Position numbers and translations under genes: made by a program. Of a stretch of DNA of 53,515 nucleotides, positions 1-53,515 are shown one piece after another. Every line of letters starts with the position of its first letter. Within the stretch, counting starts at the first letter, position 1. Below the pieces are notes generated by a model that did not search any database, was not told the origin of the DNA, and worked only from the letters and a program-made list of their open reading frames with translations. Source of the DNA: a virus. Location: positions 1 to 53,515 of IMG/VR virus record IMGVR_UViG_3300002131_000092. One strand, 5' to 3'.

Positions 1-84
1 CCTGCTGTTAAAAAAGCAGCTACCAAAGCTAAAGACACTGTTAAGAAACCTGCAACTCGCGGCCGCAAGCCAAAGACGAAGTAA
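1..84 (+). CDS. C-terminal tail of a basic Lys/Ala-rich protein (partial)
   Basis: The frame is open from the left edge and ends with TAA at 82-84. It encodes 27 residues, very rich in Lys, Ala, Pro and Arg, ending GRKPKTK. Such tails are typical of histone H1-like or other DNA-binding proteins. The rest of the gene lies outside the window, so no function is assigned. It converges on and overlaps the 3' end of the UV endonuclease gene on the other strand by 44 bases. Confidence 0.55.
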   Translation, partial: PAVKKAATKAKDTVKKPATRGRKPKTK

Positions 85-1099
85 GTTTCTTAGCCTCTTC
101 GTATAGTGCGAAGCTGGCTAGATTTTTAGCTTTACTTTCACACATGATGTCAAAGTCGTCTCTGAAGCTCAGAGCCCATTTGTTCACTGCTGTATTCCAG
201 TAGAACTCTGAGTGGGCTCTGAGCTTCCCTTTTTTGTAGCCTTGTTCTGTGAGCGCCGCAAGGTCAGGCTTTTGGTCTGATCTGTGCCCCACAAGACAAT
301 CTTCTCTACTAACACTATAATGCATAGCAGGACGAACGCCCCTCCAACTGTCAATAACACGTTTGATCCTGTCGTCATTTGCATTTATATATTCTCCTGT
401 TTTAACCCAATGATGATGTACATCTAGCACCAGAGCGAGATCTTTTTGGAGTTCGAGACTGCTGTCAATTCCCCAGCTGACTTCGTCGTTCTCAATGGTG
501 ATGCAGTTTCTTGCTTCGGGGGTAAGGCGTGGGAGGGCAGCTTTGATACCGGCTGGACCGGCTCTACCGGAGATGTGGACGTTGATCTTAAAGTCCTGAT
601 ATCTTTGACCATACCCCATCCATCTGACCATGTCCGTGTGATATTCAAACTCTTCTATACTCCGACTAACAATATCTGGATTATCACTAGCAAGCACAGT
701 AAACTGGCCAGGGTGCATAGACAAGCGTACATCACGTTCTTTAGCGATTTGGCCCACGGCTGCGAAGTGCTTTTCGCAATAGCTGACCACATCAGGACGT
801 TTCCAGAAATAACACCAATCACGCTGAGTATAGACAGGAAGGCAATCACTGCCGAGTCGAACCATTCGTAATTCATTTGGTAGTTCTCCTACTTTCTCTA
901 CTAGCTTGCGGTAAGCTTCAATATTGCCTACCATTAAGTCCCACAATTTTTGTTCTGCAACTTCTTGCGTTTGTCTATTTAACCAAGCAACTGTAGTAGA
1001 CCCTGTGTTGTATTGTTTACAATCATCTTTGGGTTTAATTCCGTTTACTTGATCGGGACGATCAATCCATTTACATGCGAAGCCGATTCGTTTTTGCAT
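41..1099 (-). CDS. uvsE: UV-damage endonuclease (UVDE/UvsE family)
   Basis: The protein is a TIM-barrel endonuclease that nicks DNA 5' of UV photoproducts and starts light-independent repair. Family motifs occur in order: RIGFACKW at the N terminus, RLSMHPGQF, HISG, ENDE, LVLDVHHHW, MHYS and HSEFYWN, which supply the metal-binding His, Glu and Asp residues. The length of about 350 residues fits the family. The reading frame opens at an ATG at 1132. I prefer the ATG at 1099, because a sigma70 promoter at 1141-1169 would start RNA near 1134 and the family usually begins just before RIGF. The 5' end overlaps the HAD gene. For a phage exposed to sunlight, a repair role is natural (inference). Confidence 0.9.
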   Translation of the reverse strand: MQKRIGFACKWIDRPDQVNGIKPKDDCKQYNTGSTTVAWLNRQTQEVAEQKLWDLMVGNIEAYRKLVEKVGELPNELRMVRLGSDCLPVYTQRDWCYFWKRPDVVSYCEKHFAAVGQIAKERDVRLSMHPGQFTVLASDNPDIVSRSIEEFEYHTDMVRWMGYGQRYQDFKINVHISGRAGPAGIKAALPRLTPEARNCITIENDEVSWGIDSSLELQKDLALVLDVHHHWVKTGEYINANDDRIKRVIDSWRGVRPAMHYSVSREDCLVGHRSDQKPDLAALTEQGYKKGKLRAHSEFYWNTAVNKWALSFRDDFDIMCESKAKNLASFALYEEAKKLTSSLACGRELQVS

Positions 1100-1800
1100 A
1101 ATTTCTTTAATCTTTCCCAGGTGTCTTGCCAATTTATAATATTATAACACATGCCACGTTTGTTGTCAACGATTATTTTGGCTAGAGGATAATCGTTTCC
1201 TTGCGAGTGCATAGCATCACCGAAGAAATGTATTTCTTGTTGTGTATCAAAGTCCGCTAGTATTTGACTTTTATCTGCACCCGCTGGAGCAATGTCAATG
1301 CCTGTTTCACCACCAACAGTTGCTTGTAGGGTTGGAAATAGTAGATTAAAGTTGTCGGCGATTATGTTGCGTTCGTCGGATAATACATCATGAACAACGT
1401 ATTCTGCTCGTTGTTCGCTATCAGCATTACGACCAACAACGCTGAAGTTTACCATGCCCGGACGATGTTCAAAATGTAGTCCTGTACGCAACATGAATGT
1501 ACTTGACGTTAGTTGTTCTGATAGCCAGTCGTGTGGACTTTCGGGTAGTACCCATTTGTTTGTGCGAATATTTAATGCACCTTCCCAAACATCGTTGCCG
1601 TTGCAGTTATATACACGTTTACATTTTGAATAGATGTATTCGCCTATCTGCTCTACTGTTTTAGATCTATCACTTCCTGTGACAAGGTAAACAATATTTG
1701 TTTCACAGAATTTACTGAACCAGACAGCAAACTCTTTGTCTATTCGCCCTCGACTAGGTGTTAGTGTTCCGTCAACATCAAATATAAAAATCATCGCCAA
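1045..1800 (-). CDS. HAD-superfamily phosphatase, phosphomannomutase-like (type IIB cap)
   Basis: The N terminus carries the HAD nucleophile motif FDVDGTLT, followed by VTGSDR (motif II) and GDAMHSQGND (motif IV). The middle contains RPGMVNFSVVGRNA and GGETGIDIAPAGADKS, which resemble the substrate-binding cap of eukaryotic-type phosphomannomutase. The likely role is a sugar-phosphate mutase or phosphatase in surface-sugar metabolism. It lies in one operon with a glycosyltransferase and KdsA. It could supply the KdsC (Kdo-8-P phosphatase) step, but its sequence looks closer to PMM than to KdsC. The exact substrate cannot be read from sequence. Confidence 0.8.
   Translation of the reverse strand: MAMIFIFDVDGTLTPSRGRIDKEFAVWFSKFCETNIVYLVTGSDRSKTVEQIGEYIYSKCKRVYNCNGNDVWEGALNIRTNKWVLPESPHDWLSEQLTSSTFMLRTGLHFEHRPGMVNFSVVGRNADSEQRAEYVVHDVLSDERNIIADNFNLLFPTLQATVGGETGIDIAPAGADKSQILADFDTQQEIHFFGDAMHSQGNDYPLAKIIVDNKRGMCYNIINWQDTWERLKKLCKNESASHVNGLIVPIK
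1141..1169 (-). promoter_or_regulatory. sigma70 promoter inside the HAD gene, reading into uvsE
   Basis: On the minus strand there is TTGACA, a 17-base spacer and TATAAT, a full consensus match. It lies within the 3' part of the HAD gene. The predicted start near 1134 favours translation of uvsE from 1099. Confidence 0.75.
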
Positions 1801-2603
1801 TTCTCTACTACAAATTTATCCTGCACATCACACGGGTTAGGATCGCCGTGAAATACTGCAATACAACATGCTGGATCAACAAACACCTGATTGTTAACTT
1901 CTCTAAACGTGCGTTTGCCGTGTATTATAGCAAGTTCACTTCGATTTCGTATTTCCCACTTATAACTCTGTATCCATTCTTTAGGCCACCACTTTATTCG
2001 GTCCTTGCTCAGTTTCCATATCCAATCTTGATCACCGTGTAGTCGCTGTGCATCTCCAGGCTTGGCTACAAATTTTTCGTATAGATATTTTTCTTCGCCG
2101 TGTGTCCATGACATCACTGAACTGTTAAGACAATTCCAGGAAGCATGAAACTTTCTGTTAAAGTCTAATATTCCGTTAAACCCGTTAGAATTAAATGAAA
2201 CTAGCTTGTTAAGATTATTGCAGATGACAACATCTAAATCCATATAGATTATCCTGCCTTTTAACGGTAAGTTCGGATCGAACATGTGTACTTTATGCCA
2301 CCACCCCTTTGCATATTGAGCGTTGGGTTGATATATTGTTCTTACACCGTCTATAGGGTGCTGGTCATCTGTTAAGCAAGCAAGTTCGTATGGGACAGTG
2401 AGATGTCGTCTGACCATATTACGTAGACGTTCTACATATTCTCTACCATACTTGTTTCCGAAGCGAACACACAGTATAGTAATAGATATTGCAGGGTCAA
2501 GCGAATCTAACTGTTTCCCAGCCCGTGCTAATGCCTTGGCTGCTTTTGCTTCTCTCTTTATCCTCCGGTGTTCGTCTTTAGACAACTCCATACTATCTAT
2601 CAA
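1791..2603 (-). CDS. glycosyltransferase, GT8-like fold
   Basis: A central YMDLDVVICNNL segment supplies the DxD motif that binds a nucleotide-sugar and metal in GT-A glycosyltransferases. It is followed by HGDQDWIWKL, typical of GT8-like enzymes, and a C-terminal IAVFHGDPNP. The first 35 residues are basic and probably flexible. The gene overlaps the HAD gene by 10 bases and kdsA by 11, so the three are translationally coupled. It is likely to transfer a sugar to a phage or host surface structure; donor and acceptor are unknown. Confidence 0.75.
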   Translation of the reverse strand: MIDSMELSKDEHRRIKREAKAAKALARAGKQLDSLDPAISITILCVRFGNKYGREYVERLRNMVRRHLTVPYELACLTDDQHPIDGVRTIYQPNAQYAKGWWHKVHMFDPNLPLKGRIIYMDLDVVICNNLNKLVSFNSNGFNGILDFNRKFHASWNCLNSSVMSWTHGEEKYLYEKFVAKPGDAQRLHGDQDWIWKLSKDRIKWWPKEWIQSYKWEIRNRSELAIIHGKRTFREVNNQVFVDPACCIAVFHGDPNPCDVQDKFVVENWR

Positions 2604-3363
2604 TATGCTTGTGGATATCTATAACTACTTTTTCAAAGTCTTCAAGGCGAATCATATTAGGCCCATCGCTGGGAGCATTGTCTGGATCCGGATGAACTTC
2701 TAAAAAGAAATTAGTTATACCTAAAGCACTAGCTGCCCTACATAAGCCAGGCACATACTCACGATTACCACCACTAGAAGAACCGTTGCCTCCCGGTTTT
2801 TGAACACTATGGGTAGCATCGAGGATAATAGGATTGCTATAGGTATTAAGCATAAAATCAAGACCTGTAAAGTCAACAACCAAAGTATTATATCCAAAAC
2901 TAGTTCCTCTTTCTGTTATCCAGACTTCCTTAGCGCCGTCAGTCTTGCTTAGTATACCAGCAACATCCCAGGGCGCTAAGAATTGTCCTTTTTTAATGTT
3001 TACAATTTTTCCTGTAGCACATGCACGTTGAATCAAATCAGTTTGCCGGCAAAGGAATGCAGGGATCTGTAGTACATCAACTGCGTCAGGCCATGCGCCT
3101 ATTGCAGCAACCTGTGATTCAGTGTGTACATCAGTTAGTATCTGTAGACCTTTAATTTCTTCTTTCATATCTATGAAACTAGACAACGTAGGAACCAACC
3201 CAAGTCCACGCTTGCCATTTAGGCTTGTACGATTTGCTTTATCGTAGCTTGCCTTAAAGTAATATTCAAAACCGTATTTGGCACATACTCTTGCACAATG
3301 CTCTGCAATGTGCATACTTTGTTCTAATGACTCATGTTGACATGGGCCTGCAATAATTCTCAT
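2593..3363 (-). CDS. kdsA: 3-deoxy-D-manno-octulosonate 8-phosphate synthase (KdsA)
   Basis: KdsA condenses phosphoenolpyruvate with arabinose 5-phosphate to form Kdo-8-phosphate. Diagnostic motifs are present: IAGPC at the N terminus, FKASYDKANRTS, TDVH, VLQIPAFLCRQTDL, NIKKGQF, RGTSFGYNTLVVD and DATHSVQKPGG followed by an SGGNRE segment. The length of 256 residues is close to the bacterial enzyme. KdsB is encoded separately at 11150-11812. The phage therefore carries two of the steps to CMP-Kdo, the activated sugar of lipopolysaccharide inner core. It may serve host-surface remodelling or capsid or tail glycosylation (inference). Confidence 0.93.
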   Translation of the reverse strand: MRIIAGPCQHESLEQSMHIAEHCARVCAKYGFEYYFKASYDKANRTSLNGKRGLGLVPTLSSFIDMKEEIKGLQILTDVHTESQVAAIGAWPDAVDVLQIPAFLCRQTDLIQRACATGKIVNIKKGQFLAPWDVAGILSKTDGAKEVWITERGTSFGYNTLVVDFTGLDFMLNTYSNPIILDATHSVQKPGGNGSSSGGNREYVPGLCRAASALGITNFFLEVHPDPDNAPSDGPNMIRLEDFEKVVIDIHKHIDR

Positions 3364-3365
3364 GT

Positions 3366-3560
3366 TTAACTCCAGTGTCTAATAGTGTTAGCAATAATAA
3401 AACCGCAGGTCGCTATGTGTATAATGACCCAAAATGTTTTAAAGAATAAAGCCCAACGAGCTTCTTTTAGTGTAAGAATAGGAATATCAGGCCGATCGTT
3501 GTCTGTCTGTCCCATTAAGTGCCCGGTTGCCCGGGCCCAAATCTTTTCTATAGTATACAT
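3366..3560 (-). CDS. small membrane protein
   Basis: The 64-residue protein has a hydrophilic first half and a single hydrophobic segment (FFKTFWVIIHIATCGFIIAN) near the C terminus, so it is probably a single-pass inner-membrane protein. It sits between queD and kdsA with no room for separate promoters. The antisense frame over the same bases looks like a shadow. No function is recognised. Confidence 0.6.
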   Translation of the reverse strand: MYTIEKIWARATGHLMGQTDNDRPDIPILTLKEARWALFFKTFWVIIHIATCGFIIANTIRHWS

Positions 3561-4009
3561 TATGCTTCGTAAATAGCCGAATTAGCACCATGTTCAGCAC
3601 ATTCTACTCGAACACAGTAGCAACGATTGTTAGTCTTTTCACGTATTAGTTGATCGGCAAAGCGCCAAGCATGTTCTGCAAACTTTTCTGCGCCAACGCC
3701 GTCGAATAATCTTAGTTCAGCAATTCCGCTTGCTTCAAGTTCTGATAATTTATAAAGCAGTGGATCTTCTCTATCTGCGCAAAGTTTATGATCGAAGTTA
3801 TCTTCTAGCCATGCCTTCAAAGGTTTAAGTCCTCCAAAGTCTACTGCCCAGTTCTTGTTGTCTAATGCGTCACAACCAAATGTAAATGTAAATGCTAGAC
3901 TGTACCCATGTAGCAAATGACAGTGTGAATGATCTGCGTTAGGTTGGCGGAATACCGCTGACAGACCAATGTTGTGTCCGTAATGTTTTGTTGAATAAAA
4001 TTTTGCCAT
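3560..4009 (-). CDS. queD: 6-carboxy-tetrahydropterin synthase (QueD/PTPS family)
   Basis: QueD converts 7,8-dihydroneopterin triphosphate to 6-carboxy-tetrahydropterin in the 7-deazaguanine (queuosine, preQ0) pathway. The zinc-binding histidines appear in HCHLLHGYS and near the N terminus (TKHYGHN). DFGGLK, DHKLC and the C-terminal VRVECAEHGANSAIYE match the family. A strong ribosome-binding site (AAGGAGA) lies 8 bases before the start. A consensus late promoter is 110 bases upstream. No queE, queC or folE is seen here, so the rest of any DNA or tRNA deazaguanine pathway must be elsewhere or host-supplied. Confidence 0.88.
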   Translation of the reverse strand: MAKFYSTKHYGHNIGLSAVFRQPNADHSHCHLLHGYSLAFTFTFGCDALDNKNWAVDFGGLKPLKAWLEDNFDHKLCADREDPLLYKLSELEASGIAELRLFDGVGAEKFAEHAWRFADQLIREKTNNRCYCVRVECAEHGANSAIYEA

Positions 4010-4118
4010 CTCTAGTCTCCTTAATGAATGAGCAAGTTTGACGACATGCAGAGTTTATATAGCGGGATGAATGACGTAAAAGTCCGCTGTGTGTCATACT
4101 ATAAGTATACAGCAAACT

Positions 4119-4126
4119 TATTTATA
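4119..4126 (-). promoter_or_regulatory. T4-type late promoter TATAAATA
   Basis: The minus strand reads TATAAATA, an exact match to the T4 late-promoter octamer. It overlaps the stop codon of the upstream gene and faces queD, leaving a leader of about 100 bases. Confidence 0.6.
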
Positions 4127-4718
4127 ATGCAAGAAAAATCACATTATTTTTCTGCCATTCTACAGGCATGTTCCACAACTGTTTATTTCGTACAGTAAAT
4201 TTAATATGTGGATAGCATTGAAAAACCTTAGCTATTTGATAGACCCAATAACTAGCATCAACTGCTTGAGCACCTTCTTTAGCATAGTTAGGTGTGCCTT
4301 TGTATATGTTGTTTACAGATTTATCTACAGGATAAAGATCAAACCCAATTAGTTCTATCTCATTAAATCCTAAACTAGCAGCTACTAGTACAGCATATCC
4401 TCCGCTGCCCCAATGATCCGGGTGGTCTACTTTTATATTTCCAGCATACGGTAGATCGGGAACTGTTCTTATGTTCTTGTTCTTTTTTATTTTACGAAAG
4501 AAATGAAACCAGCTCGGTCTCACATATATCTGAGTGTTTGAATTAAGTGGATTGTCTGTGGATTCTGCTGCCATCCTGCGATCGCAACAGATCAAATGAT
4601 CTACAACAATGTCTCGATGAACAGCATTGCACCCAACAAGAGTGTATTCTGGTTTGTATTTTTCGAGTTCTGTGCCTCTACGACTTTCACCGTTTCCGAT
4701 GACTAGAGCCTTGGACAT
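4122..4718 (-). CDS. DUF115/MptE-like Rossmann protein, possible sugar or lipid-linked transferase
   Basis: The protein starts SKALVIGNGESRRG, a nucleotide-binding beta-strand and loop. It later has DHWGSGGYAVLVAASLGFNEIELIGFDL, split here as GSGGYAVLVAAS and IELIGFDLYP, which is typical of DUF115/MptE-like and sialyltransferase-like phage proteins. The length is 198 residues. It directly follows the tail-fibre-like gene with a one-base overlap. In other phages such genes often accompany tail fibres. A role in glycosylating virion proteins is possible but is inferred from context only. Confidence 0.55.
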   Translation of the reverse strand: MSKALVIGNGESRRGTELEKYKPEYTLVGCNAVHRDIVVDHLICCDRRMAAESTDNPLNSNTQIYVRPSWFHFFRKIKKNKNIRTVPDLPYAGNIKVDHPDHWGSGGYAVLVAASLGFNEIELIGFDLYPVDKSVNNIYKGTPNYAKEGAQAVDASYWVYQIAKVFQCYPHIKFTVRNKQLWNMPVEWQKNNVIFLAL

Positions 4719-5809
4719 TACTCTAGTCTACCGAAACCGCTCCATAGTCCAGGACCACCTTCTCTGGTGCATACCCACCCTACGAATCTGCCAGGTTGCG
4801 GATTGCTGTTCCAAACAATATCGCCAACTGTGTAAGTTCCACTAGTAGGGGCTTCGGTGTCGCTTAGATGTACATTGTTATTAAATTTAATAGCACCGTT
4901 GACATGTAATGCTGTTCTTGGATCTGGGTTATTTACATTAATACCCATGTTGCCGAACACTGTAATTTTAGAAACACCAGCATTAGGATTTCCTAAAATT
5001 ATATTTCCTGCAGCTTCTACAGTAATCCTTGCTGTATTGTCTGTGACAATTTCTAAGTTATGACTAGCGTAAGTTCCTATAAATCCTCTAACGCCATTGA
5101 TAGATCCCATAACAACTTCTACACCGTCTTCAGCAACACTAAATGCAGCATTAGGTTCTTCGATACCTAACCCTAATCTATTAGTATCACTGTTATAAAC
5201 AATATATTGGTCAATGACAACGCTGCCATCTACAAGTAGTCCTTTTAACCTACCAACTTCTCTTAGATTACTTTTAGTAATAGTCGGACCAAGTTCTTTT
5301 TCATCTATTAACTTAATGTTGTTAACAGTGATACTCTTGCCTTTAGCGAAATCGATATTTTCAGATACAAAGAATCGATCCGGGTTGCTAGCAAAAATGA
5401 ATTGTTTAGTATTTCCTTTACCTGCCCATAGTAGACCTTTACCGTCTAGTTGGTCTCCGGAAAATGTAATAGGAATATCTTTCTCAAATTTAATATCTGC
5501 TTTGAGTTCTTTAACTTCTAGAATATTAACTTTTAATGTGCCGCCAACTGTTAAATTTTCTAAACTGTCAACAGTTAACGACTTAGCATGTACGCCAAAG
5601 TCATCTATTGTTAATTGTGTTTTTGTCGATGTGTCGGTAATACCGGCACTGGCAAAGTTTTGTATTTTGCCCCCGTTGATATGGTCTCCCGTTAAGGATC
5701 TTAACGGAAGTTTTCGGGCGATTTCTTTCGGGCTCGGCGCAGATGTCTGCTCGATGCCTTTTAATGCATCTCCGAGTGCTGCTAATGCTTGATCAATATT
5801 GTTGCTCAT
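4718..5809 (-). CDS. tail-fibre-like virion structural protein
   Basis: The 363-residue protein begins SNNIDQALAALGDALKGIE. It then shows repeated beta-rich segments (SLTVDSLENLTVGGTLKVN; GLGIEEPNAAFSV; GINVNNPDPRTALHVNG), a hallmark of marine T4-like tail fibre or baseplate-associated proteins. The C terminus (TVGDIVWNSNPQPGRFVGWVC...) resembles fibre-tip segments. The frame continues upstream to a TTG at 5830, but I chose the ATG at 5809 because it is preceded by a late-promoter-like octamer and follows the terminator. It is probably expressed late and helps receptor binding or assembly. Confidence 0.8.
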   Translation of the reverse strand: MSNNIDQALAALGDALKGIEQTSAPSPKEIARKLPLRSLTGDHINGGKIQNFASAGITDTSTKTQLTIDDFGVHAKSLTVDSLENLTVGGTLKVNILEVKELKADIKFEKDIPITFSGDQLDGKGLLWAGKGNTKQFIFASNPDRFFVSENIDFAKGKSITVNNIKLIDEKELGPTITKSNLREVGRLKGLLVDGSVVIDQYIVYNSDTNRLGLGIEEPNAAFSVAEDGVEVVMGSINGVRGFIGTYASHNLEIVTDNTARITVEAAGNIILGNPNAGVSKITVFGNMGINVNNPDPRTALHVNGAIKFNNNVHLSDTEAPTSGTYTVGDIVWNSNPQPGRFVGWVCTREGGPGLWSGFGRLE

Positions 5810-5816
5810 AGTAATG

Positions 5817-5824
5817 TATTTATC
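5817..5824 (-). promoter_or_regulatory. late-promoter-like GATAAATA
   Basis: The octamer GATAAATA is a 7/8 match to the T4 late consensus, just downstream of a terminator. If used with T4 spacing, RNA would start about 2 bases before the ATG at 5809. Confidence 0.4.
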
Positions 5825-5832
5825 CGCCAATT

Positions 5833-5857
5833 AAAAAGCGGACCTAAGTCCGCTTTT
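5833..5857 (-). terminator. intrinsic terminator (bidirectional)
   Basis: A perfect 10-base-pair stem, AAAAGCGGAC with GTCCGCTTTT, and a 4-base loop form a hairpin with a T run on the minus strand. It ends transcription from the 5876-7177 gene before the tail-fibre gene, and could also act on the plus strand. Confidence 0.85.
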
Positions 5858-5875
5858 GCTAGGTTGCACTACTAT

Positions 5876-7177
5876 TTATTGTACTTTGAGCAGGATGGTA
5901 TCTATATTAATACGCCCGTTTAGCTTGATATCAACAGCTTTGATATCATCTAAGAACTTGCGCAACGCTACTTTACCAGCCGCTTTAAACTCTTTGAGCT
6001 GTTCTTCCGGTTTACGCAGTGTCTTTTGTACGCTGAGTTCTTCATCAAACCCTGTAATCGTTGTACCTTTAACCTGTAAGCCACTGCCGTTTCGACCTTG
6101 CCCTGTAGGATCGATATTAGCTGCAACATACTTGCCAATCTTACGAGTCTTGATGTTAAAGATCCAAAGTTCAGCAGCGCCTACAATCTCTATAGGATTA
6201 ACACTGGCAAGTTTGAGTTTGTCATCCAGTTTAAGATACTTCAGCTTTTCAATTAGTTTATCAGCACTCTTGGCTTTAGGAACACGTGGCTTGCGTGTAG
6301 CTTTACTGGCGTCTACAACGTAATTACAAGCGCCTACAAGCGACTCTAGCGCAGTGATGTACTTTGTGACGTCTGCTTTAGTTAAGTGCTTGTAGCCTTC
6401 TTTTAACTGCTCTACCATGTCCTGTTCTTTTTCGGACATTTTTTTGAGTTGAGCAGCAGTTGGAGGGTTTTGAATTTCTAAAAACTCTGCAAGTTCATTT
6501 TCGTAAAACTTAACCAATTTACGAGCATGTGCTTGTGTGACACCCTTGTTGCTGAAGTGACCTTTAAAGTTAAAGCCTTTCGGATCAAACCCTTTCTTGT
6601 CAGTGATAAAGCCTTCTAACCACTCGTCAATTTCTTCAGCAGCAGCTTGTGCCTGTGATGTAATACGTTCTTGGATAGTAGGAACATATACACCGCTCGC
6701 CGCCTTCTCTTCTACTTTATTTTTAGCAAGTTCTTTAGCACCGTCTTCGACAGTCCTTGCCAGTACTTTATTAAGATGCTCAGATATTGGCTTCATAGCA
6801 CCTTGTGTGCCAGGAAGTTCTTGCCAGTAAGCATCTTGTTTTGGATTATAATCCATCATACCTGAGCGCAACATTTTGCACAGGATGGCAGTGTTTACGT
6901 TAACAGAACTTGCACCTTTGGCTGCTTTAGCACCGCGAATCTGTTCAGCGGTATACCCGTTTTCTTTCATCCATGCCCAGCACTCTGGTTCTAGATCAGC
7001 AGTTTTGTAGTTGTCGTAGTAAAAGGATTTTGAATTTCGCTGGAAGCGATGATACTCTGCACCACTCCAAGATTCGCAGCCAGCCCAAGCTGGCCCAATT
7101 ATCTTTGCGCCGCGCTTAACTGTGGGCGCAATACGTGCCTTCTTCTTTGGAACTTTAATACCTACTGATTTTGCCAT
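5876..7177 (-). CDS. conserved phage protein of unknown function (433 aa)
   Basis: The N-terminal 30 residues are basic (VPKKKARIAPTVKRGAK). An aromatic segment (GPAWAGCESWSGAEYHRF) follows, then long charged helical regions. A second Lys/Arg-rich patch (RKPRVPKAKSADKLIEKLK) lies near residue 295, and the C terminus is more globular (AAELWIFNIKTRKIGKYVAANID). I do not recognise a catalytic motif. The basic patches suggest nucleic-acid contact. It has its own sigma70 promoter (7210-7238), an AGGAG ribosome site 7 bases before the start, and a downstream terminator, so it is a single-gene early unit. Confidence 0.75.
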   Translation of the reverse strand: MAKSVGIKVPKKKARIAPTVKRGAKIIGPAWAGCESWSGAEYHRFQRNSKSFYYDNYKTADLEPECWAWMKENGYTAEQIRGAKAAKGASSVNVNTAILCKMLRSGMMDYNPKQDAYWQELPGTQGAMKPISEHLNKVLARTVEDGAKELAKNKVEEKAASGVYVPTIQERITSQAQAAAEEIDEWLEGFITDKKGFDPKGFNFKGHFSNKGVTQAHARKLVKFYENELAEFLEIQNPPTAAQLKKMSEKEQDMVEQLKEGYKHLTKADVTKYITALESLVGACNYVVDASKATRKPRVPKAKSADKLIEKLKYLKLDDKLKLASVNPIEIVGAAELWIFNIKTRKIGKYVAANIDPTGQGRNGSGLQVKGTTITGFDEELSVQKTLRKPEEQLKEFKAAGKVALRKFLDDIKAVDIKLNGRINIDTILLKVQ

Positions 7178-7209
7178 GTTTCACTCCTGTGCGTTTGTCT
7201 AATACAGCT

Positions 7210-7238
7210 ATTATAACACCATAAGAGATGTTTGTCAA
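7210..7238 (-). promoter_or_regulatory. sigma70 promoter
   Basis: The minus strand reads TTGACA, a 17-base spacer and TATAAT. The expected RNA start near 7203 gives a 26-base leader for the gene starting at 7177. Confidence 0.85.
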
Positions 7239-7429
7239 CCGTGTTCAAAACGCTGTATCTCTTTTAAATCACCATCTTCGGTTTCTTGAAACACTGTTGC
7301 AAACAAATAGCCTTGCCCTAGCAGCGATTCTGCTATTTCAAATGCTTGTTTTCTACTAGCAGTTGTATCTTGTACTTCTGTATGGCCGTCTTCATCTTCC
7401 GCCCAAACTTCATATAGTTCGAAGTTCAT
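7235..7429 (-). CDS. small acidic protein, unknown function
   Basis: The 64-residue acidic protein (FELYEVWAEDEDGHTEVQ at the start, ETEDGDLKEIQRFEHG at the end) is preceded by an AGGAAA ribosome site. Its stop codon abuts the promoter of the next gene. No family is recognised. Confidence 0.6.
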   Translation of the reverse strand: MNFELYEVWAEDEDGHTEVQDTTASRKQAFEIAESLLGQGYLFATVFQETEDGDLKEIQRFEHG

Positions 7430-7471
7430 GTTAATTTCCTGTCTCCTAAAAATATAGTTATCTAAATGTGT

Positions 7472-8392
7472 TTAAAAAGGCCAACTACCGGCAGTGGTAT
7501 CAACGTTATCTAAGTCAGCATCGGGATCATGGTCGATACCCTGCCACTGTTTGATTTCGAGCTTTTCATCGTTCCAATCGTTATGCCAAAACTGGCCATT
7601 CCACATAGCTTGATATTTTCTTTCCTCTACTGTCTCTACATTATACATGCCTTCTCTTACAGGGTCAACCGTAGATGGAAACCACTCTGTTAGAGTGTAC
7701 TCGATGTCGTCTTTGTCCTTATAGCGTTCCCACTTGCCGTTTTTCTGTGATCCAGCAATGTAGAAACCAAAGTCGCTGCTCTTGCCAGTAGTAGAGTAGC
7801 CGTCGTGTCCTTCGATGTCTTCGCCGTCGTAGACTACACCTGCAATGATTTCATTACCGTCGATTTCATTATAGCTTAATTTTAATTTGGTAATATCGAA
7901 AGGAGCAGTAAGATCCAAAGCGCCTTCAAAGAATGTGCCTTTTTCACTGCTGGTACCAATGAATACTACAGTGCCTGCGTCTTGCTCGTCAATCGAGTAT
8001 TCACCATCACCTTCAAACTCCGGGTCGCCGGCTTCGCAACCGTTGATATCATCCATTGAGCGTTGGTATACAGTTTCACCATTCTCGTCTATGATTTGAA
8101 GTGTGCCTGCACTGCGATCAACACCGCTTTCGTGACAAATATCATCACAGTCATACCAACTGCCCGATGGGAATGGTTGCATATCTTCTGGAATGTCATG
8201 CGCTTCGGCATAATCACTATCCCATGCGTACTCGTTTAGATCTAAACGGTGCCGTTTAAAGTAATCATAAATTTCACGACTTACTGTGCCCATAGTCCAT
8301 TCGCCGCCGTATCCCCATAGATGAACTGTGTAAGTGCGTGGAGTAAATTTAAGAATCTCAATAAGTTCTTGTTTTTCTTGTTCAGTTGTCAT
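7472..8392 (-). CDS. acidic conserved phage protein, unknown function
   Basis: The 306-residue protein is strongly acidic, with many Asp/Glu and Trp residues (YDCDDICHESGVD near residue 80, EYSIDEQDAGTVVFIGT near 130, IDHDPDADLDNVD near the end). No catalytic motif is seen. Similar acidic proteins are common in marine T4-like phages (memory, not searched). An AAGGAAA ribosome site precedes the start. It is probably cotranscribed with its small neighbours. Confidence 0.7.
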   Translation of the reverse strand: MTTEQEKQELIEILKFTPRTYTVHLWGYGGEWTMGTVSREIYDYFKRHRLDLNEYAWDSDYAEAHDIPEDMQPFPSGSWYDCDDICHESGVDRSAGTLQIIDENGETVYQRSMDDINGCEAGDPEFEGDGEYSIDEQDAGTVVFIGTSSEKGTFFEGALDLTAPFDITKLKLSYNEIDGNEIIAGVVYDGEDIEGHDGYSTTGKSSDFGFYIAGSQKNGKWERYKDKDDIEYTLTEWFPSTVDPVREGMYNVETVEERKYQAMWNGQFWHNDWNDEKLEIKQWQGIDHDPDADLDNVDTTAGSWPF

Positions 8393-8401
8393 TATATTTC
8401 C

Positions 8402-8650
8402 TTAGTGATAATATTGATCGTTTTCATCTAGGGGTTTAACTTTATCTCGAAGCTCTGACATATTGTCAACAATCTTGTCGTAGTCTTCCTTATCGAGTAT
8501 AGTCTTGTACATGCTCAATGACTGCGCCATTAGGATGGCCGCAATTTCTAACGGATTATGTTCTAACCCAATCATCTTAGCGTGGAACGCCCAATACTCT
8601 TGATAGAGTTCGCTGATAGAATCTACTGGTTCACCTTGTTCGTTAATCAT
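8402..8650 (-). CDS. small helical phage protein, unknown function
   Basis: The 82-residue, largely helical protein (ISELYQEYWAFHAKMIGLEHNPLEIAAILMAQ, in two parts) has no recognised domain. Its ATG overlaps the TGA of the upstream 53-codon gene in an ATGA, which argues for coupled translation and a real gene. Confidence 0.65.
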   Translation of the reverse strand: MINEQGEPVDSISELYQEYWAFHAKMIGLEHNPLEIAAILMAQSLSMYKTILDKEDYDKIVDNMSELRDKVKPLDENDQYYH

Positions 8651-8808
8651 TTAGTATTCCTTTGTTTTTGAAATTTGTATTCTCTTCGCAGCCACCATTT
8701 ATACTTTTGGAAATATTCCGCTTCGGTGTATTTTTTTTCGCCGAACACATTATGTTCTTCGCAGTTGTCAATCCAGAGATTGTGTATCCAGTTTCTAAAT
8801 GGTGTCAT
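8647..8808 (-). CDS. 53-aa Trp-rich phage microprotein
   Basis: The start is ATG at 8808 and the stop TGA at 8647-8649. The protein begins TPFRNWIHNLWIDNCEEHN and ends with a basic, Trp-rich EYFQKYKWWLRREYKF. Its stop overlaps the next start (ATGA), and its start overlaps the end of the SGNH gene by 14 bases. The arrangement and amino-acid composition support a real gene. Function unknown. Confidence 0.65.
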   Translation of the reverse strand: MTPFRNWIHNLWIDNCEEHNVFGEKKYTEAEYFQKYKWWLRREYKFQKQRNTK

Positions 8809-9478
8809 ATATTTTCCTCTCTTTTAAAAAGTTAATAATGTTATCTGCTACAAGTTTGTTTGATTCGATTCCGTGATGACCGTCTGGAGTGATATCTACC
8901 CAAAATAATCCATCATAGCAAGCATTGTGAACAGGTAAGAATTCTAATGATACTTCTTCTAGTTCGTGTGGTGAACACGGATAGTGAATATAGCTAACAT
9001 CTAAACTTCTAAAAAATAAATCAGCATGATGCATGTGCATCTGTGTTTTAACACAGTAGTCGTGTTCGCTCATATACTTAATCCATTGCTTATTATCTTT
9101 GCCTTTTGCCCAAATTGCCAGCCGCTTGTTAAAGAATCCTCTTTTTAGATTACTAAATCTTGTATTAGTATTCTTAGATACAAATCCTTTAGTAAACATA
9201 ATATCTCTTGGATAATTGCTCCACATAACAATCACAATGTCATTGGGCTGATATCTAAACTCTAATAAGTTGTACAATATTTCTGTATTGCTTATGCCCG
9301 GTTCGCCCAGGTTCACCACTTCTAGTCCTAGTTTTTCTCCTAGCAGCGTGGCCCAACCAAACTTGCTAGGGTTAGCAGTATTAGTTAACAGCGTGTTCCT
9401 AAAAGTGTATGCAGGATCACAATCAGGCAACCCTTGACCATACGTAAAAGAACAACCGAAGGTTATAATTCTAGCCAC
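8795..9478 (-). CDS. SGNH/GDSL-like hydrolase
   Basis: The N terminus FGCSFTYGQG contains the block I nucleophile Ser. Block II-like VVNLGEPGISN follows, and DGHHG near residue 205 supplies the catalytic Asp and His of block V. The 227-residue length fits small SGNH esterases, which hydrolyse O-acyl groups on sugars or lipids or act as acyltransferases. Three other SGNH proteins occur in the island at 25-37 kb. The substrate may be an acetylated glycan, but that is inference. Confidence 0.8.
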   Translation of the reverse strand: MARIITFGCSFTYGQGLPDCDPAYTFRNTLLTNTANPSKFGWATLLGEKLGLEVVNLGEPGISNTEILYNLLEFRYQPNDIVIVMWSNYPRDIMFTKGFVSKNTNTRFSNLKRGFFNKRLAIWAKGKDNKQWIKYMSEHDYCVKTQMHMHHADLFFRSLDVSYIHYPCSPHELEEVSLEFLPVHNACYDGLFWVDITPDGHHGIESNKLVADNIINFLKERKIYDTI

Positions 9479-9722
9479 GATTACTGTCTCTTTTTGTTAA
9501 CTCGTGAGTGTTCCAAATATTTCTATTATGTACAACACTTTCTTTTAATATCCGCCAAGTTGCCTCAGCTTCTGTTTCTGTAAATTCAAAATACATAGAA
9601 TTTATAGGAGGCTTGCCTGTCGACTCGTCATACAAACTGCGATGTAAGTTGTAGTGTTTTAGCCACACTAACCTACCACTTGTCATACGAGTTGGAAACA
9701 GAGCAAACTTCTTTTCTATCAT
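9471..9722 (-). CDS. small conserved-looking protein, unknown function
   Basis: The 83-residue protein (KKFALFPTRMTSGRLVWLKHY; FTETEAEATWRILKES) overlaps the SGNH gene by 8 bases and is in the same transcript. No domain is recognised. Confidence 0.6.
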   Translation of the reverse strand: MIEKKFALFPTRMTSGRLVWLKHYNLHRSLYDESTGKPPINSMYFEFTETEAEATWRILKESVVHNRNIWNTHELTKRDSNRG

Positions 9723-9751
9723 TTTAGAATATCAACAATAGTGTATGCAAG

Positions 9752-10471
9752 CTAATCCCACAAGCTCTCAAAATATTTCCCAAATAGTCTAAAGCCGTTT
9801 GAAATACGTTTCTGATAGGCTTTACGCCCTTTCATATCGTACTTACTAGTATCGTTCGGTCCGCGAATCATTTCGCTGTTGCCGCCTTCAAGTTTCTTCC
9901 ACTGAATATCGTGTTCACCAGTGTGGAACTGATCTTCCCAATCTTCAAGGCTACCTGCTTTGGTTTCAAACGCAAATATCATTTCATCAAGAACCCAGTC
10001 CCAACGCTTGAAGTGATTCTCATCTGTATCATAATCGTTCTCTTTTGGTGGTGCAGCAGTGCTACGCAGTTCTGCAGGAACGTCCTTGTCATCTACAAAG
10101 GGAGAACCGTGTTTGGTAGCTTTTAGCTGTTTGAGCATAGGCAACACGATGTAGCCAAGAGTATGATCCATACTCCAAGTGTCCCAGCGATCAATCTGTA
10201 CCTTAATAGTACGCTTTTGTTTGCTGTGGATCCAAGTTAGGAAACGGCTCAACAATGTGTCGTGACGCTCGCGATCCCACGAGGAAATTTCACCTACTTT
10301 AGGTTCAGGCTCTACACTACCGTGGGCAAGCCATTCTCCAAAGTTGTGAACCCACTGCGGCTCACTTTCGAAGTCGTACTCGCTCTTGACAGGTTTAGCC
10401 CAGAAGCACAGCAGTTTAGCTAGTTGGTAGGGACCAAACCAGTTTTTATAACCATCAATTTTAACTCGCAT
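9752..10471 (-). CDS. conserved marine T4-like phage protein, unknown function
   Basis: The 239-residue protein has distinctive segments: WDTWSMDHTLGYIVLPMLKQ around residue 95, GSPFVDDKDVPAELRST around 122 and a charged HFKRWDWVLDEMIFAFE around 153. I remember close relatives in many marine myoviruses, always uncharacterised. It is soluble, with alternating charged helices. It overlaps the next small gene by 11 bases. Confidence 0.75.
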   Translation of the reverse strand: MRVKIDGYKNWFGPYQLAKLLCFWAKPVKSEYDFESEPQWVHNFGEWLAHGSVEPEPKVGEISSWDRERHDTLLSRFLTWIHSKQKRTIKVQIDRWDTWSMDHTLGYIVLPMLKQLKATKHGSPFVDDKDVPAELRSTAAPPKENDYDTDENHFKRWDWVLDEMIFAFETKAGSLEDWEDQFHTGEHDIQWKKLEGGNSEMIRGPNDTSKYDMKGRKAYQKRISNGFRLFGKYFESLWD

Positions 10472-10655
10472 ATAATTCTACCTTTACATTACCTTCTGCA
10501 CCAGCTAGTCGCCAGATATTAGCAAATACCTCTGCTTCTTCATAACTATCAAAAAGTACAGGAATTAAGTCCATACACCTGCCAATATTTTCAGTCACCC
10601 AGATCCAGTCTGAATGAGCTAGATGAATTTTTACTCCGTATCTGCTTTCTTCCAT
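10461..10655 (-). CDS. small protein, unknown function
   Basis: The 64-residue protein (GVKIHLAHSDWIWVTENIG; FDSYEEAEVFANIWR) looks like a compact alpha-beta fold of the kind seen in phage microproteins. It overlaps its neighbours on both sides. No function is recognised. Confidence 0.6.
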   Translation of the reverse strand: MEESRYGVKIHLAHSDWIWVTENIGRCMDLIPVLFDSYEEAEVFANIWRLAGAEGNVKVELYAS

Positions 10656-10798
10656 ATCTCACCTTTTTCGTCTAAGTCACTGCTCCATATCATTAACTTA
10701 TTATACACTGGATATACCCAAGAGAGCAAGTCCCAATAGAGCAGTTTGGAGATCATGTCTCCCAAAAAATAACAAATATGTGAAAGAAGCTGTTTCAT
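10631..10798 (-). CDS. 55-aa amphipathic phage microprotein
   Basis: I place the start at the ATG at 10798, which forms an ATGA overlap with the preceding gene's stop; an in-frame ATG at 10843 would overlap that gene by 49 bases. The protein has a hydrophobic first half (LLSHICYFLGDMISKLLYW) and ends with VYNKLMIWSSDLDEKGEIWK, a sequence type I recall in many marine phages. It may associate with membranes. Function unknown. Confidence 0.65.
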   Translation of the reverse strand: MKQLLSHICYFLGDMISKLLYWDLLSWVYPVYNKLMIWSSDLDEKGEIWKKADTE

Positions 10799-11148
10799 GA
10801 TACTATATTTTGTGATATAACCATCATACTTAACCATATCCAAAGTGTATTAAATCCAACAAGAGTAGGTAGCAGCTTTTTATTGCTAACCCAAATAAGA
10901 GCCATGCTTGTAAATAATGCTACGATATATAATTGCCAAATATGAATACCATAAACTAGGCCCGGAACGATGATAATGGCCTTTGCAATCCAACTCACCG
11001 CTTCGATAATATTATAGTTTGTCCAATACTCTTTAGTAAGCCACATTTTGTAGCAGTTGGTAATTTCTCGCCACCCTGAATGACTGTAGACAATGCCCGT
11101 TAGCACAATCCATCCTATTGTTGCAACTTGTATTTGTGAGGCTGTCAT
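10795..11148 (-). CDS. multi-pass membrane protein
   Basis: The 117-residue protein has about four hydrophobic segments (IGWIVLTGIVYSH, IAKAIIIVPGLVYGIHIW, YIVALFTSMALIWV and TLWIWLSMMVI). It resembles nicotinamide-riboside-transporter-like or other small phage membrane proteins, but I cannot assign a family. It sits between kdsB and a microprotein gene. Confidence 0.65.
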   Translation of the reverse strand: MTASQIQVATIGWIVLTGIVYSHSGWREITNCYKMWLTKEYWTNYNIIEAVSWIAKAIIIVPGLVYGIHIWQLYIVALFTSMALIWVSNKKLLPTLVGFNTLWIWLSMMVISQNIVS

Positions 11149-11149
11149 A

Positions 11150-11812
11150 TTATTTCCTTTGGGAATTAAGATAATTCTCTAAATCTTCTGGAGTGTTAAT
11201 TTCAGCAGCCAGACCTGCTTCAGCCACACCAATAGTATAGCCATTTTGCAACCAACGTAGTTGTTCAAGACTTTCAATATCTTCTTCGGGATGCTTGTTC
11301 ATAGTTGGATAATTCTTTAGCAATGCAGGATGGTATCCATAGATGCCATAATGCCAATCACCATAGGGCAATGCAGCTCGACAAAACCAGTGTGCTTGAT
11401 GTGATGTGCTGATAATTTTTACAGTGTTTGGATCTAGTTGTTGCTCTGCCTTCATAGGATGCTTGAGAGTAGCAACATGATACTTTTCTAACAGCTTTGT
11501 CAGCTTGGGCAAATCCTCTACTGGCACACGAACCATGTCACCTTGCACATTAATAATGGCCTTGTACTGCGGAATCTGGTCTACCATAAAGGCAATGCGT
11601 TCAGTTCCGTTTTCAGCATCTGGAACAATAATAGCGTTTTCAACTTGACTTGCAATTTCTTCGCTGTCAGTGGCAACGTATACATCATAACCTGTGGTAA
11701 GACACTGGTCGTAAACATGTCTAATTAATGTTTTGCCTCCAACATCGCACAACATCTTGTTGGGAAATCGTGAGCTGGCCAAACGTGCGGGTATAACAAT
11801 TGCAGTGTTCAT
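11150..11812 (-). CDS. kdsB: 3-deoxy-manno-octulosonate cytidylyltransferase (KdsB)
   Basis: KdsB activates Kdo with CTP to form CMP-Kdo. The nucleotide-binding N terminus (IPARLASSRFPNKML), VATDSEEI, INVQGDM and YGIYGYHPALL followed by EDIESLEQLRWLQNG all match the family. At 220 residues it is slightly shorter than the bacterial enzyme. With kdsA at 2593-3363 it gives the phage two pathway enzymes, in separate operons 8 kb apart. The start overlaps the previous gene by 4 bases. Confidence 0.92.
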   Translation of the reverse strand: MNTAIVIPARLASSRFPNKMLCDVGGKTLIRHVYDQCLTTGYDVYVATDSEEIASQVENAIIVPDAENGTERIAFMVDQIPQYKAIINVQGDMVRVPVEDLPKLTKLLEKYHVATLKHPMKAEQQLDPNTVKIISTSHQAHWFCRAALPYGDWHYGIYGYHPALLKNYPTMNKHPEEDIESLEQLRWLQNGYTIGVAEAGLAAEINTPEDLENYLNSQRK

Positions 11813-12192
11813 AGTTTTTTGGTGTATCCTGCTAGATGCAACATCATGCTGTACTGTTCGTATGCTTTTTGCGCTGCTGCATTTGTGTGTCTAATATATG
11901 CTTCTTCTCGCTCTTTTTCCATCAGCATATCAAACATACCAACTTGATACTGCTCGTGACGCTGACGATTAAAGAATCGATCTTCCATTTCTATCAAAGA
12001 ACGGAATCTTCCTTCCGGAATTTCAACAGTAAGAACTGCTTCAGTTTCAAACTGAACTTCTTGGTCTCTTATAATAGAAGCATTATCTGGCTCGGTAAAG
12101 TAGAAGGGCCGATGATACCTTGCCCTTCTCTTTTGGTCATTGAGAATGCGTACTTCGTAATTCTCACAGAACTTGTTGTCTTTTTCTTTCAC
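11809..12192 (-). CDS. charged protein, unknown function
   Basis: The 127-residue protein is rich in Arg and Glu (NDQKRRARYHRPFYFTEPDN; EDRFFNRQRHEQYQVGMFDM). It has no membrane segment or known motif. It overlaps kdsB and the Bax-inhibitor-like gene by 4 bases each, so it is part of their operon. Confidence 0.65.
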   Translation of the reverse strand: MKEKDNKFCENYEVRILNDQKRRARYHRPFYFTEPDNASIIRDQEVQFETEAVLTVEIPEGRFRSLIEMEDRFFNRQRHEQYQVGMFDMLMEKEREEAYIRHTNAAAQKAYEQYSMMLHLAGYTKKL

Positions 12193-12860
12193 TTACGATT
12201 TCCAAATAGTTGTAGCAAGTGAATGAACAAGTTGATAAAGTCTAGGTACAGTGTTAGAGCACCCATTACTTCTTCTCGACCTGTGTCGCCGCCAACACTT
12301 ACAATTTCGCGGATCTTTTGTGTGTCGTATGCAGTTAATCCCAAGAACACAATAATAGCAATAGCACTGATAACCATCTGCATTACTGTACTGCCAATAA
12401 AGATGTTAACTACGCTTGCAATAATAATTGCAATCAATCCTACAAACATCAGTTGACCCATTGACGTTAGGTCTTTCTTAGTAAAATACCCATACAAGCT
12501 CATAGTGCCAAACAACACTCCTGCACCCATAAAGGCTGTAAAGATACTGCCCATAGTATAGACTGCAAAGATTGTAGCAAAGCTCAATCCCATTAGAGCA
12601 GCAAACACCTGCAGGAATATCTGCAATCCGCTTTTGCTAAAACTACTTGCAGCAAAACTCATACCTAGGATAGCAACAAGTGGAGCAAAAATAACAATCC
12701 ATTTCATCGCTCCTGTAAAAAAGAACTGTAGGAGTTCAGGACTAGTTCCTACAAAATAACTAACAATCATTGATGTAATGACTGCCAACGACATGTGTCC
12801 ATACACACGATTCATTGCACTGATAATTTGATCAGTTGATTTATAAGTTGCTGCGTACAT
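12189..12860 (-). CDS. Bax inhibitor-1/YccA (UPF0005) family membrane protein
   Basis: The 223-residue protein has seven hydrophobic segments and the family hallmark SLYGYFTKKDLTSMG and the C-terminal FLGLTAYDTQKIRE. Family members act as calcium leak channels, or inhibit FtsH-type membrane proteolysis (YccA) in bacteria. In a phage it could protect phage or host membrane proteins from FtsH, or modulate host death; this is speculation. It is the first gene after thyX in a dense operon. Confidence 0.88.
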   Translation of the reverse strand: MYAATYKSTDQIISAMNRVYGHMSLAVITSMIVSYFVGTSPELLQFFFTGAMKWIVIFAPLVAILGMSFAASSFSKSGLQIFLQVFAALMGLSFATIFAVYTMGSIFTAFMGAGVLFGTMSLYGYFTKKDLTSMGQLMFVGLIAIIIASVVNIFIGSTVMQMVISAIAIIVFLGLTAYDTQKIREIVSVGGDTGREEVMGALTLYLDFINLFIHLLQLFGNRK

Positions 12861-13571
12861 TTAGATATCCTTTAGTTCATTCATTAGCGGAAAGATTTTA
12901 GCAATAATTTCTGCACAGGCAACCGCAATAGCCATGTGTTCTTTCTGTGTACCATTTTCACTACGTAATTCGATATAGTGCAACCAGCTGCGCAAACTAC
13001 CTTGCATATACAATCGAGTTTTTGTAATACCTTCTGGCAAAACTTTACGTGCCTGTTCCTTGGCAATGCCCTTGCTGATAGCCCAATCATATTCCTTCTT
13101 GCAGGTATGTGCTACTCGCATCTGTGCATGAAGCCAATCTGTAGCCAACTGACGGTCTTCAGTTTCGATTGAGTTCTGGCGATTCTTTTCATCCTGCAGT
13201 CGTGCTTCCGAATACTCAAACATATCGCCCATGTCTTCTGGATTAGCATAACGCTGACTAAACTCTTGGAAGGCAAAACTACGGTGACGCACAATCTGAT
13301 GTGCAATGTCACGAGTAGTGTCAATCTCAAGTGTGGCATTAACCATTTCAAGCGGGCTCCAGTGACTGTGCTTGATCAAATACTTGATAAGTTTAGCACT
13401 GGTTTCTTCATTCATTTGGTTAGCAGGATTACTCACCCTTGCACAGAACGCAATCAAATCCTGGATATCTGCAAACTCTGGTTCTGTCTTACCCTTGGCC
13501 AGTGCTTCTGCTTTACAGTCTGCTACAAACTCTGGATCTGCTACTGTGTAGCCTACAATACGTACTCTCAT
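12861..13571 (-). CDS. thyX: flavin-dependent thymidylate synthase
   Basis: ThyX makes dTMP from dUMP using FAD, NADPH and methylene-tetrahydrofolate. The signature RHRSFAFQEFSQRY (RHRxxSxxxxSxRY variant) lies near residue 95. The protein also has the FAD-contacting HSHWSPLEM and the C-terminal RSWLHYIELR. The 236-residue length fits. ThyX is common in marine T4-like phages and supplies thymine for an AT-rich genome. Confidence 0.95.
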   Translation of the reverse strand: MRVRIVGYTVADPEFVADCKAEALAKGKTEPEFADIQDLIAFCARVSNPANQMNEETSAKLIKYLIKHSHWSPLEMVNATLEIDTTRDIAHQIVRHRSFAFQEFSQRYANPEDMGDMFEYSEARLQDEKNRQNSIETEDRQLATDWLHAQMRVAHTCKKEYDWAISKGIAKEQARKVLPEGITKTRLYMQGSLRSWLHYIELRSENGTQKEHMAIAVACAEIIAKIFPLMNELKDI

Positions 13572-13573
13572 TG

Positions 13574-14011
13574 TTATCCTTTTAAAATATTCATGATTTT
13601 CTCTTTCTCGAGAATATCGTTTTCCATAGCCATATACTGCCTACGAAGTTCTTTTAGTTGTTCCCAACGGTCTTCTAGATCCGGATTCGGATTCAAAATA
13701 CCAAGACGTTCCTCAATCTTTTCAATAGCTTTGGTTAGGCTCTTGCCACCTACAGTAATATCAGTACCAGGAGCCATGGTAAGACCTCCTGTGTCAATAC
13801 TAACTGTATTTTGATTAGTAGTAAACGCATAGTCTGTAGTGTACGGTTGATTCCAATTATAAGCTGTACCCGCACCACTAGCAATGGTAAGATTATCACT
13901 GTTCCACAGCGATGGATCTAAGGTAATAGTAGCAGTGCCGATACTCGTAATAGCTGAAAAGTCATCGGCACTGCAATTACCAAGATCGAAGGTGTCGTCT
14001 TGGTCTTTCAT
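13574..14011 (-). CDS. phage protein with C-terminal coiled coil, probably structural
   Basis: I use the ATG at 14011. The longer frame from 14158 would overlap the histone-like gene in another frame and adds only out-of-frame sequence. The 145-residue protein has an acidic, Ser/Thr-rich beta-type N-terminal part (DDTFDLGNCSADDFSAIT). It ends with a helical IEERLGILNPNPDLEDRWEQ and ENDILEKEKIMNILK, seen in many marine phage virion proteins (memory). A structural role is inferred. Confidence 0.7.
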   Translation of the reverse strand: MKDQDDTFDLGNCSADDFSAITSIGTATITLDPSLWNSDNLTIASGAGTAYNWNQPYTTDYAFTTNQNTVSIDTGGLTMAPGTDITVGGKSLTKAIEKIEERLGILNPNPDLEDRWEQLKELRRQYMAMENDILEKEKIMNILKG

Positions 14012-14012
14012 A

Positions 14013-14204
14013 TTAGGCCTTGGCTTCTTTACGTGCGTTCTTCTCTGCTGTAATTTCGTTGCGGCGTGCTTTGACAGCTTTAGCCATTTCAGCAAGTGCT
14101 TTACGAGCACGAGTTCCTGCAGCACTATTACCTGCTGTAAACTTTGCATCTTCTGCAAGAAATTCTTCGAAATGTGTTTTTAACTGTTCTGCTGTAGTTG
14201 ACAT
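14013..14204 (-). CDS. histone H1-like DNA-binding protein (Hc1-like)
   Basis: The 63-residue protein has TAGNSAAGTRARKALAEM and a Lys/Arg-rich C terminus (ARRNEITAEKNARKEAKA), matching the Hc1/histone H1-like family found in bacteria and marine phages. It should bind DNA nonspecifically, condensing phage or host DNA. The start at 14204 follows an AAAGGA ribosome site. Confidence 0.85.
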   Translation of the reverse strand: MSTTAEQLKTHFEEFLAEDAKFTAGNSAAGTRARKALAEMAKAVKARRNEITAEKNARKEAKA

Positions 14205-14229
14205 ATTTTTTTTTCCTTTAATAAAAAAA

Positions 14230-14342
14230 TGGTATGGCCGGTAGGGTTCGAACCTACAAAAGCTGCGAGTTATACTCATTGCTCCATCCCCAATCTAGTC
14301 TATGGGACTAGCGGGAGGTCTGCCTATTCCACTCACGGCCAC
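14230..14342 (-). tRNA. aberrant 113-nt type II tRNA-like gene, loop CCCATAG
   Basis: The element has a 7-base-pair acceptor stem (GTGGCCG with CGGCCAT), encoded A73-CCA, a Leu-like D-loop core (GAATAGGCAGA), a stem-loop CTAGT-CCCATAG-ACTAG and a perfect T-arm (GTAGG-TTCGAAC-CCTAC). The anticodon would be CAT but base 33 is C, not U. The region between the anticodon arm and T-arm is 37 bases, far longer than normal, and holds an extra GAG...CTC hairpin. It may be a type II tRNA with an insertion or a decayed gene. The isotype cannot be assigned. Confidence 0.55.
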
Positions 14343-14348
14343 AAGTAT

Positions 14349-14377
14349 ATTATATAACCTTGTTTGCCTAAGAGCAA
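14349..14377 (-). promoter_or_regulatory. sigma70-like promoter before the tRNA-like gene
   Basis: The minus strand has TATAAT with a weak TTGCTC at the -35 position and a 17-base spacer. It would transcribe the tRNA-like element and the histone/thyX operon. Confidence 0.45.
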
Positions 14378-14387
14378 CCCCTTAGTG

Positions 14388-14395
14388 GTTAAATA
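14388..14395 (+). promoter_or_regulatory. late-promoter-like GTTAAATA before the radical SAM operon
   Basis: GTTAAATA is a 6/8 match to the T4 late octamer, 11 bases before the ATG at 14406. It is the only candidate promoter seen for the nine-gene plus-strand operon. Confidence 0.35.
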
Positions 14396-14405
14396 TTAGC
14401 ATATT

Positions 14406-15386
14406 ATGATAGCCAATTTTCAAGAAATACCATTTCAAAAAATAGTTAGATTTGGACAGCGAACAATGTTGTCCAAACCGTTGTTCTCTATTAGCTGGAT
14501 ACTAGGACGATTCTGCAACTATAATTGTAGTTATTGCTGGCCGTATGCTAGATCAGATAAAGTTGATCATGAAAAATTAGAAGTATACCAACACACCATA
14601 GACGAAATTAAACGCCAAGCCAAACTAAATGGGTTCAATCAGTTCCATTGGAGCTTTAGTGGCGGTGAACCTACTGCATATAAACAGCTAAATGATCTAG
14701 TTAAATATTTGCAAGACGATGTAGAGAGTTCTTACCAAAGTGTACACATGACCACTAACCTAAGTCCAGGTAGCAAGTGGTGGAAGACTTGGTGCGCTAA
14801 CACAGATATGCTGCAACGTCGAAGTATAACGGCAAGCTATCATTCAGAGTTTGCTAAAGAACAAGAGTTTGGCGATAAGTGCCTGCAATTAATGTATGAG
14901 AGAGTTCATGTCACAATCAATCAAGTTATGGTTCCGGAAATGTTTGAAGAGCTTTACGAGCGTATGGGACGATTTGCCGCCCGAGGTATTAATATTACTC
15001 TCAAACCCCAGTCCGACCCGACTGCTTCCAGGATTGTTGATGGATATACAGAAGACCAAATCCACAGAATGCAAACAGGATTCCCCCAACGATCAAATGG
15101 AGAAGAAGTCTATCAAGTAGCATTATACGATGCGGACGACAACGAATATCTGTTCGACCAAGCGGAAAGATTTAATGCATTTGGATTTAATAATTTCCAA
15201 GATTGGTCTTGCAATAGTGGCTATCAAAGTGTTATAATAAGAAGCAACGAAGTAAAGAGATCGTACAGTTGTCACGACCAACCATTAGGAACTTTAGAAA
15301 GTTTCGAATTGTTTAAGAAACCCCAACGCTGCATTACACCTAGTTGTGTTAGTTCAGCCGATAGCAAGATACCAAAATGCAAATAG
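14406..15386 (+). CDS. radical SAM protein with C-terminal Cys cluster (island rSAM 1)
   Basis: CNYNCSYC at residues 38-45 is the CxxxCxxC motif that binds the SAM-cleaving 4Fe-4S cluster. FSGGEPT follows. The C-terminal part holds extra cysteines (WSCNSGYQS, YSCHD, RCITPSC, PKCK), which suggest a SPASM-like auxiliary cluster. Length is 326 residues. It heads a coupled nine-gene operon that includes three more rSAM proteins of the same general type. The chemistry and substrate are unknown. Peptide or small-molecule modification is possible by analogy with SPASM enzymes. Confidence 0.85.
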   Translation: MIANFQEIPFQKIVRFGQRTMLSKPLFSISWILGRFCNYNCSYCWPYARSDKVDHEKLEVYQHTIDEIKRQAKLNGFNQFHWSFSGGEPTAYKQLNDLVKYLQDDVESSYQSVHMTTNLSPGSKWWKTWCANTDMLQRRSITASYHSEFAKEQEFGDKCLQLMYERVHVTINQVMVPEMFEELYERMGRFAARGINITLKPQSDPTASRIVDGYTEDQIHRMQTGFPQRSNGEEVYQVALYDADDNEYLFDQAERFNAFGFNNFQDWSCNSGYQSVIIRSNEVKRSYSCHDQPLGTLESFELFKKPQRCITPSCVSSADSKIPKCK

Positions 15387-15967
15387 ATACAGAACACTTA
15401 CACTTCTGGATGCAGGCAATCCGGCAAAGTGAAGATCCAATACGCACAATGGATGCATTTTGGAGTGGTCAACTTAAAAGCAAAGAGTGGCTAATTACCA
15501 ACCTAAGAAAAAATGTTAATACTTTTATTAGTATAGACATCCACGGAGGTTGGGTTGGTGTATTAGCTAGTATGTTGTTCCAGAGTTCAATTCCCATAAA
15601 AAATATCCGCAGTGTAGACATCGACCCAACATGCGAATCTATTGCTACTATGATGAACAAGCAAGAAGAAATAGTTGGTAGATTTCGTGCAATAACCGCA
15701 GACATGTGCGAGATACGCAGTGATGCTAATGTTGTAATTAACACTAGTTGCGAACACATTGCACAAGATCAATTTGACTTGTGGAAAAGCGGAATGCCTG
15801 CAGACAGCTTACTAGTATTACAAAGTAATAATTATGATATTCCGGAGCATATCCGCACAGCAGCAACACTAGAAGAATTTAAATCACAATGCGGCATCAA
15901 TGTTGTATGGGCAGGCGAATTAGAATTGCCACTGTACACTCGTTGGATGATTATAGGTAAGCAATAA
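15377..15967 (+). CDS. class I SAM-dependent methyltransferase-like protein
   Basis: The 196-residue protein has a Rossmann-type core: FISIDIHGGWVGVLASMLF (motif I position), IRSVDIDPTCESIATMMN (acidic residue binding the SAM ribose) and VVINTSCEHIAQDQF. Several marine phages carry similar small proteins (memory). It overlaps the preceding rSAM gene by 10 bases, and its stop overlaps the next start (TAATG). Methylation of an intermediate in the same pathway is plausible. The glycine-rich loop is degenerate, so activity is uncertain. Confidence 0.65.
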   Translation: MQIDTEHLHFWMQAIRQSEDPIRTMDAFWSGQLKSKEWLITNLRKNVNTFISIDIHGGWVGVLASMLFQSSIPIKNIRSVDIDPTCESIATMMNKQEEIVGRFRAITADMCEIRSDANVVINTSCEHIAQDQFDLWKSGMPADSLLVLQSNNYDIPEHIRTAATLEEFKSQCGINVVWAGELELPLYTRWMIIGKQ

Positions 15968-17037
15968 TGTTTTTCTCGATTAGTAAGCACATAAACAACG
16001 ACTTCCCTAACCATATTAAATGGGGAGAGTTTTGTGTTGACTTTGATAACGGATGGACGATTAATGAAAATTATATTAGCAAAGGTTATCCGGGAAAAAG
16101 CTGTGCGATTTCATACAGTGATGACAGTGTACACGTTGACTCTGGTGAACGCCAAACCTTTCCTATGTTTATTGATGCTGAAAAATTTGTTGTGTCGAAT
16201 TTACTATCAGGAGATTTTTTCGTAGGTGAAGTGTCGGTCACTGCAAACTCCATTATACGAATAGATAAGCCATCTTCAAAATTTAAAAAGTTGAATTTAA
16301 CAGATAGCGAAATTATTGATCAGATAGACACTACTATTGAAAACACTATTTTAAATTTTGAAACAGATAAGCCCGTTAAGTTGTTCTTAACCGGCGGAGT
16401 TGATACGCTGCTGTTAGCAGCCTATGTTGTTAAAAATAAGATACCGTATGAATTAGTAAATTGTGAACATTTTGATTTAGATTATTTTATGTGTCATAAT
16501 CGATCTAAATTAAAACAGTTTTGGGCATATAAAAGCCTACAGCATTGGAGAACTCCTGAAGTTCTTTTATCAGGTGCCAATGGCGACGAAATGCTGATGC
16601 GGAATCCCTATGATGCTTGCATCGTGTTAAACTACTTTAATGAAGATATAGTCGAAGTATGTAAACAGCAACCGTATTATCACAGTGGATATTTTCTAAA
16701 AGAAAAGTTCGCTAGCACATTGGAAGCAGCAAAGCAAATAAAATTCCACAGTGAAGCAGAATTAAAAGAACATGTTGTTATTAGAAACAGCAACGACTTC
16801 CAACACTGGCATTTAGGAAATACTATTACCCTGTCTCCTTACGATAATTTAAATTTAATAAATCTTGTTTTAAATTTAAGCTATCCTACACTGAGAACCC
16901 AGATACTTGATGCAGGAATACATAAATTATTAATTGAACGCAATGCTCCTCAGTTATTAAGATTGTTATCTAACGATAAGAACACAAATAATTTTAAAAA
17001 GCTAGCTGGAATCTACGAAGGACTAGAGTCTTTATGA
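15967..17037 (+). CDS. asparagine-synthetase-like ATP-dependent ligase domain, no glutaminase
   Basis: LFLTGGVDTLLLAAYV (residues ~140-155) is a PP-loop, a variant of SGGVDS used to adenylate a carboxylate. VLLSGANGDEMLMRNPY matches the second ATP-site motif of AsnB-type C-terminal domains. The first 110 residues lack the Cys2 glutaminase nucleophile but are beta-rich, like the degenerate N-terminal domain of lasso-peptide cyclases and beta-lactam synthetases. It may therefore form an amide or lactam with ammonia or an internal amine. It is embedded among radical SAM genes, with a 4-base overlap to the next. Confidence 0.7.
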   Translation: MFFSISKHINNDFPNHIKWGEFCVDFDNGWTINENYISKGYPGKSCAISYSDDSVHVDSGERQTFPMFIDAEKFVVSNLLSGDFFVGEVSVTANSIIRIDKPSSKFKKLNLTDSEIIDQIDTTIENTILNFETDKPVKLFLTGGVDTLLLAAYVVKNKIPYELVNCEHFDLDYFMCHNRSKLKQFWAYKSLQHWRTPEVLLSGANGDEMLMRNPYDACIVLNYFNEDIVEVCKQQPYYHSGYFLKEKFASTLEAAKQIKFHSEAELKEHVVIRNSNDFQHWHLGNTITLSPYDNLNLINLVLNLSYPTLRTQILDAGIHKLLIERNAPQLLRLLSNDKNTNNFKKLAGIYEGLESL

Positions 17038-18050
17038 ACCCCGTAGCTATAACAAATCCAGACTTTGACAATTATCTCAGCATACGTTATGAGTTTACTA
17101 ATGTATGTAATTATAAGTGCAATTACTGCTGGCCTGATTCTCATGCAGGAACAACAACATGGCCAGACTTTGATTTAATCTGTAAAAACTTCGATCACTT
17201 AATTACGATTTACAAAACGCAGTTTAACAAAAAAATAATCAGCATCGAACTTACTGGTGGCGAACCTACACTGTGGCCTAAGCTAGGTGAATTTGTAAAG
17301 TTTTTAAAAGAACGACACGATATTCGAGTTTCAGTTGACACAAATGGGTCGAGGACCATGCGATGGTGGCATGAGTATTCTAAATATTTTAACGATATTG
17401 CAATTAGTGCCCACCACGAATTCATTAATACGTCACATATAAAAGAGTTGTTGGACTTAATTTACAGCAATGAAACAACAATTGGTGGAGTTAGTGTTTG
17501 CATGGATCCATTAGCGTGGGACAAATGCACTCAGTTAGTGGATGAGTTAGTTGCACATCCAACACCGTGGCTGGTTAAAACAACAACACTGGTCACATCT
17601 ACTGGTGCTGCTGTAGGTATTATACAAGATTACACCACTGAACAACTTTCTTATCTAGAAAATAAAATAAAAAAACTTCCTCCAAAAGAATACCTAGACA
17701 AGATGAAATCTCTTAACAACATACAAGAAGATAAAACACAGGCAACGATTACATGGGATAATGGTACTAACACACCATACACATCTTTCGCTATTATCAG
17801 TAAGAAGCTGAATAACTTTTATGGTTGGGAATGTAATCTAGGTGTTGACAGAGTCAACGTACAACGTGACGGCACACTACAAGGTGCATGTGGCGAACTT
17901 AAAATATATGGCAACAACTATTTTAAAATACATGATGTAGATTTTGTTGAAAAGTTCACTGCTAGCGTAATTAAACCTATTAGGTGTTCAATGATAACGT
18001 GTAGCTGCAAATCAGAAGTTCGAATCACGAAACGTAAATTAAATGTATAA
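17034..18050 (+). CDS. radical SAM protein with C-terminal Cys cluster (island rSAM 2)
   Basis: CNYKCNYCWP near residue 26 binds the radical SAM cluster; LTGGEPT, VDTNGS and AISAHHEF follow the family pattern. The C-terminal half carries WECNLGVDRVNV, GACGE and CSMITCSC, likely ligands of an auxiliary cluster. At 338 residues it resembles rSAM 1 and rSAM 5 and is probably a paralogue. The substrate is unknown. It overlaps its neighbours by 4 and 8 bases. Confidence 0.85.
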   Translation: MNPVAITNPDFDNYLSIRYEFTNVCNYKCNYCWPDSHAGTTTWPDFDLICKNFDHLITIYKTQFNKKIISIELTGGEPTLWPKLGEFVKFLKERHDIRVSVDTNGSRTMRWWHEYSKYFNDIAISAHHEFINTSHIKELLDLIYSNETTIGGVSVCMDPLAWDKCTQLVDELVAHPTPWLVKTTTLVTSTGAAVGIIQDYTTEQLSYLENKIKKLPPKEYLDKMKSLNNIQEDKTQATITWDNGTNTPYTSFAIISKKLNNFYGWECNLGVDRVNVQRDGTLQGACGELKIYGNNYFKIHDVDFVEKFTASVIKPIRCSMITCSCKSEVRITKRKLNV

Positions 18051-19029
18051 TATAGAAAATATCAAAACAGTACATCTTGAGATTACCAGCAAATGTCAGG
18101 CTAGTTGTCCTATGTGTGTGCGTAATTTACATGGCGGAATAGAAAACCCGTGGTTAGAATTAGATGAAATTACACTGAAGCAATTTAAGCATTGGTTTCC
18201 TGTTGAGTTTATTCAACAGTTAGGTAGACTATACATGTGTGGCAATACCGGTGATCCTATAGTAGCTAAAGACACCTTGAATATTTTTAGATACCTACGT
18301 GAAGTAAATCCTAGTATAGAGTTAAGCATGAATACCAACGGCAGCGCCCGAGATTCTAAGTGGTGGTATACTCTTGCAAAATTAAAGGTGCGTGTTGTAT
18401 TTGGAATTGACGGACTAGAAGATACCCACAGCTTATATCGTATAGGTACAGACTTTGATAAAATTATCGATAATGCTTATACCTTTATTCAAGCTGGAGG
18501 AATAGCCGAATGGCATATGTTAGTATTTGAACATAATGCACATCAGGTTAACGAGTGTGATAAGCTCGCACAAGAGTTAGGTTTTTCTTTGTTCCAAGCA
18601 AAGCATACATCTCGTTTTAAAGATGGTGAAAAGACAGTACTGAACAAAGACGGAACCACTAGCCATATACTTCACCCGAGCATACACAGCAAGGCGTTAT
18701 CTGAAAAATTAATTAAGTATAATCCACTGGAAAATACACAGATAAACTGCAAGGCTATCAAAGAACAAAGCATCTATGTAAATGCGCAAGGGGAAGTCAC
18801 TGCCTGTTGTTGGTTAGACTTTAGGGCGGTGCCTCCGTTTAACCCCGGCTATGTTGATTTTAAGGACAAGGGATTTAGTAATCCAACATTAAGAACCACT
18901 AGCCTAGAACAAATTTTTAGCAGTGCATATTTTAAAAAGATAGAAGATCAATGGGCTTCTAGCCCACTACTACAATGCAGTAAGCAATGCGGTAAGATAG
19001 ACAAATTCAAGGAGCAATTTAATGTCTAA
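18043..19029 (+). CDS. radical SAM protein, SPASM-like (island rSAM 3)
   Basis: CQASCPMCVRN near residue 18 is the CxxxCxxC motif. MCGNTGDP takes the place of the usual GGEP, as in a subgroup of SPASM proteins. The C terminus has INCKAI, VTACCWLDF and CSKQCGK, consistent with an auxiliary cluster. Length is 328 residues. It differs from rSAM 1 and 2 and may act on another substrate in the same pathway. Overlaps of 8 bases on each side indicate coupled translation. Confidence 0.85.
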   Translation: MYNIENIKTVHLEITSKCQASCPMCVRNLHGGIENPWLELDEITLKQFKHWFPVEFIQQLGRLYMCGNTGDPIVAKDTLNIFRYLREVNPSIELSMNTNGSARDSKWWYTLAKLKVRVVFGIDGLEDTHSLYRIGTDFDKIIDNAYTFIQAGGIAEWHMLVFEHNAHQVNECDKLAQELGFSLFQAKHTSRFKDGEKTVLNKDGTTSHILHPSIHSKALSEKLIKYNPLENTQINCKAIKEQSIYVNAQGEVTACCWLDFRAVPPFNPGYVDFKDKGFSNPTLRTTSLEQIFSSAYFKKIEDQWASSPLLQCSKQCGKIDKFKEQFNV

Positions 19030-20431
19030 ACCATTCTGGAAAGATCACAACAACCAAACATTAAAAGTTTGGCAGGAAAGAATTGAGGAAGTATCCAGTA
19101 GCAACACCTTTTGCGCTTTGCCGTGGATACATGTAGCCACTAGGCCCAACGGCGATGCAAGGCTTTGCTGTGGTAGCAATGCTAGTCAAGCTACTAAGGG
19201 AATAATGGATGCAGGCCTTGTTAAAAAAGAAAATGGACAACCTGCAAACTTTGGAACAGACTCACTATTAAGTGCGTTTAACAATGAGTATATGAAAGAT
19301 GTTAGGCGTACTATGCTAGACGGCAAAATTCCATTAAGCTGTAGCAAATGTTTCGAAGAAGAATCTAATGGCGTAATGAGTAAACGTGTGTGGGAATCGT
19401 ATTTTTGGGATCGTGAAGGATTAGACTTAACTGAATTAGTTAATGAAACAGACCCAGACGGTACTGTTCCTCCTGTTATACGATACCTAGATCTACGATT
19501 AGGGCACACCTGTAATTTAAAATGTGTAATGTGTACACCACACGACAGCAGTCGTTGGACACAAGATCACGATCAACTTATTAAAAAGACTCGTAGCCCT
19601 ATTATATTACAACAGATTCAATGGGACAAGACAAAGTTTAATAATACTTGGTACGAACGACCAGAGCTATGGGAAGAGATTTTTGAACAAATTCCTAATA
19701 TACGACAACTATACTTCGCTGGCGGCGAGCCGTTAATGATCAAAGAACACAAAAAGTTCTTAGAAGAAATCATACGTAGGGGACACGCCAAAAATATCAC
19801 AGTGCGATATAATTCCAATGGAGTATTAGTTGGTGATGACATAATTGAGGTATGGAGTCATTTTAAAGAAGTTCGTTTTGCATTTAGCATCGATGCAATT
19901 GGTGATCGAAATCATTATATCCGCTATCCAGTTAAGTGGCAAGAGATCGAATCAGCGCTTGACAAGTTAGATAACACTCCTGACAATATCAAAGTTGGTA
20001 TAGCATGTGCTGTACAAATTTTTAACATCAAGCATATCATTGATTTTGCTAAATGGAAAATTAGCAAGAACTTTAAAAAGATTAATAAGTTTAAAGTTGA
20101 AAAATTCGAAGCCGGTGGTGGTCTACTTAACATGCACTTATTGTATATTCCTACCTATCTAAGTCCTAGGATTCTACCATTGGAGGACAAGCAAGAGCTT
20201 GAACGCCAGTTTGCAGATTTTAAACAGTGGTTATGGGATAATTATACACAAGACGATATCTTCTGGAAGGAAAATCCTAATGGATGGAACAGATGGGCTA
20301 GTATTTTAAAATTCGTACTAGCGGAAGATCATTCACATTTAGTCCCAGCATTTAAAGAATATGCTGAAAACATGGATAGTATTAGAGGAACAGACTATAA
20401 AGTTATATTCCCGGAGTTGGCAAATTTATGA
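19022..20431 (+). CDS. radical SAM protein with N-terminal twitch-type domain (island rSAM 4)
   Basis: The N-terminal 140 residues contain CALPWIHVATRPNGDARLCC and CSKCFEEE, a Cys-rich twitch-like domain. The radical SAM core follows with CNLKCVMC near residue 163 and FAGGEPLM. The total of 469 residues fits twitch-domain radical SAM proteins known from phages and bacteria. The C-terminal part is helical and Trp-rich. It is the largest enzyme of the operon. Its role is unknown. Confidence 0.85.
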   Translation: MSKPFWKDHNNQTLKVWQERIEEVSSSNTFCALPWIHVATRPNGDARLCCGSNASQATKGIMDAGLVKKENGQPANFGTDSLLSAFNNEYMKDVRRTMLDGKIPLSCSKCFEEESNGVMSKRVWESYFWDREGLDLTELVNETDPDGTVPPVIRYLDLRLGHTCNLKCVMCTPHDSSRWTQDHDQLIKKTRSPIILQQIQWDKTKFNNTWYERPELWEEIFEQIPNIRQLYFAGGEPLMIKEHKKFLEEIIRRGHAKNITVRYNSNGVLVGDDIIEVWSHFKEVRFAFSIDAIGDRNHYIRYPVKWQEIESALDKLDNTPDNIKVGIACAVQIFNIKHIIDFAKWKISKNFKKINKFKVEKFEAGGGLLNMHLLYIPTYLSPRILPLEDKQELERQFADFKQWLWDNYTQDDIFWKENPNGWNRWASILKFVLAEDHSHLVPAFKEYAENMDSIRGTDYKVIFPELANL

Positions 20432-21084
20432 CACATGAAGAATTAGAACGTGCAGCACTATGGAACAGTCTTGTACATTTAGGAAACTTTGTAAAAACCA
20501 AATGGCATTTTAGTCCTGTAGGTGTAGAGCAACAACTAGAACAGTTTAAGGACAATTGGTGCCCATATAATGTAAAAAAAGATTCGCATAACAATCGCTG
20601 GGGCTTACCAGTGACCAGTCACACTGGTGATGTTATGGATAATTATCATCTCAATAGTTTTGGATATATGCAAAAATATCACGATGTTGAAATGAAAGAA
20701 GAAAACTTTAACACACCAACAGACGTGTATAACAGTATTCCTGAAATTAAAAATCTCGTTGATGTGTTTGCTCCGGATATAGGTCGTGTACATTTGCTTA
20801 GAGTGGATCAAGGTGGATTCTTTCCTCCTCACCGAGATTTTCACGAAGTAAGTCCTGAGTACTTTAGGATGCTAGCAGTGTTTGGGCGTTGCAGTCCGGA
20901 GAACTATGTACAGATGTTCGATGGCAAACCAATCTACCCAGAAGCAGGATGGTTGTACTTTACTAACACTCAGTTAGATCACAGTGTGTTTAGTTTTAGC
21001 AATGGACTATATGCATTGATTTTAACAGTTAAATTAAATGAACGCACTCGTGCTCTAATTGTGAATAATCTAATCGCAGAATGA
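20428..21084 (+). CDS. 2-oxoglutarate/Fe(II) oxygenase-like, Asp/Asn hydroxylase type
   Basis: PPHRDFHEVS near residue 134 gives an HxD metal-binding pair, and TQLDHSVFSF near residue 186 supplies the distal His. The jelly-roll strand pattern (GWLYFTNTQ, LYALILTVKL) fits the aspartyl/asparaginyl beta-hydroxylase group. Length is 218 residues. It lies between two radical SAM genes with 4-base overlaps, so it probably hydroxylates a product or substrate of the same pathway. Confidence 0.75.
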   Translation: MTHEELERAALWNSLVHLGNFVKTKWHFSPVGVEQQLEQFKDNWCPYNVKKDSHNNRWGLPVTSHTGDVMDNYHLNSFGYMQKYHDVEMKEENFNTPTDVYNSIPEIKNLVDVFAPDIGRVHLLRVDQGGFFPPHRDFHEVSPEYFRMLAVFGRCSPENYVQMFDGKPIYPEAGWLYFTNTQLDHSVFSFSNGLYALILTVKLNERTRALIVNNLIAE

Positions 21085-21977
21085 AACTAACCTACCAGAA
21101 TTCTAACAAACATAATTGGTTTCTTATTACTTGGAATCTAGGAAATAAATGCAATTATCGTTGCTCGTACTGTCCTAGTATGTTTAACGACGGAAGTACC
21201 GGTTGGCCTAGTTGGAATGATGTTGAGAAATTTGTTAAAAAGATAAATGAACAGTTGCCTTACAAGGATATCTGCTTTAGAATAAGCGGCGGTGAGCCTA
21301 CATATTGGAAGCACTTTTTAGAGTTTGCTAATCTTGTTAAATCGTATGGTAATAGTTTTACATTCTTAACAAACGGTAGTAGAGATGCAGCATATTTTTC
21401 CACTATAGGAAAGTTATCCGAGGGAATAATGATAAGCTATCATCCCGAATACTCTACTCCGCAGCACTTTGTTGAAATAGCCAATGCTGCTAGCTGTCCA
21501 GTAGCAGTAAACTTAATGATGGTACCTGAGCAATTTGACGAACTAGTTGAAGTAGCTAAATTCTTATTTGAAAATAGCAGCGTTGCAGTATGGCCTAAGA
21601 TGGTATTAGACAAAATCAATATGACAAATCAGGTTGCTGATTACACCGAAGACCAAAAAGAATTTATTAAAAACTGGCCGTACTTTCGTCCACTTAATGA
21701 CGAGAAATTGCACAGAGGAATATTGTTGTTAGACGACGAACCAATAACTGCCAATGAGCTAGTGCTACGTGGATTAAACAAGCATAAAGGTTGGAAATGT
21801 TGGGCAGGTATAGATATGATCAATATTGATTATGTAGGATCTGTGTTTAGTGCAGATTGCGGGCAAGGTCCGTTGGGCACTATCCAAGACTTTACACTTC
21901 CTAAAACTGCACTCACTTGTGGTAAAGATTTATGCAGTTGTCTAAGTGACATTTATCTTAGAAAAGAAAATGAATAA
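21081..21977 (+). CDS. radical SAM protein with C-terminal Cys cluster (island rSAM 5)
   Basis: CNYRCSYCPS near residue 24, RISGGEPT and FLTNGS mark the radical SAM core. KCWAGIDMINIDYVG, SADCGQG and CGKDLCSC provide extra cysteines at the C terminus. At 298 residues it closely resembles rSAM 1 and 2, which suggests duplication inside the operon. An 8-base overlap couples it to the last gene. Confidence 0.85.
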   Translation: MKLTYQNSNKHNWFLITWNLGNKCNYRCSYCPSMFNDGSTGWPSWNDVEKFVKKINEQLPYKDICFRISGGEPTYWKHFLEFANLVKSYGNSFTFLTNGSRDAAYFSTIGKLSEGIMISYHPEYSTPQHFVEIANAASCPVAVNLMMVPEQFDELVEVAKFLFENSSVAVWPKMVLDKINMTNQVADYTEDQKEFIKNWPYFRPLNDEKLHRGILLLDDEPITANELVLRGLNKHKGWKCWAGIDMINIDYVGSVFSADCGQGPLGTIQDFTLPKTALTCGKDLCSCLSDIYLRKENE

Positions 21978-22839
21978 TATTACACTTACGTTGACCAACG
22001 GAGTCGACGATTACAATTTAATGTTTGATTTAAACAATACTAGCATTGCTAACAAATGGTCATTGGAAATAGGTAAGAGTTATCCTTTATTCGAGGATTG
22101 GCGATTTACAGGTTGGCCTGATTCGCCATGGGATGCTGATAGATATATTCAAGAAATTAATAATTGTATAGACACAGTTAATAGATATCAACCAAATACT
22201 ATACCTGTTGCAAGTCTAACTATTGATTTAAATTATCTACATAAGTTTTTCGAAACACTTAGAGGCGGAGTATTAACACCGTCAGAGTGGTACACTTCTG
22301 CGCCTGCTGAAGTACAAGACGCAGTGTCTAAATTCAATGTTTATATTCATAACTACGAAAAGCTATTAAACAGCAATCATCTTTCGCCAACAATCACTTG
22401 TACATTTAGTTGCGATCGATTTGAATTAAATGACGCTGACTTCCAGTATTTTACATATGATTGGAAGTTTGGCACTATCTATATTAACTATTGTGAAGTA
22501 GGTAAGCATTTACTTGAGTTGTTTATTGACAACGACGACATTGTCGGAGAACACAATATACGTCCTGCAAAATACTACAGTGCAGATTTTAAACTTAAAT
22601 TTTTTACAGACAGACCAAGGAACGAATTTGAAGAATTCAACCAACGTGTGCAGTCATGGGTAAACGATAACTCTGAGTTTTTTAAAAATTTAGGCATCGA
22701 AAATTTAGCATTGGGTTTTATTCCAGTAGCAACACTGAACCATCAGTTAAGCGGTCTTGATAACTTATCTCAACTTGAAATTGTAAACAAGTTAAAGAAA
22801 TTCAATAAAGTTAAGAGTGTAATTGCTATCAACGGTTAA
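21970..22839 (+). CDS. last gene of the radical SAM operon, unknown function
   Basis: I choose the ATG at 21970, which overlaps the stop of rSAM 5. The protein of 289 residues is beta-rich and acidic (SLEIGKSYPLFEDWRFTGWP near the start; DWKFGTIYINYCEVGKHLLE in the middle). No domain is recognised. Because it is coupled to the radical SAM genes it may be a partner or carrier protein, but this is only context. Its 3' end overlaps the convergent propeller gene by 48 bases. Confidence 0.65.
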   Translation: MNNITLTLTNGVDDYNLMFDLNNTSIANKWSLEIGKSYPLFEDWRFTGWPDSPWDADRYIQEINNCIDTVNRYQPNTIPVASLTIDLNYLHKFFETLRGGVLTPSEWYTSAPAEVQDAVSKFNVYIHNYEKLLNSNHLSPTITCTFSCDRFELNDADFQYFTYDWKFGTIYINYCEVGKHLLELFIDNDDIVGEHNIRPAKYYSADFKLKFFTDRPRNEFEEFNQRVQSWVNDNSEFFKNLGIENLALGFIPVATLNHQLSGLDNLSQLEIVNKLKKFNKVKSVIAING

Positions 22840-23949
22840 CACCGAATGTTTTTTAGTTATAACATTGTAAGCAATAGTGTGAATAAGACCTTCATGCACA
22901 ATAGGCCTTCCTAGGATATATTCAAGTAGATTTTTCCTAAACAAAATTGCTCCAGTTTTATCTACTACAATAATATCAGCGTTAGGTGTTCCTGTAGGCA
23001 AGAATACTGCCACGCCGTTATATTCTACACCTGAGCGGAATCTATATTTGCCGCCAAATGTTAACCCAATATCAAAGATAGAATGTTTATATGTAATAGT
23101 ATTGAATACTAGGCCAAAGTTAGCATCTCCATTGTCTTTATGCCCATACGGAAGAGCAATAATCACATCATCTAACAGTACGCCTGCATTGTATTTTTTT
23201 ACAAATCTAGGAACATTGAGGTCAACCAATTCAACGTTGTCGGTTAGTGTATCTACTATCAGCATTTGATGTAAATCAAAATCTCTACCTAATGGCAACG
23301 AAAATAACTTATCTCCTGCAATAATAAAGTCGCTGTACTTGCGTCTTGCTTTCGGCAAGTCAGCGGCAATAAAACTTAGTTCTTCAGTGGTTGGATTAAA
23401 CTTTAATATCTGATCGTAGTCGTAGCTTTCACCACGTGGAGCACTCCAATAGAATCCATTAGCCCAGACCGTGCCCATGTGCTTTTTAAGTTCACCTGTA
23501 TTAGGCATAGGTATTTGTTTTACTTGCCCGTCTTTGATAAACAAACTAAAACTAACTTCTTCGTACCCAAGTGGTGCTGAAAATGCAGTATTACCGTCAC
23601 TGGCCATATTATAAAATTGGCCCATCGCTGTACTGTTAATTGTATGATACACTTCTTTATCTGTATCAAAATTAATTTCTAATACAGTGTTAAACTTATC
23701 CCATATTCCGTATGGTGCAAAGAAAACACTGTTTCCGATACTGATCATAGAATTGTACTTGCTGGTAGCCGGTGGAGTATCGACATCAATCCAATTACAA
23801 CTACCATTCTTGTAAATCATAACACGACTATAATCTTTGCATCTGTCTGTACAAAACGGCGGACTAATCAAACAGCCGTTGTGCTTGAATAGCACAAGGT
23901 GTTTAATCTCTGCTTCTCTATAATAATCTTCAAAAGATTTATAAGTCAT
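22792..23949 (-). CDS. beta-propeller protein with P-x-G repeats (paralogue 1)
   Basis: About seven repeats of 45-50 residues each end in a loop such as APYGIWD, APLGYEE, APRGESY, LPLGRDF, LPYGHKD and LPTGTPN. Strands predicting 'kY...i..gd.i...PyG......v...d' lie between them. This is the pattern of a 7-bladed propeller with no signal peptide. Proteins of this repeat type occur in algae and marine viruses (memory). Binding to a glycan or protein is likely. It overlaps the second propeller gene by 11 bases. Confidence 0.75.
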   Translation of the reverse strand: MTYKSFEDYYREAEIKHLVLFKHNGCLISPPFCTDRCKDYSRVMIYKNGSCNWIDVDTPPATSKYNSMISIGNSVFFAPYGIWDKFNTVLEINFDTDKEVYHTINSTAMGQFYNMASDGNTAFSAPLGYEEVSFSLFIKDGQVKQIPMPNTGELKKHMGTVWANGFYWSAPRGESYDYDQILKFNPTTEELSFIAADLPKARRKYSDFIIAGDKLFSLPLGRDFDLHQMLIVDTLTDNVELVDLNVPRFVKKYNAGVLLDDVIIALPYGHKDNGDANFGLVFNTITYKHSIFDIGLTFGGKYRFRSGVEYNGVAVFLPTGTPNADIIVVDKTGAILFRKNLLEYILGRPIVHEGLIHTIAYNVITKKHSVLTVDSNYTLNFIEFL

Positions 23950-25159
23950 TTAGATCCAATGTTTTAATAATTTTTTCAGATATAGTATCGAATATTAGAA
24001 CAGTTTGAAACGATGCACTTTCACCGTAGGGCATAGCACATATAATATCGTTGACAATGCAGCAGGCATTGTATTTTTCAATAGTAGTATTGTCTGTAAA
24101 GCATTCACTAATGTCTATAGTATAATACGAATCGTCCTTGCTGTCAACTACTAACACTTCTGCTAGATCGCCTGTGAGTTTTAGATCTGCGTCTGGGTCA
24201 CACACGCAACCACCTCGAGGAATATAGTAAACTTTACCTTGACTGTTTTCTATTCCTGCAAAATATTTTTTGCTCTCTGTTGTGACGTCTAAGTCAATGG
24301 TCTTGATGTTGCTGTGATCTATAATTAAAAACTTACTCCAACCAGGGTGGTGGCCAGCTGGCGGAAAATACAATTTATTGTTTTTAGTTTTAACGTGAGT
24401 AAAGTACTTTCGAGTAGTTCCTAAAATGCCTGTACGATTACTAGTCCATTCTCCGTCTTTGTTTACTAACATATAATCAAAATCATCATGATATCCATAT
24501 GGTGGCGCATAGATTACATCATCCGCAATGGCAATAGTAGTAAACTTCATAGTAGTATCTGCGTGGTCTTTATATAGATCAGCAAGATTTGAAAGTTTAA
24601 TAGTTCCGTCATCACAATTATATTCGATAGCAAAATTAAATGGAGTATATGCTCCACGAGGTACAGCATAAATCTTGTTGCCTCTTAATACACTTTGATG
24701 CCATTTCTTACAATCGTTAACGGGAACAGCAACATATTTTAATTCGGCAGTTTCGTTAATCAAATCTACTACTAGTACATAGTCTAAGGGTTGATCCTCG
24801 CCATAGGGCAGAGCAAATATTTTATTATTGTAAACATGACCTTGAACGTACTTACCTTTGATAATCTCAGTATCATTGGGCCATGCTACGTTGATGTAGC
24901 TTACTTGTTTGAGATAGGTATCAAATACTAATACTCTTTCCTCACCATAAGGAAGCCAAAATATCTTATCTCCTACTACAGTTCCAAAAGTCCATTTCTC
25001 TTTACTATTGTTTACATCTAGAGGAATTTTTATAATAGCATAAGTCACAGGATTGATAGCCAGCATGTAATCTAATGTGTCCTCTAATCCGTAAGGAGGC
25101 ACATATATAATACCGTCGTTGCCAACTGTTGGGTAGCTAAAGGACTGTGGTGTCATCAT
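23939..25159 (-). CDS. beta-propeller protein with PYG repeats (paralogue 2)
   Basis: Eight repeat loops are visible: PPYGLED, LPYGEER, LPYGEDQ, VPRGAYT, PPYGYHD, PPAGHHP, IPRGGCV and MPYGESA. The 406-residue protein is probably a 7- or 8-bladed propeller and is clearly related to its neighbour. A late-promoter-like AGTAAATA lies 17 bases before the start. The two propellers form a minus-strand pair opposite the enzyme operons. They could be virion-attached binding proteins or secreted factors; no catalytic residues stand out. Confidence 0.78.
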   Translation of the reverse strand: MMTPQSFSYPTVGNDGIIYVPPYGLEDTLDYMLAINPVTYAIIKIPLDVNNSKEKWTFGTVVGDKIFWLPYGEERVLVFDTYLKQVSYINVAWPNDTEIIKGKYVQGHVYNNKIFALPYGEDQPLDYVLVVDLINETAELKYVAVPVNDCKKWHQSVLRGNKIYAVPRGAYTPFNFAIEYNCDDGTIKLSNLADLYKDHADTTMKFTTIAIADDVIYAPPYGYHDDFDYMLVNKDGEWTSNRTGILGTTRKYFTHVKTKNNKLYFPPAGHHPGWSKFLIIDHSNIKTIDLDVTTESKKYFAGIENSQGKVYYIPRGGCVCDPDADLKLTGDLAEVLVVDSKDDSYYTIDISECFTDNTTIEKYNACCIVNDIICAMPYGESASFQTVLIFDTISEKIIKTLDLNDL

Positions 25160-25175
25160 AATATTCTTCTGATAG

Positions 25176-25183
25176 TATTTACT
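25176..25183 (-). promoter_or_regulatory. late-promoter-like AGTAAATA (propeller pair)
   Basis: A 6/8 match to the T4 late octamer. Predicted RNA start is about 11 bases before the ATG at 25159, with AGAAGA between them as a weak ribosome site. Confidence 0.4.
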
Positions 25184-25184
25184 T

Positions 25185-25192
25185 AATAAATA
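25185..25192 (+). promoter_or_regulatory. late-promoter-like AATAAATA (SGNH gene)
   Basis: A 7/8 match to the late octamer on the plus strand, back to back with the promoter of the propeller pair. With T4 spacing RNA would start within one base of the ATG at 25197. Confidence 0.45.
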
Positions 25193-25196
25193 TCAC

Positions 25197-25820
25197 ATGC
25201 TTAAAATTTCCAATCTAGTACCCGGATATCGTGTAAACACTATGGGATACCGTACTAGTGAGTTTGATGATATTAATTGGAGCGGTTGCTATGTTGTCCA
25301 AGGATGCAGTGCTTGTTTCGGTCTCGGTATTGCTGACGATCAGCAAACTATTGCAGAACATTTGTCACACAGACTGCAAGCACCGGTAATCAATTTAGGA
25401 GTGAGTGGCAGTAGCATTGAGATTCAGTATTTTAATACAATAGAAATGATACAGCAAGACATACGTCCTAAGGGAGTGTTTGTCATGTGGCCTAATGCAG
25501 ACAGATTTCCTTTATTCACACACGGACAACTAGAGAACTGTGGCTCTTGGTCAGATCCTAAAAAATTAGAATGGGCATTTAACGGCAACAGCGCACAGCA
25601 TAACTCGTTTCATAGAAGAGCAGTGCGTATCATGTGGAAAGCACTAGGTGTACCGTTTGTAGATTTTGGCCATCATCCAGAGTCAGTGGGTGTTTATGAT
25701 TGTAGTTTAACAGAGCGGTTTGATTGGGGTACCGATGGAGAACACTGGGGTCCTAAGACTGCTGAGTATATTGCTGAAATGATGTACCAAAAGCATTTGT
25801 CAAATCTGAAATCAGTTTAG
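25197..25820 (+). CDS. SGNH-like hydrolase
   Basis: VQGCSACFGLGI near residue 35 carries the nucleophile Ser. INLGVSGSSIEIQ is the block II-like Gly/Asn region, MWPNADRF block III and DGEHWGP the catalytic Asp-His pair. Length is 207 residues. The gene stands alone on the plus strand, and its end overlaps the kinase-like gene on the minus strand by 68 bases. It is likely an esterase or acyltransferase on a modified sugar or lipid. Confidence 0.78.
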   Translation: MLKISNLVPGYRVNTMGYRTSEFDDINWSGCYVVQGCSACFGLGIADDQQTIAEHLSHRLQAPVINLGVSGSSIEIQYFNTIEMIQQDIRPKGVFVMWPNADRFPLFTHGQLENCGSWSDPKKLEWAFNGNSAQHNSFHRRAVRIMWKALGVPFVDFGHHPESVGVYDCSLTERFDWGTDGEHWGPKTAEYIAEMMYQKHLSNLKSV

Positions 25821-26202
25821 CTCGTACGTCAGTCATCGGATATATTCCTAGATTGTCCCAATCGCAGAGTCTAAGTTTATCACCGTCAACTAGTATATTA
25901 CTCAATGACCAATCTCCATGAACATATGGACTAGTTTCAATAATGCTGTCTAAACAAAATTTATAAATCTTATCAACGAACTCTGGGCTGTGCGATAATG
26001 TGCTTGCAGGAACTCCTGGAATTATAGAGTATTCAATCCAGTTATCACCAAAATTTAATACATAACCGGGAACATGTTGTTTGAGCAATTGTACATGTTC
26101 TTTAATCCAAGCTGGAGTAGTGTTTCTCCAAACTTTTCTATATCGATCCTTACAGAAATATGTAGCACGTTGCTTTTCTTTGTTCTCTCTGATTAGCTTC
26201 AT
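25753..26202 (-). CDS. mini protein-kinase-like phosphotransferase (APH/choline-kinase type)
   Basis: HGDWSLSNILV near residue 97 is the Brenner motif (HGDxxxxN) with the catalytic Asp, and CDWDNLG supplies the Mg-binding Asp of aminoglycoside/choline kinase-like enzymes. The protein is only 149 residues, so the N-terminal lobe is very short (FCKDRYRKVWR). It could phosphorylate a small hydroxylated compound made in the island. A late-promoter-like AGTAAATA would start RNA at the ATG itself. Confidence 0.7.
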   Translation of the reverse strand: MKLIRENKEKQRATYFCKDRYRKVWRNTTPAWIKEHVQLLKQHVPGYVLNFGDNWIEYSIIPGVPASTLSHSPEFVDKIYKFCLDSIIETSPYVHGDWSLSNILVDGDKLRLCDWDNLGIYPMTDVRAKLISDLTNAFGTSFQQYTQQS

Positions 26203-26207
26203 AGCAA

Positions 26208-26215
26208 TATTTACT
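26208..26215 (-). promoter_or_regulatory. late-promoter-like AGTAAATA (kinase-like gene)
   Basis: The octamer is 6 bases upstream of the ATG at 26202. With T4 late spacing the first base of RNA would be the A of the ATG. Confidence 0.4.
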
Positions 26216-26217
26216 CA

Positions 26218-26225
26218 GATAAGTA
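26218..26225 (+). promoter_or_regulatory. late-promoter-like GATAAGTA (oxygenase operon)
   Basis: GATAAGTA lies 6 bases before the ATG at 26231 and diverges from the kinase-gene promoter. It is a 6/8 match, and the predicted start again coincides with the ATG. Confidence 0.3.
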
Positions 26226-26230
26226 TTACT

Positions 26231-26902
26231 ATGGAAGGCAAACCGATCCCCGGATTTAAACGTTATATACAAGAATACCCTATTGTAGATTTAGGGTGGA
26301 AGGTATTGCCTTGGTTTCAAGTTGATCTAGATAAGCTACGCACATGGTATGCTGATCTAGAGAACAAATATAGTGATTGGAAATTTATCTATGGCGATAC
26401 CAAGCACATCTGGATTGAAGATATCGGAGATCCTAATGGGGTTGTAGGACATAGATTAATGCCCGATACTTCATATTATACACTGTGTTGGAATAGCGAT
26501 GAACCTGGACCTAAACCGTTTGAGCAAGGACAAGCTAAACCTGAATATAAAGATAACGACAACGGAAAACTTAATCCACGTAAATGCTTTGATGGATATG
26601 CATTAGACATCGTTAAAGAATTACCAGTTCGTAGTAAAAAGTGGTTAGTCACTATTCATACCCCCGGCACTAAATTAATTGACCATCAAGATAGTCCTGA
26701 TAAAATTCGTGTACATATTCCTATCTATACCAATAACGAAAGTAATTGGGTAATAGATGGTGAAGAGTTTCATATGGAACCCGGTTGGGCATATCTTGTG
26801 AATACTACCCTAGTTCATAGTTTAGAAAACAAAGGCACGACCAATAGAATACACCTTTACGGTAAAGTTTGGACAGATGATGTACAACAACTTTTTAGTT
26901 AA
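26231..26902 (+). CDS. 2-oxoglutarate/Fe(II) oxygenase-like, Asp/Asn hydroxylase type
   Basis: I use the ATG at 26231; upstream codons in frame run antisense through the kinase gene. LIDHQDSPDKIRVHIPI gives HxD plus the following strand, EPGWAYLVNTTLVHSLEN supplies the distal His, and NRIHLYGKV has the Arg for 2-oxoglutarate. The 223-residue protein begins a run of three related oxygenases (26231, 26877, 27855) interrupted by a phosphatase-like gene. The substrate is unknown. Confidence 0.78.
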   Translation: MEGKPIPGFKRYIQEYPIVDLGWKVLPWFQVDLDKLRTWYADLENKYSDWKFIYGDTKHIWIEDIGDPNGVVGHRLMPDTSYYTLCWNSDEPGPKPFEQGQAKPEYKDNDNGKLNPRKCFDGYALDIVKELPVRSKKWLVTIHTPGTKLIDHQDSPDKIRVHIPIYTNNESNWVIDGEEFHMEPGWAYLVNTTLVHSLENKGTTNRIHLYGKVWTDDVQQLFS

Positions 26903-27449
26903 ACCGTTAGATATCGAATTTGATCTAGACCGTGCTCTAGACTATCTTCACACATTAGAATCTAAGTTTATTCACCTACGATGGAACGCTGACGATAATT
27001 TAAATTCTGTTAACGATGCAGAGTTGCAAGACAACATTGCAGGTGTATACGGATGGGGAATTCAAAGTAATTTAGCAAACTTATCAGAACCATGCCCACC
27101 ATATAACATACACAAAGATCGCACAAAAGAATACCGCAATACTCCTCTAGTATTTGGATTTGCAGAATGGTTGTTAGAGAAATTTCCTAACGCTAGACAA
27201 ATGAGTATTGCTGCACATCCGCCCGGTACTAAAATTAGAACACATACTGATACCGATACTTGGTTTAAAATACACATTCCGTTGATTTCAACAGATAACA
27301 GTTATTTTATATTCGACAACCAGCAGTTTGCTATGAAGCCGGGGAAGATGTATCTAGTTAATACGTCAGTACCACATAGTACCAGCAACGATGGTGACAT
27401 AACACGCATACACTTATTTTTTAAAATCCCGGCGGATACGTTAATATGA
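26877..27449 (+). CDS. 2-oxoglutarate/Fe(II) oxygenase-like (paralogue)
   Basis: KIRTHTDTDTWFKIHIPLI carries HxD, and VNTSVPHSTSN the distal His, with TRIHLFF at the end. The start is ATG at 26877 or the adjacent ATG at 26880, inside the end of the previous gene by about 25 bases. At 190 residues it is shorter than its neighbour but follows the same strand order, so it looks like a duplicated and diverged copy. Confidence 0.78.
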   Translation: MMYNNFLVKPLDIEFDLDRALDYLHTLESKFIHLRWNADDNLNSVNDAELQDNIAGVYGWGIQSNLANLSEPCPPYNIHKDRTKEYRNTPLVFGFAEWLLEKFPNARQMSIAAHPPGTKIRTHTDTDTWFKIHIPLISTDNSYFIFDNQQFAMKPGKMYLVNTSVPHSTSNDGDITRIHLFFKIPADTLI

Positions 27450-27865
27450 TAAATGTATTTTCCTATGATGATATGAAAGAGCATATTACATCTCACGGTG
27501 TATCGTCAAGCGAGTTTTATATCTCTATTTTATCAACAGGTGGCCCGTACGGTATTCCTATGTTTGATGCATCATTGCCTAATGTAATTACGCTAGTGTT
27601 TGATGATGTTAGCTACGATTGCATTAAGACAAAATTACCACATAGTAGCGATCTACGACTTGCAAAAGCAATGACAGAACCCCAAGCAGACGACCTTTGT
27701 AATTTTATTAAAAAAATACCACCAACATCAATAATTAATGTACACTGTGCTTGGGGATTTTCTAGAAGTGCTGGTATCGCATATGCAATAGAGAATAAAG
27801 AACTTACTACGCACGGAAACAGATATGTTCACAAGTTAGTTAAGGAAAGATTACATGAAAACTGA
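27446..27865 (+). CDS. protein-tyrosine/dual-specificity phosphatase-like
   Basis: VHCAWGFSRSAG near residue 97 is the HCxxGxxRS phosphatase P-loop with the catalytic Cys and Arg. The upstream FDDVSYD region offers possible general-acid Asp residues. Length is 139 residues. A second, diverged member is at 46368-46829. It lies between two oxygenase genes with 4- and 11-base overlaps. It may dephosphorylate a pathway intermediate or a host protein. Confidence 0.78.
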   Translation: MINVFSYDDMKEHITSHGVSSSEFYISILSTGGPYGIPMFDASLPNVITLVFDDVSYDCIKTKLPHSSDLRLAKAMTEPQADDLCNFIKKIPPTSIINVHCAWGFSRSAGIAYAIENKELTTHGNRYVHKLVKERLHEN

Positions 27866-28505
27866 ACAACAACTAAGAGACAATACGGACTGGGATTTTT
27901 TTGAATTAGACATCAATATAGATGTAGAAAAGCTACGCACATGGTATTACGAAGTTGATCAAAAATTTCCAAATTTAAAATTTTCATTTGCATTGACAGA
28001 TTACACATTACCAAATACAAAACAGTCTATTCTGCATGGAGGTATACACAGCTTTGGAATGGCATGGCCCGTTGATCAAGATTTACCTATTCCTCCTCGA
28101 TATGCGGCCCGCCCTGATCTATATCCAGAGACTTTAATGACTGAAGACGAGTTCGGTGCTCAAATGAAAGTTATGGAAAAGTATAAGTTTGGCTATTTTA
28201 AAGAGTTGTTAGATACGCTAGGAGAAGATACATTTTCTTGGTCGAGGATAACTGTACACGATCCAGCATCAAAAATAGATCCGCATATCGACGGTGCTCG
28301 CACAATACGATTACACATTCCTATTATTACAAACGACGAAGCATGGTTTGGTTGGGGAGATAAAAAATATATTTTTACTCCGGGAAAAGTTTACTTAATC
28401 AACACAAGCAAAGAGCATTATACTGTCAACGAAGGTAATACTACTCGGGCACACATAATTAGTCACCCAGCAAATGTTTCTTATCTTCTAAAATATCTAA
28501 GTTAA
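27855..28505 (+). CDS. 2-oxoglutarate/Fe(II) oxygenase-like (paralogue)
   Basis: KIDPHIDGARTIRLHIPII has HxD and the following strand. YLINTSKEHYTVNEGNTTRAH has the distal His and Arg. The N-terminal KLRTWYYEVDQKFP resembles the same region (KLRTWYADLENKY) of the gene at 26231, confirming common origin. Length is 216 residues. Its end overlaps the convergent GNAT-like gene by 47 bases. Confidence 0.78.
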   Translation: MKTEQQLRDNTDWDFFELDINIDVEKLRTWYYEVDQKFPNLKFSFALTDYTLPNTKQSILHGGIHSFGMAWPVDQDLPIPPRYAARPDLYPETLMTEDEFGAQMKVMEKYKFGYFKELLDTLGEDTFSWSRITVHDPASKIDPHIDGARTIRLHIPIITNDEAWFGWGDKKYIFTPGKVYLINTSKEHYTVNEGNTTRAHIISHPANVSYLLKYLS

Positions 28506-29052
28506 TTTTCCACACATTTTGTTGAGTATAAAACAGCTCAATATCTGCGTATAACAAGTCAACAATTCCTTGTTCTTGTAATTGAGGCATTACTACTTTA
28601 TCTAGTCTATCACTCTTGCCAGCACCACTATTCTTAACATTAGTAGTGACTACAAACTCTGCACCCGGAAAGCCTGCTTGAATAAATTTAATTTGTAAAG
28701 GTAGGAAATGCCGCCAATGATGACTAACCTTGAAAAAGTCTTTTGAAGTACCTAGTGCATATCCGGGAAGTTGAGCTCCTCGAAATAGTACACGCCATAC
28801 GTTGTTCCCTACTTCAGGAAGATGATGCACACCTGCTAGATTCCAAATACATTCGCTATTAGTATCGTATCCTATAAAATACTGTCCGTAAGGCATTTGC
28901 ATCTTATCAAGTTTAATAGCATTAACATCTTTGTTATTTTCTAATCCAAGAGACTTGCAAGCTAAACAAAACTTATCTAGATCTCGATAGTCGTCGTCTG
29001 TTAATAAACGTATTTCAAGATTTGGTTTTCCAGGTATTACCATTAGAAACAA
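28459..29052 (-). CDS. GNAT-like acyltransferase partner
   Basis: The 197-residue protein begins EIRLLTDDDYRDLDKFC, typical of the first strand-helix of GNAT proteins. It has GYDTNSECIWNLAGVHHL and FVVTTNVKNSGAGKSDRLDK, reminiscent of the later GNAT core. The acetyl-CoA loop is not clear, so the call is tentative. It overlaps the AMP-forming gene upstream by 38 bases. The pair suggests activation of an acid as an acyl-adenylate followed by acyl transfer. Confidence 0.5.
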   Translation of the reverse strand: MFLMVIPGKPNLEIRLLTDDDYRDLDKFCLACKSLGLENNKDVNAIKLDKMQMPYGQYFIGYDTNSECIWNLAGVHHLPEVGNNVWRVLFRGAQLPGYALGTSKDFFKVSHHWRHFLPLQIKFIQAGFPGAEFVVTTNVKNSGAGKSDRLDKVVMPQLQEQGIVDLLYADIELFYTQQNVWKINLDILEDKKHLLGD

Positions 29053-29653
29053 CTTTCCTTCTTAAAAATATCTTCCGTTCTACGTCAAATATATCACCGG
29101 TATGAAATCCGTTTATAACACACTCGCCTTCTGATGTAAATTCTACACTATAGCCGTCTCTAGGAGTAAAGTCAAACGCTGCTGTGTTATACCCAATAAA
29201 CACAGGTGGCGGCATTTCTGTCATACCATACCAATTTGCTACAGTTTGTACACCTCTATTTCTAAATGCATCTATCATTGTTTGAGAACACGCTCCGCTA
29301 CCTACTACCATGTAGCGCACACAACTCATATCAAAGTCATTCCATCCTTTGGTCTTGCTCAGTATATTGTAGTGTCTGGGAATTAGACTAATATAAGTGG
29401 GCTGAAACTCGTTGAATATTTTAATATAACTGTACGGCTCAAAGTTAGCAGTAAACAAATGTGCGCCTGCTGTCAGTGCAGGCATTGCTGTCACAGTATA
29501 ATTAGCAATTACATTTGCTGGAAATACATTCAACACACGATCATGTTTTGTAAGTCCTATTTCTTTTATAGAACGCTGTACGTGCTGTTCTATGTTTGCA
29601 TGATGTATTAACTTAGGTTCGTTAGTGCTACCACTAGTGAATAATGTAATCAT
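29015..29653 (-). CDS. truncated stand-alone adenylate-forming (ANL) domain
   Basis: The protein starts directly at the ATP-binding A3 motif, LFTSGSTNEPKLIHH. It contains NWYGMTEMPPP (A5) and HTGDIFD (A7), then ends at 212 residues without the N-terminal subdomain or the usual C-terminal lid that carries the catalytic Lys. It is about half the size of acyl-CoA synthetases or adenylation domains. An exact TATAAATA promoter is upstream, which argues for a functional gene and not debris. It may activate a carboxylate for the GNAT-like neighbour. Confidence 0.8.
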   Translation of the reverse strand: MITLFTSGSTNEPKLIHHANIEQHVQRSIKEIGLTKHDRVLNVFPANVIANYTVTAMPALTAGAHLFTANFEPYSYIKIFNEFQPTYISLIPRHYNILSKTKGWNDFDMSCVRYMVVGSGACSQTMIDAFRNRGVQTVANWYGMTEMPPPVFIGYNTAAFDFTPRDGYSVEFTSEGECVINGFHTGDIFDVERKIFLRRKVVSNGNTWKTKS

Positions 29654-29704
29654 TTAGGTAATTGGCTTCTGCTTTATATATTTCAGTATCTAATATTGCA
29701 CAAT

Positions 29705-29712
29705 TATTTATA
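29705..29712 (-). promoter_or_regulatory. T4-type late promoter TATAAATA (ANL/GNAT pair)
   Basis: An exact TATAAATA on the minus strand, 52 bases before the ATG at 29653. Confidence 0.6.
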
Positions 29713-29720
29713 GGTAAATA
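29713..29720 (+). promoter_or_regulatory. late-promoter-like GGTAAATA (SGNH-rSAM operon)
   Basis: A 6/8 late octamer on the plus strand directly abutting the minus-strand TATAAATA, with a 34-base leader to the ATG at 29760. Confidence 0.35.
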
Positions 29721-29759
29721 GTTTACTGCGCACTTATAGTGACTGACTAGGATTAATAT

Positions 29760-30581
29760 ATGATTAAAAATTTAGAATTTTTCGGGTGCAGCGTCACCGC
29801 TGGTAATGAGCTGTGGGAAGAGGCCCACCTGCCAAATTATAAAAAAATGACATTTGACGAAGCAAGAAAGGTTGCAAATACGCATCCGTATACCGAGCTA
29901 CGTCCATATAATATTGCAAATGGATTTCCTGCGCTAACTGCAAAAGCATTAGGCGTAGATTTTAAAAATCATGGAATCCCTGGCATTGCAAACAAGGAAA
30001 TTGCTGCAAGAGCTATTGCAGCATTTCCAGAAGATCATTATTCCAACACAGTTGTACTACTGCAATTTACTACGCACAATAGAATGGTACTACGCTATAA
30101 AGAAACTGAAACAGATTCAACAGTTGGAAGTTTTGTTATTCATCCAAAAGCAACTGACGATAGACTAACACGTAGTCAAAACAATTTATTAAAAGAAATG
30201 TTCCTTGAATTTTTTAATGAAACAACTCTATCCTATGATGATCACTTCTTTATGTACTATGCAGCAGAAGTTTTAAGAAATAAAGGTATTGATGCTCACA
30301 TTTTGTGGTGTGATATTCAAGTAGGTGATTGGATACACTGGGATCATGCTAATGGAACGTTTGATGCTAGTAAAAAGATTACTATTAAATCAGATGTAGA
30401 ACCTGATTATATACAATCTTTTAATATGTTTATTGCTAAAGAATATCACAAATATAATCCTATTGGAAAAACACTTAAAGATATAGTAGGAGCTGACGCT
30501 GTTCTACCTAGATTTCACTACACACAAGAAGCACATCAAAATATTGCTAATGCATTAGTAGAGAGGTTTAAAAATGTTTAA
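29760..30581 (+). CDS. SGNH-like hydrolase
   Basis: FFGCSVTAGNELW near the N terminus holds the nucleophile Ser, KNHGIPGIANKEIAAR the block II Gly/Asn, and RFHYTQEAHQNIA near residue 255 a plausible catalytic His; the paired Asp is not obvious. Length is 273 residues. It opens a plus-strand operon that includes a B12-type radical SAM protein and aminotransferase. Hydrolase or acyltransferase activity on a pathway product is possible. Confidence 0.72.
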   Translation: MIKNLEFFGCSVTAGNELWEEAHLPNYKKMTFDEARKVANTHPYTELRPYNIANGFPALTAKALGVDFKNHGIPGIANKEIAARAIAAFPEDHYSNTVVLLQFTTHNRMVLRYKETETDSTVGSFVIHPKATDDRLTRSQNNLLKEMFLEFFNETTLSYDDHFFMYYAAEVLRNKGIDAHILWCDIQVGDWIHWDHANGTFDASKKITIKSDVEPDYIQSFNMFIAKEYHKYNPIGKTLKDIVGADAVLPRFHYTQEAHQNIANALVERFKNV

Positions 30582-30666
30582 TTGGATAAGAACAATTTAT
30601 ATTAAAATTAAATATAGAAAAAAACTTAAAGAACTGTCAAAGAGATCACCTTACATCTATCGATAA
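30574..30666 (+). CDS. 30-aa basic microprotein
   Basis: ATG at 30574 overlaps the stop of the SGNH gene, and TAA is at 30664-30666. The peptide starts FNWIRTIYIKIKYRKKLKEL and ends SKRSPYIYR. Short basic peptides ending in PxIY recur in marine phages (memory), so this is probably real. It ends 13 bases before the B12-type radical SAM gene. It might be a structural or signalling peptide. A role as peptide substrate of the radical SAM enzymes is an untested alternative. Confidence 0.55.
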   Translation: MFNWIRTIYIKIKYRKKLKELSKRSPYIYR

Positions 30667-30679
30667 TTATAGGCAACAA

Positions 30680-32623
30680 ATGAAGTCTGCTAAGAAGAAA
30701 ATTGTTATATATGTCCCTGACTCTACTTCCGGAATTTACCTTCCGTTGTTATGGGCAAGCGCCAAGAGCTATTATGAGATAAAAGGCCAGCATCCATCAA
30801 AATATGAATGGATCCATCCGCGTATAAATTACGAATTTAATTCAGATAAACTTAAAGCATATCTACTAACTGTCAAGCCTGATGTGTTTGGTATCAGCAT
30901 GTACATATGGAATGACATACAATGTTTAGAAATGGGTAAATGGGTTAAAGAAACATTTCCTAATTGTTTAGTTGTTAGTGGTGGTCCGCAACAATATTTT
31001 AAACACGAAAAAGATTGGTTTCAGCAGTACCCGTTTATCGATGCAAGTCTTGATGGTGGCGAGTACGGCGAACTTACTATTGCTGACATACTAGATAATT
31101 TAACTGAAGATAATAAAGTTGATTGGAACTTAGTAAGAGAAGTAGTATATCCTAGCAAGGATAGGTCTATGATACTTAAAAGTAAAAAGTCAAGTCCTAA
31201 GAGTAGTTTCTTCTGGGACTATAGTGCATACGACATGCAAAAAGATGTTATATTAGAGTGTGCTGCTGAAATCAGAAATCTCAACGGTGGCGGAAAAATT
31301 TCTATCAATACATCCGTTAACGGAAAGTTAGAAACAACTCGTGGATGTCCATATGCATGTGCATTTTGTGATTGGGGCGGTGGCATTGCATCGAAGGTTA
31401 TTAAAAAGTCAGTAGATAATGTAAAACTAGATATTGATATTTTAGAACAAGCAGTGTGTGCATATGTTTTCTTATGCGATGCAAATTTTGGAATAATGCG
31501 TGAACGAGATATTGAGATTATGAAATATCTAGCCAATAAGAAAAAAAATAATTCCTCTTTCTTTCATATATATTTTGGTGGATTTGCTAAGTCAGACAAA
31601 CATACTGAAGTTATAAAAGAAATTTTAGACATTGATGCACGGCATAACTTAACATGGGATTTAAGTTATAAGGCTAGCATACAAAGTATTCATAAAGATA
31701 TTTTAGATAACATTAAACGCAGTGATATTTCTTTTGAAAAACACATATATTTGGCAAAACATCTTAAAGACAACTATAACTTTTCATCATATGCTGAATG
31801 CATTAGCGGCCTGCCAGGTATCACTCCTGATAAATGGTACGAAGAAATGAATGTGTATGCATCACACAATATGGATATCTGTTTGTATAATTGGCACATG
31901 CTTCCAGAAACTCCTAGCTATGATAGTGCATTTAGAGAAAAGATGGGTATAAAGACTGTTAAGAAATATAACAACATGCAAACTAACAACTCTACTTTAC
32001 GCAAAAGCGAAGTTGTAGTTGAGTCTTTCAGTTATACTAAAGACGATTACAAGGAAATGTGGATGGCTTATAGCATCCAACGGGCATTTTGGGCAACTGG
32101 TCTTTTAAGAAAAACGATTAACAAAGTTTTAAAACAATCAGATATAGGATATGGAGATTTTATCAAATTATTCTATAGAGGGTTTGTAAGAGGTAGCTGT
32201 GGCCCAGTGTTTAAAGAACATGTGCAAAAGGTTGATACCCAATTTGCTAGCTACTTCGATCCTAATAGTGATGTTAGTAATTTATCAATATCATTCCCCA
32301 CAGCAAGTGTTCCAGTACAAAGTTCTTTTATGATGTTCTTCTTTTATAATTTTGAAGAATGCAGAGATGTTTTAGTAAAATGGCTAATGTCTAACTTTCC
32401 ATACCTTGATAAAAAGGCAATTAACAAAGAACTTGATACTTTTATTTCTGTAAGAAACAGGTATACTACTAAGTTTAGTTTAACTAGAGCTATCAGCTAC
32501 AACAACAGTGTTATTGATCAATTTAAAAATGACGCAGAAGGTGATTTAGTAGATTTTATAATTACCCAAATGGAAACCTATACTAATACTGACTTCTTAA
32601 CAGCTAGGTCCATAGGCATATGA
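30680..32623 (+). CDS. B12-binding-domain radical SAM protein
   Basis: At 647 residues this is the largest island protein. The first 130 residues form a Rossmann-like B12-binding-type domain (KPDVFGISMYIWND; LVVSGGPQQYF; DGGEYGELT). The classic DxHxxG motif is absent, as in many class B proteins. CPYACAFCDWGG near residue 220 binds the radical SAM cluster. The middle (ISGLPGITPDKWYEEM) follows the Elp3-like core. The C-terminal 200 residues are helical. Such enzymes methylate unactivated carbons or rearrange rings. It overlaps the TauD-like gene by 4 bases. Confidence 0.88.
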   Translation: MKSAKKKIVIYVPDSTSGIYLPLLWASAKSYYEIKGQHPSKYEWIHPRINYEFNSDKLKAYLLTVKPDVFGISMYIWNDIQCLEMGKWVKETFPNCLVVSGGPQQYFKHEKDWFQQYPFIDASLDGGEYGELTIADILDNLTEDNKVDWNLVREVVYPSKDRSMILKSKKSSPKSSFFWDYSAYDMQKDVILECAAEIRNLNGGGKISINTSVNGKLETTRGCPYACAFCDWGGGIASKVIKKSVDNVKLDIDILEQAVCAYVFLCDANFGIMRERDIEIMKYLANKKKNNSSFFHIYFGGFAKSDKHTEVIKEILDIDARHNLTWDLSYKASIQSIHKDILDNIKRSDISFEKHIYLAKHLKDNYNFSSYAECISGLPGITPDKWYEEMNVYASHNMDICLYNWHMLPETPSYDSAFREKMGIKTVKKYNNMQTNNSTLRKSEVVVESFSYTKDDYKEMWMAYSIQRAFWATGLLRKTINKVLKQSDIGYGDFIKLFYRGFVRGSCGPVFKEHVQKVDTQFASYFDPNSDVSNLSISFPTASVPVQSSFMMFFFYNFEECRDVLVKWLMSNFPYLDKKAINKELDTFISVRNRYTTKFSLTRAISYNNSVIDQFKNDAEGDLVDFIITQMETYTNTDFLTARSIGI

Positions 32624-33699
32624 AAGTCACAAAATTTCCCGTAGGCAACTATGGAATTATTATTGACGATTTAGATCTAGATAATATTACCAATGACGAA
32701 TGGCAGGAAATTGGAAAGCTACATTTACAAAACCTAGTCACTATTATTCGTGGTAGTAAGTCTAATGTAAATCAATTCTCTAAACTTATACATCAATGGG
32801 GGCCAGAATTTTGGGGTCTAAAGTATTCATTGCTTAAGAAGTATAATTTAGATTGGAGTACTTTCCAAGCAGCAGTATTAGCAGATTTACCTATCATTAA
32901 ACAAGTGGATAAAGAAATTCTAGATATTCTTTATAAAGCAAGTGTAGTTGCTGACAATGGTAAGAGTGTTAATTTTTTTAGTTCTACTAAAGACAGCAAT
33001 GGCGATTACGGATTGTACGGCGGACAAGAATTAGACTGGCATATGCATAGTAGTGGCAACTATGTATTTGAACATGCTGTTAGTTTGTTAGCAGCAGAAA
33101 ATGTTGTAGGTACAGCGACCGGGTTTGTGAATACAGCAGACTATTATGAAAATATATCAGAAAGTTTTAGAAGCGAACTTAACGATATGATTGTATTACA
33201 CCTATATACATCGGCTGATGTTGAGCCGCCATTTAGGCCTAGCGAAGAAGCAGTTCTCAAATTTAAGATGTGTCCCGTAGACTACAACGAAGTTCCCATG
33301 ATAATACAAAGTCCAGGTGGAATTAAAGGATTACATTTTTCCCCTCCGACTATGCATAGAATTAAAGGTGCCTCAGTAAAAGAAAGTCAACAAGTTTTTA
33401 CCCAAATATCAAAAGAGTTGTTTTGTGAAAAGTACATTTACGATCATTGGTATGCACAAGACGGCGACTTCTTAACATTTGACAACAGCATTACATTGCA
33501 TAGACGAGTTGGACAAACAGAGAATAGAAAAATATATAGAATAGAACACACATATGATAATCTATTAGATAAATTTTATGAACCGTTCTTGCAAGATACC
33601 TATGCTAAACAGCATAGAAAAATGATTAGACAAATTATGAAGTTAGAAAAAAATTCTGGATTTATAAAGCCCCCATTTAAGTTTAAGGATTTAATATGA
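32620..33699 (+). CDS. TauD/TfdA-like oxygenase with HxH in place of HxD
   Basis: The fold follows TauD: an N-terminal VTIIRGSKSN strand, the metal region LDWHMHSSGNYVFEHAVSLL, a VGTATGFVNTADYY segment, and the distal His in DNSITLHRRVG. At the metal site the usual His-x-Asp/Glu reads His-Met-His. A paralogue at 43856 reads His-Ser-Asn. Length is 359 residues. It lies between the radical SAM and aminotransferase genes. The altered facial triad may change activity (for example to halogenation or a non-redox role); this is inference. Confidence 0.82.
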   Translation: MKVTKFPVGNYGIIIDDLDLDNITNDEWQEIGKLHLQNLVTIIRGSKSNVNQFSKLIHQWGPEFWGLKYSLLKKYNLDWSTFQAAVLADLPIIKQVDKEILDILYKASVVADNGKSVNFFSSTKDSNGDYGLYGGQELDWHMHSSGNYVFEHAVSLLAAENVVGTATGFVNTADYYENISESFRSELNDMIVLHLYTSADVEPPFRPSEEAVLKFKMCPVDYNEVPMIIQSPGGIKGLHFSPPTMHRIKGASVKESQQVFTQISKELFCEKYIYDHWYAQDGDFLTFDNSITLHRRVGQTENRKIYRIEHTYDNLLDKFYEPFLQDTYAKQHRKMIRQIMKLEKNSGFIKPPFKFKDLI

Positions 33700-34874
33700 T
33701 TTTAGATTTTAAAGGATTAATACCTGGACCTCAAACACAGCTCAAGCCGATAGATTTATCTCAGTCTTGGAACTTTGGATTTATAAAAGACAGCGGCCTA
33801 GTTATAGATCCGTTAATGCATCATGCTTGCTATACATTAGGGTACAGCAGACAGGGATTCATTGACAGTGTAATGGAAAGAATGAAATCTGTTAAGCCAG
33901 AGACTACAGAGGTATCGACTATCATTGATAGTATTCCTAAAGTTAATCATGTAAGTTATCAACTTGCTGAAAAGCTATATGAGCTTTCTGGAGGATATAG
34001 AAGTTTTTTTGCATTATCTGGCAGCGATGCAAATGAAGGTGCTATAAAACTAGCAAGTGCATATCACAGCGCCAAAGGAAATAGACAAAAGAAAAATGTA
34101 GTAAGTCTAATGCCGAGCTATCACGGAAGTACACTACTAACTAGTAGTTTAGGATTTGAAAATGTTATGCCTGATCCATTTTACACTATGGATCGTTATC
34201 ACGGCGTTATAAGAGTAGAACGTGATTTTGCCAAAGATAGTGTGGACTGGAGCACAGTTTCTTGTATAATGGTTGAAACATGCCAGTATAGTAATCACTT
34301 AACTCCGTTTACTAATGACTTTTGGAAAAAGTTAAATGACATAAGATTAGAGCATGATGTTCTAATTGTTATAGATGATATCTTTATGGGCGGCGGCAAG
34401 ACTGGACAGTTTATTGGTTGGAAACATTTGCCAATAGAGCCTGATATTTTTACAATGGGCAAGGCTATAACAGCAGGATATTTTCCATTAAGTGCAACGT
34501 TGTATAATGATAATATATCTAACGTGCTTGGCAAAGAGTTTGGCTGGAATCATGGCTACACCTATAGTTTTACTATTCCTGGCATATGCAGTGCATTAGA
34601 ATATCTAAAAATTCTAGAAGAAGACGAGTTGTTAAGCAAACACGATGTGTTGGTTGAGAAAGCAACTAATGTATTTCTAGAATCAGAGTTTAGTATTGTA
34701 GGTAGATTTGGCCTTTACTTTATGATAAGTTTCAAGAACATTGAATTTTTATTTTTTATTCCGTTGACAGCTAGTGACGAATACTTTGCTGTACTAAAAG
34801 ATAATTTAGAACAAATGAAAATACTTATTAACAATAAGCTAGGGTATTCGGTTGTTGTTGGGGGTATGCAGTGA
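33696..34874 (+). CDS. class III pyridoxal-phosphate aminotransferase
   Basis: FALSGSDANEGAIKLA, YHGSTLLTSSLG, VETCQYSN, IDDIFMGGGKTGQFIGW and MGKAITAGYFPLSATLY are the class III signature blocks; the Lys in MGKAITAG is the expected PLP-binding residue. The 392-residue protein belongs near BioA, glutamate-semialdehyde and omega-amino acid aminotransferases. It would add or remove an amino group on an aldehyde or ketone in the island pathway. It overlaps its neighbours by 4 bases on each side. Confidence 0.9.
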   Translation: MILDFKGLIPGPQTQLKPIDLSQSWNFGFIKDSGLVIDPLMHHACYTLGYSRQGFIDSVMERMKSVKPETTEVSTIIDSIPKVNHVSYQLAEKLYELSGGYRSFFALSGSDANEGAIKLASAYHSAKGNRQKKNVVSLMPSYHGSTLLTSSLGFENVMPDPFYTMDRYHGVIRVERDFAKDSVDWSTVSCIMVETCQYSNHLTPFTNDFWKKLNDIRLEHDVLIVIDDIFMGGGKTGQFIGWKHLPIEPDIFTMGKAITAGYFPLSATLYNDNISNVLGKEFGWNHGYTYSFTIPGICSALEYLKILEEDELLSKHDVLVEKATNVFLESEFSIVGRFGLYFMISFKNIEFLFFIPLTASDEYFAVLKDNLEQMKILINNKLGYSVVVGGMQ

Positions 34875-35395
34875 AAGTAGCAATAACAGGGCATATGTCT
34901 GGATTAGGGAAATCGCTTTACAGTCTGTTCGACGATGTATTAGGTTTCGATTTAAACAACGGCTTTGATATACGCAATCCACTATCTATAGTAGAACAGG
35001 CAAAATCATGTGATGTGTTTATCAACAATGCTTATCATAAATTTAGCCAAGTAGATCTTTTAGAACTAATGTTTACTGAATGGAAAAACGAATCCAAGAC
35101 TATTGTTAATATAAGTAGCCTAGGTGCTGACGCTACCATAACATCCCTAGAACCATTTGGTTTTTATCCAATACATAAGCGAGCATTAGATGACGCAACA
35201 ACTAGACTACAATATATTGCAGGCAAGTGTAGAATTATTAACATTAAACCTGGATGGATAGACACACCGATGGTGGCAGAATTTAACACGGACAAATTAG
35301 ATCCAGACCAACTTGCATTAGATATTAAAGATGTTATAATATCTAATAAAGCCATACGATCGATAACCTTAGGAAACTTGGATTATAAAAGATGA
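34871..35395 (+). CDS. short-chain dehydrogenase/reductase, compact
   Basis: AITGHMSGLGKSLY at the N terminus is the TGxxxGxG nucleotide site, DVFINNAYH the NNA-like strand, NISSLGAD the catalytic Ser region and YPIHKRALDDA the YxxxK pair. At 174 residues it is shorter than the usual 250, missing parts of the C-terminal region. It probably reduces a carbonyl formed or used by the aminotransferase. It overlaps both neighbours by 4 bases. Confidence 0.85.
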   Translation: MKVAITGHMSGLGKSLYSLFDDVLGFDLNNGFDIRNPLSIVEQAKSCDVFINNAYHKFSQVDLLELMFTEWKNESKTIVNISSLGADATITSLEPFGFYPIHKRALDDATTRLQYIAGKCRIINIKPGWIDTPMVAEFNTDKLDPDQLALDIKDVIISNKAIRSITLGNLDYKR

Positions 35396-36072
35396 CACCA
35401 AAAGAAATAGAAATTAAAGAATTTTATGATACAGTGACGTTTCCTGGCCTATACTCTGCAAGTGAAGTTATTGATCACGGAGACTACTTAATATACGAGC
35501 GTTATTTAAAGTTCATAGAAGAACACGATGTCAACACAATATTAGATGTAGGATGTGGCAGCGGCTATATTACTAACGTAATAGCACATAACTTTCCTAA
35601 TATTAAAATTGTAGCACTAGACTTTAGTGATACAATCAAGCACGGAAAGAAAATAAGCAAAGAACTAGGACTAACAAACATTACTTGGAAGCAGATTAGT
35701 TTCTTTGATTTTAAGTCTAAGACATTTGATCTAGTACTAAGCAACGGCTCTATCCATCATATGCCGGAGTTTGATCTTGCTGTTAACAAACTAAAAGATT
35801 TATCGCACAAATATATTATGGTAGGTTTGTATAATAAGTACGGCAAATGGATACAGCGCAAATTAAGACCTAAGTTTATTACCGAGTGCTTTGAACTCGA
35901 TCAAATGAAAATACCTTTTGAATTAAGTTTTACAAATAAACAAGCATTAAACTATTTTAATGAGCACACTCTACTCAAAGTCACACCTAGTATATTAGGG
36001 CACGGTGTAGATTTTTTTAGCCTATTTCGCGGCAAATGGGGCGGCTTTACTTTTTATTATTTCAAGAAGTAA
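35392..36072 (+). CDS. class I SAM-dependent methyltransferase
   Basis: ILDVGCGSGYITNVIAHNF is motif I, VALDFSDTIKHGKK motif II, and LVLSNGSIHHM motif IV. The 226-residue protein has a C-terminal region with basic and aromatic residues (KWIQRKLRPKF). It resembles small-molecule or lipid methyltransferases. It ends the plus-strand operon and overlaps the convergent oxygenase gene by 11 bases. Confidence 0.85.
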   Translation: MTPKEIEIKEFYDTVTFPGLYSASEVIDHGDYLIYERYLKFIEEHDVNTILDVGCGSGYITNVIAHNFPNIKIVALDFSDTIKHGKKISKELGLTNITWKQISFFDFKSKTFDLVLSNGSIHHMPEFDLAVNKLKDLSHKYIMVGLYNKYGKWIQRKLRPKFITECFELDQMKIPFELSFTNKQALNYFNEHTLLKVTPSILGHGVDFFSLFRGKWGGFTFYYFKK

Positions 36073-36640
36073 TGTAGTCAGCAAACATAGCCACTGCCAT
36101 ATCAAATTTAACATGCTTTGGTTCTGACTTTTCTGCAAGCGGAATCGCTAGTGTCCATCGTCCTTTAGGTCCAGGACAGTATGTGCTATGTAAAATTCCT
36201 ACTTGTACTAGACTGGGAATGTTTGTAGGAGTCCTATGTACTTCGTCACATTGATGTGCTTCTGCTCTTAGATAATTTACTCCAAAAGTAGTTATAATTG
36301 GCTCAGGTGTAAATCCTTTTTTAGGCTTCCACCAAATAATTTCTCCGTCGCCGTAAGAAATATTTAATCTTGCAATGTTGCTTATGTGATCAGTGTCTGC
36401 ATGTATCCATATACCTCCACCCGGTGGCGTGTAAAATGCTTCCCAACTGGGAATACGTAGTCCTTGAATACTTTCCATAAACTCTACGAACTCTTTGTTA
36501 AGCATAGTCTTGGGATTTATTTCTACATGATTTAATTGATCAGGATTTTCTGGAAACAACTTGAACAGATCAATTTCCGGCATCACTGGTAAATTAAGAT
36601 ATTGATGAACATATGGTTTTCTTTTAAAGATATTAAACAT
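36062..36640 (-). CDS. 2-oxoglutarate/Fe(II) oxygenase-like (paralogue group B)
   Basis: GIWIHADTDHISNIARLN gives HxD, and VGILHSTYCPGPKGRWTLAIPL (in parts) the distal His and Arg. AFYTPPGGG before it matches AFYTPPYGG of the protein at 37409, so the two are paralogues. Length is 192 residues. It is the last gene of a five-gene minus operon starting at 39586. Confidence 0.78.
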   Translation of the reverse strand: MFNIFKRKPYVHQYLNLPVMPEIDLFKLFPENPDQLNHVEINPKTMLNKEFVEFMESIQGLRIPSWEAFYTPPGGGIWIHADTDHISNIARLNISYGDGEIIWWKPKKGFTPEPIITTFGVNYLRAEAHQCDEVHRTPTNIPSLVQVGILHSTYCPGPKGRWTLAIPLAEKSEPKHVKFDMAVAMFADYITS

Positions 36641-37412
36641 TAAAAAATATCCTTTTTATTTCTGCTGCTATTAACTTATAGCCTTCGATAGTTGGATGCA
36701 TATCATTGGTCATATATGTAGCAGGATAATCCATCTTAGGATAAAAGTTTGCTACAGATTCGTAGTCATCTGCACATAAGTTATCTTGCCTTGCAAACAA
36801 CCTAGCAAAACAATCGTAATTTGTATGACTATGCACACACCGACCCCAATCTATTTTACTAGATACTTCAGGACACATTTTATCTAAGTATTCTTGTCCT
36901 CGTATTTCGAAACCGTTTCCAAAAATAAAATCAAACCCGTTAGCTTTAGCAAAGTTCTGTGCTTCTAGAATACAGCAAGCAGTTTCAACAGCAGCAGCCT
37001 CTTCGCTGTATAACTTTTGATACATAACATGCATATCTTTGTGATCTAAAAACGGCCACAGTGTTTCAAATTTGTAATGATTATCTTGCCATTGTTCTGT
37101 AAAAAAATCAAAACGTTCAAATCCCGTAAGAATTAAAACAACAGTGCCGCTTGTGTATAGTTTAAGATCATTCAAATAAAGGCTACGTACAGCACCTCTA
37201 TTGCCAATTGCACGTTGCCCAAGATTAATTGGCGCATAGTTTAGATGTTGTGCTAATCTATTAACCCAACTATTTTCTTGCTCCATGGGTATTAGGTGCA
37301 TGGACTCGCTTAACTTTTTCCACATACGACCATGGTTAGCTTTCCAAACTTCGTCAGAATATCCGCCTTCGCCTTGTGTCCAACTATCGCCTATTCCTAT
37401 TAGTGCCTTCAA
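36633..37412 (-). CDS. SGNH-like hydrolase
   Basis: GIGDSWTQGEGGYSD at the N terminus carries the GDSx nucleophile. INLGQRAIGNRG is block II, LILTGFERFDFF block III, and NDMHPTIEGYKL supplies Asp and His. Length is 259 residues. It lies between the two related oxygenases with 4- and 8-base overlaps, so these three genes probably act together. Confidence 0.85.
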   Translation of the reverse strand: MKALIGIGDSWTQGEGGYSDEVWKANHGRMWKKLSESMHLIPMEQENSWVNRLAQHLNYAPINLGQRAIGNRGAVRSLYLNDLKLYTSGTVVLILTGFERFDFFTEQWQDNHYKFETLWPFLDHKDMHVMYQKLYSEEAAAVETACCILEAQNFAKANGFDFIFGNGFEIRGQEYLDKMCPEVSSKIDWGRCVHSHTNYDCFARLFARQDNLCADDYESVANFYPKMDYPATYMTNDMHPTIEGYKLIAAEIKRIFFNV

Positions 37413-38011
37413 GCCTGCTCCTTGCTTACATAGTCTTGAAGTATTAACAATGCTTCACTCCAAACTAATCGTTTAGTTTCGTCTGCATTTATCAAAGGAA
37501 GACTCAGCGTCCAACGTCCTTCTTCAGTAGGATTCCATGTACTATGAAACGCTCCGATATTTACAAGACTTGGTTTTTTAACTTCTACTTCAAGTAGTTT
37601 CCTACAATGCCGCTCTTTAGCAGTAAGATACTGTGCTCCGAACTCTGTTTGAAAAGTTTCTATATACTTTGCATCTTTAACTTCCCACCAGATTAAAGTA
37701 CTGCCCGGTGCGCCCCATGTCCAATTAACTTTAACAACATCAGATAGCTCGCTAGTATCTGTGTGTATTGGTATCTTCCCACCATACGGTGGTGTATAAA
37801 ATGCTTCAAATGCTAACTTTATACCCAACTGTTCAAACCAAGCAACAAGTTTAGGATTAACGTCACTTGCATCTATTAACATATGACGATAGTACATAGG
37901 GTCATAGTCTGTTCTAGCAAACAGATCAATTTTAGGATCTATAGGTATATCAAGAAATCTATGATAGCGATTCTCGACCTTTTTCTTTTTGAATAGATTA
38001 AATATCGACAT
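37409..38011 (-). CDS. 2-oxoglutarate/Fe(II) oxygenase-like (paralogue group B)
   Basis: KIPIHTDTSELSDVVKVNW provides HxD. NIGAFHSTWNPTEEGRWTLSL (in parts) provides the distal His and Arg. The first 15 residues are basic (FNLFKKKKVENRYHR). Length is 200 residues. It is clearly related to the gene at 36062 across the SGNH gene, so duplication has flanked a hydrolase. Confidence 0.78.
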   Translation of the reverse strand: MSIFNLFKKKKVENRYHRFLDIPIDPKIDLFARTDYDPMYYRHMLIDASDVNPKLVAWFEQLGIKLAFEAFYTPPYGGKIPIHTDTSELSDVVKVNWTWGAPGSTLIWWEVKDAKYIETFQTEFGAQYLTAKERHCRKLLEVEVKKPSLVNIGAFHSTWNPTEEGRWTLSLPLINADETKRLVWSEALLILQDYVSKEQA

Positions 38012-38816
38012 AGTTTTCTAAAGAATTTTTACTTACCAAGCAGTGGTCTTTATATAGTTCTACACTACGTCCCATTACTTCGTCGTATCTTTTAGGATCA
38101 ATTAACCCAATACCAATGCCGAGTATTTTTTTGTATTGCGGATCATATACGCTACCATGTTTAACCCGTAAGTTATTCCACATATATGTATTAGTTGTGG
38201 GAAGATTTGGCAAAAAAGTAGGCTCTTCACAGTGATATGGTTTTGTAGGATTATCAAATACAAACAATGAGTTTTCGGGATTTTCGTCATACAACTTTAT
38301 TCTAAACGATCCAGGAAAATCAAATAATTCTGCACTATCTCTATGATCGCTAAACGTCTGAACAGCAGACCACATATTAAGAACCAGTAGTCTACTAACA
38401 GGAAGCGACTCATTAAACTGTTGCCATAACTTCGGAAACTCTTTTTTAAAGTTATCTGTTTGCATATTTAAATTCCAGTCATCACCTATTTCTTGTATAA
38501 GATCTACAGATTCAAATGGAGAATAACCTGTGACATCTGCCACATAATCGCCTTTTTGCTTAACTGGTCTAATAGAATGAGTCTTCCACCAATGCATAAA
38601 GTGATCTTCGTCCGGTAGTTCAAATAATGGTACAGCCAGTGGAACTAGCAAATACTTTCCATACTTTTTCTCTAGCTCATTGATTACAGGATCGTTATTA
38701 AAAAACTGCTTTATTTGAGTTTCACGACTAGTAGTAAGATAGTCGATTAATCGAGAAGGATCGTTGCGCTCCTTCTCTCGTTCTCTTAGTGCATTTTCTG
38801 TAGGTACATACTTCAA
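37998..38816 (-). CDS. 2-oxoglutarate/Fe(II) oxygenase-like, larger type
   Basis: TFSDHRDSAELFDFPGSFRI near residue 163 carries HRD, and NLRVKHGSVYDPQY near residue 222 a distal His, in a jelly-roll strand order (NSLFVFDN; ILGIGIGLI). The N-terminal 60 residues are charged and helical. Length is 272 residues. It is more diverged than its neighbours, so activity is less certain. Overlaps of 14 and 4 bases tie it to the operon. Confidence 0.65.
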   Translation of the reverse strand: MKYVPTENALREREKERNDPSRLIDYLTTSRETQIKQFFNNDPVINELEKKYGKYLLVPLAVPLFELPDEDHFMHWWKTHSIRPVKQKGDYVADVTGYSPFESVDLIQEIGDDWNLNMQTDNFKKEFPKLWQQFNESLPVSRLLVLNMWSAVQTFSDHRDSAELFDFPGSFRIKLYDENPENSLFVFDNPTKPYHCEEPTFLPNLPTTNTYMWNNLRVKHGSVYDPQYKKILGIGIGLIDPKRYDEVMGRSVELYKDHCLVSKNSLENYVDI

Positions 38817-39586
38817 ATCTTTTCTCCGTACTTTGCTTTAATTTCTGTATACAGATCTCGATTGTACCTACCGTGGTCTCCTCTATTGCTTAAATCTATT
38901 GCAGGATTGTGCGGAGCTTGTGGTTCCATACCAATATGTGCCATGTCTAAGTCAATCATAAAAATTACACGCCATTCGTTGCTTAGATTGTATGCACTGT
39001 GAGAGTGTTGATTATTAAATCCCCAAATATTATCCCATTTTACTTCTTCGCCACTTGCTTCTAAAAATATGTCACCTTCTGGCACAATCAAAGGAATATG
39101 TATTCTAATATATTTTCCTTCTCTATTCTCTGGGCCGCTGTGTCTATGCAAAATTGTTTGTGGTGCTAGGATGCTGTAATTAGCTATAGGGCAATATTCA
39201 CCATAGCTTTTTACTAGATTGTAAGCTGTGGGATATCTTTTTGAAATTCGATCATTTTCTGCTCGTTCAAAATCAAAATCAATCATTTCATCATGCCGAC
39301 CGTATTTAAACTGGATGCTCTTCCATCCATTCATATTTCTTTCAAATTTACCAGTCTCTGGATTTTTTATTTCGACGCCTTTTTCAGTCTCGTCTAACGC
39401 AACTCCAAACATACGTAAGTCTAGATTATTGGTAGAATATTTTGAGCAGGCTTCTTCAACAGATGAAAAATCTGCAACGAACTCGTCTGTGAGAGCCTTT
39501 TGAAAAGTCATGAGATGATCGGCAATGGGAATTTCGTTCCCACGCCAGATCTTTTTTAATTGATAAATTTCTTCTATTGATAACAT
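38813..39586 (-). CDS. Asp/Asn beta-hydroxylase-like oxygenase
   Basis: TILHRHSGPENREGKYIRIH near residue 147 and NNQHSHSAYNLSNEWRVIFM near residue 196 match the two-His metal site and following strands of the aspartyl/asparaginyl beta-hydroxylase family, which often lacks the carboxylate ligand. Length is 257 residues. It is first in a minus-strand operon driven by AATAAATA at 39614-39621. Confidence 0.75.
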   Translation of the reverse strand: MLSIEEIYQLKKIWRGNEIPIADHLMTFQKALTDEFVADFSSVEEACSKYSTNNLDLRMFGVALDETEKGVEIKNPETGKFERNMNGWKSIQFKYGRHDEMIDFDFERAENDRISKRYPTAYNLVKSYGEYCPIANYSILAPQTILHRHSGPENREGKYIRIHIPLIVPEGDIFLEASGEEVKWDNIWGFNNQHSHSAYNLSNEWRVIFMIDLDMAHIGMEPQAPHNPAIDLSNRGDHGRYNRDLYTEIKAKYGEKI

Positions 39587-39613
39587 AATACAGCACCCTC
39601 GCTAATGCCGTAT

Positions 39614-39621
39614 TATTTATT
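39614..39621 (-). promoter_or_regulatory. late promoter AATAAATA (oxygenase/SGNH operon)
   Basis: A 7/8 late octamer 28 bases before the ATG at 39586, giving a leader of about 22 bases. Confidence 0.55.
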
Positions 39622-39629
39622 AGACTAGT

Positions 39630-40922
39630 TTATGTCCATGTACCATCTTTGGCAACTCGTACCCAAGTGCTAGCACCGTAGCAGAAATAGATGTAATTTG
39701 CATCACCTGCAATTTGTCCGGCTTTGCCGGCTGCTGTTGGACCTGCCGGTACTGCTACTACGCTTGTTAATGTAGTAAATTGCGCACCGTCATAAAATAC
39801 TGGAGCACTTCTTTCAGCACCATAACCAAATGTACCTTCGGTTACAATAGCTCCAAAAGCAGTTAGTTCCGAATCAGTACCGTTGTATACTTTAACACCA
39901 AATCCTGCATCAAATGTTCCGTTTGCACGGAAAGCAAACGGGCGATACAGGCCGTCTTGATTCAATACGTTAACTGTTAAGTCTGCACTAAAGTTGTCTG
40001 CAACAATAGCACTAGTGACAACACTGCCGATGACCGCAGCTTTTTTAAATGCTGTACCTTCAAACCCTTCAAATGCCAGTTGACCTAACAGATCAGTGTC
40101 TACTACCGGAGTTAGTGTAGTACCTGTGTATCGTGCAGCTTGGATCGAAAAGTTTACCCCTTCCGCTGCATTTGCTTCACCGCGGATAGTTAATGGATAG
40201 TTTTCACCCTCGATAAACAATGCACCAAGATCGGCTCTTGTTCCAATTGCAACAATAGGAACGTTAGCAGATATAAGCGTATCGTAAATAGATCCAATAG
40301 CAGTTCCGGATAATACACTACCGCTTAGTGTTAATGTTCCGTTGCTAATATCTCCTGATACACCGTCAATTAGTTTAGTAGAATCGTCAGCAAACACTGA
40401 ACCTTGTACATCGCCAACAACGTTGCCATTTAATGTTCCAGTAGCAGTTCCGGAGAATGTACCTGACGCTGCGCCATTAAATGTTCCGGTATGTGCGCCG
40501 GCAGCATCACCAGTTAAATTGCCAGTCACATTACCAACAACGTTGCCTGTTAGTGTAGCATATACAATTTTATCAATCGAATCTACAATGATAGACGAAT
40601 CGTCAGCAAATACGCTGCCTTTAAGTGAATCTGCAACTATCGGCCCGTCAAATGCTGCTAGGTCAACAGTAGCGTCTATTCTGTTTAATGCATCATTATA
40701 AGTAAACACAATACCTGTATGAGTACCGTTTGTAAACAGTTCAGCGGCGGCATCTTGTGCATCCTCGTCCGTATAACCGGTAATCTGAACTCCGCCTAAA
40801 CTACTAGCATTACCAATGTATAACCGTTGGTCGTCTGTGACATACAGTAATTCACCAGACGCAAGCGGTTGCGTCATATTTAATCTTTCAGCATTTGTGC
40901 CTCTGCGAATCTGTAAGGGCAT
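39630..40922 (-). CDS. tail-fibre-like virion protein with G-N-V repeats
   Basis: The N terminus PLQIRRGTNAERLNMTQPL with GELLYVTDDQRLYIGN is the classic start of phage fibre proteins of the MtdA/short-tail-fibre type. Residues 125-175 form a low-complexity repeat (GNVVGNVTGNLTGDAAG; GTFSGTATGTLNGNVVGD). SVFADDSTKLIDGVSG and SVFADDSSIIVDSI are repeated modules seen in marine phages. The C terminus ends STWVRVAKDGTWT. Length is 430 residues. A CATAAATA promoter and CAGGAG ribosome site precede it. It likely takes part in host attachment. Confidence 0.85.
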   Translation of the reverse strand: MPLQIRRGTNAERLNMTQPLASGELLYVTDDQRLYIGNASSLGGVQITGYTDEDAQDAAAELFTNGTHTGIVFTYNDALNRIDATVDLAAFDGPIVADSLKGSVFADDSSIIVDSIDKIVYATLTGNVVGNVTGNLTGDAAGAHTGTFNGAASGTFSGTATGTLNGNVVGDVQGSVFADDSTKLIDGVSGDISNGTLTLSGSVLSGTAIGSIYDTLISANVPIVAIGTRADLGALFIEGENYPLTIRGEANAAEGVNFSIQAARYTGTTLTPVVDTDLLGQLAFEGFEGTAFKKAAVIGSVVTSAIVADNFSADLTVNVLNQDGLYRPFAFRANGTFDAGFGVKVYNGTDSELTAFGAIVTEGTFGYGAERSAPVFYDGAQFTTLTSVVAVPAGPTAAGKAGQIAGDANYIYFCYGASTWVRVAKDGTWT

Positions 40923-40955
40923 ATTATTAACTCCTGGAAATTTCCTATCTTAATG

Positions 40956-40963
40956 TATTTATG
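40956..40963 (-). promoter_or_regulatory. late promoter CATAAATA (tail fibre)
   Basis: A 7/8 late octamer just after a terminator, with a 28-base leader that contains CAGGAG 8 bases before the ATG at 40922. Confidence 0.65.
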
Positions 40964-40970
40964 CCAGCCA

Positions 40971-40996
40971 AAAAAATAGGACTCCGAAGAATCCTA
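40971..40996 (-). terminator. intrinsic terminator with UUCG loop
   Basis: On the minus strand AGGATTC-TTCG-GAGTCCT forms a 7-base-pair hairpin with a UUCG tetraloop, followed by ATTTTTTT. It ends the IF-1/57-aa operon and insulates the tail-fibre promoter. Confidence 0.85.
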
Positions 40997-41012
40997 TAAA
41001 GTACGTAGATAA

Positions 41013-41186
41013 TCAATAAACTTCTTTAATAATACTATATTCGTTGTCGGGCCATTTGGTCTTAAACTCCTCGGTTTTAACATACTCACTATAGTCTTTG
41101 GCATTAAAAAACATGCGATGAAACTCTGTTTTCATAGACCCTTTTTTGGTTATTGTCAAATAAACCGATTTAGCTTTGCCTGCCAT
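41013..41186 (-). CDS. 57-aa phage protein, unknown function
   Basis: Start ATG at 41186, stop TGA at 41013-41015. The protein starts AGKAKSVYLTITKKGSMKTE and ends WPDNEYSIIKEVY. It has an AAAGG ribosome site and its own sigma70 promoter (41215-41243). It is followed by the UUCG terminator. No family is recognised. Confidence 0.65.
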   Translation of the reverse strand: MAGKAKSVYLTITKKGSMKTEFHRMFFNAKDYSEYVKTEEFKTKWPDNEYSIIKEVY

Positions 41187-41214
41187 ATATTACCTTTCGT
41201 TGTATAATAATACT

Positions 41215-41243
41215 AGTATAACATAAATTTATCATTTAGTCAA
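41215..41243 (-). promoter_or_regulatory. sigma70 promoter
   Basis: TTGACT, 17-base spacer, TATACT on the minus strand, between the IF-1 gene and the 57-codon gene. Confidence 0.7.
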
Positions 41244-41249
41244 GAGATA

Positions 41250-41468
41250 TTATAGTCTGTAGGTCACACGACCTTTGGTAAGGTCATATGGACTAACTTC
41301 TATTTTTACTCGATCGCCCATTATAATCTTAATTTTGTGTTTTTTAAGTTTTCCGCTAGTATAGCAGATTATGATGGCTGGGTTATTATCAATTTTTACT
41401 CGGAACATACTTCCGGGTAAAACTTCTTCTACACTACCTGTTAATTCAATTAGTTGATCTTTTGCCAT
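41250..41468 (-). CDS. infA: translation initiation factor IF-1
   Basis: The 72-residue protein has exactly the length of bacterial IF-1. It follows the family: MAKDQLIELTGSVEEVLPG at the start, MFRVKIDNN, SGKLKKHKIKIIMGDRVKIE and SPYDLTKGRVTYR at the end. IF-1 is an OB-fold protein that occupies the ribosomal A site during initiation. A phage copy could favour phage mRNA initiation, particularly with the large tRNA set nearby. It overlaps nothing and lies 3 bases after an oxygenase gene. Confidence 0.92.
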   Translation of the reverse strand: MAKDQLIELTGSVEEVLPGSMFRVKIDNNPAIIICYTSGKLKKHKIKIIMGDRVKIEVSPYDLTKGRVTYRL

Positions 41469-41471
41469 ATA

Positions 41472-42050
41472 TTATTGGTATTCAATATCTGCTGCTAGAA
41501 TAAATCGGTATTTGCTACTTTGTACTATTCCTGGACGATGCCAAGTTTGTCCCGGATATATTATCCAGTGTCCGTCATTAGGGCGTACGAAGAACTTGTC
41601 ATCATTGTTTACGCCAGTTGGCGCTATTTCAGTGCCACAGTAATCACGGTCTTTTACATCATCTGGGATGTTAAGATACCAAATTCCACTTAACATGCCT
41701 TTAGTATTTGGATCTTGTGGATGCCAGTGATGATGCCAAAGTTTTTCGCGGTCTTCGGCACCCTGGAGATTTGTCATAAAACTCCACGCCATCATGTTAG
41801 ATACCTTGACTTCACGGCCTAAATACATAAACACTGAGAACAGGAAGCTCATACGGTACTTTAACCATATAGCTTCCTGTCGAGCAAATATATTTTCTTT
41901 TGTTTGAAACTTGGGACTGTTGGTAAAGTAATTACCGTCTGAGATGATATTCTTAACTATGCCACAGGCTTCTAAGTCATCTTGTTTTGTAATCAACGAA
42001 CTGAAGTTATATTTCTTAACGACAGTATTTTCATCTACTACAGGAATCAT
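41472..42050 (-). CDS. 2-oxoglutarate/Fe(II) oxygenase-like (PF13759-type)
   Basis: HHHWHPQDPNTKGMLSGIWY near residue 103, NDGHWIIYPGQTWHRPGIVQ near 158 and RFILAADI at the end match the putative 2OG oxygenase group found in marine phages. His residues at both sites can bind iron. Length is 192 residues. It is just upstream of infA and just downstream of tRNA-Gly(TCC). Confidence 0.78.
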   Translation of the reverse strand: MIPVVDENTVVKKYNFSSLITKQDDLEACGIVKNIISDGNYFTNSPKFQTKENIFARQEAIWLKYRMSFLFSVFMYLGREVKVSNMMAWSFMTNLQGAEDREKLWHHHWHPQDPNTKGMLSGIWYLNIPDDVKDRDYCGTEIAPTGVNNDDKFFVRPNDGHWIIYPGQTWHRPGIVQSSKYRFILAADIEYQ

Positions 42051-42071
42051 GTTTTCATCTATTTTTTAATA

Positions 42072-42147
42072 TGGAGCGGGCGAAGGGGTTCGAACCCTCG
42101 ACATCTTGCTTGGAAGGCAAGTGCTCTACCAACTGAGCTACACCCGC
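42072..42147 (-). tRNA. tRNA-Gly(TCC)
   Basis: Full cloverleaf with 7-base-pair acceptor (GCGGGTG with CGCCCGC), T73 and encoded CCA. The anticodon loop CTTCCAA reads GGA. Canonical TTCGAAC T-loop. Confidence 0.95.
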
Positions 42148-42155
42148 ATAATTCA

Positions 42156-42737
42156 TTAAACTAGACCCTCTACCTGCAGAGTTGCTACTGCTTCATCAGT
42201 TAGAGGAATCTCTGTTTTGATGTTAATCTCAAGAATTTCATCATTGAGTTTTTGCTTTTGCTTCTTGAGACTTAATACTTCTGCCTTTGCTTGAACAATC
42301 TGTTCTTTAGCAAGAACACTGGTGCTGACAGTATCGCTGTATCCGTAGATGCTACGTCGGCTGGCTTCACCCTTGTCATTCTTGATCTTATCAAGTTTAC
42401 CGTTGATAACTGCCAATGCAGTCATTTCTGTAGCACTAGCTAGTTCTTCTAGCTGACTAATGCGCTTGTCGATGAATGCAGCTTTAGCTAGCCCTGTATT
42501 AATCCCACTGGCAGCATTCGCCGTACCAATTAGAGCGCGGATGTTATACAGAGTCATAGTTAACTTTTGACGACGAGTGTCACTTTCTACCAAAGCAGCG
42601 TTAGCTTTATCTAGAACTTCTTCAACATTTTGAAACTCGTTAATCTCAACATTGAGTTCAACTTTGATATTCTTAATTGCATCTTGGATGCTGTTTTGTA
42701 ATACATTTGCTTTGCGTAGTGTAATATTCATATTCAT
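42156..42737 (-). CDS. coiled-coil phage protein, unknown function
   Basis: The 193-residue protein is almost entirely helical with long heptad-like stretches (AKEQIVQAKAEVLSLKKQKQ; INEFQNVEEVLDKANAALVE). It has no catalytic motif. It could be a scaffold or structural factor. A promoter at 42998-43026 with a 250-base leader or ORF-containing transcript precedes it. Confidence 0.7.
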   Translation of the reverse strand: MNMNITLRKANVLQNSIQDAIKNIKVELNVEINEFQNVEEVLDKANAALVESDTRRQKLTMTLYNIRALIGTANAASGINTGLAKAAFIDKRISQLEELASATEMTALAVINGKLDKIKNDKGEASRRSIYGYSDTVSTSVLAKEQIVQAKAEVLSLKKQKQKLNDEILEINIKTEIPLTDEAVATLQVEGLV

Positions 42738-42828
42738 CTCTTTTTAAAAAAAAACGGGTCAACGAAAGGTCAAGCAATAGACTAAACAAAGGACAAATCG
42801 CAATGTACAACATACAAAGCACAGAGGC

Positions 42829-42951
42829 CTATATATCTCCGACTAACAAATGACATTCTATTAAGGTCGGATCACATAAACACGGAACGTTTTTCAGACG
42901 TTTGCCAGTAGTTTTCTTTAGCATGAAGCCAAAGATTGTGCCTATCCTCAT
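42829..42951 (-). CDS. possible 40-aa microprotein in the leader
   Basis: ATG at 42951 follows GAAGGG at a good ribosome-site distance, and TAG is at 42829-42831. The peptide starts RIGTIFGFMLKKTTGKRLK and ends CDPTLIECHLLVGDI. It lies between a sigma70 promoter and the coiled-coil gene. It may be a real small gene or an upstream ORF. Apart from it, the 42738-43039 spacer shows no other feature I can name. Confidence 0.45.
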   Translation of the reverse strand: MRIGTIFGFMLKKTTGKRLKNVPCLCDPTLIECHLLVGDI

Positions 42952-42997
42952 CTACCCTTCGTCTTACCGGTAGTGTTATTTCTAACCCTACAAACTA

Positions 42998-43026
42998 ATA
43001 ATAACACAGTGTGTTATCATTGTCAA
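42998..43026 (-). promoter_or_regulatory. sigma70 promoter with palindromic spacer
   Basis: TTGACA, 17-base spacer and TATTAT. The spacer and -10 overlap the inverted repeat ATAACACAGTGTGTTAT, which could be an operator. Confidence 0.7.
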
Positions 43027-43039
43027 CCTATTTTGGTAA

Positions 43040-43402
43040 TTAACCTGCGCTGCGTGTTAAGAAATTAACACGAACTTTGCTTGGCTTAAAAAACTTTTCA
43101 ATCGTCTCTTGTGCTATACCAATATCAACTGGCTTACACGAAAAAATATCAATATAAGCATCACCATTGCTATCTACAAGGTGTCCGCTAATATTGCTGG
43201 TCTCGATCATTTGGCAAAAGCTAATACCTGCCTTATCAGGAGCATGTGTAGCAAAATGCTCTATCATTGGTTCTCCAAATGCAACCATATCAATTGCTGG
43301 AACTAATTCTTTAATAAAGTTATAAACATTCTCTTTGCTCATAACAAGTTCTTTGTCACAAGCGGCGCAATCAAACATTGCGTGATAACCCCAGTATGCC
43401 AT
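43040..43402 (-). CDS. speD: S-adenosylmethionine decarboxylase-like (SpeD)
   Basis: GYHAMFDCAACD at the N terminus, a central METSNISGHLV (given as IETSNISGH) and AYIDIFSCKPVD match phage SpeD homologues. SpeD makes decarboxylated SAM for spermidine, after self-cleavage that creates a pyruvoyl group from Ser in ESHLTIH. Here the aligned region reads TSNISGH: the Ser is kept but the preceding Glu and following His are changed. The 120-residue length fits. Activity or processing may therefore differ; some such homologues are neofunctionalised. Confidence 0.82.
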   Translation of the reverse strand: MAYWGYHAMFDCAACDKELVMSKENVYNFIKELVPAIDMVAFGEPMIEHFATHAPDKAGISFCQMIETSNISGHLVDSNGDAYIDIFSCKPVDIGIAQETIEKFFKPSKVRVNFLTRSAG

Positions 43403-43430
43403 CTAATCTTTTCTCCTCTGCTAGATGTTA

Positions 43431-43513
43431 TGGTATCAATCAAGGAATCGAACCTTGCCACGGAATTGACATGACGCCTTGATGTCTGTACCGTTAGCAA
43501 ACCTGCATTGACA
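43431..43513 (-). tRNA. degenerate tRNA-like element
   Basis: The 3' part is tRNA-like: T-arm CAAGG-TTCGATT-CCTTG and acceptor ATTGATA pairing with TGTCAAT, followed by CCA. A D-arm GTTT...AGAC with GG in the loop can form. No good anticodon stem with a 7-base loop is found; GACAT...ATGTC leaves 9 bases. It may be a decayed or unusually folded tRNA. Confidence 0.5.
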
Positions 43514-43520
43514 TAGTAAA

Positions 43521-43595
43521 TGGTGGAGGTTAAGGGGATCGAACCCTTAACTCTGCCTTGCAAAGGCAGCGTGTTCCCATTAGCACTAAACCCCC
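43521..43595 (-). tRNA. tRNA-Ala(TGC)
   Basis: Cloverleaf with acceptor GGGGGTT/AACCTCC that includes the G3-U70 identity pair, A73 and encoded CCA. Anticodon loop TTTGCAA. Confidence 0.95.
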
Positions 43596-43596
43596 A

Positions 43597-43749
43597 TTAA
43601 CTTGCTACTATATGCGGAATGTAAGGAACAGCTCTAGGTCCACCGTGTAGTTGTTCAAGAAGTCGTTTAGCTTCCTGCGGTGTGTCCGCATAAACTCGTT
43701 TCTTCTCTTCACCATTTGGTGTTCTTACAGTTGCTTCATACATTGGCAT
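43597..43749 (-). CDS. 50-aa phage microprotein
   Basis: ATG at 43749, TAA at 43597-43599, squeezed between tRNA-Ser and tRNA-Ala. The peptide has EATVRTPNGEEKKRVYADTP then QEAKRLLEQLHGGPRAVPYI, resembling common small alpha-beta phage proteins. Function unknown. Confidence 0.6.
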   Translation of the reverse strand: MPMYEATVRTPNGEEKKRVYADTPQEAKRLLEQLHGGPRAVPYIPHIVAS

Positions 43750-43762
43750 ATTGTTTCCTAAC

Positions 43763-43852
43763 TGGCGGAGCGTCAGGGAGTCGAACCCTGTGAACCACTT
43801 TCATGATTCTACTGATTAGCAATCAGCTGCATTACCGTCCTGCCCACGCTCC
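43763..43852 (-). tRNA. tRNA-Ser(GCT)
   Basis: Type II cloverleaf with GGAGCGT/ACGCTCC, G73, encoded CCA, anticodon loop TTGCTAA and a long variable arm. The canonical T-loop is present. Confidence 0.95.
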
Positions 43853-43855
43853 GTA

Positions 43856-44935
43856 TTATATTGTTCCTGACTGATGAGATAGAATCTCAAACGTTCTAAG
43901 TTCTTCTTTAATTTGATTGTATTCGCTAATATATGGTTCCGACAACCAAGGATTCCAGTTCGGATCTGCTATACCATCATACACAAATTGCATTCTATAA
44001 CACATGCGATCAGTGATTCCACCGAGGCGCCTATGCAATGTGATAGAGTTATCAAACAATAATAAGTCATTGTCGTTTTGATACCAATGGTCGTAAACGT
44101 ATTCATCTACAAACAATGTTTTATTAATATGATCAAACATCTTTTGTGAATCAGCCAGCGTCATATCTTTAATAGAATTAATAGTATTGATACTGTAATG
44201 CAATCCTTTAATTCCACCGGGACTACGAATAACTAACGGCAGCTCAATTGGTTCCGGACACATGTTCCTATGCATAATACCATCTTGTTCTTCTCGAAGC
44301 CCTGGATTGATTTTGCCCGGAGTGAATTGGTGCTGCACTATCATTTCATCAAGTTCACTTCTAAATGACTCACTTTGATTTTCGTACCAGTCTGGTGTAG
44401 TCATAAATCCTGTAGCACTTCCGACTGTACCTGCAACGCCTAGTAAACTCACTCCTGGAGAAAACAACAAATTACCCGATTCGTTTGAATGCCATAATAG
44501 TTCACCTTCGGCAAACATGCCTAGAGGACTGCCGTCTCCTGCCTGTTTTCCTGTGACTTTGACAACGTTTGTTTTTTTATTACCGCTAATATCAAATGCA
44601 ATAATGTTCATTAAATTTCTAAAATACTTACGATCATCTTCAGTGACTACAACACCGTTCACTACATCATTGGAAAAGATAAGGTGGTTTGTTTCGTGTG
44701 TAAGTTGATACTTTTTAAGTAAATTTAGTATGGCTAGCTTTCTCGGTGTGCCCCATTGTTTTATTCGTCGTTCGTATTCATTAGGTGACAGCTTTACATT
44801 TCGAATAATAGTGACTAATGATTCTAAATGTAGTTGTCCAATCTGTTGCCATTCTTCGTCTGAAAGATTATCAAAATCTAAATCGTCAACAAAAACACCA
44901 AAACGTCCTAGTCCGGGTATCTTACTAATTTTCAT
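43856..44935 (-). CDS. TauD/TfdA-like oxygenase with HxN in place of HxD
   Basis: I choose the ATG at 44935 because AGGAG lies 8 bases upstream of it; an in-frame ATG at 44953 lacks this. The protein of 359 residues aligns along its length with the one at 32620 (VDDLDFDNLSDEEWQQIG; SLVTIIRN; SATGFMTTPDWYEN; DNSITLHRRLG). At the metal site it reads ELLWHSNESGNLLF: His-Ser-Asn in place of His-x-Asp. It sits outside the island, next to tRNA-Ser, so the two copies are dispersed. Confidence 0.85.
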   Translation of the reverse strand: MKISKIPGLGRFGVFVDDLDFDNLSDEEWQQIGQLHLESLVTIIRNVKLSPNEYERRIKQWGTPRKLAILNLLKKYQLTHETNHLIFSNDVVNGVVVTEDDRKYFRNLMNIIAFDISGNKKTNVVKVTGKQAGDGSPLGMFAEGELLWHSNESGNLLFSPGVSLLGVAGTVGSATGFMTTPDWYENQSESFRSELDEMIVQHQFTPGKINPGLREEQDGIMHRNMCPEPIELPLVIRSPGGIKGLHYSINTINSIKDMTLADSQKMFDHINKTLFVDEYVYDHWYQNDNDLLLFDNSITLHRRLGGITDRMCYRMQFVYDGIADPNWNPWLSEPYISEYNQIKEELRTFEILSHQSGTI

Positions 44936-44992
44936 TTTTTTTCTCCTGATCATATTTCGCCCGAGCGATATATATGTAGTACTTATACATTT

Positions 44993-45217
44993 CTAAATTT
45001 TGCTTGCTCTATCAGCACGAGTATTCCCTCGGTCCAAGAACCAAGGATCAATATTTAACTGTCTAGCAGTCTCTACTGCTTTATCATAATCACGAAATGT
45101 ACTAACTACTACTGCTAATCTATCGCTTTCGCCTATTCTAATTTGCCATTGAGCAAGCTCCGGGTATGCACTACTTCTATAATCGTATACTTTATAGTCA
45201 TTACGTTTTTTAGTCAT
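44993..45217 (-). CDS. small protein, unknown function
   Basis: The 74-residue protein (KVYDYRSSAYPELAQWQIRI; DYDKAVETARQLNIDPWFLD) looks like a compact alpha-beta fold. It follows a small gene on the same strand. No family is recognised. Confidence 0.6.
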   Translation of the reverse strand: MTKKRNDYKVYDYRSSAYPELAQWQIRIGESDRLAVVVSTFRDYDKAVETARQLNIDPWFLDRGNTRADRASKI

Positions 45218-45243
45218 GCTATTTCCTTTACATGCTGCTTCTA

Positions 45244-45426
45244 TTATTCTTCTTCTTCCGGTGGATTCGCCAATGGACTAGTAGATGGCTTTTTCTTCGA
45301 CCATGAAGAATAAGTTGATCCTTCAATTCGCCCACTAACATTTTTAGCAATCTGTTGTATTACACCGCCTTTTGCTAGAAACTCTTCTAGTGCAATGTTA
45401 GATGCTGTCTTTTCGTCTGAAGTCAT
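45244..45426 (-). CDS. small protein, unknown function
   Basis: The 60-residue protein has a helical first half (ALEEFLAKGGVIQQIAKNVS) and an acidic, Pro-rich tail (TSPLANPPEEEE). It precedes the previous small gene. The acidic tail resembles single-strand-binding-partner tails, but that is only a similarity. Confidence 0.55.
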   Translation of the reverse strand: MTSDEKTASNIALEEFLAKGGVIQQIAKNVSGRIEGSTYSSWSKKKPSTSPLANPPEEEE

Positions 45427-45454
45427 ATTTTCCTATTGTTGTTGTTAAAAATAA

Positions 45455-45531
45455 TGGTGCCCTGGGAGAGACTCGAACTCTCAGCTTACGGCTTCTAAGA
45501 CCGCTGTGTTTACCAATTTCACCACCGGGGC
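45455..45531 (-). tRNA. tRNA-Leu(TAG), short variable region
   Basis: Anticodon loop CTTAGAA, Leu-like D-arm, A73 and CCA. The acceptor has one C-A mismatch, and the variable region is only about 5 bases, unusual for Leu. Confidence 0.85.
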
Positions 45532-45576
45532 ATTAAATTTTCAAAGAACGTTGTTAATTGCTTAACGTATACATAT

Positions 45577-45606
45577 ATTATATAGTCATTGTACCGTGGA
45601 TGTCAA
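45577..45606 (-). promoter_or_regulatory. sigma70 promoter inside the tRNA array
   Basis: TTGACA, 18-base spacer, TATAAT on the minus strand between tRNA-Arg(TCT) and tRNA-Leu(TAG). Confidence 0.65.
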
Positions 45607-45637
45607 GTACTTTTGGCCTAATAAGATAAAATATATT

Positions 45638-45712
45638 TGGTCTCGCCTACAGGAATCGAACCCATATTCGTAGGGTAGAAGCCTACTGTATTATCCATTA
45701 TACGAAAGCGAG
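45638..45712 (-). tRNA. tRNA-Arg(TCT)
   Basis: Cloverleaf with CTCGCTT/AGGCGAG, A73, CCA and anticodon loop CTTCTAC for AGA codons, which are frequent in AT-rich genomes. Confidence 0.93.
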
Positions 45713-45717
45713 AAACT

Positions 45718-45801
45718 TGGTACGAGCGGAGGGACTTGAACCCTCAATCAATTAAGCGGCAAATTTTAAGTCTGCTGTGTATACCATTCCACCACACTCG
45801 T
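45718..45801 (-). tRNA. tRNA-Leu(TAA)
   Basis: Type II cloverleaf with ACGAGTG/CGCTCGT, A73, CCA, anticodon loop CTTAAAA and a long variable arm. Confidence 0.94.
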
Positions 45802-45807
45802 ATACAT

Positions 45808-45883
45808 TGGTGCAACCTGTAGGGATCGAACCTACTTCTTCCGGGCTTCAACCGGGCGCTATGACCACATCAGCTAAAGTTGC
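45808..45883 (-). tRNA. tRNA-Phe(GAA)
   Basis: Cloverleaf with GCAACTT/AGGTTGC, A73, CCA and T-loop TTCGATC. The anticodon loop TTGAAGC reads UUC; the anticodon stem has one outer mismatch. Confidence 0.85.
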
Positions 45884-45885
45884 AT

Positions 45886-45966
45886 TGGTACCCCGGGTGG
45901 GAGTTGAACCCACATTTAAATTTCTCTTTTTGAGAGAGACGACTTTGCCAATTTGTCTACCGGGGC
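45886..45966 (-). tRNA. tRNA-Leu(CAA)
   Basis: Cloverleaf with GCCCCGG/CCGGGGT, A73, CCA, Leu-like D-arm and anticodon loop CTCAAAA reading UUG. Confidence 0.93.
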
Positions 45967-46018
45967 AAAAGAAAAAACTCCACCGTAAGTACTATGTCTC
46001 AGAGGATGAAGCCATGTT

Positions 46019-46093
46019 TGGGGAGAATGATGGGAATCGAACCCACGCGAAGAGAATCACAATCTCTGATGCTACCATTACATCACAAACTCC
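46019..46093 (-). tRNA. tRNA-His(GTG)
   Basis: Anticodon loop TTGTGAT. The acceptor has the extra G-1 opposite C73, the His identity feature, but also two T-T mismatches. CCA is encoded. Confidence 0.88.
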
Positions 46094-46094
46094 A

Positions 46095-46274
46095 TTATTT
46101 TACCGGAGCGGTATTGACTTTTTTAAGAGCTTCCTTGCGCATCATAAATGCTCTGGGATTATCCTGTTTGTGTACTACGAGATAGTCTACTCCGTCAATG
46201 ACTCGAACGTCACGGACATCGTCGCATACTACTCGCTCACCGTTCCTTTCGTTTTCAAATGTCACTGTTTTCAT
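46095..46274 (-). CDS. 59-aa phage protein, unknown function
   Basis: ATG at 46274, TAA at 46095-46097, between tRNA-Arg(TCG) and tRNA-His. The protein has KTVTFENERNGERVVCDDVR, DGVDYLVVHKQDN and RKEALKKVN. It is a compact alpha-beta protein of a type I recall in marine phages. A TCTCCT-complement ribosome site (AGGAGA) precedes the start. Confidence 0.7.
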   Translation of the reverse strand: MKTVTFENERNGERVVCDDVRDVRVIDGVDYLVVHKQDNPRAFMMRKEALKKVNTAPVK

Positions 46275-46290
46275 AACTATCTCCTTTGTT

Positions 46291-46367
46291 TGGCCGGTCC
46301 TGAGAGATTCGAACTCCCAACTTCAAGTTTCGAAGACTTGCACTCTATCCAATTGAGTTAAGGACCG
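46291..46367 (-). tRNA. tRNA-Arg(TCG)
   Basis: Cloverleaf with CGGTCCT/AGGACCG, G73, CCA and anticodon loop CTTCGAA. Confidence 0.94.
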
Positions 46368-46829
46368 TTAATTTGTAAATGTTCGCCAATCGTCAATGTT
46401 TGGCTTTTCGTTTTCATCGTATGTCCATCCCAGTGCCTTCATCATGCGATGCTTGACTAGCAGGTTAGGACTGCGGAAACGCTCAGTATCATTAAAGCCC
46501 AGCATCACACCAACTTCACAAACTGCTCCACTACGACAAATGCCTGCATAGCAATGAACAACCACGTTCATTCTATTCTCTAGGGCATGTTGCAATAGTC
46601 GAACAAGTTCGTCTGCTTGCTCTTGACTGCATCGCATGGCTTCGTCTAGTGCAAAGTCATTCTTTTCGATATCAAGGAACTCAAAGTTGTGACGCTCTTT
46701 GAAAGTATGCTTGGCTTCAGGCCGCCACCCAGCTGGATCTACTATGCTGATCAACATACTGTTCTCACCTGCTGCATGATGAAACCCGGTTGGGATATCA
46801 CTTGCGGCTACGTTTTCAATCCACGGCAT
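46368..46829 (-). CDS. dual-specificity phosphatase-like protein
   Basis: VVVHCYAGICRSGAVCE near residue 91 is the HCxxGxxRS/T phosphatase loop. An upstream LDIEKNDFALDEAM region has candidate general-acid Asp residues. Length is 153 residues. It is embedded in the tRNA array and is a distant paralogue of the gene at 27446. The substrate, protein or RNA, is unknown. Confidence 0.82.
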   Translation of the reverse strand: MPWIENVAASDIPTGFHHAAGENSMLISIVDPAGWRPEAKHTFKERHNFEFLDIEKNDFALDEAMRCSQEQADELVRLLQHALENRMNVVVHCYAGICRSGAVCEVGVMLGFNDTERFRSPNLLVKHRMMKALGWTYDENEKPNIDDWRTFTN

Positions 46830-46846
46830 AATCTTCTCCTTTAATA

Positions 46847-46920
46847 TGGCACCCGGAGTAGGAATCGAACCTACAATAGCAGAGTCAAAGTCTGTTGTGT
46901 TACCACTACACTATCCGGGA
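46847..46920 (-). tRNA. tRNA-Gln(TTG)
   Basis: Cloverleaf with anticodon loop CTTTGAC, G73 and CCA. The first acceptor pair T1-T72 is a mismatch, which weakens but does not exclude function. Confidence 0.9.
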
Positions 46921-46927
46921 ATAAACT

Positions 46928-47002
46928 TGGTGGTAAAGGTGAGATTCGAACTCACACCGGGCACCGTATGAAGGTGTTGCACAACCATTATGCTACTTTA
47001 CC
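46928..47002 (-). tRNA. tRNA-Met(CAT), first copy
   Basis: Cloverleaf with GGTAAAG/CTTTACC, A73, CCA and anticodon loop TTCATAC. It could be elongator Met, or Ile decoding AUA after lysidine modification. Confidence 0.85.
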
Positions 47003-47080
47003 ATATTGAAACACACTTAACGTGGATCATCCCTAAATGCTTACTGAATTTTACAGTCAGCTAAATGTATTTCAATATGG
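47001..47080 (-). ncRNA. long-stem hairpin RNA unit B between tRNAs
   Basis: The ends form about 20 continuous pairs (CCATATTGAAATACATTTAG with the 3' arm), and the apex holds CTGA...TCAG and GGA...TCC hairpins. It shares the AAACACACT-type stem with units at 47132 and 50340. Confidence 0.55.
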
Positions 47081-47131
47081 CAACTTCTAATTCAACCAAG
47101 GGCGTGTGACCATTGAAATCGAATAGGTTTA

Positions 47132-47209
47132 CCATATAGAAACACACTAGACGGCGTGTACAATCACGCTCTTGATACCTTACAGATATCCTAATGTGTT
47201 TTTATATGG
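47132..47209 (-). ncRNA. long-stem hairpin RNA unit A after tRNA-Lys
   Basis: Starts within the CCA end of tRNA-Lys. A 19-pair stem with one mismatch encloses GATAT-CTGTAAG-GTATC (7-base loop) and GCGTG-ATTGTA-CACGC hairpins. The spacer to unit B (47081-47131) has no clear gene. Confidence 0.55.
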
Positions 47210-47281
47210 TAGGGGCACCGGGACTCGAACCCGGATAGATCGGTTAAAAGCCGACTATTCTAGCCTTTGAATTATACCCCC
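47207..47281 (-). tRNA. tRNA-Lys(TTT)
   Basis: Cloverleaf with GGGGGTA/TGCCCCT, A73, CCA, anticodon loop CTTTTAA and D-stem ATTC/GAAT. Confidence 0.94.
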
Positions 47282-47324
47282 GACATCTTATCACTCTTGT
47301 CACTTGTCATGACAGATCTCCTTT

Positions 47325-47717
47325 TTAAATTGTTTCATATCCTAGGTCTACGCTTTCGCTGTAATACCCATTGCTTTCACCTAGCCATCTTACGTCTACA
47401 TAACCCTTGCGAGTTGCAAACTTGTAAAATGTCCAAGTGCCTGATTCACTGAACTCTTTTTCTATGTTCTTGATTATGTCGAACAAGTTAGTTGATTCTT
47501 CTGCACGTAGCAGAGGCACTCCTTCTAGATCACTCAAGTCGCCCACAATGTCCTCGATGCGAACTTCTTCGCAACAGTCTTGTTGGTGAAAGAACACAAA
47601 TCGTTCTTGATCGTTTTCAAATATCAACTCAGTGCCTCCGACATTTTTTACAGAGGTAAAAACTTTACCTACCATGTCTTCTATTTTAGCAGAGTTGTTC
47701 CAGTCATAATAAGACAT
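47325..47717 (-). CDS. DUF7448-like conserved phage protein
   Basis: VGKVFTSVKNVGGTELIFEN, FFHQQDCCEEVRIEDIVGD and SDLEGVPLLRAEE match a family I know as DUF7448 in phages and bacteria. The 130-residue protein has a conserved QDCCE motif whose role is unknown. It lies inside the tRNA array with its own ribosome site. Confidence 0.75.
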   Translation of the reverse strand: MSYYDWNNSAKIEDMVGKVFTSVKNVGGTELIFENDQERFVFFHQQDCCEEVRIEDIVGDLSDLEGVPLLRAEESTNLFDIIKNIEKEFSESGTWTFYKFATRKGYVDVRWLGESNGYYSESVDLGYETI

Positions 47718-47805
47718 AATTACCTCCTTTTAAAAATTGGCCACGATTTTTGTCATTTTAACTCAGGCTAACGACGACTCCCTGAGATTAGTTGCAACAG
47801 AACTT

Positions 47806-47880
47806 TGGTAGCCTATCTTGGGAACGATCCAAGGACCCCCGCCTTATCAAGACGGTGCTCTACCACTGAGCTAATAGGCT
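47806..47880 (-). tRNA. tRNA-Ile(GAT)
   Basis: Cloverleaf with AGCCTAT/ATAGGCT, A73, CCA and anticodon loop TTGATAA. The T-loop reads ATCGTTC, a departure from the usual TTCGAxC. Confidence 0.9.
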
Positions 47881-47885
47881 GTATT

Positions 47886-47977
47886 TGGCGGAAAGCAGAG
47901 GAGTCGAACCCCATCCCATTTCTGGGAACCCAGTTTTCAAGGCTGGTCGCCGGACCATCCCAGCTGCATTACTTTCC
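47886..47977 (-). tRNA. tRNA-Ser(TGA)
   Basis: Type II cloverleaf with GGAAAGT/GCTTTCC, G73, CCA, anticodon loop CTTGAAA and long variable arm. Confidence 0.93.
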
Positions 47978-47983
47978 ATTATT

Positions 47984-48061
47984 TGGAGTACAGGGTCGGA
48001 TTTGAACCGACGGCTTTGGGGATTTGCAATCCCGTGCATTGGGCCGCTCTGCCACCTGTAC
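47984..48061 (-). tRNA. tRNA-Cys(GCA)
   Basis: Cloverleaf with GTACAGG/CCTGTAC, T73 (Cys identity), CCA and anticodon loop TTGCAAA. Confidence 0.94.
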
Positions 48062-48097
48062 ATATTGGTCCTAGTTTTTAGAGAACTAGGAAACTCA

Positions 48098-48700
48098 TCA
48101 CATCGTAGGACCGTTGCCGTTCTTAAATCCCACAGTACCGCCTTCTGCTTCGATACGTTTGATAACGTCTTCGAATAAGATAGGAGCAAAGTCTGTTTGT
48201 TCTACACATACGCAATGGTATCTAGTATCGATCTCATCGCTGTATAATGTAGCACCTGTTTTAGCATCTACTCCACGAGCTTTCATCACACGATTTGCAT
48301 GAGTGTGTCCGTGTATGTTAACACCAAAACGTCCCATGCTTGCTTCATGTACTGGTATGTGACTTAAGATCATTCCGTTCATAACATGGTATGCACGTAA
48401 TTCACGGAAGTAAGTTCTATACTCGTCATCACGGAAGATGTCGTGGTTGCCGCGGATTAAGACCTTGTCGCCGTTTAAGCGAGCTAACGTCTTTAAACTC
48501 TTGCGGTTGATAACCACGTCACCCAAGTGATAGACTTTGTCTGTGGGCTTAACCCGATCGTTCCAAGACTCGATCATTGCTTCGTCCATTTCATCGGGGT
48601 TATCCCATGGACGAAGTTTAGTGACACCGTCGTTGCGTGTGAAGCGACATACACCAGTGTGACCAAAGTGCGTATCGCTTACTAAGAATACTGATGGCAT
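48098..48700 (-). CDS. calcineurin-like metallophosphoesterase
   Basis: DTHFGH, HLGDVV, RGNHD, LSHIPVHE and HGHTH are the five metal-binding motifs of the family. The 200-residue size fits phage phosphoesterases, which may hydrolyse phosphodiesters or cyclic nucleotides. It lies inside the tRNA array. The real substrate is unknown; a role against cyclic-nucleotide signalling is a possibility, not shown. Confidence 0.9.
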   Translation of the reverse strand: MPSVFLVSDTHFGHTGVCRFTRNDGVTKLRPWDNPDEMDEAMIESWNDRVKPTDKVYHLGDVVINRKSLKTLARLNGDKVLIRGNHDIFRDDEYRTYFRELRAYHVMNGMILSHIPVHEASMGRFGVNIHGHTHANRVMKARGVDAKTGATLYSDEIDTRYHCVCVEQTDFAPILFEDVIKRIEAEGGTVGFKNGNGPTM

Positions 48701-48722
48701 GTTGCTCTCCTTTTATAAAAAT

Positions 48723-48797
48723 TGGCATAGGTGCAGGGATTTGAACCCCGTCTTGCGGTTTTGGAGACCGTCGTGCTGCCGTTAACACTACACCTAT
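48723..48797 (-). tRNA. tRNA-Trp(CCA)
   Basis: Cloverleaf with ATAGGTG/CACCTAT, G73 (Trp identity), CCA and anticodon loop CTCCAAA. Confidence 0.93.
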
Positions 48798-48801
48798 ATG
48801 T

Positions 48802-48893
48802 TGGTACCAGCGGAGGGGATCGAACCCTCTCAAGAACCCTAATCTGGGGCTAAAAGGTGTATAAGACCTCTCTGACTTCCAAGTCTCGCTGGC
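48802..48893 (-). tRNA. atypical type II tRNA, anticodon loop CTTATAC
   Basis: Acceptor GCCAGCG/CGCTGGT, A73, CCA and a canonical T-arm. The D-arm is tiny (GAC-TTGGAA-GTC) with one base before it, and there is a long variable arm. The anticodon reads TAT (Ile AUA), yet Ile tRNAs are type I. The identity is therefore uncertain. Confidence 0.65.
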
Positions 48894-48929
48894 ATGAAAA
48901 TGAATTTGTTAAAGATGTTCCACCACATT

Positions 48930-49085
48930 ATAGGAACCATTCACCCGAATTAACAAGCTCGAGCGGGATTCGGTACGTTACTTGGGATACTTAACGGAAC
49001 GCCGGACCGCCGGTGCAGGGAGTTGAACCCTCATCCTTTTACACTCCCGAGTCCTTCGAAGAAACCCATTGGTCGTGTGTCTTTC
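48930..49085 (-). other. structured region with T-arm and D-like hairpins, possible second permuted tRNA
   Basis: The stretch 48894-49109 has no gene. It holds a T-arm (AGGG-TTCAACT-CCCT) with no matching 5' acceptor upstream. Directly after it come GCACCGG-CGGT-CCGGCGT, CGTTA...TAACG and CCGA, which can pair with an upstream TCGG. The order is that of a permuted tRNA but the match is weaker than at 49271. Confidence 0.3.
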
Positions 49086-49109
49086 TCTTGCTAACACTCT
49101 AACAAAACT

Positions 49110-49185
49110 TGGAGCGGCTAACCGGGTTCGAACCGGTGACATTCACGTTGGCAACGTGATGCTCTACCAACTGAGCTACAGCCGC
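49110..49185 (-). tRNA. tRNA-Gly(GCC)
   Basis: Cloverleaf with GCGGCTG/TAGCCGC, T73, CCA and anticodon loop TTGCCAA. Confidence 0.95.
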
Positions 49186-49192
49186 ATTAACT

Positions 49193-49266
49193 TGGTCTCC
49201 GATGCAAGAATCGAACTTGCGCTCCTTGGTCCCAAACCAAGAGTGATACCATTTCACTAATCGGAG
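49193..49266 (-). tRNA. tRNA-Pro(TGG)
   Basis: Cloverleaf with CTCCGAT/ATCGGAG, A73, CCA and anticodon loop TTTGGGA. Confidence 0.94.
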
Positions 49267-49270
49267 TTAA

Positions 49271-49360
49271 AAATTGTTGCAGTTTTACCAGTTAAACTAT
49301 TGTAGCTGATTCTTAGTCTTGACTACAAGCTGGCTTCGAACCAGCGATACAACGTAAATT
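49271..49360 (-). tRNA. circularly permuted tRNA gene (3' half before 5' half)
   Basis: Read on the minus strand, the order is: anticodon 3' stem GTTGT (49349-49353), T-arm GCTGG-TTCGAAG-CCAGC (49329-49345), acceptor 3' strand TTGTAGT (49322-49328), 15-base insert, acceptor 5' strand GCTACAA (49300-49306), TA for bases 8-9, D-arm GTTT-AACTGGTA-AAAC (49282-49297), T26 and anticodon 5' stem GCAAC (49276-49280). All four stems pair in full (7, 4, 5 and 5 pairs with two wobbles). A CAATTT repeat at both ends makes the rejoined 7-base loop AATTTAC whichever base is the junction. It lies exactly between tRNA-Thr and tRNA-Pro. The loop would read TTT but has A33. Confidence 0.7.
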
Positions 49361-49433
49361 GGTGCCCCTTGACAGAATCGAACTGCCGTAACCTGATTAC
49401 AAAACAGGTGTAATACCATTATACTAAAAGGGC
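49360..49433 (-). tRNA. tRNA-Thr(TGT)
   Basis: Cloverleaf with GCCCTTT/AAGGGGC, A73, CCA and anticodon loop TTTGTAA. One mismatch at the base of the anticodon loop. Confidence 0.92.
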
Positions 49434-49438
49434 GAAAT

Positions 49439-49514
49439 TGGCTCCCCAGGTACGGATCGAACGTACGACATCTTCATTAACAGTGAAGCGCAACTACCGC
49501 TGTGCTACTGGGGA
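49439..49514 (-). tRNA. tRNA-Asn(GTT)
   Basis: Cloverleaf with TCCCCAG/CTGGGGA, G73, CCA and anticodon loop CTGTTAA. Confidence 0.95.
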
Positions 49515-49521
49515 ATAATTT

Positions 49522-49596
49522 TGGTACACCGTAGGGGAATCGAACCCCTCTTTCCGCCTTGAAAGGGCAGCGTCCTAACCGATAGACGAACGGTGC
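49522..49596 (-). tRNA. tRNA-Glu(TTC)
   Basis: Cloverleaf with GCACCGT/ACGGTGT, A73, CCA and anticodon loop CTTTCAA. Confidence 0.95.
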
Positions 49597-49603
49597 ATAT
49601 ATT

Positions 49604-49666
49604 TTTAGCATTACACACGGCTTACAACTTCCGTCCCTACCACTATGTAGAAGGTGTAATGCTAAA
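49604..49666 (-). ncRNA. hairpin RNA unit D between tRNAs
   Basis: Perfect 13-pair terminal stem TTTAGCATTACAC/GTGTAATGCTAAA encloses CTAC-ATAGTG-GTAG and ACGG...CCGT hairpins. It fits exactly between tRNA-Asp and tRNA-Glu. Confidence 0.55.
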
Positions 49667-49668
49667 CT

Positions 49669-49743
49669 TGGCGACTCGACGGGGAATCGAACCCCGATAA
49701 TCGGATAGACAATCCGAAGTAATGACCTTTATACGATCGAGCC
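49669..49743 (-). tRNA. tRNA-Asp(GTC)
   Basis: Cloverleaf with GGCTCGA/TCGAGTC, G73, CCA and anticodon loop TTGTCTA. Confidence 0.94.
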
Positions 49744-49748
49744 TAAAC

Positions 49749-49824
49749 TGGATGCGGGACTTGGATTTGAACCAAGGATGGCAAAGGCTTATGAGACCTC
49801 GCTGTTGACCGGACACTTCCCGCA
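49749..49824 (-). tRNA. tRNA with CAT anticodon, second copy (Met, initiator or Ile2)
   Basis: Acceptor TGCGGGA/TCCCGCA, T73, CCA, small D-arm TGT...ACA and loop CTCATAA. The three G-C pairs of initiator tRNA are absent. Elongator Met or lysidine-type Ile(CAT) cannot be separated by eye. Confidence 0.85.
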
Positions 49825-49831
49825 ATAACTA

Positions 49832-49907
49832 TGGTAGGACGTGACGGGCTCGAACCGCCGACCCTCTGAATGTAAATCAGATGCTCTACCAACTGAGCTA
49901 ACGTCCT
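49832..49907 (-). tRNA. tRNA-Val(TAC)
   Basis: Cloverleaf with AGGACGT/ACGTCCT, A73, CCA and anticodon loop TTTACAT. Confidence 0.95.
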
Positions 49908-49917
49908 ATATAAGGGT

Positions 49918-50074
49918 GGAGACAGCCTACATACGGGCGGTCTTAGCATTTTCCCCGTACTTACAGGGGACGCTTAACTTACCCACATGTCGTCCACTTT
50001 ATCCGCTTATCGTTGTCAGCAGTCAACCTTCATTGACGATGGCTTGCTACAACAACTGATAAGTTTCAGTCTCC
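49918..50074 (-). ncRNA. 157-nt structured RNA unit E
   Basis: GGAGAC and GTCTCC close the element. Inside are a CTTATC...GATAAG helix carrying GTCAA-TGAAGG-TTGAC and a CCCC...GGGG hairpin. No ORF is convincing. It does not match the tmRNA, RNase P or 6S patterns I know. Confidence 0.45.
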
Positions 50075-50083
50075 GAAAATGAA

Positions 50084-50197
50084 TTTGCGCTAGGGAGTCG
50101 AACCCTATACTTCAATGATGCTTGTCCAACATACAACGGAATCGAACCGTTTAAGCAGCCCTTTCGGGGATGTGTTGCCGTTACACTAAAGCGCAAA
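50084..50197 (-). tRNA. 114-nt tRNA-like element with two T-arms
   Basis: Acceptor TTTGCGC/GCGCAAA and D-arm GTGT...ACAC frame an anticodon-like arm CATCC-CCGAAAG-GGCTG (GAA, C33). Two complete T-arms follow: AACGG-TTCGATT-CCGTT and TAGGG-TTCGACT-CCCTA. No CCA is encoded. It may be a fused or insertion-bearing tRNA. Confidence 0.5.
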
Positions 50198-50200
50198 ACT

Positions 50201-50286
50201 TGGTGGAGTATCCTGGGATCGAACCAGGCGTGCCATTACGACGGCGGATTTACAGTCCACTGCATCACCATTGATGCTTCTACTCC
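50201..50286 (-). tRNA. tRNA-Tyr(GTA)
   Basis: Type II cloverleaf with GGAGTAG/ATACTCC (last pair mismatched), A73, CCA, anticodon loop CTGTAAA and a long variable arm. Confidence 0.93.
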
Positions 50287-50339
50287 ATAATTGTTAACAC
50301 TCTGTCTGCGGCATCACAGCCCATGCCAGCTCAAAGTGC

Positions 50340-50425
50340 TTATTAAAACACACTACCCTGCGGCTCTTTCTTCGGAACAGACTGTACATTTGCATGTCTC
50401 CACTGCCTAAAGTGTGTTTTAATAA
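50340..50425 (-). ncRNA. hairpin RNA unit C
   Basis: Perfect 15-pair stem TTATTAAAACACACT/AGTGTGTTTTAATAA, with GAC/GTC and ACAT-GCAA-ATGT inside. It shares the AAACACACT arm with units A and B. The flanks 50287-50339 (GGCAT...ATGCC hairpin) and 50426-50531 (ACTAGT...ACTAGT enclosing TTATCC...GGATAA, then AGTGC...GCACT) are also hairpin-rich and hold no gene. Confidence 0.55.
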
Positions 50426-50531
50426 CTAGTATTTTTTTATCCACAAAAGGATAAGCCATCCACTAGTCCGCCCGTTCGCTTATTTTTTAAAGTGCTTTAG
50501 CTGGGACCTCGTTTCCCGTATGCACTAAATG

Positions 50532-50560
50532 AAAAAACCCCAGTTATTTCTAACTAGGGT
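50532..50560 (-). terminator. intrinsic terminator with GAAA loop
   Basis: Ten pairs around a GAAA loop (ACCCTAGTTA with TAACTGGGGT), followed by TTTTT on the minus strand. It stands between the 49-codon ORF and the tRNA array, so read-through or partial termination would regulate tRNA supply. Confidence 0.85.
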
Positions 50561-50594
50561 CCTTTGAAGTTTTGGAATGTTTTAAGTTTTTTAC

Positions 50595-50744
50595 TTAACC
50601 ATCCCAGCCCTCCTGGACCCCGGTAATCTCTGGTGTGCGATCATATGATAGACTTACACAATTAATCGCTGACCAACCGGAGGCTATTAAGCCTGCCTGT
50701 TTAGGCATCGTATTAAATGTATGTTGTCTATTGCACGATTGCAT
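50595..50744 (-). CDS. 49-aa microprotein between promoters and terminator
   Basis: ATG at 50744, TAA at 50595-50597. The peptide has HTFNTMPKQAGLIASGWSAI then NCVSLSYDRTPEITGVQEGW. It follows three tandem sigma70 promoters and is followed by a strong terminator, so it may be highly expressed early. A weak AGAG ribosome site precedes it. No family is recognised. A non-coding transcript is the alternative. Confidence 0.5.
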   Translation of the reverse strand: MQSCNRQHTFNTMPKQAGLIASGWSAINCVSLSYDRTPEITGVQEGWDG

Positions 50745-50801
50745 TTGTTTTCTCTTTAATCTTGTTAACTAACTAGCATCATTACTTGTTAGTATGTGTT
50801 T

Positions 50802-50830
50802 ATTATAGTGTCTTTTACGACACTTGTCAA
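50802..50830 (-). promoter_or_regulatory. sigma70 promoter P3 (tandem array)
   Basis: TTGACA, 17 bases, TATAAT; perfect consensus. The spacer contains the inverted repeat GTGTCG...GACAC. Confidence 0.88.
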
Positions 50831-50901
50831 CCTCTTTTGTAATTTATTTTTGTTGTATTTCTACAACATCTTCAAACCACATTGTCTGCTAACTTGTTTT
50901 A

Positions 50902-50930
50902 ATTATACAGTTATTTAGTAGTGCTGTCAA
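50902..50930 (-). promoter_or_regulatory. sigma70 promoter P2 (tandem array)
   Basis: TTGACA, 17 bases, TATAAT; perfect consensus, 100 bases upstream of P3. Confidence 0.88.
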
Positions 50931-50989
50931 CCCCTATTTGCATTTCTGGCAAAATAAATTTTAACGCCTTTCTTCCTAACTATGTACTT

Positions 50990-51018
50990 ATTATATAGTG
51001 CTTTTATTTAGCTGTCAA
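50990..51018 (-). promoter_or_regulatory. sigma70 promoter P1 (tandem array)
   Basis: TTGACA, 17 bases, TATAAT; perfect consensus. Its surroundings resemble P3 (TATGT.CTTATTATA), suggesting duplication. The 50745-51056 stretch contains only these promoters. Confidence 0.88.
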
Positions 51019-51056
51019 TCTAAATATGGCCTGATAATGTTGTATTTTGACGACAT

Positions 51057-51335
51057 TTAATCAATTTCAAGATCAATGGTGCCAGTCTCTCCTGCAATCA
51101 ACAAGTGCTTGCCGATTTCAAACAATCCGATGCCGCCTGGGAGATCATAAGAACACACGTGAATCTTTGTGATACCGTCGTCGTCAATACTAGCTGCGAC
51201 GAACTCACTGATTTCTCCGCTTTGCACCATTAGGCGCATTGCATCAATAACATCAATCATGTCTTGTTTTCTCTTGGCTTCCATATCTTCTCTTCCGCCA
51301 CCGATCGATACTATTTTAGAATTTGTGTCTTTCAT
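51057..51335 (-). CDS. conserved small phage protein, unknown function
   Basis: The 92-residue protein has a charged helical start (EDMEAKRKQDMIDVIDAMRL), then VQSGEISEFVAASIDDDG and a C-terminal beta region. I recall relatives in other phages without function. An AGAGGT ribosome site precedes the ATG. Confidence 0.7.
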   Translation of the reverse strand: MKDTNSKIVSIGGGREDMEAKRKQDMIDVIDAMRLMVQSGEISEFVAASIDDDGITKIHVCSYDLPGGIGLFEIGKHLLIAGETGTIDLEID

Positions 51336-51346
51336 TGTTTCTACCT

Positions 51347-51910
51347 CTATAGAATTTTGTCTGCTATGCCTAGGCTTATTGCTTCATCGGGTGTAAGGTA
51401 TACATCCGATTCAGGCAATAACTTTCTCTTAATAACACTAGGAGACAACCCTGTTGCCATTTTCAATACGTTGATCATTCTCGCATTGCACATTTCATTT
51501 TCTTTCATTGTGGCTTTTATATCGTGAAACTTGCCTTCTGTTGTTTCACTAAACTGATGACACATTAATCCAGCGTTTCTCCCAACATATCGTTCTCCTG
51601 GACTGCCCGCTGCAAGGATTAAAAATGCAGCACTCATAGCTGATCCTATTGCAATAGTTCTCACAGCGTGTCTACTACCGTTCATTATATCGATTAGTGC
51701 AAACGCATCATATAAGCTGCCGCCTGTGGAATTTATGTACAAAGTAAGAGTTTTGTCTTTTGCATCTAAGTTTTCGTAAGTAATCCACTTAATGCAATCT
51801 GTGATATTTTCTTCATCTATATCCCCAACAAGGAAATGAACTGAACTGTCTAGAAGCCTAGAGGTAATTCTGTCTTCATATGAATACGAGTCTGAATTTT
51901 TAGCTGCCAC
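51347..51910 (-). CDS. clpP: ClpP-like serine protease
   Basis: The start is GTG at 51910 with AAGGA 7 bases upstream. INSTGGSLYDAFAL is the ClpP oxyanion-hole region, IGSAMSAAFLILAAG contains the catalytic Ser, and MCHQFSETTEG the catalytic His. Length is 187 residues, slightly shorter than host ClpP. Phage ClpP-like proteins may act in capsid maturation or divert host ClpX/A; no phage Clp ATPase is seen here. Confidence 0.9.
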   Translation of the reverse strand: MAAKNSDSYSYEDRITSRLLDSSVHFLVGDIDEENITDCIKWITYENLDAKDKTLTLYINSTGGSLYDAFALIDIMNGSRHAVRTIAIGSAMSAAFLILAAGSPGERYVGRNAGLMCHQFSETTEGKFHDIKATMKENEMCNARMINVLKMATGLSPSVIKRKLLPESDVYLTPDEAISLGIADKIL

Positions 51911-51987
51911 AGTTAATCCTTGTTTATTATACTTATCATTTAAAGAATTATAAGATATGTTTATCTAGAAAGCAGCCACAATATCAC

Positions 51988-52176
51988 TTAATTCACCTCA
52001 GGGGTAAAACGGTCTACAAAGCTCTCTTGGTAGCAACTGTATTCTTTACATTCGAGAGCAAGATTCTTAGGATTGTGTTCTCGATAATGAACCCAGACAT
52101 GCCCTTCAAGTTCAATAGTATGCAACACTATAAATTTTTTATCAGTACTCCGCCAAAGTGATCCGTCTTTAACCAT
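51988..52176 (-). CDS. conserved small phage protein
   Basis: MVKDGSLWRSTDKKFIVLHT, EGHVWVHYREHNPK and KEYSCYQESFVDRFT form a compact all-beta protein of 62 residues, a type I recall in many T4-like phages. Function unknown. Confidence 0.7.
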   Translation of the reverse strand: MVKDGSLWRSTDKKFIVLHTIELEGHVWVHYREHNPKNLALECKEYSCYQESFVDRFTPEVN

Positions 52177-52184
52177 AAGCTCTC

Positions 52185-52586
52185 CTATTTAAAAGTTTCT
52201 AATGCTTCTGTATCAACATTCTCAACCATGTGAAGCATAAATCTATAGGCATCCCATGCTTTTTTAACTGGTTCATTTGTACTTAGTTCTGTAGGAAACA
52301 TATCAACCCAAACTGAATTAGCGGGCTGCTTGTGACGATGTATACCTTCACGACGCGGCTGTAAGATTTTGTTAGTGTCCCATAGTTCTTCTGCAATTTG
52401 CTGACATGCCAGTTCATCTAATCCTTCAAGATAATCGTCACGATACATATACATAGCAATAACGTTCTCTAGTTGTGCCTTGTCATGCACAGAAGTTGCA
52501 GCAATGATAAATGCAACATCGTCAATGTTTACAGTTCCATTAACAATATCACGAACACATCGTCCAAAACTAAAACCGATTTTCAT
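52185..52586 (-). CDS. conserved phage protein, unknown function
   Basis: The ATG at 52586 is preferred: AGGA precedes it and the promoter at 52617-52645 would start RNA near 52610, within the longer frame. The 133-residue protein starts KIGFSFGRCVRDIVNGTVNI and is mostly helical. No motif is recognised. Confidence 0.7.
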   Translation of the reverse strand: MKIGFSFGRCVRDIVNGTVNIDDVAFIIAATSVHDKAQLENVIAMYMYRDDYLEGLDELACQQIAEELWDTNKILQPRREGIHRHKQPANSVWVDMFPTELSTNEPVKKAWDAYRFMLHMVENVDTEALETFK

Positions 52587-52616
52587 ACATAATCCTAATT
52601 TATTAAATAATATACT

Positions 52617-52645
52617 ATTATAACACAAGTTAACAGGAAAGTCAA
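52617..52645 (-). promoter_or_regulatory. sigma70 promoter
   Basis: TTGACT, 17 bases, TATAAT on the minus strand, overlapping the end of the upstream gene. Confidence 0.75.
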
Positions 52646-52908
52646 CTCCATTTCATAGCAAACATAGTTGCATCTTGTTCGTTTTGGAAATACCATGCTC
52701 GCCCTCGTGATTCCTGTATGTCACGAAACTTGTTTTGACAATGCTCTAAACACCAAGTCAGCATATCATTATAATTTTCATCGCTGTTCAAACGCACAAC
52801 ATGATAGTCCGCAAGCACAGCCATTAAACTTTCAGTAGGACGATGCCGCCATATATTCTTTTTGGCTGTCATTGCTGCAAATCCCATCAATGCTTCCTTA
52901 GCAACCAT
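52642..52908 (-). CDS. small phage protein with FxLKW-type C terminus (paralogue 1)
   Basis: The 88-residue protein ends GRAWYFQNEQDATMFAMKWS. The same kind of ending (DHKEATLFTLKYGN; DRTMFVLKWR) occurs in the genes at 53221 and at the right edge, so they form a tandem family. Function unknown. It overlaps the next gene by 22 bases. Confidence 0.65.
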   Translation of the reverse strand: MVAKEALMGFAAMTAKKNIWRHRPTESLMAVLADYHVVRLNSDENYNDMLTWCLEHCQNKFRDIQESRGRAWYFQNEQDATMFAMKWS

Positions 52909-53231
52909 TCTGTCAGTCGTGCTCCTTGCAGTTTGGCACGAATGTTATATTTGTATCCGTAAGATACTGGATCGGCAGCTCGGTGCCAACTAGGAGTTTC
53001 TACAGCATGTTCCATGATCCATTTGCCGTTTTTCGAATTCTGCCATTCCATTAAGGGATGAGCAGCATATAGATCAGGATCTTCTACATCACCCAATGTA
53101 AATTCGTGAACAGTGATTTCTTTAGTTTCTTCCACACGATCTCCTACTATAGTATACCTATATATATCCTGCGTAGGTCGAGTACCTAACCAACCCTGAC
53201 TACTATCCCAATTGAGTCGATCAATTGCCAT
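52887..53231 (-). CDS. small phage protein, unknown function
   Basis: The 114-residue protein (RYTIVGDRVEETKEITVHEF; DLYAAHPLMEWQNSKNGKWI; RLTEWLLRKH) is embedded between members of the FxLKW family and overlaps both. It resembles proteins of unknown function in T4-like phages. Confidence 0.65.
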   Translation of the reverse strand: MAIDRLNWDSSQGWLGTRPTQDIYRYTIVGDRVEETKEITVHEFTLGDVEDPDLYAAHPLMEWQNSKNGKWIMEHAVETPSWHRAADPVSYGYKYNIRAKLQGARLTEWLLRKH

Positions 53232-53484
53232 ATTTTAGTGTAAACAGTGTGGCTTCTTTGTGATCCATAATAGCAACAGTCCACATAGGATCTCCACTAT
53301 TAAAACGATGAGTGTAATCTGCTGTAGGGCAATGCCGAGCCATCCAAATTTCAAAGTCATGATCGTCTTCAGGATAGACCCAACATGACCAACTGCGTGG
53401 CAGGACAGTTTCTCCGTAGGGATTTCCTGGATTGATTGGAGTCACTCCGTCATTGAATCTCCAGTGATGTACTAAGGTCTTCAT
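53221..53484 (-). CDS. small phage protein with FxLKW-type C terminus (paralogue 2)
   Basis: I use the ATG at 53484, which overlaps the TGA of the edge gene in ATGA; an in-frame ATG at 53490 adds two residues. The 87-residue protein begins KTLVHHWRFNDGVTPINPGN and ends HKEATLFTLKYGN. Function unknown. Confidence 0.65.
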   Translation of the reverse strand: MKTLVHHWRFNDGVTPINPGNPYGETVLPRSWSCWVYPEDDHDFEIWMARHCPTADYTHRFNSGDPMWTVAIMDHKEATLFTLKYGN

Positions 53485-53515
53485 CGCCATTTCAGAACAA
53501 ACATAGTTCTATCCT
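53481..53515 (-). CDS. C-terminal end of a third FxLKW-family protein (partial)
   Basis: The frame enters from the right edge and ends DRTMFVLKWR with TGA at 53481-53483. The ending matches the two family members to the left. Confidence 0.5.
   Translation of the reverse strand, partial: DRTMFVLKWR

Follow-up and report, generated by a model that had tools for sequence, protein, structure and literature searches.

We conclude that the operon found at positions 30680-36072 of the window (the whole stretch of viral DNA analysed, 53,515 nucleotides, IMG/VR record IMGVR_UViG_3300002131_000092) consists of two portable modules: a core, in which an SGNH1-pep30 gene pair is followed by genes for a B12-type radical SAM protein (rSAM), a TauD-like protein and a methyltransferase (MT), and an added aminotransferase-SDR gene pair. 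The pair is probably a recent add-on cassette. Within the set of close relatives it is found only in the window and a near-identical sibling, yet it is present in another phage gene cluster, and we therefore regard it as portable.

All genes of the operon and the two upstream of it lie on the plus strand. SGNH1 (29760..30581) encodes a hydrolase/acyltransferase-like protein without a Pfam match and with a first-block motif GCS at residues 9-11, and is overlapped by 8 bases by pep30 (30574..30666), a gene of 30 codons for a basic peptide. The five genes that follow encode a cobalamin-dependent, TokK/CysS/KedN5-like radical SAM protein (30680..32623, 647 residues), a TauD-like 2OG oxygenase homologue (32620..33699, 359 residues), a class III (fold type I) PLP aminotransferase (33696..34874, 392 residues), a short SDR with a GTG start (34871..35395, 174 residues) and a class I SAM methyltransferase (35392..36072, 226 residues). 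All four junctions within the operon are overlaps of exactly 4 bases (ATGA, ATGA, GTGA and ATGA, in order), and the plus strand ORFs thus confirm the earlier note, which had described five genes fused in this way behind an SGNH gene and a 30-residue peptide gene. A tract at 30036..32892 on the same strand is allelic, with ca. 70% identity to the sibling contig (L013/L008) and near-identical flanks. At the nucleotide level, the operon had no match among phage isolates.

The SGNH, peptide, rSAM and TauD genes were kept in all six related phage contigs, SGNH1 with 46-73% identity. Wherever the stretch was complete in relatives, the rSAM, TauD and MT genes were co-conserved, overlapping and in the same order; the lack of co-conservation and the differing closest contexts, which the earlier note had named as grounds for rejecting a joint pathway, apply to two of the five genes, the aminotransferase and the SDR. 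In L012, L014, L015 and L017, the four relatives from other lineages in which the stretch is complete, TauD overlaps MT directly by 4 bases with no remnant in between, and neither the aminotransferase nor the SDR was present at the TauD-MT junction or elsewhere on these contigs. The left edge of the pair (ATGA at 33696..33699, plus strand, TauD stop and aminotransferase start) was compared with these four junctions; the ATGA at its right edge (35392..35395, plus strand, SDR stop and methyltransferase start) is the same as that of the TauD/MT overlap in relatives without the pair. The absence of the pair from most relatives had been missed by the earlier note.

The pair was also found in L243, with the same 4-base overlap and with identities of 42% (aminotransferase) and 50% (SDR). 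There it sits in a gene cluster that resembles positions 14406-21977 of the window, among neighbours quite unlike those of the operon. Overall, the aminotransferase-SDR pairing was observed in four of 29 viral aminotransferase clusters. It is improbable that the five-gene set is ancestral and that other lineages lost the pair: distant relatives of the aminotransferase do adjoin B12-rSAM genes in other phages, one of them, of 266 kb, from the same family as the window's phage, but the clean TauD-MT overlap in four complete relatives and the presence of homologues of both genes side by side in another cluster speak against it. On grounds of parsimony, gain of the pair is favoured over loss, if not proven. 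Import of the aminotransferase, SDR and MT as one block was rejected; MT is 66% identical to that of L017 while the flanks are 87-88% identical, but it is equally divergent between other pairs with similar TauD.

Most known cobalamin-dependent radical methyltransferases belong to pathways for antibiotics and cofactors. TokK and CysS, which act on the way to carbapenem and cystobactamid, respectively, are cobalamin-dependent radical SAM C-methyltransferases with pantetheine-linked substrates. The phage protein scored 30 bits with the Radical_SAM Pfam profile (cutoff 29.5) and matched TokK (phmmer 4.5e-34, with the B12 domain, residues 64-145, within the alignment) and CysS (6e-28). Its AlphaFold2 model (pLDDT 87.6) aligned over the full length with both TokK (TM 0.74-0.76) and CysS (TM 0.63-0.68), so the "B12-type" label given to it earlier holds, and it is predicted from this model to fold like the two C-methyltransferases. 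The CxxxCxxC cysteines (C223, C227 and C230) are invariant in 29 aligned relatives, as is, among aligned relatives, Trp77, which aligns with the lower-axial W76 of TokK. Thus, the phage protein has the full-length fold, the cysteine motif, the N-terminal cobalamin domain and the lower-axial Trp of TokK and CysS; it differs from them in that it shares only ca. 20-22% identity with them, is phage-encoded, and has no carrier protein found nearby. The protein missed the curated cutoff of NCBIfam KedN5 (NF033712; 144.8 versus 700 bits), and by sequence it is a relative of the KedN5 family that lies outside the family itself. A substrate bound to a carrier protein, as TokK and CysS would suggest, was rejected on finding no PP-binding domain (PF00550) on seven contigs, and a bacterial source of the operon was rejected as well, the closest bacterial rSAM being just 28% identical and having unrelated neighbours. 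A search of the open-access literature yielded no account of a phage operon with a cobalamin-dependent rSAM, which is weak evidence of absence.

That pep30 is a genuine gene is shown by its presence in seven of seven close phages and by its pN of 0.13 against a pS of 0.70, which gives a dN/dS of ca. 0.07. No RNA structure was found around it (z-score +1.18). The C-terminus of the peptide is almost invariant (YRKKxKxLSKRSPxIYR). In the pearlin pathway, a residue bound to a carrier peptide is methylated by a B12-rSAM enzyme (PMC9303977), and a tiny, strongly conserved gene directly 5' of rSAM, with such a C-terminus, could likewise specify a ribosomal carrier or precursor peptide (of RiPP or pearlin type) for the rSAM, TauD and methyltransferase enzymes. 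We nevertheless consider this scarcely credible and rejected such a role with the rSAM, because the SGNH1-pep30 pair occurs in L322 and L323 without an adjoining rSAM gene, and no protease or PEARL-like enzyme was among the families matched in neighbouring genes. The rSAM-free pair instead points to SGNH1 as the partner of pep30.

The TauD-like protein scored 75 bits with Pfam TauD (PF02668, cutoff 27), and its predicted structure matches those of TauD, RdpA and AAD-1. It has the fold, the distal His and the Arg pair of the TauD/TfdA Fe(II)/2OG dioxygenases, Arg303 and Arg307 (the 2OG-binding Arg near the C-terminus is kept) being invariant. The metal motif, however, reads H141-M-H143...H294 where HxD...H is expected. 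The HxD/E...H facial triad, and with it the iron-binding carboxylate, is absent from this TauD clade: the aspartate ligand is replaced with His in the operon members (HMH...H in six of six) and with Asn in standalone members (HSN...H in 73 viral relatives). Hydroxylation by the phage protein is therefore doubtful. The standalone members include the "taurine catabolism dioxygenase" of Prochlorococcus phage P-HM2 (T4-GC447; also in P-HM1), which is 36% identical to the window's protein; its closest known counterparts also include the phage family PHROG 24590. The usual iron ligand is thus missing from a widespread viral TauD clade, which can be tested in the laboratory. The substitution of HMH for HxD had escaped the earlier note.

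The aminotransferase scored 131 bits with Aminotran_3 (cutoff 30.5) and has an invariant PLP lysine, Lys256; its best matches are class III amine/acetylornithine transaminases and not the DegT sugar type. A daptide-like reading, in which a class III aminotransferase and a methyltransferase act on a peptide, was rejected, since the daptide aminotransferase model (107/450 bits) did no better than generic transaminases. The short SDR, only 174 residues long, scored below the Pfam cutoff (22.9 versus 26.6 bits) and has the motifs TGHMSGLG (TGxxxGxG), NNAY and YPIHK (YxxxK). The methyltransferase scored 60 bits with Methyltransf_31 (cutoff 27).

That the core enzymes share one small substrate is, in our judgement, an even call, and taken as a whole it is the best explanation of the data; they probably tailor a small molecule or a surface-sugar precursor step by step. 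The rSAM protein is predicted to use methylcobalamin to methylate an unreactive carbon; the TauD-like protein, atypical iron site notwithstanding, would oxidise a position, and the methyltransferase would cap a hydroxyl. Where the pair is present, in the window's lineage, this hydroxyl would be converted by the SDR and the aminotransferase to a ketone and then to an amine ahead of the cap, so that the product would be an N-methyl amino compound in place of an O-methyl one. The earlier proposal of a complete five-step pathway is supported in part, by the co-conserved rSAM, TauD and MT genes and by the neighbours of viral B12-rSAM and aminotransferase genes described below; the five are not a fixed set, and no precursor-making or releasing enzyme was identified. 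The atypical TauD iron site, the lack of a PF00550 domain and the non-enriched SDR count against the tailoring model as a whole.

Neighbours of viral B12-rSAM genes were compared between near and far flanks after exclusion of the window-like and L049 groups. TauD (six near, none far; p=0.0013), class I/II-like PLP (10 and five; p=0.0075), class III PLP (three and none; p=0.036) and MT genes (eight and five; p=0.03) were enriched, with profiles that were partly seeded from some of those neighbours, and the enrichments were no longer significant once rSAM clusters were merged at 50% identity, so that few independent origins were sampled. The SDR was not enriched (five near, 14 far). At bacterial B12-rSAM loci, such neighbours were seen in 0-1 of 69 cases. 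In the related 266-kb phage, the aminotransferase gene adjoins a B12-rSAM gene in divergent orientation. Five genes gathered in an acquisition hotspot may be linked by co-transcription alone, the overlaps reflecting compact phage transcription of independent cargo with no common pathway. This is unlikely, even though desaturases, halogenases, many 2OG oxygenases and other rSAM genes come and go in the hypervariable region, the remaining genes are conserved without the aminotransferase-SDR pair, and enrichment is weak at 50% clustering: the rSAM-TauD-MT order is constant in all complete close relatives despite the exchange of other genes, and TauD adjoins viral B12-rSAM genes and is never farther off within the sampled flanks.

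The variable island of this large phage adjoins tail-fibre genes and, as in the T4-like host recognition cluster, shows both gene presence/absence and allelic variation. We therefore consider a host surface or an infection-related metabolite the most likely target of the product. It is possible, though we doubt it, that the operon serves to synthesise or modify a sugar of the cell surface (a methylated amino sugar of LPS or capsule) and thereby alters the host receptor during infection or helps to exclude other phages. An Mtd_N tail-fibre gene (39630-40922) lies 3.6 kb from the operon, KdsA and KdsB are also encoded in the window, and recombined alleles and a variable gene content such as those seen here typify host-recognition clusters, which in pelagimyophages contain LPS genes and radical SAM cassettes (PMC7029224). 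On the other hand, the five genes lack a sugar-nucleotide signature, the aminotransferase is not of the sugar type, and the nearest rSAM structures take pantetheine-linked substrates. The tail-fibre-adjacent position, rSAM cassettes, 2OG oxygenases and halogenase are common to the hypervariable regions of T4-like marine phages (PMC7029224, PMC3037559); what sets the present region apart is its operon for a B12-dependent methyltransferase, in which an add-on pair has been mapped, in a relative of the 266-kb phage.

Since the aminotransferase-SDR pair looks like a recent addition to the core, viruses seem to lengthen such pathways by gene pairs, and its presence or absence between sister phages is a natural experiment on this process. 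More speculatively, large phages could carry out combinatorial, natural-product-like tailoring, combining a B12 C-methyltransferase core with portable pairs (aminotransferase-SDR, aminotransferase-amidinotransferase), desaturases and a halogenase; the carboxylate-less TauD would perhaps be non-hydroxylating, and the product a lineage-specific decorated amine or sugar. An amidinotransferase (StrB1/HsvA/SxtG-like) was found no more than two genes away from the viral aminotransferase relatives in 19 of 29 clusters, a pairing that supports an amine product. The majority of these viral homologues are thus paired with an enzyme resembling that of streptomycin-type guanidino pathways (StrB1, PDB 1bwd), whereas a profile search of the window ORFs revealed no amidinotransferase, and the partners there are the SDR and methyltransferase. 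The viral aminotransferase-amidinotransferase pair is widespread and can be tested in the laboratory.

The five plus-strand genes at 30680-36072 (a radical SAM protein, a TauD-like protein, a class III aminotransferase, an SDR, and a methyltransferase), which the earlier note had read as one complete pathway, are real and are joined by four exact 4-base overlaps. Two genes lie upstream on the same strand, an SGNH hydrolase/acyltransferase-like gene (SGNH1, 29760-30581) and a 30-codon gene (pep30, 30574-30666). In a comparison of seven phages, pep30 was under strong purifying selection (pN 0.13 versus pS 0.70, a ratio of ca. 0.07); the ratio is near those of the radical SAM and TauD-like genes and below that of SGNH1. 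On phage contigs of 133 kb and 266 kb, SGNH1 (35%) and pep30 (50%) relatives are paired without the radical SAM gene (L322/L323:5213-6093).

Scans of IMG/VR revealed six further contigs with the radical SAM gene, at 65-81% identity. The order SGNH1, pep30, radical SAM, TauD was preserved in all six, one of which stops after TauD. In four (L012, L014, L015, and L017), the TauD and methyltransferase genes overlap directly via ATGA, with no aminotransferase or SDR between them, and this pair was not found elsewhere on these fragmentary contigs (37-67 kb). The pair is present only in L013 (the contig also labelled L001 and L008), a sibling of the window with two differing positions across 32893-42872; the pair's edges in the window are an ATGA at 33696 and another at 35392. 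L242-L244 carry this pair too, likewise with the 4-base overlap (aminotransferase 42-43%, SDR 50-52%), within a cluster resembling window positions 14406-21977; no B12-type radical SAM gene was found on the L243 contig. From this distribution, we conclude that the operon is a portable aminotransferase-SDR pair attached to a conserved core. The proposal of a single conserved five-gene pathway is thus partly supported: the core order is kept in relatives, but the pair is missing from four of them. Such a pattern is most simply explained if the window's lineage gained the pair, though the pair may instead have been lost in the other lineages.

Strong divergence between the window and L013 (ca. 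70% nucleotide identity) was seen only at approximately 30036-32892, a tract spanning most of SGNH1, pep30, the radical SAM gene, and the start of TauD. The tract may reflect homologous replacement within one population, or it could be an assembly chimera. Upstream, L013 has two desaturase genes absent from the window. Tandem fatty-acid desaturases vary in presence around the core (L008:272-1830, L012:7451-9222, L015:13669-15930), as does a tryptophan-halogenase-like gene (L014:6547-7764, L017:6610-7830).

In Pfam, the radical SAM protein matched a generic domain only, and its best NCBIfam model, the KedN5 methylcobalamin-dependent C-methyltransferase family, scored far under cutoff (145 versus 700 bits). 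Its only sequence matches in PDB were TokK (4.5e-34) and CysS (6e-28). An AlphaFold2 model built from 29 relatives (pLDDT 87.6) gave full-length alignments with TokK (TM 0.74-0.76) and with CysS. Neither the cluster cysteines, three in number, nor Trp77 vary; Trp77 occupies the alignment position of TokK Trp76, a residue that covers the cobalamin lower face, as CysS Trp75 does (PMC12846815). Taken together, the matches, predicted fold, and invariant residues support well the B12-type label given previously; the reaction is most likely a methylation. The open-access literature yielded no account of a cobalamin-dependent radical SAM methyltransferase operon in phages.

The TauD-like protein has a predicted TauD fold and retains the distal His294 and conserved arginines, but His143 stands in for the HxD aspartate in each of the six operon members that were checked. 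Among standalone viral relatives (80 viral TauD loci), 73 of the sites checked read HSN; the phage P-HM2 protein also has HSN, and TauD-like neighbours of other viral B12-type radical SAM genes have HAN. The missing aspartate is therefore a clade trait rather than a sequencing error. Human AspH functions with two histidines, and 2OG halogenases without the carboxylate (PMC10947486); by analogy, the TauD-like protein may still be active. The window encodes two TauD-like paralogues (32620-33699 and 43856-44953; ca. 41%), and neither has the carboxylate iron ligand, the motifs being HMH and HSN, respectively. TauD-like, AspH-like, and halogenase genes are known in cyanophages (PMC3037559).

Neighbours within four genes (near) and in the rest of the fetched flanks (far) were compared for 37 other viral radical SAM clusters (85% identity). 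Enriched near B12-type genes were TauD-like genes (6 near, 0 far, p=0.0013), class I/II-like PLP genes, assigned by motifs with no Pfam match (10 and 5, p=0.0075), methyltransferases (8 and 5, p=0.03), and class III PLP genes (3 and 0, p=0.036); SDR genes were not enriched (5 and 14). Significance vanished when viruses were merged at 50% identity, which indicates few independent origins. At bacterial loci of the radical SAM family, these neighbours occurred in 0-1 of 69. In a related phage of 266 kb, a B12-type radical SAM gene adjoins an aminotransferase gene (39-43%) in divergent orientation, with an amidinotransferase-like gene alongside.

Among the best 80 of 158 viral aminotransferase relatives (29 non-redundant clusters), an amidinotransferase-like gene lies no more than two genes downstream in 19 clusters and an SDR is adjacent in four; none of the 29 has both. 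Because Pfam gave nothing, the amidinotransferase call was based on PDB matches (HsvA, 1e-24; StrB1, 4.5e-18; SxtG). This partnering makes an amine product plausible. This order, class III aminotransferase and then amidinotransferase-like gene, forms a widespread viral pair (L343:5001-7727, L354:5004-7210, and 17 further clusters).

Gene order, overlaps, module boundaries, and motifs are established, and from these and the predicted folds a scheme can be proposed. The radical SAM enzyme would C-methylate the substrate, the TauD-like protein would oxidise it, perhaps by hydroxylation, and the methyltransferase would cap an oxygen. The added SDR and aminotransferase would act between oxidation and capping, converting hydroxyl to ketone to amine, and the methyl cap would then land on nitrogen. 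The substrate could be a free amine, a lipid, or a surface sugar. The operon's neighbourhood contains an Mtd_N tail-fibre gene, several radical SAM genes, and many small 2OG oxygenases. A KdsA gene (2593-3363; 329 bits, over cutoff) and a KdsB-like gene (11150-11812; 175 bits, cutoff 193) suggest that the phage may make CMP-Kdo; with the tail-fibre-adjacent position, they keep a surface-sugar role in play. Radical SAM cassettes differ among close phages in the pelagimyophage host recognition cluster (PMC7029224).

The related 266-kb contig has counterparts of window genes at 62-74%, which makes the window, a 53.5-kb virus record, a probable fragment of a large phage. All 25 tRNA genes (42072-49907) are on the minus strand. 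The same-strand run at 14406-21977 comprises five radical SAM genes, one of the twitch type (390 bits, cutoff 170), a methyltransferase-like gene, and a PP-loop-like gene. Clusters homologous to this run, in L243 and L334, contain or adjoin the aminotransferase. A SpeD-like gene (43040-43402) encodes 120 aa; some phage homologues of SpeD decarboxylate arginine or ornithine (PMC9992855), and in L025 and L334 such genes lie close to aminotransferase and B12-type radical SAM genes. Two minus-strand genes at 22792-25159 encode proteins of ca. 400 aa with repeated PPYG/LPYG motifs and no family match, possibly beta-propellers.

Follow-up and report, generated by a model that had tools for sequence, protein, structure and literature searches.

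A complete translation initiation factor IF-1 encoded near a tRNA array on a viral contig, and its probable role in host initiation

Genes of translation initiation have been described from very large phages: IF1 and IF3 are listed with the genes that huge phages are believed to use in redirecting the translation of their hosts, with preferential translation of phage mRNAs put forward as a proposal (Al-Shayeb et al. 2020, PMC7162821), and IF-1A ('translation initiation factor 1A') is one of the 39 core genes, present in single copy, of the Jug phages (PMC12363816). In one sample of a viral-fraction metatranscriptome from Lake Baikal, translation initiation factor 1 and ClpP lead the 'protein metabolism' transcripts (PMC9611531); the phage analysed here possesses genes for both IF-1 and ClpP. 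Phage IF1 has already been reported (PMC7162821, PMC12363816), and the IF-1 of the window, which is the whole 53,515-bp IMG/VR record analysed, is a real and conserved further case. The features of the locus are collected in Table 1.

Table 1. Positions of the IF-1 gene, its neighbours and the tRNA genes in the window
Feature	Position	Strand	Remarks
infA-like gene, translation initiation factor IF-1	41250..41468	-	72 aa; TIGR00008, PF01176, AlphaFold model
2OG-Fe(II) oxygenase-like gene	41472..42050	-	upstream of IF-1; PF13759 6.7e-05 (below cut-off), phrog_81 6e-06
57-aa gene	41013..41186	-	downstream of IF-1; conserved in 34/80 loci
193-aa conserved neighbour	42156..42737	-	served as query to fetch the clade
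Array of 25 tRNA genes, 19 amino acids	42072..49907	-	ARAGORN; 23 also by Rfam
Initiator-type tRNA(CAU)	49749..49824	-	ARAGORN; pairing read by eye; absent from the Rfam gathering list
Elongator-type tRNA(CAU)	46928..47002	-	G1-C72; ARAGORN

The IF-1 ORF is complete, with 72 codons, an ATG start and a TAA stop, and it is matched by the NCBIfam infA equivalog TIGR00008 at 98.2 bits (2e-28; residues 3-72 of 72, model positions 1-69 of 69; cut-off 61.15 bits) and by Pfam PF01176 at 70.1 bits (1.2e-19; model positions 1-64 of 64; cut-off 30.2 bits), each model being covered as a whole. It is also matched by phrog_30201 (3e-26), which has no function attached in PHROGs; among Pfam families the RsgA OB-fold came next but stayed below its cut-off (25.2 against 27), and the phmmer search of the PDB returned IF-1 chains only. 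The AlphaFold model, for which 24 aligned sequences with bacterial IF-1s among them served as input, has a pLDDT of 84.8 and a pTM of 0.67 and exhibits a five-stranded OB fold (predicted strands at residues 7-17, 21-26, 32-37, 53-58 and 65-71) with a short helix (residues 40-43) between strands 3 and 4. In Foldseek, bacterial IF-1 structures take the 14 top places for this model (TM 0.87-0.91), the T. thermophilus IF1-30S complex being among the best (TM 0.91), and the list continues after the bacterial IF-1s with archaeal and eukaryotic IF1A. A cold-shock or other OB-fold identity, which the earlier note had named as the outcome that would overturn its reading of a phage-encoded 72-residue IF-1, is ruled out by the family models and the structure matches, and the ORF encodes a genuine, complete IF-1.

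For the most part, the genes of the window stand in the same order as those at 218-277 kb of a viral contig of 281,658 bp (G006), whose IF-1 is 82% identical to that of the window and has the same neighbours, and from this collinearity the IF-1 gene is taken to reside in a very large phage. Terminase is present in G006 and in two further large relatives, of 269,730 and 191,095 bp, and a 353,123-bp viral contig also encodes IF-1. As judged from these comparisons, the source is a tailed phage with a very large genome, of about 280 kb or more; the collinear contig, as well as the relatives of 269,730 and 353,123 bp, exceeds the 200 kb of the huge-phage set proposed to redirect translation (PMC7162821). 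The remark in the earlier note that translation factors are uncommon outside very large genomes fits this picture, the window itself being a piece of just such a genome and no exception.

The oxygenase-like gene ends with a stop codon 3 nt ahead of the IF-1 start, and no Shine-Dalgarno was found in the inspected sequence upstream of that start; because of these two features, the translation of IF-1 may be coupled to that of the upstream gene. Of 80 related loci, 58 contain this upstream gene, in most cases close to IF-1. The Shine-Dalgarno core motif is present in about 38% of the phage genes, with pairing energies that exceed shuffled controls in strength, and a loss of Shine-Dalgarno use as the reason for the IF-1 gene was rejected, as sites are present in the phage. 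Other genes were also observed in the window, such as a UV-damage endonuclease UvdE at 41-1132 (-) (PF03851, 5e-37), with a 68% identical counterpart in G006; a Bax inhibitor-1 family membrane protein at 12189-12860 (-) (PF01027, 7e-54), whose G006 homologue is placed differently (3.9-4.6 kb); and, at 14406-22000 and 30680-32623 (+), what has the appearance of a gene cluster for biosynthesis or modification, parts of which recur in G006, with a series of radical SAM-like genes, a class III aminotransferase, an AMP-binding enzyme, a short-chain dehydrogenase-like gene and many 2OG-Fe(II) oxygenase-like genes.

When viral contigs were scanned, at least 230 proved to have stretches encoding IF-1 relatives, the best 80 of 230 being 74-100% identical, and a second scan, made from the alignment, gave 382 matches, some of them possibly of bacterial type. 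The nearest bacterial IF-1 sequences reach 57-58% identity at best, and the phage IF-1s form one clade (support 99; 100/96) on a long stem in both of two trees, which differed in the bacteria sampled. On these sequence comparisons, the IF-1 lineage is phage-only, old and long resident in phages, and a recent bacterial donor was not identifiable from the two trees and the best bacterial identity. A recent capture from one bacterial group was considered and rejected: the first tree placed the phage sequences with Alphaproteobacteria (95), but the nearest rows changed under wider sampling and long branches met (Lak), and 72 columns are few for placing a sister group, so that the two trees assign no firm sister group or donor to the clade. 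Some 'phage' records with IF-1 are bacterial contigs: those named Acinetobacter phage MD-2021a (CAKLQH020000005.1, CAKLQF020000005.1) look like bacterial chromosome, with leuBCD, truA and infA, the check having covered CAKLQH020000005.1. For the window such an origin, either as contaminating bacterial DNA or as a host gene of recent date in a misassembled contig, is refuted, since the flanks are collinear together with IF-1 with the 281-kb phage contig, the relatives stand on at least 230 viral contigs and the closest bacterial IF-1 is only about 58% identical; its chances are negligible.

Purifying selection on the clade is strong, with a median dN/dS of 0.035 over 186 within-clade pairs of moderate divergence, which indicates that selection preserves the function of the protein. 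Among 45 loci with the 193-aa neighbour and at least 7 kb downstream, IF-1 was present in 31 and missing from 14, and on those 14 related contigs (42-163 kb each, all of them fragments) it was found nowhere. IF-1 would hence be a common but variable member of this phage group, not an obligatory one, and appears dispensable in some relatives, all known as fragments. As for other components of translation, no IF3 companion was detected in the 8 large relative records; of these records, 4 have ribosomal protein S21 and 2 have peptide deformylase.

In the IF1 of C. difficile, G530 is contacted by K39 and M42, A1492 and A1493 are contacted by R41 and R46, and S12 is faced by H35, Y60, R64 and R66 (PMC10913371), while Arg69 near the C-terminus of E. 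coli IF1 is essential for 30S binding (PMC4611024). The C. difficile residues K39, R41, R46, Y60, R64, R66 and R70 align with K40, K42, K47, Y61, K65, R67 and R71 of the phage IF-1, in which K40, Y61, R67 and R71 are kept, Lys occupies the positions of R41, R46 and R64, and Tyr occupies that of H35; read from this alignment, the residues that contact 16S rRNA and S12 are present with conservative changes. A signature common to the clade was also observed: every one of the 49 distinct clade sequences carries an additional residue in the loop that precedes strand 3, Lys at the Arg41 position, which touches the flipped-out A1492/A1493 (phage K42; Arg in 74 of 75 bacteria, Lys in 1 of 75), Tyr for His35 (Y36) and Gly for Asn19 (G19), and 48 of the 49 end in a C-terminal YRL without the usual basic tail. 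The contact residues thus look like those of a working IF-1 whose decoding-site contact may be tuned, and the activity of the phage IF-1 could differ from that of bacterial IF-1 because of the Arg41 to Lys change, the extra loop residue and the loss of a C-terminal basic residue.

These changes also invite the explanation that the protein is a specialised or dominant-negative IF-1, binding the A site and, through its altered loop, biasing initiation to phage mRNAs or blocking host initiation; the clade-wide decoding-site signature (R41 to K, H35 to Y, inserted residue, N19 to G), the long stem branch of the clade and the proposal that phage factors redirect host translation (Al-Shayeb et al., PMC7162821) would agree with it. 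It is nevertheless an unlikely explanation, as most substitutions at 30S-contacting positions are conservative, the purifying selection is of an ordinary, strong kind and, with Shine-Dalgarno sites in use, the phage presents no unusual start signal to read. The main role of the phage IF-1 might also be placed outside initiation, in RNA chaperoning or transcription antitermination. Both activities have been reported for bacterial IF1, and the phage IF-1 is a small basic OB-fold protein, but the conserved surface includes the contacts with S12, helix 44 and the 530 loop, unneeded for RNA chaperoning alone, and such a role is very improbable.

The tRNA array, to which the earlier note had drawn attention, begins 0.6 kb from IF-1 with a tRNA-Gly (42072-42147), the first of the 25, and of 53 related loci at least 8 kb long, 42 have tRNAs near IF-1. 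No tRNA-Tyr was called in the window by ARAGORN; a weak extra tRNA at 50204-50286 (-), with 33.4 bits in Rfam and missed by ARAGORN, may be either the absent tRNA-Tyr or the remnant of a decayed tRNA. A new observation is the presence of an initiator-type tRNA in this array near IF-1, a combination of the two genes that recurs in four large relatives. As read by eye, this tRNA has a U1-A72 pair, giving the weak 1-72 end looked for in an initiator, a purine11-pyrimidine24 pair (G11-C24), a CUCAUAA loop and a T-loop as in tRNA-fMet. The 30S head grips G29-C41 and G30-C40 of the initiator tRNA. Both pairs are present here, but U31-G39 replaces G31-C39, so that the three G-C pairs 29-41, 30-40 and 31-39 are not complete and the gene is called initiator-type and not a canonical initiator tRNA. 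Nearly all of its orthologues have C1xA72, which is a mark of initiator tRNAs (PMC11497404).

IF-1 and the initiator-type tRNA occur together in 4 of 4 large relatives read whole, 38 kb apart in one of them (G015). At position 58841 of G015 (the viral contig of L077), a tRNA with a CUA anticodon, called 'Pyl' by ARAGORN, was also observed; TAG recoding, considered on account of this tRNA, was rejected, as reading through TAG adds no coding length. A search for the U31-G39 anticodon stem with the pattern GTCTCATAAGC...GCAACCA matched 0 of 120 Pseudomonadota genomes; its canonical counterpart matched 42 of 60. The U31-G39 pair is also present in Pantoea phage AAS21, Stenotrophomonas phage Moby and Synechococcus phage S-CRM01, none of them among the IF-1 hits, and is therefore neither tied to IF-1 nor a marker of the clade. 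The initiator-type tRNA is retained in all 14 related fragments without IF-1, and for related loci of more than 12 kb, the number with this tRNA and without IF-1 is 12. That the phage IF-1 and the U31-G39 tRNA form a matched set, serving a phage-specific route of initiation in infected cells, is therefore doubtful, being weakened by the occurrence of the pair in other phages and by these 12 loci. The anticodon nuclease VapC targets tRNA-fMet (PMC10264068), and escape from nucleases of this kind would be a simpler account of U31-G39.

With a probability of about 0.7, the reading preferred here is that a very large tailed phage makes a working IF-1 and that this protein, during infection, loads the 30S subunits of the host. 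The phage IF-1 would bind the A site of the host 30S subunit beside S12, helix 44 and the 530 loop, as its bacterial counterpart does, and would help host IF2 and IF3 to assemble initiation complexes; initiation could thus stay fast at a time when many phage mRNAs are made and the phage provides tRNAs of its own, an initiator tRNA among them, to the benefit of the phage. The earlier note went further in suggesting that the phage steers host ribosomes at initiation. Such steering is possible and indirectly supported by the initiator-type tRNA in the array and by S21 in some relatives, although the array occurs without IF-1 in some related fragments; a preference for phage mRNAs would be a plausible but conjectural extension. 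A large phage-only IF-1 lineage, with a clear decoding-site signature and often accompanied by an initiator-type tRNA, joins the list of translation factors of very large phages, and phage control of initiation becomes testable with two small, easily made parts, the IF-1 and the initiator-type tRNA.

Compared by description, the huge phages of Al-Shayeb et al. resemble the window clade in having IF1 in genomes of more than 200 kb, tRNA arrays and, in some relatives, S21, and differ from it in including IF3, which the 8 large records of the window clade lack. The Jug phages likewise keep an IF-1-type gene across a huge-phage clade; they are gut Bacteroides phages with IF-1A as a core gene, whereas the IF-1 of the window clade is missing from some relatives. 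Full-length IF-1s are also encoded by Sinorhizobium phage Phosso (PV764938.1, annotated IF-1) and the Prevotella Lak phages, with genomes of 469-552 kb, and these are 48-49% identical to the window IF-1 and do not have the one-residue insertion. The bacterial infA products of E. coli, C. difficile and T. thermophilus share whole-length homology, fold and the 30S-contact surface with the phage IF-1, whereas identity to bacterial IF-1 reaches 57-58% at best and the insertion, K42, Y36, G19 and the C-terminal YRL belong to the phage clade.
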